Origin: a virus
Direction: 5' to 3' (one strand)
Length of the DNA stretch: 30,304 nucleotides
IMG/VR virus record: IMGVR_UViG_3300051212_001285
Coordinates: 1-30,304 of that record
Below are positions 1-30,304 of this stretch, one piece after another (position 1 is the first letter of the stretch; the number at the start of each line of letters is the position of its first letter). The notes under the pieces are model-generated. The model was not told the DNA's origin, did not search any database, and saw only the letters and a program-made list of their open reading frames with translations. Both the position numbers and the translations under genes were made by a program.

Positions 1-2
1 GA

Positions 3-131
3 GGCAGCTATTCGGGTAAAGGATTTGCGACTGATTATAGAACTCGTAAGTTATCTGATCAGATGAGAACGGCTCCCGCAGCTACAAAAAAGTATAATAT
101 AAAAAATACGATATTAAGGGGTTCTCGCTAA
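3..131 (+). CDS. C-terminal fragment of an upstream gene
   Basis: An open frame enters from the left edge and stops at TAA 129-131, giving 42 residues of a basic, Ser/Thr-rich tail that ends KNTILRGSR. Its start is outside the window. Sitting just upstream of the portal, it could be the end of a terminase or another head or tail gene, but nothing visible allows a functional call. The frame is the only one open across this stretch and stops shortly before the next RBS, which is why I take it as real. Confidence 0.5.
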   Translation, partial: GSYSGKGFATDYRTRKLSDQMRTAPAATKKYNIKNTILRGSR

Positions 132-143
132 GACTTTTATCAT

Positions 144-164
144 CTCCTCTTTAGTAAAAAGGAG
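144..164 (+). promoter_or_regulatory. Stem-loop holding the RBS of the 80-residue ORF
   Basis: CTCCT (144-148) can pair with AGGAG (160-164). After one mismatch, three more T-A pairs close on the loop AGT. The 3' arm is the Shine-Dalgarno of the ATG at 175. This is a weak member of the start-site hairpins seen across the window. Pairing of any SD with an upstream pyrimidine run can arise by chance. Confidence 0.35.
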
Positions 165-174
165 GTTATGATAG

Positions 175-417
175 ATGCTACCGAGACAAAGAGAAACCGC
201 AGACAGACGGGTTATTAGTCGTATCTTACAACTTAGTCATGGACTCTCAAAACCTTCAGAGGATACAATAACTCTTATTTCCTTGCTTTACGAGAAATCT
301 GGGGGTAGTTGGGTAGAGTTTTTTACAGGCGACCCTTCCTATGTGAAACATCTAAAAAGATGTGTTTCCGTAGTGGTCAAGAAAGAAAGAGAAATCAATG
401 AGCAACGAAGAAAATGA
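175..417 (+). CDS. Small hypothetical protein upstream of the portal
   Basis: This 80-residue protein is basic at both ends and I do not recognise it. The middle (about residues 15-60) looks helical and ends in a Lys/Arg/Glu-rich tail. The start at 175 is chosen because AAGGAGG lies 9 nt upstream. An ATG at 168 is out of frame and leads only to a very short peptide. It overlaps the portal start by 20 nt, which suggests translational coupling. By position it could be a small head-assembly or packaging factor, but that is inference from location only. Confidence 0.7.
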   Translation: MLPRQRETADRRVISRILQLSHGLSKPSEDTITLISLLYEKSGGSWVEFFTGDPSYVKHLKRCVSVVVKKEREINEQRRK

Positions 418-2080
418 TGCCGTTGAGGTTGCTAAAATAACCCCTCGTTCAAAAGCACAGACTCGTTCTTTAACTGCCTCTGAGATGAAGTCTCGTGTAA
501 AAATAGCGATGACGACTTCGGGTTCACAGATGGGTTCAGGGGGAAATTTCTATTCTCCTGAGTTATCTACGGACTTTCTAGAGCTACCTCAATCACAAGA
601 CGAACAGCGTAACTATTTTAGATTTTTTTATCGTACCGATCCTTTTGTGGGGCAAGCTGTTGACCTGCACACAGAGCTACCTTTGTCCAAGATACGACTT
701 GGTATGCCGAAGGCTAAGAATAGAGACTTAGCAAATGCTTCACTTCGATTTTGTGAGAAATGGTCAAGGCGTGTCGGTCTATTGCATAGACTTATAGAAA
801 TACTTCATGAGTATAACTTGCTTGGCGAGGTTTTTGTCTTTTGTGAGGACAATAATCCAGATATGCCTAAAGAAATCACTCATGAGAAGATTAATGAGAT
901 TACTGTAGAGGGTGAAGCTCTCACAAAATACTACAAGTATAAAGACGCAGATGAGCGCGCATATAAGTGGATGAAAAAGAACTATAAGGGGTGGACTGCC
1001 CTTCGAGTTCTTCCACCTGAGCAAGTCCACATGGAGACATTCCCTTTCACGAATCAGAAGATTATTTCTCTTGTACCTGATTCCAAGACAAAAGATGTTG
1101 TTGAGAGAGCTACTCTGAGTGACCCTGATGCACTCAGAGTAGTTGAATCAATGCCTGAAATAGTTGTTGAATCAATTAGAGAGGGTAGAAATATCCCCTT
1201 AAACACAGACCCTGATGCGGGTAGTTTTGTGTATTTCATGGCGCGCAAGAAATCTCAGTATGAGCCGAGAGGACACTCAATGCTAGAGAGGTGTCTGCGT
1301 ATCCTCGTCTATCGAGATAAGTTACGCCAAGCACAGACTTCTATTGCTTCTCGCCACATGACCCCTATCCGCCTCGTGTACGCCGAGGATATGGATATGG
1401 CTGATATTGAGGCACTTCGTGAGCAAGTAGATTTAGCTCTCCAAGACCCCGATTACTCTATCATCGCAAACTTTCAGATTTCGTGGGAGGAAATGGGAGC
1501 AGACCAGCGTCTGTTGGACTTGAATGGTGAGTATGACATGACTGACCGACAGATGTATGCGGGTTTAGGTGTGACTGAATCACTCTTGTCAGGTGAATCT
1601 AGTTATTCAGGGGATAGAATAAACCTTGAGGTGATTAACACACGCTATATGCTTATGCGTGAAGTGCTTCAAGAAATGGTTGAGGAGAATATATTAAAGC
1701 CCATGTGCAAGAAAATGGGCTTTATTGAAGAAGATGAGGATGGGGAAGAAGTAGTGATACACCCAACTCTGAGCTTCACTCGTTTAGGGCTCCGAGATAA
1801 CAGAGATACTTTTGATTCTCTCTTTAATCTCTATCAGAAGGGCTCTTTGGATGTGGACATCATATTGGAGCTACTGAATATAGACCCTGAGACAACCAAG
1901 CGTAAGCTAGAGCGGGATATGTTTACGATGAACGACTCTCAGTTCAATGAAGTTTTGCGTGGTATTTATAGTGACGCAGGAAACAAACTTGCTGAAAACT
2001 CCGATGCCATAGAGAAAATTGCTAAAAATCTTGGCTTGAAGTATGTGAAGCCTCAAGAAGAGGGCGGCGGTAGATTTTAA
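398..2080 (+). CDS. Portal protein (T4 gp20-like role)
   Basis: This 560-residue protein would form the dodecameric portal at the head vertex through which DNA is packaged and released. Portal-like features are the N-terminal region with FRFFYRTDPFVGQAVDLHTE (about residues 74-93), the stretch MLERCLRILVYRDKLRQAQ before the wing region, and the late segment LGVTESLLSGESSYSGDRIN followed by a long helix (INTRYMLMREVLQEMVEENI), typical of portal clip and stem regions. The length is normal for myovirus portals. It is followed by core-like genes, a protease, a scaffold-like gene and the capsid gene, the order expected for a T4-type head operon. The RBS is only a purine-rich stretch (AAGAAAGAAAGAG), so coupling to the overlapping upstream gene is likely. 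The call rests on family resemblance and context. Confidence 0.78.
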   Translation: MSNEENDAVEVAKITPRSKAQTRSLTASEMKSRVKIAMTTSGSQMGSGGNFYSPELSTDFLELPQSQDEQRNYFRFFYRTDPFVGQAVDLHTELPLSKIRLGMPKAKNRDLANASLRFCEKWSRRVGLLHRLIEILHEYNLLGEVFVFCEDNNPDMPKEITHEKINEITVEGEALTKYYKYKDADERAYKWMKKNYKGWTALRVLPPEQVHMETFPFTNQKIISLVPDSKTKDVVERATLSDPDALRVVESMPEIVVESIREGRNIPLNTDPDAGSFVYFMARKKSQYEPRGHSMLERCLRILVYRDKLRQAQTSIASRHMTPIRLVYAEDMDMADIEALREQVDLALQDPDYSIIANFQISWEEMGADQRLLDLNGEYDMTDRQMYAGLGVTESLLSGESSYSGDRINLEVINTRYMLMREVLQEMVEENILKPMCKKMGFIEEDEDGEEVVIHPTLSFTRLGLRDNRDTFDSLFNLYQKGSLDVDIILELLNIDPETTKRKLERDMFTMNDSQFNEVLRGIYSDAGNKLAENSDAIEKIAKNLGLKYVKPQEEGGGRF

Positions 2081-2092
2081 TAATCTTTAGAT

Positions 2093-2120
2093 GACTCTTT
2101 TGTTTTAAAATAAAGGAGTC
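2093..2120 (+). promoter_or_regulatory. Stem-loop sequestering the RBS of the 811-residue gene
   Basis: GACTCTTTT (2093-2101) pairs with AAAGGAGTC (2112-2120) over nine pairs with one G-U wobble. The loop is GTTTTAAAAT. The whole SD (AAAGGAG) lies in the 3' arm and ATG follows 3 nt later at 2124. It may limit initiation, or may simply be a compact gene boundary. Confidence 0.5.
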
Positions 2121-2123
2121 AAT

Positions 2124-4559
2124 ATGCCCGCTGAGAAATCCATGAAGCTCTTGCCTATTATGAGTCCGCTTTTCAATCTGCGTGAAATTTGTAAGCATCT
2201 GAGTCTTTTAGAGGATCACTTAAACAATCCTCGGAAGAGATGCCACGATTGTATTAGAAAGCATTTCCTAACAATTGAGGCGTTCTTTGAGGAGGCTGTT
2301 TCCCTTGATAAGAAATTTGAGTATGGTGAACATTTAGATGGGAAGGCTCAAGCTATTAGAGATTTGCAAGGTATTTGGATTGACTCAAAAGACAAGAAAG
2401 ACCATGACAGGGAGTACCTTACGATTTCTCAAGAGTTGAGAGCTATGCGTAAAGGTTTTGCTCCCATTTGTTTTGATGTGAGGAAAATGGCGAGCTTGGA
2501 CAGACCTAACGCCATCTGCCCACATGGCTTTTCCATGAGGGGGGCTTCTATTGATCGAGAGGCTTCAATCAGGTCTTTTATTCGAGAAATACCAATTGTT
2601 GGAGGTCTAATCAGATTATTATCTGACGGCAGAACTGCTGACCTTGTGCTTGCTGATAAGCTGACTGCTTTAAAACAAGGCTTATTTCAAAAGCTCTATT
2701 CTTCTCAAAAGGTAGTGACACCTGCATACCTGCAAGAGTTCTCAAGACAAGGTAAGAAAACCATATTATCCGATATGCGTTCTTACGCCCTTGATATTAA
2801 GGGCGATAAGGTTATCTTGTTCAAGAAGTTTTTGAGAGAGTTCTTGAACAAGGACATCAATACAGAGCTGTTTAAGAATTCTCATCATGAGAAAATGATA
2901 ACCGCCTCTTTTGATGCCTTCAAGAAGACAATAAATAAACTGCCTGAAGGGACTGAAGTGAGATTTAAGTCCTTCCCTAGCGCGGATGAAATATTGATTC
3001 TGACAGACCCCGCAAACTTGTTGTTCACACTAGCGCCTAGTGATCAGCCCGTCAATCCCGGCGATGCTGTCACAAAGTGGGAAAACGAAGCGAATGACCT
3101 CTATCTAACAAGAAGGTCTCCCTCAATCAAGAATGTCCCGCTAGAAGCTGCGGTTTCTATAGAAAAGACAACAATTGAGGGTATCACTTGTGTTGTTGTT
3201 CAGAATGCAGCTAAACATCTCGCAACAATATTCGACCCCGCACATTTGAAAAACTATATCGCCTCTACGATTAGAGCGGGTCACTATACTAGGGTTAAAG
3301 AGCAACAGGAGAAGCTCCTTCAAAAGGAGCGATCCGCTCATCTTAGTGAGGGCAACATGAGAAATAAATCAGCAAGTTTTAGCACTTCAGTCAGAATGTT
3401 GAAATTTTTCGCTAGGAAGTTTAGATGGTCTTCTGAGCTGCTTAACTTATTTATGGAGAGGCGTCCCTATAGAGACATACAGCATAACTTTTGTGAGAAC
3501 TTGGGCTTCTCTACAATTAAGTTTCTCGCAGATAATCCCTCGTTGACACCTAAAGCACTTAAAGCATATCTCGAAGACCAAATTGACAGCTTTAATAAAG
3601 CTATGGACAGTTTCCAAGCAGACAATGAGGCTTTGGCTCCGATTACCATAAATGAGTTGACTCATCGGTCAAACCCTCAAGGGAGTCTTGGGGCTTTCTT
3701 GTCTTTGCTTAGGGGAGGTTCTCCTGAGAAAGCAACTCGGAAACATCTTAAGCGTTTGAGTTATACACAACTAGAGGTGATAAAATCTAAGGTTACAGAC
3801 CCGACTATCTTGGGGTATGTTTCAGACGAAATTGCTTCAAGAGTGGGGGAAAGGGCTTATGCAGGAATCGCTGTACCTAAGTTAACCTTAGCGGATTGTA
3901 GTCCTTCAGTAACTTCTACATTTAAGAATTACGCGAACACTACTTTAAAACCTAATTTTGAAAGAGTCATCGCGCAACTAGACAAGAAAATGGTAGGGGA
4001 GGAAGTGAGGTTTACCTTCTTTCCAACATCTAATACAGAGACATTGATTGTCAAAAGCTCTACAAAAGACACAGTGACTTTTTATGTCGTGCTAAAAGAC
4101 TATATGTTAGATGAGGTAGTGAAGATAAGGGATGAGGTCACTTTAAGTTATGAGAAAGAGACAGCTGATTACCCTGCTCATGTGAAGTTGACCAACTTAA
4201 AGGGCGCAGTTTTATATACTACATTTGTACCTACTTATTTGGCTCCGATTTTCTTGGGTGCGAGTGATGTAGATACATTAACATTGAAGAGAACACCTCT
4301 TCCGTCTAAGAAGGCTTTCTTGACGACAGCCACAAAGACAAAGTTGGAAAATGAGGATGACAAGATAGCCGATTTAGTCAAGCCTGCACCTAAGAATAAG
4401 CCCCCTCGCTATGACTTAGCAAACAGGGTGATTTCGGAAGATGACCCTGACTTGGGTGGGCTAGGTGGAGGTCATCAAGGCGATAGGGACTTGTCAATGA
4501 AATCAAATCGAGCCGCACATCTCGTCAATAGGTATGCGGCAGAAAAAAAAAAGTCCTAA
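2124..4559 (+). CDS. Large probable virion/core protein, first frame of a three-frame chain
   Basis: This is an 811-residue protein of unknown function. Near the N-terminus (about residues 30-55) is a segment rich in Cys and His with CHDCIRKHF, a CxxC...KH pattern that could bind metal. The rest is mostly charged and helical. Two regions share the pattern 'EVRFxxFPxxxEILI' (about residues 279 and 632), which suggests two copies of one domain, each followed by a predicted beta-rich part. The gene lies between the portal and the protease, where T4 keeps its core proteins. The frame ends at TAA 4557-4559 just after a run of ten A. The next frame (+1) is open through the same region and continues without a gap, so a longer fusion product is possible. 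Start: ATG 2124 with AAAGGAG 5 nt upstream. Confidence 0.75.
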   Translation: MPAEKSMKLLPIMSPLFNLREICKHLSLLEDHLNNPRKRCHDCIRKHFLTIEAFFEEAVSLDKKFEYGEHLDGKAQAIRDLQGIWIDSKDKKDHDREYLTISQELRAMRKGFAPICFDVRKMASLDRPNAICPHGFSMRGASIDREASIRSFIREIPIVGGLIRLLSDGRTADLVLADKLTALKQGLFQKLYSSQKVVTPAYLQEFSRQGKKTILSDMRSYALDIKGDKVILFKKFLREFLNKDINTELFKNSHHEKMITASFDAFKKTINKLPEGTEVRFKSFPSADEILILTDPANLLFTLAPSDQPVNPGDAVTKWENEANDLYLTRRSPSIKNVPLEAAVSIEKTTIEGITCVVVQNAAKHLATIFDPAHLKNYIASTIRAGHYTRVKEQQEKLLQKERSAHLSEGNMRNKSASFSTSVRMLKFFARKFRWSSELLNLFMERRPYRDIQHNFCENLGFSTIKFLADNPSLTPKALKAYLEDQIDSFNKAMDSFQADNEALAPITINELTHRSNPQGSLGAFLSLLRGGSPEKATRKHLKRLSYTQLEVIKSKVTDPTILGYVSDEIASRVGERAYAGIAVPKLTLADCSPSVTSTFKNYANTTLKPNFERVIAQLDKKMVGEEVRFTFFPTSNTETLIVKSSTKDTVTFYVVLKDYMLDEVVKIRDEVTLSYEKETADYPAHVKLTNLKGAVLYTTFVPTYLAPIFLGASDVDTLTLKRTPLPSKKAFLTTATKTKLENEDDKIADLVKPAPKNKPPRYDLANRVISEDDPDLGGLGGGHQGDRDLSMKSNRAAHLVNRYAAEKKKS
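4501..4559 (+). other. Frame overlap with an A10 tract: candidate slippage site
   Basis: Both frames are open from 4501, just after a stop of the downstream frame, to the upstream stop at 4559. Ten consecutive A occupy 4543-4552. Removing one A, or a +1 shift here, would join the 811-residue frame to the 368-residue frame as ...AAEKKKSPKSV.... Runs of nine or more A are known substrates for RNA polymerase slippage in bacteria. The same pattern would also result from one wrongly called base. Confidence 0.5.
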
Positions 4560-5640
4560 GTCAGTCGCGTTAGAGAACTTAAAAGCAGATAGTGCGAGAA
4601 GGTATCGAACAGAAGCAGGTAGAGAGGTTTCATTTAGTACTGCTTATTCTCGCCCCGACACCCCCGAATATGAGCAAGCCTCTTCAGACCTAGAGAGAGC
4701 AATTTCAAAACAAAAGAGGTCCGAGGAAATAAAATCTGAGAGAGATGCGCGAGCTAAAAAAAAGCGGGTGCAAGCCTTAAGAGAAGGTTTTAAGCAAGCC
4801 CTTTCAGAAGACCCCTCAAACTTTATAGACTTGTTAGCTAAGGGCGGGGCTGGTATTTCAAAAGAGGATGTGATTGATTTAGTTACTGACATGACAATGT
4901 CAAAAGGTTTTGACGATTCAATATTTGGAGGATTACCCTCTGTCGAAGTTCCTAGCAAAATGAAAGAGGAACACCAAAAGGCAGAGGCAAAAGACCAACT
5001 TGATTTAGAGGTAGGGGCGCTCACCCAAGAGCTATATCTTGAAAAGAAGGCGCTTAGAAAGCGTGCTGAGATTGAGGTTGTCCAAAAAGGAGCGGAGCTT
5101 AGAAGAGAGAAGATTAAGGATTTTATTTCTAGCTTAAAAAACCCATTCTCTCCCAAGAAGAAGGAGAAAGCAAAGAGTTTCAAGGTGTTTGGAGAGCTTT
5201 CTGAACTTTTATTAGAGGGGGCTGCGGTTTTAGACCAAGACTCTGACTTATTTGAAATATCAGAACACTCAGAGGATGTGCCTCAAGGCAAAGATTTGCT
5301 ATTAAAGCTGAAAGAGGGTTTTCAGAAAGAGGGTATTGCTTTCAGCGAGGGTATGAAGATAGATGACGCTTTAGAGATATTACTTCAACACGCTAAGAAA
5401 ATTGGTCTAGATGTGGAGGTTGAGGAAGAGAGCCTTCTAAAGACCGTTGATAGTAACAAAGTAAAGCTCAAGAAACTCTCTGAGCAAGCCAAGACAAAAT
5501 CAGAGAAGATTTTTAATGAGCTTAAAGACACCTCAAAGAAGACCCTTCAGGGTCAAAGTGCTAAAGACAGAGAACGACTGAAAAAAGACCCCACCAAAAA
5601 AGGTCAATCTCACAGACGAAGAGAAAAAAGAAAAATCTGA
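4534..5640 (+). CDS. Charged, helical core-like protein, second frame of the chain
   Basis: This is a 368-residue, Lys/Glu-rich, largely helical protein with probable coiled coils (about residues 60-90 and 145-200) and a very basic end. I do not recognise it. The only ATG near its beginning (4534) overlaps the previous gene by 26 nt and has no clear Shine-Dalgarno, which weakens it as an independent start. The motif IKDFISSLKNPF (about residues 195-206) reappears as FRDKIISLKDPF in the next frame (after 5650), which suggests that the two frames were built from one repeated domain. It could be an internal core or scaffold protein by position. Either a coupled start or read-through from the upstream frame at the A10 tract would explain its expression. 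Confidence 0.65.
   Translation: MRQKKKSPKSVALENLKADSARRYRTEAGREVSFSTAYSRPDTPEYEQASSDLERAISKQKRSEEIKSERDARAKKKRVQALREGFKQALSEDPSNFIDLLAKGGAGISKEDVIDLVTDMTMSKGFDDSIFGGLPSVEVPSKMKEEHQKAEAKDQLDLEVGALTQELYLEKKALRKRAEIEVVQKGAELRREKIKDFISSLKNPFSPKKKEKAKSFKVFGELSELLLEGAAVLDQDSDLFEISEHSEDVPQGKDLLLKLKEGFQKEGIAFSEGMKIDDALEILLQHAKKIGLDVEVEEESLLKTVDSNKVKLKKLSEQAKTKSEKIFNELKDTSKKTLQGQSAKDRERLKKDPTKKGQSHRRREKRKI
5582..5640 (+). other. Second frame overlap, A-rich, candidate +1 shift zone
   Basis: The frame of the downstream ORF opens right after its TGA at 5579-5581, and the upstream frame stops at 5638-5640. In between lie three A6 runs (first base at 5581) and one A5 run. A +1 shift or loss of one A anywhere here fuses the second and third frames. 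No ATG, GTG or TTG occurs in the downstream frame until 5927, so normal initiation within the overlap is unlikely. Confidence 0.45.
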
Positions 5641-7447
5641 GTCCAAGAAGTTCTATAAAGAAAGAAAATTATTTCGAGATAAAATCATATCCCTAAAAGA
5701 TCCCTTTGGGGGAGCAGAGAAGAATCGAGAAATAAGAGGCTTAGATAAAGCCTTAGATTTATTAGATGAAATCCCAGATGATTTCGTTGGGGATCTTTCT
5801 GATGGTTTTGAGGCTGCTTCTACAGAGTTAACTGAAATATTTACAGACCAATCTAAGTCTCTTTCTGAGAGACTTTCTGAGTTATCTAAGAAATCAGATG
5901 AGCTGTGGTCTTCGGATTTAAATAGTTTGACGGGAGCGGAGTTGGGGAGGGCAATCGCGGCGGCGGCTATGGTGAAAGCGTTTGTTGGTGACGCAGAATA
6001 TGGGGTGCCCTCTGCACAAGATTTCGTAGTGAAAGCAAAAGACCCCGACGGAAGAGATATAGAAATACATGACCAACGCATGATGGAGTCTAACACTTAT
6101 AGTCAGGTCACTCGCTACAAAGACACCACCCCTGAAAGGCGAGCTTCCGCTTTTGAGCAGCTCCATTATAATCTATCGAAGGTCAGAAAAGATAGCGCGG
6201 AGGCTGCTAGACTTCAGTCTACGCTGGACGGCGTGGTTGTCTCTATGTTGATTAACAAAGACCCTAATATCCCTTCAAACAGAGCAGCGATAGACCCTTA
6301 CTTGTTAGAGATGGCAAATAACGCCCCCTCAAAAGAGTTATTTAATGCGATAAATATATCTTCCAAACTAGATAATGGAGCAACACCGAAACAAGTCCGA
6401 GAAGTTCAAAGAGATTATTTCAATACCCTAAACGACAAAGATTTCTTTGACGCGGTGGGGGGAGACTCGGGTCCGTTTTCACAATTTAACGATTTATTTA
6501 AAGAGAATTACTGCCCCGACCACCCTTTGAATGGGGATATGGCAGGTCAGAATATTTCTGCTGGCGATGTCTGTCCATATCCTGTGGCTCCTGCAATCAA
6601 GAAGATTCTGAGAGACCACATTACAAGGACATTCTCTGACCACTATACGGTAGTTCCATCTGCTGACAGAGACTCATTCTCTTCTTCACTTGATACTAAA
6701 AAGAAAACGCAAAACAGCAATCTCTCAAGATTTCTGAATAGAAATAAAGAAGAGTACTTAAAGATACTAACTCATACAAACCCTGAGAAGAGAGAAGAAG
6801 CCTTAGCCTTTTTGCTGCTCAAGATGAGAGCTGCCAACTTGGAAGATTTGGAGTTCTCGGGTTTTTCAGGGAAATCACTAGTCGGTAAAGATAAGCAGAT
6901 TATAGAAAAGACAAAAAGGGACGCGATCCTCAAGCTCATCAAGAGTGCAGACAAGGAATCTCTGAAAGATGTTTTAATACAAGTTGATAAAATCACAGAG
7001 TCCACTTCTAAACCTAGCTCAGAATCTGTTTTTGAGGATGAGGATTGGGGGGGTTCTTTCCGATTTGCAAAAAATAATTCTAATAACTCATTTATTTATA
7101 CGCGCATAATTAGCGACTCTAAAGGAAAACAAATGCGTAGACAAGCCACTACTTATACTGACTACCAAGCACGCGGTCGCGAGTTTAGTGTTGGTATGCG
7201 TGTCTTCCCATTTCATGGGGGGAATGCAGATAAAGCGGGTGTTGTCATGCAAGTATTTCCCGCAATTGGCATGGTTGATGTGGAATTTCCTTATGGCTCC
7301 AAGAGATTCCCTGTTGAAGACCTTGTCATAGTGGAAGATACCCATAGTAATACTGTGGATTCAATTCCGGGGGGTACGGGAGTCACTCCCGTATCTGCTT
7401 CTAGAGTTGCTTCTTTATATCTAAACAAGAAAAAGGAGCAATTCTAA
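5582..7447 (+). CDS. Third frame of the chain; core-like protein with C-terminal SH3/KOW-like domain
   Basis: The frame is open from 5582. Its first conventional start is TTG 5927, with no convincing RBS. The stretch 5582-5926 still looks coding: it contains FRDKIISLKDPF, matching a motif in the previous frame, and heptad-like Leu/Ser/Glu segments. The middle is helical with a Pro/Cys-containing patch (YCPDHPLNGDMAGQ, CPYPVAPAI). The C-terminal 90 residues contain VGMRVFPFHGG...GMVDVEFPYG...FPVEDLVI, which resembles a small SH3/KOW-type beta barrel. The last residues are SRVASLYLNKKKEQF, carrying the [RK]xAS motif seen in other proteins here. It ends next to the protease start. An in-frame ATG at 7133 has a good RBS, so the terminal domain may also be made separately. 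Function unknown; position suggests a head core protein. Confidence 0.6.
   Translation, partial: KKTPPKKVNLTDEEKKEKSESKKFYKERKLFRDKIISLKDPFGGAEKNREIRGLDKALDLLDEIPDDFVGDLSDGFEAASTELTEIFTDQSKSLSERLSELSKKSDELWSSDLNSLTGAELGRAIAAAAMVKAFVGDAEYGVPSAQDFVVKAKDPDGRDIEIHDQRMMESNTYSQVTRYKDTTPERRASAFEQLHYNLSKVRKDSAEAARLQSTLDGVVVSMLINKDPNIPSNRAAIDPYLLEMANNAPSKELFNAINISSKLDNGATPKQVREVQRDYFNTLNDKDFFDAVGGDSGPFSQFNDLFKENYCPDHPLNGDMAGQNISAGDVCPYPVAPAIKKILRDHITRTFSDHYTVVPSADRDSFSSSLDTKKKTQNSNLSRFLNRNKEEYLKILTHTNPEKREEALAFLLLKMRAANLEDLEFSGFSGKSLVGKDKQIIEKTKRDAILKLIKSADKESLKDVLIQVDKITESTSKPSSESVFEDEDWGGSFRFAKNNSNNSFIYTRIISDSKGKQMRRQATTYTDYQARGREFSVGMRVFPFHGGNADKAGVVMQVFPAIGMVDVEFPYGSKRFPVEDLVIVEDTHSNTVDSIPGGTGVTPVSASRVASLYLNKKKEQF
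7121..7135 (+). promoter_or_regulatory. Internal RBS and start for the C-terminal SH3-like domain
   Basis: AAAGGA (7121-7126) lies 6 nt before an in-frame ATG (7133). The DNA just upstream (about 7075-7120) is AT-rich and codes for an Asn/Ser/Ile-rich stretch that looks more like a leader than a domain. Starting here gives a 104-residue product containing the whole SH3/KOW-like domain and the RVAS tail. Confidence 0.45.
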
Positions 7448-10059
7448 TGGCTTTCTTAAAATACGCAAAAGCAACTGTGGTTCGACCACAGGTAAAAGGA
7501 AACGAGTGGGATCGCGTAAGAGTTGCTTCTGGAGCTAAACGTCTAGACGCTTCTTTAAAGAAGAAGGCGGAAGACATTTTAGGGGAGCCTTTTACTCCAG
7601 ATAGATTCTTACTCACGCACTCTACGATAGTTTGCTCTGTAGACGCGGTTCCTGTACATGGGAGTCGTACAGGGTCACACTATGAAGAGGGTCAGCAAAT
7701 CAATCGGAAATATGCTGACTATCGTGTCACCTCCGACACCGATAAGTTTATCAACAACAACTTGGATTGTTGGTCTCGTGATGTAATCAAGAAGTCATAT
7801 AAGACATTCATTGGGGCGCACAACTTTGTGGAACACGTTCAGGTCGAAGAGCTTTCTAAGGGCCGCATTATTGATGCTGTTCTTAGAGATGTTGGTGAAT
7901 CTATTTATGTGGATATATTGGTAGCCACAGATAAAAAACACGTAGAATTAGTCAATAAAATTCTGAGTGGCGATATGAATGCCATGAGTATGGGGTGTTT
8001 TGTTCCAAACACCCCTATCACTTTGGGTGATGGCACTCGGATTCCTATTTCTGAAATTCATGTTGGAGATTTTGTTCTCACAAAGACAGGTGATTCTAAG
8101 CCTGTTAAAAACATAATGATACATAGAAGCCCTGAACCTTGGCGTATGCGGACTATTTCTGCGATTGGCGCAGAACCGATTACTGCTACAGCCAATCACC
8201 CATTCTTCGTAGCCCGACCCTTAAATGAGTGCGCTTGTGGTTGTGGTGAGAAACTTGAAACAACACACAAGTCAGCCCAACGCAGTCTAGACCTCAGATT
8301 CAAAACAGGTCATGACAAAAGGATTTTCAACCCTAATAACAACTACTCTGAGGAAGAGAAAACTGAGCGTATTCAGAGAATAGAGGCTATCAAGCAGCTG
8401 AACCTGCTAGAAATCCATGCCTCTGAAATCAATGTGGGGGATTACTTAGTGACACCTAGAGTGAAGGACACAAGTACTTCACCTGTAGATAGAGCTAAAG
8501 CAAGACTTTTAGGGTATTTCTTGGCGGAGGGTTCTTTCCTTAAGAAACAAAACAAAGTCGTGGGTGTTGAATTTTCTTTCTCTTTCGGAGAGATTGAAAC
8601 TTATGCCGCAGAGGTGAGAGACCTTTTGAAAGAAGCCTTCCCAAGTGAAAATGAGGCAAGGGTCTATCCAAGAGAGGATAGGGGTTCTTCAAGAGTACAT
8701 ATATCAAGTCAGGCTGTAGCAGAGTGGTTTTTCACACATGGTGGCGAGTATTCTAACTCCAAGAAACTCTCTGTAGAAGTAATGAATTGGTCTTCAGAAG
8801 CACACCTAGAAATGATAGGTGCTTGGATTAATGGAGATGGCACTCTTCACAATATCCATAAACATACATCTGCCTGCACGACTTCATATGACCTCGCTTG
8901 TCAAATGGAGATTCTGCTGGCTAAATGTGGATTGTACACCCGTACTTTTGTCAAACAAACAGACGGTTACAGGCAGACCTCATATGTATTAGAGCTAGGG
9001 AAAGCAGACTCCCAAGTCTTAATCCCATACTGCGATAAGGTCGCTTCTGAAGTTTCGCAGAAAAACTCGTATAAAATTCAAGACGACTTTATCCTTAGAA
9101 AAGTCACTTCTATTTCAGAGTCCTTCTATGAGGGTGAAGTTTATGACCTTGAAGTCGAAGATGAACACACTTATTTAGTACAGGGTGTTGCAGTCCACAA
9201 CTGTTCTGTAGATTTTACCATTTGTACGAAATGTGGTCATGTGGCGGCTGACGAACCTCAAATGTGTCGCCATGTTCGCTATGAAAAGGGCAATTGGTTC
9301 CATGATGAGAATGGAAATAAACATCGTGTAGCCGAGCTGTGTGGTCATGCGACTGAGGGTGAGACAGGTGGTGTTACCTTTATCGAAGCCTCATGGGTTG
9401 AAGTCCCCGCCTTTAAGGGAGCTGTTGCTAGAAATACTCTAGAAATACCCTCTTTAGATGCAAATCCTCATGACTCCATTCTAAACCAAGTTCCTCAGAA
9501 ATGGCTCAGTAAAGCTGCTTCAAGCCGTTTCGCTGGTCCTTTTGATTTTGATGAAGATGAGGGTGGTGGTGATGAAGGCGGTGAAGAGAAAGCACCTGAG
9601 CCACCTAAGTCTATTCTTGATGAAATTGAGACTGTTGTAAAAGACGCAGTTATAGACAGACTCAAGAAAAAGCTAGAAAAAGAAATTCAATCAAGTTTGG
9701 CGCAGGATACTCTGAACCCCCACCAACCTGCGACATCTGATGAAACTACGACTGATGAAACGCTCGTCAAACAAGCTAGGCGACAAAAGCTCTATTTAAC
9801 TGCTTTGAACACCGCAGTTAAAGTTGCCTCTTCTCGTAATGAGGCTCTTGATAATATCCGCCTAGTCAATGACCGCTTCGATGTCTACTTGCCTCCTTAT
9901 GTGTATAAACTCGCGGCTCAAATACCTGCTGAGAAATATAAGGATGTTGGTAGTTATATCTCTCGTGCTGAGAATGATCTTGGCATGAAGCTCTCCAAGA
10001 AAGACTCTCTCCGCTTGGTTAAGCTCGCCAAGTTAGTCTCTCTCAAAAACGGGCGGTAA
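7447..10059 (+). CDS. Prohead maturation protease interrupted by an intein
   Basis: This is an 870-residue precursor of a serine-type prohead protease that would cleave scaffold and capsid proteins during head maturation. The mature extein is 468 residues after removal of residues 184-585. Candidate catalytic residues are His125 in GAHNFVEH and Ser181 in NAMSMG. The C-extein continues CSVDFTICTKCGHV...MCRHV, a Cys/His cluster found next to the serine in capsid proteases of many large phages and perhaps binding metal. The C-terminal 250 residues are acidic, then Lys/Arg-rich, with VASSR and KAASSR motifs. Start ATG 7447 has AAGGAG upstream and touches the previous stop. Since the intein sits two residues after the serine, activity should require splicing. 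Protease identity comes from motif plus position between portal and capsid genes. Confidence 0.82.
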   Translation: MAFLKYAKATVVRPQVKGNEWDRVRVASGAKRLDASLKKKAEDILGEPFTPDRFLLTHSTIVCSVDAVPVHGSRTGSHYEEGQQINRKYADYRVTSDTDKFINNNLDCWSRDVIKKSYKTFIGAHNFVEHVQVEELSKGRIIDAVLRDVGESIYVDILVATDKKHVELVNKILSGDMNAMSMGCFVPNTPITLGDGTRIPISEIHVGDFVLTKTGDSKPVKNIMIHRSPEPWRMRTISAIGAEPITATANHPFFVARPLNECACGCGEKLETTHKSAQRSLDLRFKTGHDKRIFNPNNNYSEEEKTERIQRIEAIKQLNLLEIHASEINVGDYLVTPRVKDTSTSPVDRAKARLLGYFLAEGSFLKKQNKVVGVEFSFSFGEIETYAAEVRDLLKEAFPSENEARVYPREDRGSSRVHISSQAVAEWFFTHGGEYSNSKKLSVEVMNWSSEAHLEMIGAWINGDGTLHNIHKHTSACTTSYDLACQMEILLAKCGLYTRTFVKQTDGYRQTSYVLELGKADSQVLIPYCDKVASEVSQKNSYKIQDDFILRKVTSISESFYEGEVYDLEVEDEHTYLVQGVAVHNCSVDFTICTKCGHVAADEPQMCRHVRYEKGNWFHDENGNKHRVAELCGHATEGETGGVTFIEASWVEVPAFKGAVARNTLEIPSLDANPHDSILNQVPQKWLSKAASSRFAGPFDFDEDEGGGDEGGEEKAPEPPKSILDEIETVVKDAVIDRLKKKLEKEIQSSLAQDTLNPHQPATSDETTTDETLVKQARRQKLYLTALNTAVKVASSRNEALDNIRLVNDRFDVYLPPYVYKLAAQIPAEKYKDVGSYISRAENDLGMKLSKKDSLRLVKLAKLVSLKNGR
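7996..9201 (+). mobile_element. Intein with LAGLIDADG endonuclease in the protease gene
   Basis: A 402-residue intein runs from Cys184 (first residue of CFVPNTPITLGDG, block A) to Asn585 (VAVHN, block G), and the C-extein begins with Cys586. Block B is TANH (Thr248, His251). The two LAGLIDADG helices are LLGYFLAEG (from residue 354) and IGAWINGDG (residues 457-465), with the acidic residues Glu361 and Asp464. Block F is VYDLEVEDEHTYLV. All splicing residues (Cys1, B-block His, penultimate His, last Asn, Cys+1) are present, so both splicing and homing look possible. Between block B and the first helix is CACGCGEKL, a small Cys cluster that may bind metal. Confidence 0.93.
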
Positions 10060-10081
10060 GCCCCCTAGAAAGGATAGACCC

Positions 10082-12268
10082 ATGAGTTCTATGCGTAATC
10101 GAAATCGTTTTCGGAGGGCAAACTCTGGTTTGCCCGGCTATGATAACTTAGGTTGGGATAGTTTTGGACATCCCGCTTCTATGGCTCAACCTGACGCAGA
10201 TGAATACGGCTTTGATTCTGAGTTCGGTGAGGGTGTCCGTAAGGGTCCCTATCGCTCAGGACCTGCTCCCGCCTCTGTCGGCTGGTCTCCCGACCACCCC
10301 GCAACTCGTGAGTCTCTCCTAGAGGATTATGAGGAGACTCACGACCTCTATAACGCAAACATCAAGCAGGCGATGGAGCGTAAGGCTTCTAAGTGTATCG
10401 TAATTGCTCAGAGTCGTCTCGGCAAGAACGCTTCACAGCAGGAAATCGAAGACCTCGCCCTCAAGTATATGGACATCCCCGCCACTTCTATTAATCAGAA
10501 GTTTAAGCGTGTTGCCTCTACATTCTTAGCCGAGGACTCTCTACAGGAAGCCACAGGTTACACCGGTGTTGATGTCGGTCCCGGTAATGTCATGGCTGAC
10601 GAAGACCTCATGGCTGAAGATGAGGTTTCCGCAGGTCATCATATGGGCGGTTATATGGCTGACGAAGACCTCATCGCTGAAGATGAAGTTCCCGCCGGTC
10701 ATATGGGCGGTTATATGGAGGACGAGTTTGACCCCATGATGGAAGAGGACGAGTTCGACCCCATGATGGAAGAGGACGAGTTCGACCCCATGATGGAGGA
10801 GGACGAGTTCGACCCCATCATGGAAGAAGACGAGTTCGACCCCATGATGGAGGACGAGTTTGAGTCTGAGATGGTTTCTCCCATCGCTAATCTTTCTGAG
10901 GAGATTGCCTCTCTCAAGAAGGCGAATATGCGTTTAGCGCGTCAGATTCGCAAGTTTGCCGAGGACTCTGTACAGGAAGCCACCGGCTATGAGGGTCTTG
11001 ATGAGAGCGTAGACTTTGATTCCTCTTTAGAGGATGAGGGTCCTGCTCCTCGTCTCGCCAGCACCAAGTTTGCTTCTCGCATGGCAGAACTCTCTGAGAT
11101 GGCGGCGGCGGCAGAGACTGAGGGTGACGACGAGATGATGGCTGAGATTCTCGCTGAGATGAATGACTTGACCGCTGCTTATCGCAGACATAGTCCTTAT
11201 GGCGAGTCTTTGCATGGTTTTGGCTATCAGGATCCCGACACTCGTTGGAAGCATCGCACTCAGGGTCGTTGGAAGGCACGCGGTCAGAGTATGCCGAAGG
11301 GCTTCCGTCCAGACATGAACCCTTATTGGGATGCCGAGACCAAGAGGCTCCACAATCAAGAGTACTACGCTAAGAATAAGCATCTTTGGCATGAGCAGAG
11401 AGCGCGCAAGAGGCAGCGTCGTTTACTAGACCGTGGTCTTCCTATGGATTACACGGGTCGTCTCCCTCGCCGCCCTCGCGGTATGTTCATGGCTGATGAC
11501 ATGGATATGGGCTTTGATGGCGATATGGGCTACGATGAGTTTGAGCCAATGGACGAGGACATGGGCTATGACGAGCAGGAGGCTTTTACAGACCTCTTAG
11601 CTGAGATGGAGGAGACCGCAGGTCAGAACGCGGACTTCGTCATTAAGCCTAAGAAAGTCCCCGGTAAGAACGCCGAAGCGGAGATTACCTCTGAGGAGGA
11701 GTCAATGCTTGCTGAGATGCTTGCCGAGCTAGAGACTACCGAAGAGCCTGTGGCTTCCAAGAAGGCTTCTGTCAAGTCTGCCCTCAACTCACGTAAGGCT
11801 GCCGCCAAGAGGCGTGCTACCGAGGAAGAGGCAGACGAGGAGGAGGCTGATGAGGAGCATGAGGGCGAGGATGTGATGGGTCTTGGCAAGAAGGCTAAGA
11901 TTGACCCCAAGCTCGCCCGCATCTTTGCAGCTGCCGAGGAGGAGGCTGATGAGGAAGAGGCAGACGAGGAGGAGGCTGACGATGAGGAGCCTGTGGCTTC
12001 CAAGAAGGCTTCTAAGTCTCGTAAGGCTGCTACCAAGAGGCGTGCTGCCGAGGAAGAGGCAGACGAGGACGACGAGACAGAAATCGTTGCCGAGTTTGAT
12101 GACATGGCAGACGAGGAGGAGCCTGTAGCTTCTAAGAAGGCTTCCAAGACCCGTCAGGCTTCCGTCAAGACTCTTGGCAACATCAGTCGTGAGGCTTCCG
12201 CGTCTTCTTCTTCTGAACTCTCGAAGCTCTGGGAGTCCGCTCCCGATGTGAGCAAGTATTTCTCTTAA
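10082..12268 (+). CDS. Acidic, repeat-rich scaffold-like head protein
   Basis: This 728-residue protein lies between the protease and capsid genes, the place of the T4 scaffold gp22. It is dominated by Asp/Glu and contains several internal repeats. AEDSLQEATGY and AEDSVQEATGY occur near residues 155 and 296. A duplicated MADEDLxAEDEVxAGH block is followed by five copies of EDEFDPMME. Three copies of EEPVASKKAS occur near the end, alternating with EEEADEEEAD runs. A basic island (about residues 405-465) contains EYYAKNKHLWHEQRARKRQRR, similar to the basic part of the Dps fusion protein at 22227. Codon use is strongly biased, as in highly expressed genes. Start ATG 10082 has AAAGGA upstream. 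A scaffold substrate for the protease is the best inference; a DNA-organising internal protein is the alternative. Confidence 0.6.
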   Translation: MSSMRNRNRFRRANSGLPGYDNLGWDSFGHPASMAQPDADEYGFDSEFGEGVRKGPYRSGPAPASVGWSPDHPATRESLLEDYEETHDLYNANIKQAMERKASKCIVIAQSRLGKNASQQEIEDLALKYMDIPATSINQKFKRVASTFLAEDSLQEATGYTGVDVGPGNVMADEDLMAEDEVSAGHHMGGYMADEDLIAEDEVPAGHMGGYMEDEFDPMMEEDEFDPMMEEDEFDPMMEEDEFDPIMEEDEFDPMMEDEFESEMVSPIANLSEEIASLKKANMRLARQIRKFAEDSVQEATGYEGLDESVDFDSSLEDEGPAPRLASTKFASRMAELSEMAAAAETEGDDEMMAEILAEMNDLTAAYRRHSPYGESLHGFGYQDPDTRWKHRTQGRWKARGQSMPKGFRPDMNPYWDAETKRLHNQEYYAKNKHLWHEQRARKRQRRLLDRGLPMDYTGRLPRRPRGMFMADDMDMGFDGDMGYDEFEPMDEDMGYDEQEAFTDLLAEMEETAGQNADFVIKPKKVPGKNAEAEITSEEESMLAEMLAELETTEEPVASKKASVKSALNSRKAAAKRRATEEEADEEEADEEHEGEDVMGLGKKAKIDPKLARIFAAAEEEADEEEADEEEADDEEPVASKKASKSRKAATKRRAAEEEADEDDETEIVAEFDDMADEEEPVASKKASKTRQASVKTLGNISREASASSSSELSKLWESAPDVSKYFS
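10592..10714 (+). repeat. Two-copy tandem repeat (63 and 60 nt)
   Basis: Two in-frame units starting ATGGCTGACGAAGACCTCAT (10592 and 10655) encode MADEDL...AEDEV...AGH...MGGY. The second unit lacks one His codon. They lie in the scaffold-like gene just before the 27-nt repeats. Confidence 0.85.
10718..10852 (+). repeat. Five-copy 27-nt tandem repeat coding EDEFDPMME
   Basis: Five in-frame units of 27 nt (GAGGACGAGTTYGACCCC followed by ATSATGGAR) encode EDEFDPMME, with Ile for Met in the fourth. The near-identity of the units at DNA level suggests recent expansion; copy number may vary between related phages. A partial sixth copy (DEFE) follows. Confidence 0.93.
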
Positions 12269-12403
12269 GAAATAACTGCGAGTAGTTTGTTTATAACACA
12301 ACGCTAGTATTGGGGTGGTTGGTCATAGTGACCCACCTCTAACACAAACAACACACTACTTCCTTGAAAACAGGGAGTACGAGCACAACATAGGAAAATA
12401 ACT
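12269..12403 (+). promoter_or_regulatory. 135-nt leader before the decoration-like gene, with a hairpin
   Basis: This is the longest gap in the capsid block. It contains GGTG...GGTCA (12314-12325) pairing with TGACC...CACC (12329-12337) around a TAG loop with a 3-nt bulge. No U-tract follows, so a classic terminator is unlikely. AGGAAA at 12392-12397 is the RBS for ATG 12404. A promoter could lie here, but I see no convincing -35/-10 pair. Confidence 0.35.
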
Positions 12404-13036
12404 ATGGCTCTACTTGGACAAGCTAGTGGTGGGTTCGCTGAGTCAAGCTCGGCTCTCCGTATACTCCACGTTGGTGTGCGTAACACCCTCGGTGAGTTAA
12501 CTGCGGACAGCTTTACTCAGACTAACCCCCCTGTAATCACAACGGCTGCAACTGTAACGCAGGCTTCGGGTCTTCTTGACGGACTCGTGAGAGGCGTACT
12601 TAGCGGCTCAATCGCCTTCGCTCGCCCTGATGGGGATGCCACTCATGGTGGCCCCACAGATTCAGGTGTTCTTGCTGTTGCGACCCAGCGCGCGCTTGGT
12701 GTTTTCATTAACAACGCTGTTGGTAATGCTTACACGAACCTTCCTGCCGTTGCTTCAAACCGTGGACCCTATGTGTCAGCACAGGGTTCCTACGGCAACA
12801 AGCTCTACGAGACTAAGATTCTCACCGGTGGTGATGCAGGTGATGACCTTGCCTACACCGTGGGTGATAAGCTCGTGGCTTCTGTCAACGGCTATCTCAC
12901 CAACAGCACCGTAGATGCCGATCTCCATGACTTTGCTCACGATATCGGTGGTGCTGCCGAGATTACTACCATCGCTATTCTTACCATTGTACCTGACTCC
13001 AACTCTGATGAGTTGGTTTACGACCAGCGCATCTAA
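12404..13036 (+). CDS. Probable capsid decoration or head-stabilising protein
   Basis: This 210-residue protein is rich in Gly, Ala, Thr and Val and poor in Lys, with predicted beta structure throughout, a composition common to phage capsid decoration and head-fibre proteins. It begins MALLGQASGG and ends in a beta-rich region (ITTIAILTIVPDSNSDELVY). It sits 17 nt before the major capsid gene and shares that gene's strong codon bias, so it is likely made in large amounts. I do not recognise a named family. The role is inferred from composition, position and codon use. Confidence 0.6.
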   Translation: MALLGQASGGFAESSSALRILHVGVRNTLGELTADSFTQTNPPVITTAATVTQASGLLDGLVRGVLSGSIAFARPDGDATHGGPTDSGVLAVATQRALGVFINNAVGNAYTNLPAVASNRGPYVSAQGSYGNKLYETKILTGGDAGDDLAYTVGDKLVASVNGYLTNSTVDADLHDFAHDIGGAAEITTIAILTIVPDSNSDELVYDQRI

Positions 13037-13053
13037 TAGAAAGGAGTCTAGTC

Positions 13054-13929
13054 ATGTCTAACAATATTGACAATGCCGTAAAGCAGAAGCTAATCGCTGA
13101 CTACATCAAGACCCCTCAGGGTCGCAGCAAGCTCGCAGCTTCGATGACTCAGCCTTTGCGTCTTCGCAGAGACTACACCTCTGTGGGTCGTAAGACTTTC
13201 CTTGTTGAGCAGTTGCCTGATGGCGCTCTGCCCATTTATGACAAGGACCCTGATGTCACCGCCTTCGTGGTGGGTGAGGAGGGCGAGAACATCCTCGCCA
13301 TCACCAAGCCTCGTCGCGTGATTTTCCCCTTGTTTGAGATTGCCTCAAACCCTGAGATTCCCTTAACTCAGATTAAGGAGCGCCGCTTCGACCTCATCGA
13401 GCGCGCACAGGATTTGGCGCGTGCTCAGATTCAGGCGGCAGAGGACGAGCGCGTCTTCGCTATCCTTGACGCTGTGGCGACACAGGGTTTTGATAGCTTG
13501 GGCGTGGAGAACGCGGACATTCCCGTGATTGCTCCCCTCAATGGTCCTCTTCTCGCGGATGCTTACGCTCTCATTGAGCGTCACGACCTTCGCGTTGCGC
13601 GCGTTTACATGAACGCTCGTGACTATGCAGACATCAGAAAGTTCGGTCGTGACATCCTTGACATTGAGAGTCAGGCAGCTCTCTTGAAGACCGGTCTTCA
13701 GGCTACCCTCTGGGGCGCTCAGATTATCACATCTCGCCTTGTGCCTGTCGGCACTGTGTATGTGACCTGTGAGCCTGAGATGTTTGGTCGTATTCCTGTC
13801 CGTACAGAGCTTACTGTTCTCTCGGCTGACGATCCTAAGGCTCGTACCATCGGCTTCTCCGTGTTCGAGAACCTCGGTATCGGTGCATACAACCCTCGTG
13901 GTCTTGCCCGCCTCACCGTGACTCGCTAA
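13054..13929 (+). CDS. Major capsid protein (HK97 fold)
   Basis: This 291-residue protein would form the head shell. The pattern fits HK97-fold capsid proteins of large phages: a flexible N-terminus (GRSKLAASMTQPLRLRRDY), an E-loop/P-domain region with AQDLARAQIQAAEDERVFAILD as the long helix, an A-domain segment VYMNARDYADIRKFGRDILD, and near the C-terminus LWGAQIITSRLVPVGTVYV. KLAAS near residue 28 could be a maturation cleavage or targeting site, like similar motifs elsewhere in the window. The RBS is AAAGGAG, and codon use is the most biased in the window. It is short for a T4 gp23 but normal for many other myovirus capsid proteins. Confidence 0.85.
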   Translation: MSNNIDNAVKQKLIADYIKTPQGRSKLAASMTQPLRLRRDYTSVGRKTFLVEQLPDGALPIYDKDPDVTAFVVGEEGENILAITKPRRVIFPLFEIASNPEIPLTQIKERRFDLIERAQDLARAQIQAAEDERVFAILDAVATQGFDSLGVENADIPVIAPLNGPLLADAYALIERHDLRVARVYMNARDYADIRKFGRDILDIESQAALLKTGLQATLWGAQIITSRLVPVGTVYVTCEPEMFGRIPVRTELTVLSADDPKARTIGFSVFENLGIGAYNPRGLARLTVTR

Positions 13930-13944
13930 AGAAGGAGAATAATT

Positions 13945-14259
13945 ATGTATAGAAGTGCTAAATTAGTTCAAGCCGCATCCGCCGCGATTGTCCGTTTCAC
14001 CCCCACACGTGGTGGTTCTGGTCGTCTTGAGATTTTCGTGTTTGATAAAGATGCAGACCGCCTCATGATGACAGCCAGCGGTTTGGAGGATGTTTATGAG
14101 GGGCGTGCTATGCCTGTTTCTCAGATGAGTCCAATCGGGCTTGGTGGGAAGAACCCCATGCGCGTCTTTAGTCTGAAGATCCGTATTGAGGATAAGGCCG
14201 CTTTTGTTGCTGCATTAGGCAGTTCGAGCTTCACAGTAGTAGAAGTTCCTGCGGGCTGA
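13945..14259 (+). CDS. Small protein of the capsid operon
   Basis: This 104-residue protein is encoded 15 nt after the capsid gene with RBS AAGGAG and the same strong codon bias. It begins MYRSAKLVQAASAAIVRF and is predicted to be mixed alpha/beta (RLEIFVFDKDADRLMMTASG, FSLKIRIEDKAAFVAALG). The family is not recognised. Tight linkage to the capsid gene suggests a minor capsid, vertex or decoration protein, but no motif proves it. Confidence 0.65.
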   Translation: MYRSAKLVQAASAAIVRFTPTRGGSGRLEIFVFDKDADRLMMTASGLEDVYEGRAMPVSQMSPIGLGGKNPMRVFSLKIRIEDKAAFVAALGSSSFTVVEVPAG

Positions 14260-14341
14260 ACTTATTTCTTAAAGACTCTAGATTCTTTACTCCCTGCATG
14301 AATTTATTGGGGAGAGAATAAGATAAAAGAGGCGAAGAGAT

Positions 14342-14385
14342 AGAGCCTCTACTGAACCAATATAGAAAGGTTCAGTAGAGGCTCT
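14342..14385 (+). terminator. 17-bp perfect stem-loop after the capsid operon
   Basis: AGAGCCTCTACTGAACC (14342-14358) and GGTTCAGTAGAGGCTCT (14369-14385) pair perfectly around the 10-nt loop AATATAGAAA. It lies about 80 nt after the last capsid-block gene and 70 nt before the next start. What follows (TACTATTATAG) is not a proper U-tract, so the role may be transcript 3'-end protection, RNase III processing or partial termination. Confidence 0.5.
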
Positions 14386-14455
14386 TACTATTATAGTTGC
14401 TTTATTTCTAAGGCAAGAGAGTGTCCTTAATCTTTTCAGACATGGAGATAACAAG

Positions 14456-14839
14456 ATGAGAAGAACCGCTAGTGAAGTTTTAAGAAGTCTTGAGATGAGA
14501 GTTGCCCGTCTTGAGGGTCGTACCGCAGCAGGTGGCGATATTGGTATTAAGATTGATATTAAATCTGATGCATCCGAATACCTAGAGGAGTTTAAGAATT
14601 CGGATTTTTCTTTCCTAGAAAGACTTTCTATTGCAGACTTCAACAATAGAGACTTCAAGTTGAACTCGATTCAGAAGGACAAGTTTGGTCTTAATGTGAT
14701 TGTTTCTCTACACCCTACGAATACTATCTACTACTTCGTAGCTGCCTATTCATTTAATGGTACTCTTATGTCTATTGAGGGTGTCTTTGATGACCTTCGT
14801 TTGGCGAAACAAGCTGTGAGGTCTTTAACTATTCAATGA
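14456..14839 (+). CDS. Tagged small protein 1 of 3
   Basis: This is a 127-residue protein whose first 20 residues (MRRTASEVLRSLEMRVARLE) are nearly identical to those of the two following genes, while the rest is unrelated to them. The tag is amphipathic with heptad spacing (V, L, L, M, V, L), followed by a short Gly/Ala linker and then a predicted alpha/beta body of about 95 residues. The body contains no motif I recognise. Start ATG 14456 has GGAG upstream, with a leader different from that of the other two. Possible roles are internal head proteins carried by the shared tag, or proteins docking to one partner through a coiled coil. Confidence 0.75.
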   Translation: MRRTASEVLRSLEMRVARLEGRTAAGGDIGIKIDIKSDASEYLEEFKNSDFSFLERLSIADFNNRDFKLNSIQKDKFGLNVIVSLHPTNTIYYFVAAYSFNGTLMSIEGVFDDLRLAKQAVRSLTIQ

Positions 14840-14981
14840 AGTCTCGTCTTAATCTCCTATATATACTTGTCAAAATAAGGTTTTGATTAGGACAGGTGTC
14901 CTTATATCAATTTTGATGAATTGACGACTCATTTTATATCTTGTTTATCGTTGGCTTAGTCAAATCAAAAACTCAAACCCC

Positions 14982-14999
14982 TATCTAGGAGTATAGATA
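14982..14999 (+). promoter_or_regulatory. Hairpin with the RBS in its loop (tagged gene 2)
   Basis: TATCTA (14982-14987) pairs with TAGATA (14994-14999). The loop GGAGTA displays the Shine-Dalgarno, and the last paired base is the A of the ATG. The same 18 nt recur before tagged gene 3. Confidence 0.6.
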
Positions 15000-15424
15000 T
15001 GAGAAGAACCGCTAGTGAAGTGGTAAGAAGCCTTGAGATGAGAGTTGCCCGTCTTGAGAGTCAATCTTTTAGATCGGCTTCCTCAGACGATATGATTGAC
15101 GAATCCATTGATTTTCTTGAACGCAAAGGATTTAAGTTTAGCAGAGATACTGCTTTCAGTTATGATTTTAAGTATAGCTTCACCCATCCTAAGTTTGGTC
15201 CTCAGACAATCACAGTGCCTTTCAAAAAAAGCGTAGGAACTTTCGAAGATGATATAAACCGCCCTTATGAGGTTAAAAAATTTCTAGACGAAGTACCCAA
15301 CATAAAGAATAGCATAATATCAAAAACTCTCAATGAAGGGAATTTTAAATTTAAGACTGAGATGGAGTACGATTTCGCAGGAGCTCTTCTGAAGCACATT
15401 AAAAATCTTGAGCGTTCTCGTTAA
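14999..15424 (+). CDS. Tagged small protein 2 of 3
   Basis: This 141-residue protein starts MRRTASEVVRSLEMRVARLE, matching the first tagged gene at all but one residue and at 57 of 60 nt. The body (residues 25-141) is charged with mixed helices and strands, and differs from both neighbours; it has no recognised motif. The preceding 160 nt gap holds two small hairpins (AGGAC/GTCCT at 14889-14902 and TCAATT/AATTGA at 14907-14924). The start is fixed by the hairpin-borne GGAG and by alignment of the tag. Confidence 0.75.
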   Translation: MRRTASEVVRSLEMRVARLESQSFRSASSDDMIDESIDFLERKGFKFSRDTAFSYDFKYSFTHPKFGPQTITVPFKKSVGTFEDDINRPYEVKKFLDEVPNIKNSIISKTLNEGNFKFKTEMEYDFAGALLKHIKNLERSR

Positions 15425-15507
15425 TTTATATTTGGCGATATCAAGCGATTAAGGGATTTAATAGTTCATATATATACTCTCTAGACAGAGAGGGTGTATT
15501 TCAACCC

Positions 15508-15525
15508 TATCTAGGAGTATAGATA
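15508..15525 (+). promoter_or_regulatory. Hairpin with the RBS in its loop (tagged gene 3)
   Basis: TATCTA (15508-15513), loop GGAGTA, TAGATA (15520-15525): identical to the element at 14982, again ending on the A of the start codon. A second hairpin, CTCTCT/AGAGAG (15477-15492), lies just upstream. Confidence 0.6.
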
Positions 15526-15983
15526 TGAGAAGAACAGCTAGTGAAGTTTTACATGAGTTAGAGATGAGAGTAGCCCGCCTTGAGTCAAAGACTTCCGCGA
15601 CAAGTGGTGGTTCATTTCAGCCTTATGGAGGCAGGTCGCTCCCCTTAAATATCCCTCACCCTACTCTTATAGGTACTTGTGTAATTAAATCCCTTATAGA
15701 GAGGGAGACTGATGATGGTTCAGTCTTTGTGTCTGCTACGGTGGTTGGCGAGGGTGTAGCCTTCAAGTGCTACTATAATGAGTCTAATTATACGAGGGCT
15801 ACTATCGTAGCACAAGATTTACGGAAGCCTGAAGTTCAAGACTTATTGCAGGAAGTTCAATTTCTCTATGATATCCCAAGTGAGCTTACTCCCCAAGAGG
15901 CAGTAGCGGAGGCGGTCTGTTTTGAGGGTGTTCAGGGTAAGACACTTGTTGCGTGTCTTAACAAGTCTCTTCGTCGCAAATAA
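15525..15983 (+). CDS. Tagged small protein 3 of 3
   Basis: This is a 152-residue protein. Its tag, MRRTASEVLHELEMRVARLE, differs in the middle but keeps both conserved blocks (RRTASEV and LEMRVARLE). After a Ser/Gly linker the body is distinct from the other two: a beta-rich part (SVFVSATVVGEGVAFKCYYN) followed by a helical part and a basic tail (LNKSLRRK). No known domain is recognised. It is the last of the three tandem genes. Confidence 0.75.
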   Translation: MRRTASEVLHELEMRVARLESKTSATSGGSFQPYGGRSLPLNIPHPTLIGTCVIKSLIERETDDGSVFVSATVVGEGVAFKCYYNESNYTRATIVAQDLRKPEVQDLLQEVQFLYDIPSELTPQEAVAEAVCFEGVQGKTLVACLNKSLRRK

Positions 15984-16038
15984 ACTCTTACTTTCTAAGA
16001 GTTATAAGAGGGTTGTTACAGAGTGGTTTATGACCACT
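15983..16038 (+). terminator. Two consecutive stem-loops after the tagged genes
   Basis: AACTCTTA (15983-15990) pairs with TAAGAGTT (15996-16003), starting inside the stop codon. AGTGGT (16022-16027) pairs with ACCACT (16033-16038). Neither is followed by a U-tract. Together with the promoter-like sequence that follows, they mark a likely transcription boundary. Confidence 0.35.
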
Positions 16039-16069
16039 AAACAATATTAGAAATAAAACTGACTTTAAG

Positions 16070-16098
16070 TTGGCGTTAGTATATTCATCTGATATATA
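16070..16098 (+). promoter_or_regulatory. Candidate sigma70-type promoter
   Basis: TTGGCG (16070-16075), a 17-nt spacer and TATATA (16093-16098) precede the multi-HTH gene. The start of transcription would be near 16105, giving a leader of about 35 nt. It is the best -35/-10 pair I found in the window. Confidence 0.5.
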
Positions 16099-16138
16099 GG
16101 GTATTATCGTGTGGTGAAATATACATTTGGAGTTTGAA

Positions 16139-16804
16139 ATGGGCAGACAGAAGATAAGTTATGATTTAGCTATTTTGACTGAGGCGGTGTCTTCGGGGAA
16201 GACATATGCAGAGTTGGCTGACTTTTTCAAAGTCTCAATCGGGACGATTAAGAAGTGGCTAAATGAAAGCAATCTTGAAGTTCTTGAGAAATGGAAGAAG
16301 GCTGCTCGTGTTTCTGAGCGTGACTTAAAGTGTAGGCAGATGAGGGCGGAGGGGAAGACATTACAGGAGATAGGGGAGGTTGTGGGGGTAACGCGAGAGG
16401 CTGTTCGGCAATCTTTGAATAAGCAAGGGGTGAAGCCTCTTAGAGTTCTTTCAGAGAAGGCAAAGACTGCAAAGGCGATGAGGGCGGTGCGTTTGGAGGA
16501 GATTAAGACGCTTTATTGGTCAGACATAGAGTCTCTTTTGAGAGACGGTCTGCCCTTAGTGGAGATAAGGGCTCGGTATTCACTTTCGATTCAGCAGGTG
16601 AAGGATTTAAAATTAGGGCAGGTGAGGGCGGCATATGATAATGCTCGGTTAGAGGAGGTAGTTCGTTTGTATGAGGAGGGGCTCAGTATGTCTTTAGTAT
16701 CTGAGCGAACAGGTTATCATATTCAGAGTGTTTTGAGGATACTGAAGAAGCGGGGTGTAAAGAGGCGGGCGAGGCATAGGTGGAACTCAAAGACTAAAAG
16801 TTAA
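16139..16804 (+). CDS. Protein with four helix-turn-helix-like units
   Basis: This is a 221-residue basic protein with four HTH-like units in a row: TYAELADFFKVSIGTIKKWL, TLQEIGEVVGVTREAVRQSL, PLVEIRARYSLSIQQVKDL and SMSLVSERTGYHIQSVLRIL. A basic tail (KKRGVKRRARHRW) follows. Such arrays resemble resolvase/transposase-type or sigma-region-4-like HTHs and suggest DNA binding. ATG 16139 is preferred over the in-frame TTG 16127 because GGAG (16129-16132) lies 6 nt upstream of the ATG and overlaps the TTG codon. Codon use (many AGG, GGG and GAG) differs sharply from the capsid block, consistent with low expression or separate origin. It may regulate phage transcription or bind packaged DNA; the sequence does not decide. 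Confidence 0.75.
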   Translation: MGRQKISYDLAILTEAVSSGKTYAELADFFKVSIGTIKKWLNESNLEVLEKWKKAARVSERDLKCRQMRAEGKTLQEIGEVVGVTREAVRQSLNKQGVKPLRVLSEKAKTAKAMRAVRLEEIKTLYWSDIESLLRDGLPLVEIRARYSLSIQQVKDLKLGQVRAAYDNARLEEVVRLYEEGLSMSLVSERTGYHIQSVLRILKKRGVKRRARHRWNSKTKS

Positions 16805-16812
16805 ATAATACA

Positions 16813-16854
16813 TTTATTCTCTTCAACCATACGTAGAAGGTTGGAGAGAATAAA
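16813..16854 (+). promoter_or_regulatory. 16-bp stem-loop burying the RBS and touching the start codon
   Basis: The arm 16813-16828 (TTTATTCTCTTCAACC) pairs with 16839-16854 (GGTTGGAGAGAATAAA) over 16 pairs, one of them G-U. The loop is ATACGTAGAA. The Shine-Dalgarno GGAGAG is inside the 3' arm, and the last paired base is the A of ATG 16854. As folded, the site would be closed to ribosomes, so translation control, or processing that opens it, is likely. Confidence 0.7.
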
Positions 16855-18644
16855 TGAGCATTTTATCCCAAACAATAAAGTTGGCATATGAGAATCCTCA
16901 TCTGAGGGGGGTTTTGATTCCACTAGTTTCGGATGAGCTAGGTTCTTATAAGTTACGGATAATACTTAAGAAGAGAGCTTCAGAGTCAAAAGCACTTTGG
17001 GATAAGTTATTTGGTTCTTCTCGATTGGCGAGTAACTTTCGTGCTTATTATTTAAATGACCCAGAGGGTTTGATTAGAGCGACAACTGCGAAGGGGGCTG
17101 TGTTTGAAGACCCGAACACAGAGAAAATGAACTCTTTGACGACAACCTATAAGAAAGCGATAGAGGGTCAGGATTGGGCATTACAGGTGATAAATGAGTT
17201 GTACAAAAAGTTTGAAGTTTGGTATGAGGAGAACGCGAGTGAGGAGGAGAAAGAGGAGGTAGAAAAAGATTTTAGCACATTACTATTAAGTGAAATAGGC
17301 GCGATGTCTCAAGCTGAGTACAGGGAACTCAAGAGACAAATTTCGGAGATGGATTGGTCAGATGCTCTTGAAACCCCATTAAAGTTAAGATTGAGTGATT
17401 TAGCTATAGACGCTAGAAGTGCGATGTCCTATGGGAGCTTAATCCGGCGAGATGGTAAAGGTTTGAAGGGCTTTGCAAAGAAGCTGGCAGACGGAATGGC
17501 ATTTTCGACTGCCTCAAGGTTTGAGCGTCTTGGTATGTTAGGGGTTTTGTCTGTAGATCAGGTGGCTTCAAAAACAAGAGAGTTTTTTTGGGATACTGAA
17601 AACCAAAACTCTGTTATAGCCGACTTAATTGTGTGGCGGAAACGTCAGAAATGGGTGTCAGATTTAATGGAGGAGGGGCGGAGTGACGATGAAATTGAGC
17701 GAGAATTAGTGAAAAAAGAAGACGAGTTAAGACGAGAGCTAGATAAATCTATAGGGACGGATTCTCTAAAGAAATATCTTGCCGAAGAGATGGCGCACCA
17801 GACGCAGAAGTTATTATTTGGAGAGATTTTCAAACAAGCGGGTTTAGAAGATGCTCTCGCAGACAAATTAGGGTTCATTCCAAAACAGCTACAACATCTG
17901 CCTATGCGGGGTACTCCGGGTATGGATCTAGTGCTAGATTATGTATCTAAGTACATTACGGATAAAAAAATTGAGGGTATTGTGGCGGCTTCTGGCATGA
18001 AGCACATATATGCTAGGGTTGCAGAGAAAGGTTTTGATAGGTTAGAAGAGGCGGGTTACGAGGATGTTGTGGATGTGATTAGAACATATTTCAGAGAGAC
18101 TTCAGATTTTACAAAGGGAGGGAGAGCGCAAACTGTTGCGGATGTTAACAACAGGTATCAAACACAGATGACGGGCGTAATTAAAAAAATAGATTCTGCA
18201 AGAAGTACTGAGGATTTGTTAGAGGCGTTTCGAGAGATGAACGACATTACACGAAGCTATTTTAGTCAGGGTTTAGCTGAGATAGATAAGACAAAAGAGA
18301 GATACAGCTTAACAAATCGGTTAGAGAAGTTGAAGCCTAAGTCCGAGTCTCTTATGGATGACTTAGTGATTTCAAGAGTTGCCTCGGAGTCGGAGCTTGA
18401 TTTCTATGAGAAATCTTCGATTACATGGCTTACATTGAATAGGTTATTTCAGCAGGCGCTGTTTGACATGAGTATTTCAGAGAACCAAGAGTCTCTTCTA
18501 AAAGAGATGAAAAAAGTAATGCCCAAGAATTTAGAGGTTTCTGGAGAGGATGTTAAGGAGGCTTTCTTGAAGGTAATTGAGGTAGAGAGAAATAAAAAAA
18601 ATAAGAAGAAGAGCAAGGGTACAGCAAAGAAAAAAGTTAAATGA
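16854..18644 (+). CDS. Large probable virion protein with LAYENPHLRxxLIP motif
   Basis: This 596-residue, mostly helical protein ends in a very basic tail (KKNKKKSKGTAKKKVK). Its N-terminus, IKLAYENPHLRGVLIPLV, shares a pattern (LAYxxPxxRxxLIP) with the proteins encoded at 20863 and 23786. [RK]xAS motifs occur in KKRASES, SRLASNF and SRVASES. Several acidic coiled-coil segments are present (for example about residues 260-300). I know no named family for it. The shared N-terminal module and the motifs suggest a virion component, perhaps processed by the prohead protease. The start codon is fixed by the hairpin and RBS just upstream. Confidence 0.7.
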   Translation: MSILSQTIKLAYENPHLRGVLIPLVSDELGSYKLRIILKKRASESKALWDKLFGSSRLASNFRAYYLNDPEGLIRATTAKGAVFEDPNTEKMNSLTTTYKKAIEGQDWALQVINELYKKFEVWYEENASEEEKEEVEKDFSTLLLSEIGAMSQAEYRELKRQISEMDWSDALETPLKLRLSDLAIDARSAMSYGSLIRRDGKGLKGFAKKLADGMAFSTASRFERLGMLGVLSVDQVASKTREFFWDTENQNSVIADLIVWRKRQKWVSDLMEEGRSDDEIERELVKKEDELRRELDKSIGTDSLKKYLAEEMAHQTQKLLFGEIFKQAGLEDALADKLGFIPKQLQHLPMRGTPGMDLVLDYVSKYITDKKIEGIVAASGMKHIYARVAEKGFDRLEEAGYEDVVDVIRTYFRETSDFTKGGRAQTVADVNNRYQTQMTGVIKKIDSARSTEDLLEAFREMNDITRSYFSQGLAEIDKTKERYSLTNRLEKLKPKSESLMDDLVISRVASESELDFYEKSSITWLTLNRLFQQALFDMSISENQESLLKEMKKVMPKNLEVSGEDVKEAFLKVIEVERNKKNKKKSKGTAKKKVK

Positions 18645-18706
18645 CTAGAAATCTTATGGTATAAGAACGAACTTGCGCGCGATTTATCAACTCAAAAGGA
18701 GAAATC

Positions 18707-19729
18707 ATGGAGTTTAAGAAAGGTACCTTTGTATCTCTTGAGGCTCAGACTCAGTTACACTTGGGTCGCTTGGAGAAGAACCTCACTAAAGGCGACATCG
18801 TTGAGTATGATGGCTATACTCTAAAGATGGGTTCTACAGAGGTGGTTATGCCTGAGCTTCGCGGTGGGGTTAAGAGAGGTTGGTTGAAAGTGCTTGAGGT
18901 GTCGGCGGTTTCAGCACCTGTGGCACCTGCCCCTAAGAAGATCACCCCTGTGAAAGAGACAAAAGTAGAGAGCGTCTATGATGAGGAGCGTATTATAACG
19001 AACCTCAAGACAAAGACTGCTGTTGAGGAGGTTGCTCCAAAGAAGTTCCCCCTGAAGGTGGATTCGCAAGATGATGACGAGATTGCTGTTTCACGTGTGG
19101 CAGGGAAGAGCGGGGCTTCTATTTCTTCTGCCTCATCTGCTGAATTAGCTGGTGGGGGTGTTGCGGAGTCGCAGGGTGCAAAGTCTGTAGCAGAGATTAA
19201 GCTGAAGACCGCAAGTAAGCAAAAGCTAATTATTTCAGATGGTGCTCAGATTAGTGCGGAGATGACCAAGTTAGAGAACTTGAGTCGGGATGCAACTCCT
19301 AGTAAGAAGGTAGCGAAAGAGGTTGCTAGGACTGAAGCAGAGATTGATTTTGAAGAGGCAGATTCATCGGTCTTTGAGGAGCCCTCTTTAGACGCAGGTT
19401 TTGACTTGAGTGACGAGGCTTTTGACGAGCTTGAGGGCTTTGACGAGCCTGTAGAGGAAGACTCGTTTATTAAGGAGGCTTCTACGATTTTAGAAGTTTT
19501 GGATGCTCCTGCACCTCCAGCTCAGGGGGCAGTTGCAGTTGGTAAGAGTGACTCAAAAGTAGTGACTCTTCCTTGTGGGATTGATTGGGATATGTCTATT
19601 CAGTGGAAGAAGCGTGCGAACTTAGCGGTTGACCAATATGGTAGTCACCCTGAGATTTTAGCAGATATCCTTGCTGTAGAGGCATCAGGAGTGGTGAACT
19701 TTATTACGAAGTGGCAAGCGTCTAAGTAA
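18707..19729 (+). CDS. Probable virion protein with acidic, Ala/Pro-rich middle
   Basis: This is a 340-residue protein. The first 65 residues form a compact beta-rich domain (GTFVSLEAQTQLHLGRLEKN...VEYDGYTLKMG...MPELRGGVKRGWLKV). A long low-complexity part rich in Ala, Pro, Ser and Glu follows (about residues 70-270), with LKTASKQ, IKEASTI and SRVAGKS motifs. The last 60 residues form a conserved-looking helical domain (GIDWDMSIQWKKRANLAVDQYGSHPE). Two ordered ends joined by a disordered acidic linker suggest a structural or core protein. The RBS is AAAGGAG at a good distance. No enzyme motif is visible. Confidence 0.68.
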   Translation: MEFKKGTFVSLEAQTQLHLGRLEKNLTKGDIVEYDGYTLKMGSTEVVMPELRGGVKRGWLKVLEVSAVSAPVAPAPKKITPVKETKVESVYDEERIITNLKTKTAVEEVAPKKFPLKVDSQDDDEIAVSRVAGKSGASISSASSAELAGGGVAESQGAKSVAEIKLKTASKQKLIISDGAQISAEMTKLENLSRDATPSKKVAKEVARTEAEIDFEEADSSVFEEPSLDAGFDLSDEAFDELEGFDEPVEEDSFIKEASTILEVLDAPAPPAQGAVAVGKSDSKVVTLPCGIDWDMSIQWKKRANLAVDQYGSHPEILADILAVEASGVVNFITKWQASK

Positions 19730-19741
19730 TAAAACTTTTAT

Positions 19742-19775
19742 GAGAGGAACCCTTTAAATAGGAAGGGTTCCTCTC
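19742..19775 (+). promoter_or_regulatory. 13-bp perfect stem-loop before a start codon
   Basis: GAGAGGAACCCTT (19742-19754) pairs perfectly with AAGGGTTCCTCTC (19763-19775). The loop is TAAATAGG. The only purine-rich SD candidate (GGAAGG, 19761-19766) is at the loop/arm border, and ATG follows after one base at 19777. It could double as a 3'-end structure for the upstream gene. Confidence 0.65.
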
Positions 19776-19776
19776 T

Positions 19777-20382
19777 ATGATAAAGTTATCCAATAATGTA
19801 AAGTCAGAAATTAAAGCAAGCGTTTTAGAGATAGCTGATGCAACCTTAATCAAGTTAAGGCGAGATGCAGAGTTAGCTCTAGAAGACATTCTTAATAAAT
19901 TTGGGGTCAGGGTTGTATCGTTTCAAGTTAAGCCTAATTTATACTCCAACATTCACTTACGAGGGAGTGAGAAGAGTAAAAAGATTTACTTATTCAACGA
20001 GGACTTTACTCTACAAGATTTGATTAATAAAATGCCTATGATTTTGCGTATGGCAGAGAAGTATGGGAAGATATTAGAACATGATATATTGGGGTGGATT
20101 TTACAACATGGTTCTATTTTGTCAGAGAGCGTTGGTGATAAATTAAGATATAATGCCTTAAAGTTGAAGGCTAACTATCAGAGGCGCAAGATATTGAGAA
20201 AAGGCAAAAAAGCGGTGGCATATCTAGGCTTAGTAGTCTCTATTGTGGGAGTCATCCCTGCTTCTTTATTTATTTTGGGGTTGTCTTTTTTTACAAGAGA
20301 TGTGGATATAGAGGGGTTTTTTGACGCAATCCGAGAAAGGTCTTCCCTCAAAGAAGACTTAGAATATATCAACTTACTATAA
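19777..20382 (+). CDS. Hypothetical protein with a membrane-type segment
   Basis: This is a 201-residue protein of unknown family. The first 110 residues are mixed alpha/beta and charged. A basic stretch (YQRRKILRKGKKA) then precedes a strongly hydrophobic segment (AYLGLVVSIVGVIPASLFIL, about residues 147-166), and a charged tail follows. This looks like one membrane helix or a hairpin with a cytoplasmic N-terminus. It lies among probable virion genes, so it could be an injected or membrane-associated protein. The start is set by ATG 19777 right after the hairpin. Confidence 0.65.
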   Translation: MIKLSNNVKSEIKASVLEIADATLIKLRRDAELALEDILNKFGVRVVSFQVKPNLYSNIHLRGSEKSKKIYLFNEDFTLQDLINKMPMILRMAEKYGKILEHDILGWILQHGSILSESVGDKLRYNALKLKANYQRRKILRKGKKAVAYLGLVVSIVGVIPASLFILGLSFFTRDVDIEGFFDAIRERSSLKEDLEYINLL

Positions 20383-20393
20383 GGGAGTTTATA
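20367..20393 (+). promoter_or_regulatory. Weak hairpin with AAGGG in its loop at a start codon
   Basis: TATCAACT (20367-20374) pairs with AGTTTATA (20386-20393) with one mismatch. The loop TACTATAAGGG contains both the upstream stop codon and the SD. The final pair uses the A of ATG 20393. The geometry matches the stronger start-site hairpins. Confidence 0.4.
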
Positions 20394-20833
20394 TGAGAAA
20401 TAAGAGAGCGTCAAGTCAAGCCTCTTGGTCTATTCTAGCGGGGGGTGTCTCAGAAGCGAGGGTAGAGGCATATCGTCTTCATTTAGCCATCAATCAAATG
20501 ATAGAGGCTTTGAAGACTTCGCCCGCGATAGAAGAGATTTACCGACTTACAGGAGATAACTTTTTAACTATCCCTGATGCCCTTGCGAATATAGAGCGTC
20601 ATCTTGATAGGACAAACTATGCGTTAATCACGATGGGTAGTGATTTCTATCGTCAGAGATTACCTCATAGTGACAGAGAAATGGTGGACCTTGTGTCTAA
20701 GTATAATCCTGCTCCTTCTGCTGCTCGTTATAAGAGTTCAGCTAGATTAGCCTCTGAGATGAAAGAAGTGAGAGAGAGGATTACACGCCTTACCAAGACT
20801 GCCGAGTATCTCCATCTCAGAAATAATAGGTAA
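20393..20833 (+). CDS. Small helical probable virion protein
   Basis: This 146-residue helical protein begins MRNKRASSQASW and later has SARLASEMKEVRERITRL, so it carries two [RK]xAS motifs. The C-terminal 45 residues look like a basic amphipathic helix or coiled coil. I do not recognise the family. It starts 10 nt after the upstream stop with AAGGGAG as the RBS. Location and motifs suggest a minor virion protein. Confidence 0.65.
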   Translation: MRNKRASSQASWSILAGGVSEARVEAYRLHLAINQMIEALKTSPAIEEIYRLTGDNFLTIPDALANIERHLDRTNYALITMGSDFYRQRLPHSDREMVDLVSKYNPAPSAARYKSSARLASEMKEVRERITRLTKTAEYLHLRNNR

Positions 20834-20862
20834 CTCAATAGAGTGACAGAAAGGACTACAAA

Positions 20863-22128
20863 GTGATTGCTAGAGAACTACAGAGCTTTTTGAGAGACTA
20901 TCCTGATTCAAAATCAGTCTTCAAGTCTGTGTTTAAGACTCGAACTGCTTCTCAAGGTTTAAAAAAGTCAGATGTTATACATCTTGCATACAAGATACCT
21001 AAACTACGTAGTTATTTAATTCCTCAGATTGTCAAAACTGCGTATTTCCAAGAAAGTGAGTTCGTGAAAGAGTTCGAAGGTCAGAGATTTAAAATTGATG
21101 GGGTGGAAAGAGCTTGGTCAACCATACTCAATTATCAATCTGACCCTGATAGTCCTTTCCACAATAGTGCTAAAAAGCTGGTAAACCAGCTACACTCAAA
21201 ATGGTATGGCGCTCAGAGTGCGGAAGTGACTGTGGATCTTCTTTCATCTCCTGCTAAAACGCTAAAAAAACGATTTAGGGAAATTAAATCCAACTCTCAG
21301 GAGTTTTTAAAATCTGTCTCTTCTACCGTTAAAAAGGAACTAGAAGCGCCGCTTTTAGATGTTGCAGATAAGTTAGCCTCAAAAACATTTGAAAATTCAG
21401 GTCCCGTTAAGGGAGCAAAATTCATGTTTAATGCGGTGTTTGATGTTATTGATATGCATCAAAATATAGCTAGAGGAGCCGCACAAAAATACATAGATAT
21501 GGCGACAGAGAAGGATAAAAGTATTTCTATAAAGACTAAAGATGGTTTAGTCAGCGGTTCTGCTATGGCTAAGAAAGCCGCCCTTAAAACCTGTCAGGGG
21601 TTATTTAAAGGAATTAAAACAATAACAGAGGTTCAGGCTTGGATTGTAAACAAGCCAATGAAGCCTATTACTGCTACAATGGCTGTGGGCTTTGCGACTT
21701 TAGGTGCTGTGGTTGGAACTATGGGTGCTGTAGCAGGAGGTTCTGCAAAAGTTGTCACCTCAGGTTTGAAGAAACTTCGGTCTAGAGATACGAAAGGGAA
21801 AACAGCTTCCGAGAACGGAAACTTGTTGATAGATATGTTTGGTGACTTCTTTGCCCATATAGATGGGGAATCTATAGAAGCACTACTTCCTTATGTTAAG
21901 GAGGATGGTTCTTTTGATAGTGGGCGCTTTGAATCTGATTTGACTAGTCAAATGAAAGGGAAGGATTTCAAATCAAAAATCATCGAGATACTAGAAGAAC
22001 ATTTTGGAGATATGCCAAATAAAAAAGATGACGAGGTTTCTGAGGATGCTGGTTCAGAGGAAGAAGAGAAGTCCCGAAAGACATCTAAAAAGGCTCACTT
22101 ATATAGTAGCTCGTTAAGGTATCTTTGA
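20863..22128 (+). CDS. Probable virion protein, paralogue of the protein at 23786
   Basis: This is a 421-residue protein. It shares with the 397-residue protein at 23786 an N-terminal LAYKIPKLRSYLIPQIVKTA-like segment, the motif TILNYQSDPDSPFHNSAKKL, a long central helical region, a hydrophobic Gly/Ala-rich stretch (about residues 279-300, ATLGAVVGTMGAVAGG) and the C-terminal pattern ESIEALLPYVKEDGSF. KTASENG is present after the hydrophobic stretch. The end is acidic, then Lys-rich. The start is GTG 20863 with AAAGGA upstream. The hydrophobic stretch could insert in a membrane, as in ejection proteins, but this is inference. Confidence 0.7.
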   Translation: MIARELQSFLRDYPDSKSVFKSVFKTRTASQGLKKSDVIHLAYKIPKLRSYLIPQIVKTAYFQESEFVKEFEGQRFKIDGVERAWSTILNYQSDPDSPFHNSAKKLVNQLHSKWYGAQSAEVTVDLLSSPAKTLKKRFREIKSNSQEFLKSVSSTVKKELEAPLLDVADKLASKTFENSGPVKGAKFMFNAVFDVIDMHQNIARGAAQKYIDMATEKDKSISIKTKDGLVSGSAMAKKAALKTCQGLFKGIKTITEVQAWIVNKPMKPITATMAVGFATLGAVVGTMGAVAGGSAKVVTSGLKKLRSRDTKGKTASENGNLLIDMFGDFFAHIDGESIEALLPYVKEDGSFDSGRFESDLTSQMKGKDFKSKIIEILEEHFGDMPNKKDDEVSEDAGSEEEEKSRKTSKKAHLYSSSLRYL

Positions 22129-22188
22129 TACCTTAAAAAAACTTTTATAGGTGACTATATTCGGTTCTCAAATTAGGTAGGGGTGATT

Positions 22189-22243
22189 GATTCTCTATAT
22201 AGACTAACTCTTTAAAGAGGAGAGCTATGATGTATAGAGAATC
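22189..22243 (+). promoter_or_regulatory. 11-bp inverted repeat enclosing RBS and start codon, with an inner hairpin
   Basis: GATTCTCTATA (22189-22199) pairs perfectly with TATAGAGAATC (22233-22243), which is already inside the coding region. The enclosed 33 nt contain the palindrome CTCTTTAAAGAG (22208-22219), the SD GAGGAGAG and both possible ATG codons (22227, 22230). Formed together, the two stems would block initiation. Confidence 0.6.
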
Positions 22244-23756
22244 CGCATTTCAATCAGAAATAAAACAGATAGAGGCTGTTTTAGCCTCTTCACGAGGTGC
22301 GCCTCTTAGAGTCTTTAAGAAATACATTCAAACTTCTTATTTCTTTACTCGGCTGAGAGAGCGCAATCCTAGAGGCTGGGAGCTTGCAGTTAAAAAATGT
22401 TATCTTCAGATATTCAGTAGTTCGGGGTTGAGAATGGCTGGTGTACAGCCACTTCAAGATTTAGCGGGTGTTAAGACTTGGGTGACAAAGACACGCCAAG
22501 ATGGTGTGAACAATGACACGAGGTCTCCTGAGAAATCTCGTATGGATTATGAGGATGGGAAGCCTCAGAGAGATAGGGTACTGCCTTTACCTGATGGACA
22601 CCCGAAAGGCAGGGATGAGTATAGAGCAGGACCTCCTGTTTTAAACACTCCCTCAGATAGTAGCGGTTCGCCTACTACATATAGCGTCAAAAATAATCCA
22701 AATGCGATACCGAATCAGCCAGATGGGAAGCCATTACATCAAAGACCGAGGTCATCGGGCTTACCCGGAGATCAATATGGAGTGCCTTATATAGATGCTT
22801 CTAAGACAACGGGTCTTTCTAGGCGTACTATGACAGGAAGGGCGATTCCGAGCGCACGCATTCGCTATACAGCACCGAGGCGTAGGCAGCGAGTTTGGAA
22901 GGGTCAACTTAAGAGGTTGTATCAGAGGCGAAAATTAAAAAATAGAGCGAGGAATAGGTCACTTTTAAAGGCATATCGAAAGAGATACTACGCTAAGAAT
23001 AGACATAAAATCTTGAGGTATCAGTCACATTATAGAAAGCATAAAAATCTCCACAAGAGATTGAATGGGGGTGGCTTATCAAGTCAAAAACAGAAGAGTA
23101 TTAGAGACCGCAAGACTCGAAATCGGCGTGCAAGTTTAATACGATTGGCAGTCAGAAAAGTTTATTCTAGGATGTATAGAACCTTTATATTCAAGGCATT
23201 ACATACAATACCTACAGAAAGGTCTATCAATATGAACTCTCAGCTATGGGCGGAGCTTTTGGGGTTTGCAAGGTCAAATTCTAGGCGTACTCGTGTGGCT
23301 TCCTCTCAGGCGTACGACATGGCTACTTTGCAGGTATTATTAGCTGTTTTAAGAGGCGTTCATTGGTCGCATTGGACTTCACATTGGCAGGTTAAAGGAG
23401 ACAACTCTTACGGGGATCATCTCTTGATGCAGAGATTGTATGAGGGGGTTATAGAAGAGATAGATACTTTAGCGGAAAAGATAGCCGGAACATATGGGTC
23501 TGATGCGCTCAATCCTGTTGATCAGGCTCAGATTATGGCGAACAAGCTGTTGCCGATTGCTGAAATACAGAGTCAGGGAGACCCAATAGAGAGGGCGCTC
23601 TTTGTAGAAGAGGCTTTGCAGAAGATATTTAAGGTCATCTACAAAAACCTGAAGGAGCGAGATGCTCTTACACTAGGTCTTGATGACTTTATTATGGCTA
23701 CTGCTAACCAACATGAGACTTACTTATACCTTCTCCGCCAAAGAACTTCAAAATAA
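22227..23756 (+). CDS. Dps-type ferritin domain fused to a Pro-rich and Arg/Lys-rich N-terminus
   Basis: This is a 509-residue fusion. The C-terminal 150 residues match Dps, the DNA-binding ferritin that oxidises and stores iron: His386 (SHWQVKG), His398 (GDHLLMQ), Asp413 and Glu417 (EEIDTLAEKI) keep the 12, 15 and 4 residue spacing of the E. coli Dps ferroxidase site. Before it lies a Pro/Gly-rich linker (RVLPLPDGHPKGRDEYRAGP), then about 110 residues of extreme basic charge (PRRRQRVWKGQLKRLYQRR, KRYYAKNRHKILRY) that should bind DNA. The N-terminal 70 residues are helical with LASSR. TRVASSQ precedes the Dps part and could be a cleavage point releasing it. An enzyme carried in the head to protect DNA or act on entry is plausible. 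It lies between two paralogous genes. Confidence 0.85.
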   Translation: MMYRESAFQSEIKQIEAVLASSRGAPLRVFKKYIQTSYFFTRLRERNPRGWELAVKKCYLQIFSSSGLRMAGVQPLQDLAGVKTWVTKTRQDGVNNDTRSPEKSRMDYEDGKPQRDRVLPLPDGHPKGRDEYRAGPPVLNTPSDSSGSPTTYSVKNNPNAIPNQPDGKPLHQRPRSSGLPGDQYGVPYIDASKTTGLSRRTMTGRAIPSARIRYTAPRRRQRVWKGQLKRLYQRRKLKNRARNRSLLKAYRKRYYAKNRHKILRYQSHYRKHKNLHKRLNGGGLSSQKQKSIRDRKTRNRRASLIRLAVRKVYSRMYRTFIFKALHTIPTERSINMNSQLWAELLGFARSNSRRTRVASSQAYDMATLQVLLAVLRGVHWSHWTSHWQVKGDNSYGDHLLMQRLYEGVIEEIDTLAEKIAGTYGSDALNPVDQAQIMANKLLPIAEIQSQGDPIERALFVEEALQKIFKVIYKNLKERDALTLGLDDFIMATANQHETYLYLLRQRTSK

Positions 23757-23769
23757 TATAAGTCCACTT

Positions 23770-23783
23770 AGACGGGAGAGTCT
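23770..23783 (+). promoter_or_regulatory. Short hairpin with GGGAGA in its loop
   Basis: AGAC (23770-23773) and GTCT (23780-23783) pair around the loop GGGAGA, which is the SD for ATG 23786. Only four pairs, so weak by itself, but it has the same geometry as the elements at 14982 and 15508. Confidence 0.35.
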
Positions 23784-23785
23784 TG

Positions 23786-24976
23786 ATGAACTTACGAGAT
23801 TACTTAAGAGGACAGTCTGTAGCTTATCCGAAAGTAGAGCTTCTACTCAAAACGGATTCGCGTTTTGCGTCTTCCTCATTTGAGGGGAGGGTTATACGAC
23901 TAGCGTATTTTGACCCTGCATACAGACCTTTGATTTTGCCGTATTTCAAACTTAAGTTAGCGAGTGACGATTCTCTTCGTAGGAGATACGAGAATGAGGT
24001 TTTTGATTTAGGAGATAGGGAAAACCTCAAAATCAATACGATATTGAATTACTCATATGATTCTAGCTCACCTGTTCATAAAGAGGCAAAAAGGCTAGTT
24101 CGAGAACTTCAGCAGCAAATGGTTCGAGAGCGAGCTAAAAAGCAGGCGGATAAGTTAAATCCTTCAGTGACAGAGAAAATTAGAGATGGTGTAAATGCTG
24201 TTGGTAGAAAAGCATTCAGAGAAGTGGGTTATCAAATCGAGTCGGTTGCAGATAAGTTTGATTTTGGAAGTCCTGCGAAGTCTTTTCTTGATACTGTGGA
24301 TGGAACGCTGAAGGCTACTGCGGAAGTGGCGGGGTCTATGGGAGGTGAGTTATATGGGAAGTTGTGGGATTTTGTGAAAGACACAAAAGTAGCTGATGAG
24401 AAACGATTTAAAGATTATGTGACTTGTGGTGCTAAAGTCGCTGCGAAATCGGGAGCTGCTGTTATAGGGGCTGCGGGTGTATTAGGGTTACAGGCGGGGG
24501 CTGTCGCAGCGAGCGTGCCTATAGGAATAGTGGGGGGTGCAATCACAGCGTCAGGTGCCGCACTTGGAAATCTTGCAGGTTTCGGAATAAACAAGATAGG
24601 GAAAGTCTTTGAGTGGGTTGGGAAAGAACCGGGGAGTGGCAAAACTGCCTCAGATAGAAAAACAGAACTCGCGGAGAAGTTGAAATCAACTATTTTAGAT
24701 ATGCTCTCAAGCATAGACCCCACTACTGTAGAGGCGCTAGAGCAATATGTGGATTTAGAGGGCAACTTTAGAGAAGACTTGTTTGAGAAGGATTTAGAAA
24801 ACGCTTCAAACAAGATGAAAGAGAACTTAGTTGCTTCTTTTAAGAAGATTAAGAAAACCAAATCCGTAGCTGTCCGTAACGATAAAAGCCTTGACTCTGA
24901 TGAGGAAGGTGATTCTGATGAGGAAGGCGACAAAGCGGAAATCTTATTTAGCGCAAAGAAAGCATTTTCTTTTTAG
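23786..24976 (+). CDS. Probable virion protein, paralogue of the protein at 20863
   Basis: This is a 396-residue protein related to the one encoded before the Dps fusion. Shared parts are LAYFDPAYRPLILPYFKLKLAS near the N-terminus, TILNYSYDSSSPVHKEAKRL, a long hydrophobic Ala/Gly-rich region (about residues 215-275) and TTVEALEQYVDLEGNF near the end. The tail is acidic (two DSDEEGD copies) and ends KKAFSF. LKLASDD and GKTASDR are [RK]xAS motifs. ATG 23786 is preferred over TTG 23783, since the SD (GGGAG) is then at a better distance. The hydrophobic region could span a membrane after DNA delivery, or bury in the virion. Confidence 0.7.
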   Translation: MNLRDYLRGQSVAYPKVELLLKTDSRFASSSFEGRVIRLAYFDPAYRPLILPYFKLKLASDDSLRRRYENEVFDLGDRENLKINTILNYSYDSSSPVHKEAKRLVRELQQQMVRERAKKQADKLNPSVTEKIRDGVNAVGRKAFREVGYQIESVADKFDFGSPAKSFLDTVDGTLKATAEVAGSMGGELYGKLWDFVKDTKVADEKRFKDYVTCGAKVAAKSGAAVIGAAGVLGLQAGAVAASVPIGIVGGAITASGAALGNLAGFGINKIGKVFEWVGKEPGSGKTASDRKTELAEKLKSTILDMLSSIDPTTVEALEQYVDLEGNFREDLFEKDLENASNKMKENLVASFKKIKKTKSVAVRNDKSLDSDEEGDSDEEGDKAEILFSAKKAFSF

Positions 24977-25110
24977 TTTTCGGGAGGGTAGCTCCTTCAA
25001 AAGGAAAACAATAGCTGCTCTGATTGGTAGATGATGTAACTCGTCTTTTGGATATTGTACACCGTCAAGTTTTAGGTACTATGAGAACTAACTAACTTGG
25101 AGGTCTGCGA
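24977..25110 (+). promoter_or_regulatory. Intergenic region with a small hairpin and a candidate promoter
   Basis: TCCTT/AAGGA (24993-25005) forms a short stem. TTGTAC (25055-25060), a 16-nt spacer and TACTAT (25077-25082) form a plausible sigma70-type promoter for the lipoprotein-cyclase group. This gap separates the virion-type genes from the accessory genes. Confidence 0.4.
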
Positions 25111-25347
25111 TTGCGATATCTGGCAATACTTCTAGTCTTGCTTTGTTCTTGTTCTTCTATGCCTAAACCGAGACTTTGCTCTGAGCTTGATGTTGAGAGG
25201 ATGCACTTGGGGGAATTATTGAACTCTTGTCTTCGGTATTCCGAAGACATAGAAACTTGTTCAGACATTTTTGAGATATATACTTATATGGGTGCCCTAC
25301 GAGATGATTGTTATTACGGGCAGTTAGAACTAACTTGTTCTCGATAA
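25111..25347 (+). CDS. Small cysteine-rich lipoprotein
   Basis: This is a 78-residue protein starting at TTG 25111, with TTGGAGG 8 nt upstream. The N-terminus MRYLAILLVLLCSCSS is a short lipoprotein signal peptide; the lipobox is read as L-C-S-C, so Cys14 would be lipidated. The mature part has five more Cys after it and is acidic, which suggests disulfides in the periplasm. It could be an outer-membrane spanin subunit, a superinfection-exclusion lipoprotein, or another envelope factor. It lacks the Pro-rich character common in Rz1-type spanins. It precedes the cyclase gene by 66 nt. Confidence 0.65.
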   Translation: MRYLAILLVLLCSCSSMPKPRLCSELDVERMHLGELLNSCLRYSEDIETCSDIFEIYTYMGALRDDCYYGQLELTCSR

Positions 25348-25387
25348 ATACTCTAATATATCCCTTATAAGAAAGGATTAATAAGGG
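25343..25387 (+). promoter_or_regulatory. Leader of the cyclase gene: late-promoter-like box and hairpin
   Basis: GATAAATACT (25343-25352) resembles the T4 late promoter TATAAATACT and recurs at 29811. CCCTTAT (25362-25368) pairs with ATAAGGG (25381-25387) around a loop containing AAAGGA. The leader is AT-rich. Neither element is proven. Confidence 0.35.
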
Positions 25388-25413
25388 TATGGTTTAAGAA
25401 ATGGGGTGGTGTT

Positions 25414-26268
25414 ATGACGAGCCCAATTTACGAGGTGAAGATGAGAGAAAGGCATCTCGCCATCTTACTTCTAGATTTAATTGGGAGTACAGCGTATGTT
25501 CAAAAGAATGGCGCGCGCAAAGCAGCTATTCACTTTCAAAATCATGACAGAATGGCTCGGAGTCTCCTATACAAGTTTAATGGGAGAGAAATTGACAGGT
25601 CAGATGGATTTTTGTGTTCCTTTGATAATGTCCTTGATGCGGTGAACTTTGCGTTACATTACCAAAAACAAGTCCCCCCAAAAATCAAAATTGGCGCTCG
25701 CATAGGGATACATTGGGGGATTGTCGTTGAAGTTCATCAAGATGAACTCTTTGTGGCACACAACGCAAAAAGAATAGAAATAGAAGGTTTGGCTAAAAAT
25801 ATAGCTGCACGAACAATGAGTCTTTGTCAAAAAGACCAAGTGCTTCTCACAGAGGAGGCTTTTAAGAAAGTACGGAACCGCACTAACTCTGAAACCCCTA
25901 AAGGTACTATGTACGCCTGTGTTGGAGTTTATAAATTCAAAGGAGTCTTTGAGTCTCAAGTAGTTTATGCAGTAGGAGACTCAGTTGTGAGTCTTCAACC
26001 CCCACCCTCATCCGAAAAAGTTAAGAGATTAGGGGGTCCCGAAAAAATAAGAGTACGCCTTCGCGACCAAAAAATAAAAGATATTCTAATTTGGATATAT
26101 TGGAGACTCACTATTTTATCTGTTCTGATTTGGCTTTTACTATTTTATTACTTTGTGTCTATGCCCCAAGCTCGTCTTATGTTGGGACTCAATAGCTTTT
26201 CTTGGGTGGATAGTGTGAATTGGTATCTCTCTCTTCTCTTTGAACACATCAAGAAGGAGTACTTATGA
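25414..26268 (+). CDS. Class III nucleotidyl cyclase with C-terminal membrane anchor
   Basis: This 284-residue protein has an adenylate/guanylate cyclase (class III) domain at residues 10-195. Metal-binding aspartates are Asp21 (LDLIGST) and Asp64 (RSDGF). The ribose and transition-state residues are Asn129 and Arg133 (KNIAARTMSL), and RIGIHWG is the conserved strand. The Lys that binds the purine in many family members (four before the second Asp) is Ile60, and the usual specificity Asp is replaced by Glu (Glu122 region), so the base cannot be predicted; a pyrimidine is possible. A hydrophobic helix (about 223-248, WIYWRLTILSVLIWLLLFYY) anchors it in the membrane. ATG 25414 or ATG 25441 could be the start. 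It overlaps the next gene by ATGA. Phage-encoded cyclases of this class are unusual, and the two-gene layout recalls Pycsar. Confidence 0.85.
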   Translation: MTSPIYEVKMRERHLAILLLDLIGSTAYVQKNGARKAAIHFQNHDRMARSLLYKFNGREIDRSDGFLCSFDNVLDAVNFALHYQKQVPPKIKIGARIGIHWGIVVEVHQDELFVAHNAKRIEIEGLAKNIAARTMSLCQKDQVLLTEEAFKKVRNRTNSETPKGTMYACVGVYKFKGVFESQVVYAVGDSVVSLQPPPSSEKVKRLGGPEKIRVRLRDQKIKDILIWIYWRLTILSVLIWLLLFYYFVSMPQARLMLGLNSFSWVDSVNWYLSLLFEHIKKEYL

Positions 26269-26714
26269 ACTTCAATGAGTCTGAAAAAGCCAAGAGAGGT
26301 TGGTGGGCAAGTGTTGTCTTTATGGGGCTTATCGTTGCCCTTATTGTATTTCTCTCTTATGTCCAAATAGTAGAGGATAACCGAGATATTCTGATTGGCA
26401 TAGTCGGCGTTCTCACAGGGTCAATTTCTAGTATGCTCGCAATAGCCAGCGGGCGCGACCCTAGTGAGGTAGATGAGCTTAAAGACAAGCTAGGAGCCGC
26501 TAACTCAGATAGAGCCGCCCTCATCGCTCGCTTAAGAGATGCTCAAATACAGCTTCAGCTTCTACGCGAACAGATGTTCCAGCTACAGAGCGCGGTCATC
26601 AATAAGCTCTCTGTGTTTGTGGGCGAGAACCCCATCAAGACTCAGAAAGAAGATGATATTGTTCTCCCTAAGATTGTTGATGAATGGACTCCCAAAGAGA
26701 ACAGCGAGAAATAA
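26265..26714 (+). CDS. Two-helix membrane protein with coiled coil, cyclase partner
   Basis: This is a 149-residue protein with two predicted membrane helices (WWASVVFMGLIVALIVFLSY and ILIGIVGVLTGSISSMLAIA), then a coiled coil (about 67-117, DELKDKLGAANSDRAALIARL...). An acidic, Lys-containing tail follows. AAGGAG lies just upstream, and the ATGA overlap with the cyclase stop implies coupled translation and a shared function. It could be a membrane effector that responds to the nucleotide product, or a regulatory partner. The shape (two helices plus coiled coil) is also that of some phage holins, and the upstream lipoprotein could then be lysis-related. No cyclic-nucleotide-binding domain is visible, so the effector idea is only inference. 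Confidence 0.7.
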   Translation: MNFNESEKAKRGWWASVVFMGLIVALIVFLSYVQIVEDNRDILIGIVGVLTGSISSMLAIASGRDPSEVDELKDKLGAANSDRAALIARLRDAQIQLQLLREQMFQLQSAVINKLSVFVGENPIKTQKEDDIVLPKIVDEWTPKENSEK

Positions 26715-26726
26715 TCTACTCTGCGT

Positions 26727-27218
26727 TCAGTCCTCAATCGTGTATGAAGAGACAGGCGTAGAAATAAAGCGGTCGCACTTCAAGTGCTCGCGAATAAAAT
26801 CCTTAATCTTAGTAGTCATATGGGTCTTAGAAACATACTTGGGGATATATGGGGAACGCAAGACACCCTTCACAATCAAGTCACCCTCTTCGGTCTTATA
26901 GACACCTAAAATATCGGTCTTGTATTGCTTTGGCGTATTAAGAGAACGAAAAGGATTATTTCCCTCAAGTGAGGCTAGGGTTGAAGGGATGAGTCCATAA
27001 CAAGAATCGTAGTTTGTACCATATAACGCAAAGTTAACCTCTTCCTGAGTAACATTCTCAAAACCCTCAAAGGTACGGAGGTACTCCGTCGCAGACTGCA
27101 AAGAGTATTGCTCGGTGAAGTTTACAAACTTTGCGTAGTTCGCCTGAAGCACCGTTCCATAAGTGATCGTAGGGTCAATCTTGACCAGCTCATTATTTCT
27201 GAGTGTCGCTAAAATCAT
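26727..27218 (-). CDS. Minus-strand protein of unknown function
   Basis: This is a 163-residue protein read on the minus strand, 12 bp from the stop of the converging membrane-protein gene. The start at 27218 is chosen because GAGAGGG lies just upstream; a longer frame from 27251 has no RBS. The N-terminal half is helical with aromatic residues (NYAKFVNFTEQYSLQSATEY). The C-terminal part includes an ILGVYKTEEGDLIVKGVL beta hairpin followed by a helical end. No family is recognised. It and the methyltransferase are the only two minus-strand genes, which suggests separately acquired modules. Confidence 0.68.
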   Translation of the reverse strand: MILATLRNNELVKIDPTITYGTVLQANYAKFVNFTEQYSLQSATEYLRTFEGFENVTQEEVNFALYGTNYDSCYGLIPSTLASLEGNNPFRSLNTPKQYKTDILGVYKTEEGDLIVKGVLRSPYIPKYVSKTHMTTKIKDFIREHLKCDRFISTPVSSYTIED

Positions 27219-27259
27219 CAGTACCCTCTCTTTTTTCAAGTTTAACATCATCGGGTAGT

Positions 27260-27336
27260 CTTGTCATATCAGAAACGACAAGTTATTTCCGATTTATTTC
27301 TTATTTTATTTCTTATTTCTTAGGAGGTGACTGATT
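27260..27336 (+). promoter_or_regulatory. AT-rich divergent leader with TTATTTC repeats and a strong RBS
   Basis: CTTGTC (27260-27265) pairs with GACAAG (27277-27282). Then come several TTATTTC-like direct repeats (27283-27320), and AGGAGGTGA (27322-27330), a full-length match to the anti-SD, 6 nt before ATG 27337. The region separates divergent genes and probably carries promoters for both strands, although I cannot assign clear boxes. Confidence 0.45.
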
Positions 27337-28851
27337 ATGAGTAAGAATGTGCCTGTGGATAAGAAGCTGTGGGCAGAAATACAGGCTCTCGCTAAGGGTG
27401 AGTCTGATAAGCCTGTGAAGAGGGGTCAGAACTCAGTCAACCCTGTGAACGAGGGTAAGGGTTTTAAGACATTTCCTTCTGCTTACGCGAATGGATGGGC
27501 GTTAGCTCAGTACAAGCGTCTTGGGGGTAAATGGAAAAAAGAGGGGTCTGAGTACGAGATGCCTCGTAAGTGGGACAAGGAGCATTGTGAGTCTAAGACT
27601 TGTGATGAGATGGGTTTTTCAGAGAAGGCTTCTTGCAGACCCTACAAGAACTGTTATAGCAAGTCAGCAAGTCGAGTGGCGGAAAGATATTCAGCCAAGA
27701 GAGATGACCCTAAGATGAAGAACACGGGTAAGGGGGGGTTGAGCACTTGGTTTGCGGGGCATGGTGGAGGAGACCCTGATGAGAGGGCGACATGGGGTGA
27801 TTGGATAGCGGTCACTCCTGTAAAGCACACAATAACGAAAGAGGATGGTAAGAAAAAAACATATGAACCCGGAGACATTGTTGGCCCATGTGCCGTTTCT
27901 AGTGAGAAGGAGTGGGCAGATGTCACAAGCGGAGGAAAGAAGCCTCTCAAGTGTATGCCACGAGAGAAGGCTTGGGGAATGTCAAAACGAGAGCGAGCCG
28001 AACTTGCTAAGAATAAAAGGCGGGAAGAGGCGAAACATCGTGGGCAAAAGCCTGTTAATACTCCGACTTTTAGTGAGGAAGCTAAAGAGGTCACTCAGAA
28101 AAAGTCTAGTCTTCAGATAAGAGCGGATTTCTTCAGAGAGGTGACTCCCCCTGACGAGTTATCCGCATTGTCAAATGGTACGCCTGTTCATAAGAATACT
28201 GAGAACTTGTCTCATAGTTCATTACCCGACGGGAGTATCCGAGATGTGGGGAGACCTTCTCCATACTCTCCGAACCTGAAATATAGAAACCTCAATCGGT
28301 CAGAATCGTATGGAAGGTCTCCTGCGGAGGGTCAGGATTTTGGTTATGTTCATGATAGTGGAAGTGGTTCGGCTAGGGTCATTCCTTATGACTCAGGCTT
28401 CGCCAATAACTCATCTGCTTATCGAAGTGCCTCTGGCAGATATGTCTATCATGGTACGCCCTTTAAGCTGACAGAAATAACACCTAAACTTCATTACTTA
28501 AGTAATAAGCCCGTAGTGTTTGGCTCTAGCTCTTTTACGATAGCTTTGACTCTTATAGCTTCTTGGGATGATTCAGAGATAGAGTTAGGCGAGGTAGATA
28601 AAGACACGCCTTATTTGATGGAGAAATATAAGGGGGCTTTTGATGATATTTTCAGAGGAACTAGCGGTTATATTTATACCTTAGACGCAAGGGGCTTCCG
28701 AAGCGCCTTAACTAAGTTTGAGATGGTTTCAACTGAGACACCCAAAATAAAGTCTCGTGTTTATATCCCCGATGTTTTAGAAGCTCTGAAAGAGTCAGAT
28801 ATACAGCTAATTAGCTTTGAGGATAGTTTCCCGCGCGGATACACTATTTAG
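27337..28851 (+). CDS. Multidomain protein with C-terminal HGT-motif (ADP-ribosyltransferase-like) domain
   Basis: This is a 504-residue mosaic. The N-terminal 110 residues are basic with Cys residues (HCESKTCDEMG, CRPYKNC) and SASRVAERY. The second domain (about 130-230) has GGLSTWFAGHGG...DWIAVTP...GPCA...KCMPREKAWGMSKRER, similar in style to small domains in other large phages. The middle is Pro/Ser/Gly-rich (LPDGSIRDVGRPSPYSP), like the linker of the Dps fusion. The C-terminal domain begins YVYHGTPFKL, an H-G-T motif seen in PARP-type and KptA-type ADP-ribosyl-binding folds, and continues with FGSSSFTIALTLIA and GYIYTLD strands. A virion-borne or early ADP-ribosyltransferase, like T4 Alt in role, is possible but not proven. 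It overlaps the methyltransferase stop tail-to-tail by 4 nt. Confidence 0.6.
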   Translation: MSKNVPVDKKLWAEIQALAKGESDKPVKRGQNSVNPVNEGKGFKTFPSAYANGWALAQYKRLGGKWKKEGSEYEMPRKWDKEHCESKTCDEMGFSEKASCRPYKNCYSKSASRVAERYSAKRDDPKMKNTGKGGLSTWFAGHGGGDPDERATWGDWIAVTPVKHTITKEDGKKKTYEPGDIVGPCAVSSEKEWADVTSGGKKPLKCMPREKAWGMSKRERAELAKNKRREEAKHRGQKPVNTPTFSEEAKEVTQKKSSLQIRADFFREVTPPDELSALSNGTPVHKNTENLSHSSLPDGSIRDVGRPSPYSPNLKYRNLNRSESYGRSPAEGQDFGYVHDSGSGSARVIPYDSGFANNSSAYRSASGRYVYHGTPFKLTEITPKLHYLSNKPVVFGSSSFTIALTLIASWDDSEIELGEVDKDTPYLMEKYKGAFDDIFRGTSGYIYTLDARGFRSALTKFEMVSTETPKIKSRVYIPDVLEALKESDIQLISFEDSFPRGYTI

Positions 28852-29612
28852 TCGTCAAATAGAGGCATTTGGTCATGTGTAATATGGGTTTTGATTCTCT
28901 CTTGTGCCATTTTTGTGTAAGAAGGAGACAGCTCAATTCCAATATAGTCTCTGTTATTGTCTATTGCGGCTATTGCAGTCGTTCCTGACCCCATAAACGG
29001 GTCTAGAACCACCTGCCCTGTTGTGGAAGCCACACACCGATTTGCAAAAGCGAGTGGGAAAGGAGCAGGGTGTTCATTTTTCATTTCTTGAGTGAACTCC
29101 CAAATGTCACCGAAAGCGTTGGCTTTGGGTGCAAGTTTGAATTCAGGCTTCGTGATTAGATAAATCACCTCGTAGGTTGGAAGGAAGTATCCAGAATTAA
29201 AGTTAATACCGCCTTTCCGTTGCCAAATAATAATCTGACGGACGGGGAAACCCTGAACGATGTCACTTCGGTCTTGTAGTAACCCCCCTTGGACTCTCCA
29301 CTTATGGTTATAAAAGATGGCTCCTGTTGGTTTGAGAACTCTGAACATTTCAGTTAGACAGGCGCGTTGCCAAAGCACATATTCGTCATGGGGCATTGCA
29401 TCGTTATGATTGTCATAGCCCTCTATAAGTCGTGCGTTAGACCACTTGCCGCCTCGACCATCTTTCATGCCGTTCCCTGTTGAGTTCTTCAGGTTATATG
29501 GGGGCGAAGTTACGATGGTATCTACACACTCATCGGGTAAAAGGCGCATTGTCTTAACTGCGTCACCCGTGGTGATTTGATTAAGAAAAGGTTCTAGTTG
29601 TTTTGATGTCAT
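28848..29612 (-). CDS. Orphan DNA methyltransferase (beta class, N4-C or N6-A)
   Basis: This is a 254-residue methyltransferase. Motif IV is TSPPYN (residues 35-40) and the AdoMet-binding motif I is DPFMGSGTTA near residue 200, in the circular order of beta-class enzymes. The target could be cytosine N4 or adenine N6, since SPPY is found in both. A Lys/Gly/Asn-rich loop after motif IV (NSTGNGMKDGRGG) may contact DNA. There is no restriction enzyme gene nearby, so it probably protects phage DNA or marks it. GGAGG lies 8 nt before the start on the minus strand. Its stop overlaps the stop of the converging gene. Confidence 0.9.
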   Translation of the reverse strand: MTSKQLEPFLNQITTGDAVKTMRLLPDECVDTIVTSPPYNLKNSTGNGMKDGRGGKWSNARLIEGYDNHNDAMPHDEYVLWQRACLTEMFRVLKPTGAIFYNHKWRVQGGLLQDRSDIVQGFPVRQIIIWQRKGGINFNSGYFLPTYEVIYLITKPEFKLAPKANAFGDIWEFTQEMKNEHPAPFPLAFANRCVASTTGQVVLDPFMGSGTTAIAAIDNNRDYIGIELSPSYTKMAQERIKTHITHDQMPLFDD

Positions 29613-29853
29613 TTACACGCCTCCAATAGAAATAGCGATACCCTAAAGGGTATTTATATCGGAATGCCTCTCGTCACTTACAGGCATATGGTGATGGTTA
29701 TGAGATAAGACGCACAGCATATCACGAAACTTGTCCTTAGACCTAATGCAAATGGAGACCCTCATTGGATTGATTATTTCTGCACTAGAGGCTTTGCGGG
29801 GTTGATAAGGGATAAATACTTATATCCTCTAAAAAGGGAAAGTAGAGGATATA
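29613..29853. promoter_or_regulatory. Divergent intergenic region (241 nt)
   Basis: It holds the palindrome ATACCCT-AA-AGGGTAT (29638-29653) close to the methyltransferase start. The minus strand reads TATAAATA at 29651-29658, an exact T4-type late -10 box upstream of the methyltransferase. On the plus strand GATAAATACT (29811-29820) precedes the 64-residue ORF. No other ORF with a good RBS was seen. Confidence 0.4.
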
Positions 29854-29854
29854 A
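29820..29854 (+). promoter_or_regulatory. 11-bp perfect stem-loop ending on a start codon
   Basis: TTATATCCTCT (29820-29830) pairs perfectly with AGAGGATATAA (29844-29854). The loop AAAAAGGGAAAGT presents an AAGGGAA SD, and the last paired base is the A of ATG 29854. This is the clearest 'SD in the loop, A of ATG in the stem' case. Confidence 0.65.
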
Positions 29855-30048
29855 TGGAAAACGATTCAAAGGTGTACCCGATAATATTAATGGGGGTGGA
29901 TAGAAAAGAGAGTTTAGGCTTCAATCGTCTAAAAGTCGTACATGAACAAGAACAGGGGAAGAAAGAAGAAATCTTTGAGGGGGCTATTTCTGTGCAGATG
30001 GTGAACGACTTATTGATTATATATGTTAAAGAGCAAGACTCAGAATAA
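29854..30048 (+). CDS. Small hypothetical protein
   Basis: This is a 64-residue acidic/basic mixed protein predicted to be mostly beta (YPIILMGVDR, LKVVHEQ, ISVQMVNDLLIIYVKE), perhaps a small barrel or beta-sheet domain. I do not recognise it. It is followed after 9 nt by another gene, so it is part of an operon. The start is set by the hairpin-associated AAGGGAA. It has coding character and spacing typical of a true small phage gene. Confidence 0.6.
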   Translation: MENDSKVYPIILMGVDRKESLGFNRLKVVHEQEQGKKEEIFEGAISVQMVNDLLIIYVKEQDSE

Positions 30049-30057
30049 GGAGTTAAG

Positions 30058-30304
30058 ATGTTTCACCATTTGACATTAGCTGTTCGAGACCGTGTGATTA
30101 GAGAGTTGAGAGACTTTTGGTCTAATCACCCAAGATACCCTGACTTTGCTAAGAATATACAGGGGAAGTACTCATTTGACGAGCGCCCTCAGTTCGGCAT
30201 GGTTGTGAGAACAGGTGGAGCAAATAATGTGGTTTTGAGTCCCGATAACTTCATAGGAACTGTAGAAGGCTATGTGTCTTTAGCGAAGTTTCCGGGGAGA
30301 CCAT
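30058..30304 (+). CDS. N-terminal part of a probable structural protein (cut by the window edge)
   Basis: The frame opens at ATG 30058 with AAGGAG 7 nt upstream, and runs off the end (82 residues seen). It starts MFHHLTLAVRDRVIRELRDF, followed by YSFDERPQFGMVVRTGGA and VVLSPDNFIGTVEGYV. I recall this N-terminal style (helix, then a beta-rich part on 'YSFxxRPQ') from conserved proteins of other large phages, probably tail or baseplate parts, but cannot name the family with certainty. Confidence 0.6.
   Translation, partial: MFHHLTLAVRDRVIRELRDFWSNHPRYPDFAKNIQGKYSFDERPQFGMVVRTGGANNVVLSPDNFIGTVEGYVSLAKFPGRP

Follow-up and report, generated by a model that had tools for sequence, protein, structure and literature searches.

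Genes and features at the locus

The window, by which we mean the whole stretch of DNA analyzed here (30,304 nt), is a 30-kb virus record that carries a head module. The genes for a portal protein, a head maturation protease, an acidic scaffold-like protein and the major head protein (MCP) lie in this module (Table 1). The protease gene contains an intein-like insert of ~402 residues, with a Hint/hedgehog match and C...HN-C junctions; the protease genes of two other records, G008 and G001, are unbroken at this position. A strong hairpin follows the last gene of the module and probably ends the head operon ahead of the three genes studied here. Farther downstream are a gene for a multi-HTH protein (sigma-70 region 4-like plus resolvase-like HTH), a gene for a 596-aa protein and, on the opposite strand, a DNA methyltransferase gene.

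Table 1. Positions of the features in the window and in other phage records
Feature	Record	Position	Strand	Remarks
Portal protein	window	398..2080	+	phrog_16240
Head maturation protease	window	7447..10059	+	phrog_18299; intein-like insert inside
Intein-like insert	window	7996-9201		inside protease gene
Acidic scaffold-like protein	window	10082..12268	+	by composition; between protease and MCP; conserved in relatives
Conserved gene	window	12404-13036		head module
Major head protein (MCP)	window	13054..13929	+	
Head-module gene	window	13945-14259		last before hairpin
Strong hairpin	window	14342..14385	+	-32.2 kcal/mol, z -7.0
Promoter-like element ATTATAGTTGCTTTATT	window	14390..14406	+	49 nt upstream of gene 1; score 12.8
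Gene 1	window	14456-14839	+	127 aa; starts MRRTASEVLRSLEMRVARLE
Tag A, gene 1	window	14456..14527	+	residues 1-24
Gene 1 body	window	14528..14839	+	without homolog
Promoter-like element TTTATATCTTGTTTATC	window	14933..14949	+	49 nt upstream of gene 2; score 14.2
18-nt RBS sequence TATCTAGGAGTATAGATA	window	14982..14999	+	before gene 2; overlaps A of ATG
Gene 2	window	14999-15424	+	141 aa; starts MRRTASEVVRSLEMRVARLE
Tag A, gene 2	window	14999..15070	+	
Gene 2 body	window	15071..15424	+	without homolog
Promoter-like element TTAATAGTTCATATATA	window	15458..15474	+	50 nt upstream of gene 3; score 14.5
18-nt RBS sequence TATCTAGGAGTATAGATA	window	15508..15525	+	before gene 3; identical to that of gene 2
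Gene 3	window	15525-15983	+	152 aa; starts MRRTASEVLHELEMRVARLE
Tag A, gene 3	window	15525..15596	+	
Gene 3 body	window	15597..15983	+	
Multi-HTH protein	window	16127-16804		between tag genes and tag-B-like protein
596-aa protein	window	16854..18644	+	N-terminus MSILSQTIKLAYENPHLRGVLIPLV resembles tag B of LR745208
DNA methyltransferase	window	28848-29612	-	phrog_67, E 9e-61
Tag-C protein, ART-PolyVal	G008	15198-16274		
Tag-C protein, tRNA-ligase-CPD-like	G008	91902-92456		
Tag-C protein, HAD_SAK_1	G008	97176-97784		
Internal tag remnants	G008	191203-191916, 209746-210441		between two bodies
Internal tag remnant	G015	36673-37497		between two bodies
Tag-B proteins, examples	LR745208.1	398171-398575, 389893-390948, 351838-352536		
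Internal tag-B copy	LR745208.1	431502-433268		588-aa ORF
KRLxKK-type ORFs	NC_023719 (phage G)	28218, 73330, 178671, 207449, 245994, 255160, 446709, others		

The first-pass annotation reported three tandem genes here that share an N-terminal tag on unrelated bodies, and their ORFs and starts are as it described them. Over 60 nt, the tags of genes 1 and 2 match at 57 positions, which on recounting is the figure given before; genes 1 and 3 match at 49 and genes 2 and 3 at 47. The three bodies are mutually unrelated and gave no significant Pfam or PHROG match, and bodies 1 and 2 had no homolog in IMG/VR searches. The body of gene 3 has a 90% identical homolog at the end of contig L267/G018. A single-sequence fold of gene 1 was uninformative (pLDDT 38). 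For gene 3, AlphaFold2 with a three-sequence input gave one confident model out of five, and this best model predicts a helix at residues 5-24, a disordered linker to about residue 45 and a folded body, which matched no solved structure (best E-value 0.17).

Genes 2 and 3 had also been said to share an identical RBS hairpin. An identical 18-nt sequence indeed precedes both genes (0.07 expected by chance), but its predicted fold is weak (-4.3 kcal/mol; z -0.9 and -0.3), so the label of hairpin is unsound.

Sequence and distribution of tag A

The tag, hereafter tag A, had been described as 20 residues long. When one sequence per body cluster was aligned, columns 1-24 were conserved across the 53 independent bodies and information fell to about zero from column 25; thus the shared tag stands and its length is 24 residues. 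The consensus of these 53 sequences is M-[RK]-[RK]-[ST]-A-S-E-[IV]-[IL]-[RN]-x-L-E-[M]-R-[VI]-A-R-L-E-[RK]-[QSK]-[AS]-[SAG], in which L12, R15 and E20 are invariant.

A search of IMG/VR for the tag joined to other bodies, as the first-pass annotation had proposed, took it far beyond the cassette of three genes. Gene 1 as a query identified 20 IMG/VR loci, and a degenerate DNA pattern scan returned at least 119 stretches. Altogether, we found at least 131 distinct complete tag-A proteins with at least 91 unrelated body clusters on at least 62 IMG/VR contigs. The median length was 154 aa (131 proteins among the matches listed), and a Met was located 3-5 residues ahead of the motif in 158 of 165 pattern matches, among the matches listed. 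In whole-record searches, record G008 (375,691 bp) carried ~31 copies of the tag, G001 carried 8, and G019, G020, G022, G023, G024 and G026 had 11-16 each. The same pattern had five matches in 85,000 bacterial and archaeal genomes (GTDB), all internal and unrelated and none N-terminal. The tag had no match in cultured phages or plasmids. A tag-like RVARLADNA in the G008 scaffold was discounted as chance; it is not kept in the scaffolds of the window phage, G001 or LR745208.

The MCP of the window is 91-97% identical to those of the tag-A records in which the head protein was found; tag-A phages, which are uncultured, therefore represent one lineage. The uncultured 485-kb phage LR745208.1 (W01) has an MCP with 87% identity to that of the window; for Bacillus phage G the value is 38%.

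The tag peptide is amphipathic, with a hydrophobic moment of 0.62 that was reached by 1.6% of shuffles, and positions I/L9, L12, V/I16 and L19 are spaced like heptads. This pattern would fit the coiled-coil alternative raised in the first-pass annotation, in which a docking helix might anchor late accessory proteins to the virion surface, a tail component or a cellular hub, with the tag neither cleaved nor injected. The disordered linker that follows the helix in the gene 3 model would also suit such an arrangement, as would the lack of a T4-type (L/I)xE cleavage site in tag A. Specifically, the P3 residue of E20 is R, rarely Q/S/H/E (the tag reads ...VARLE), and that of E13 (column 11) is N/D/E/S/G, never L or I. 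The one match to a motif known from giant phages is A5-S6-E7 (AxE, in SPN3US). The invariant E20 is followed by a small-residue patch at the tag end, and one may speculate that the prohead protease removes the tag after E20, E7 or A/S23. A non-cleaved docking helix is the main rival of the reading we prefer, in which tag A is a modular N-terminal peptide that targets proteins to the prohead; we nevertheless regard it as unlikely, mainly for reasons that involve the cargo and the exchange of tags (see below).

Promoters, gene order and exchange of tags

Most tag-A genes appear to have a promoter of their own. The element TTTRTAGTTTMTTTATA occurs 35-54 nt before the start codon in 23 of 27 tagged G008 genes. 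Because the promoter matrix (PWM) was trained only on tagged genes of G008, it was tested on other contigs, where the element preceded 19 of 34 tagged and 26 of 386 untagged genes (p 4.5e-12, the contigs being related). Within the window, a score of at least 14 was obtained for two of the three tag genes and for none of the 26 other ORFs. In G008, TTTRTAGTTTMTTTATA is found as well ahead of the decoration-MCP pair, of one head-operon gene and of a gene for a 2084-aa tail-fiber-like protein. Other untagged genes with the promoter include those for a tail protein and a tail lysozyme/endolysin. This association with structural genes suggests that the element is a late promoter. The matrix scored no LR745208 gene, no G010 tag and no G001 tag. 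Four G001 tag genes (at 1729, 4273, 111199 and 112063) have a visibly related element: a variant, TTTTTTTCATTTATGAGC, with an inverted repeat of the CTCTGAGAGAGC type after it, takes the place of the G008 promoter.

If promoter and tag travel together, the pair might be a copied expression cassette, whose 5' end aids transcription or translation while the peptide itself has no function. The promoter, RBS context and tag do move together, and the Leu codons 12 and 19 are nearly all CTT, a bias which indicates that the tag copies share DNA ancestry. However, the variety of codons used for Glu 13 and 20 and for Arg 15 roughly equals what genome codon usage predicts, whereas the residues are invariant or nearly so, which indicates selection on the peptide. 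In addition, LR745208 genes with a different tag (tag B, see below) keep their peptide without this promoter. A functionless peptide is thus highly improbable.

Since a single short label stands at the N-terminus of dozens of proteins encoded all over the genome, it could also direct import into a replication compartment inside the cell, e.g., a phage nucleus. The replication genes tested (for PolA, DnaB, RecA, the RNR large subunit, the clamp loader and an ssb-like protein) lack both the tag and the promoter; an RNR small-subunit gene is preceded by one weak promoter match (score 14.7). A phiKZ-type chimallin was absent from G008, G001, G019, G020, G023 and LR745208, based on the single query phiKZ gp54, which distant homologs could escape, and structural genes have the promoter too. 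We consider compartment import very unlikely.

Gene order provides a further link to the head. Five of the seven genomes have a tag gene at a distance of 0.5-2.7 kb downstream of MCP (~1e-4 if the genes were placed at random, with the cut-off chosen afterwards); in the other two, G001 and G019, no tag-A gene follows MCP closely. A tag gene is also found between the portal gene and the next head gene in G001 and in G020/G029. Most of the 31 tags of G008 are far from head genes.

Tag-swapping, as proposed in the first-pass annotation, agrees with these data: a modular N-terminal tag on swapped bodies, in the head module, under a promoter common to structural genes. Homologous bodies with and without a tag were found in four cases, i.e., window gene 3 and the untagged G012:2204-2566 (36% identical), G011:1985 and G008:31587 (the G011 tag precedes an apparent native Met), G008:314231 and G001:68971, and G015:18607 and LR745208 464341. 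Three proteins of G008 and G015 contain a tag remnant at the junction of two bodies, which might reflect a fusion of two tagged genes or use of the site within a polyprotein.

Tag A is missing from LR745208. Instead, ~11 of its proteins have a common N-terminus, MTTLRSKLIRLAHENPALRPHLLPLLKEA, which we designate tag B; one tag-B gene is located between the scaffold and MCP genes, and one internal copy was seen in a 588-aa ORF. Several G008 proteins have an N-terminal RVAxRYMKA motif, tag C. A 2H-phosphoesterase-like body carries tag C in G008:91902, tag B in G010:13476 (39% identity over 168 aa) and no tag in G008:200201. That sequence-unrelated tags replace each other on one body argues against docking to one fixed partner, although docking in general is unaffected.

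In cultured phage G (NC_023719), a (K/R)(K/R)LxKK-type sequence occurs near the start of 12 ORFs, with 6 occurrences elsewhere. The proteins, gp251, gp336 and gp610 among them, have different bodies, including ferritin-like and ParB-like ones. Several of them start with an HGT-like motif and look ADP-ribosyltransferase-like by eye, without confirmation by Pfam. KRLxKK is possibly a packaging tag of this phage.

Cargo, proposed function and comparison with known systems

The recognizable effectors carry tag C, whereas almost none of the tag-A bodies could be assigned a function, with WGR as the one clear domain. PADLOC and NCBIfam searches of the tagged protein set identified nothing solid. Tag C is present on an ART-PolyVal protein (E 1.9e-12), a HAD_SAK_1 RNA repair phosphatase (E 1.5e-18) and a tRNA_lig_CPD-like phosphoesterase (E 1.4e-4, just under the Pfam cut-off). 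The promoter of structural genes is present at both RNA-repair-type genes and absent at the ART gene. It would make sense for RNA-repair enzymes to be produced together with structural proteins if they are packaged for the next infection. The LR745208 homolog of the HAD protein (404201-405727) is untagged and lies inside the head operon. Soluble enzymes such as these suit internal cargo better than decoration of the virion surface, which is the second point against the docking helix.

We think it probable that tag A serves a huge-phage lineage related to phage G as a modular virion-packaging signal, an N-terminal peptide that targets proteins to the capsid or prohead. The tag would form an amphipathic helix of ~20 residues followed by a short linker. 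Small, fast-changing proteins bearing it would be made late in infection, a component of the assembling head would recognize the helix and recruit the cargo into the prohead, and the packaged cargo would be ejected into the next host. The data establish where the tag sits, its sharp end, its many unrelated bodies, its gain or loss on homologous bodies, the promoter and gene order that link it to structural genes, and the exchange of analogous tags on one body; that the proteins are expressed late, reside inside the virion, reach the host and act there as effectors is inferred. A broader proposal, to which we give an even chance, is that phages of the phage G lineage use interchangeable tags (A, B, C and KRLxKK) to load tens of fast-exchanged effectors per genome into the virion, as a modular arsenal injected at the start of infection.

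For most genes of huge phages, no function is known. If the proposal is true, ~30 hypothetical proteins of one genome become candidate injected effectors, e.g., against host defenses, and the tag could be used to mine metagenomes for more of them. The exchange of tags suggests that they share a receptor in the head, which could be looked for. Because phage G is in culture and seemingly has a short tag of its own, the idea can be put to a direct test. A packaging signal that is short, portable and suited to the largest known phage capsids could be of use for protein delivery as well. Searches of the open-access literature turned up no description of tag A.

Known systems provide several parallels. 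Short N-terminal targeting propeptides occur in T4 and SPN3US (PMC5694885, PMC10052503), and T4 packages the ADP-ribosyltransferase Alt (PMC9503650). Tag A resembles the T4 capsid-targeting sequence (IPI-III, Alt) in being a short N-terminal peptide on unrelated, here putatively late, proteins with fast-evolving small bodies, and an ADP-ribosyltransferase is among the cargo here too, on tag C. PHROG and Pfam scans of the tagged proteins revealed no link to the T4 peptide. The two seem to differ in sequence, and since the (L/I)xE cleavage motif was looked for and is absent, we do not class tag A with the T4 family. T4 also has a handful of tagged proteins as opposed to ~31 in the G008 genome, and here each gene usually has its own promoter and analogous tags replace each other in related phages.

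Two of the N-terminal propeptides of SPN3US are short (20 and 24 residues), and the N-terminal 15 residues of gp53 and gp54 are identical (PMC10052503, PMC5694885). Most propeptides of SPN3US and phiKZ, in contrast to tag A, are longer than 100 residues and protein-specific, and cleavage after AxE or SxE has been shown there. In P1, residues 1-30 of DarB are sufficient for packaging, and a signal longer than 9 and shorter than 30 residues directs a reporter into the capsid (PMC9024508). This is an N-terminal packaging signal, as proposed for tag A, but it has been described for one large protein and is not a multi-copy tag. For polyvalent ART-PolyVal proteins, packaging and injection have been predicted (PMC9503650), and the tag-C protein of G008 has this same domain; the polyvalent protein is a single giant multidomain protein, whereas the putative effectors described here are small, separate and joined to a common tag. 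Relative to known capsid targeting, the new features are the number of tagged proteins, their separate promoters and the interchangeable tags.
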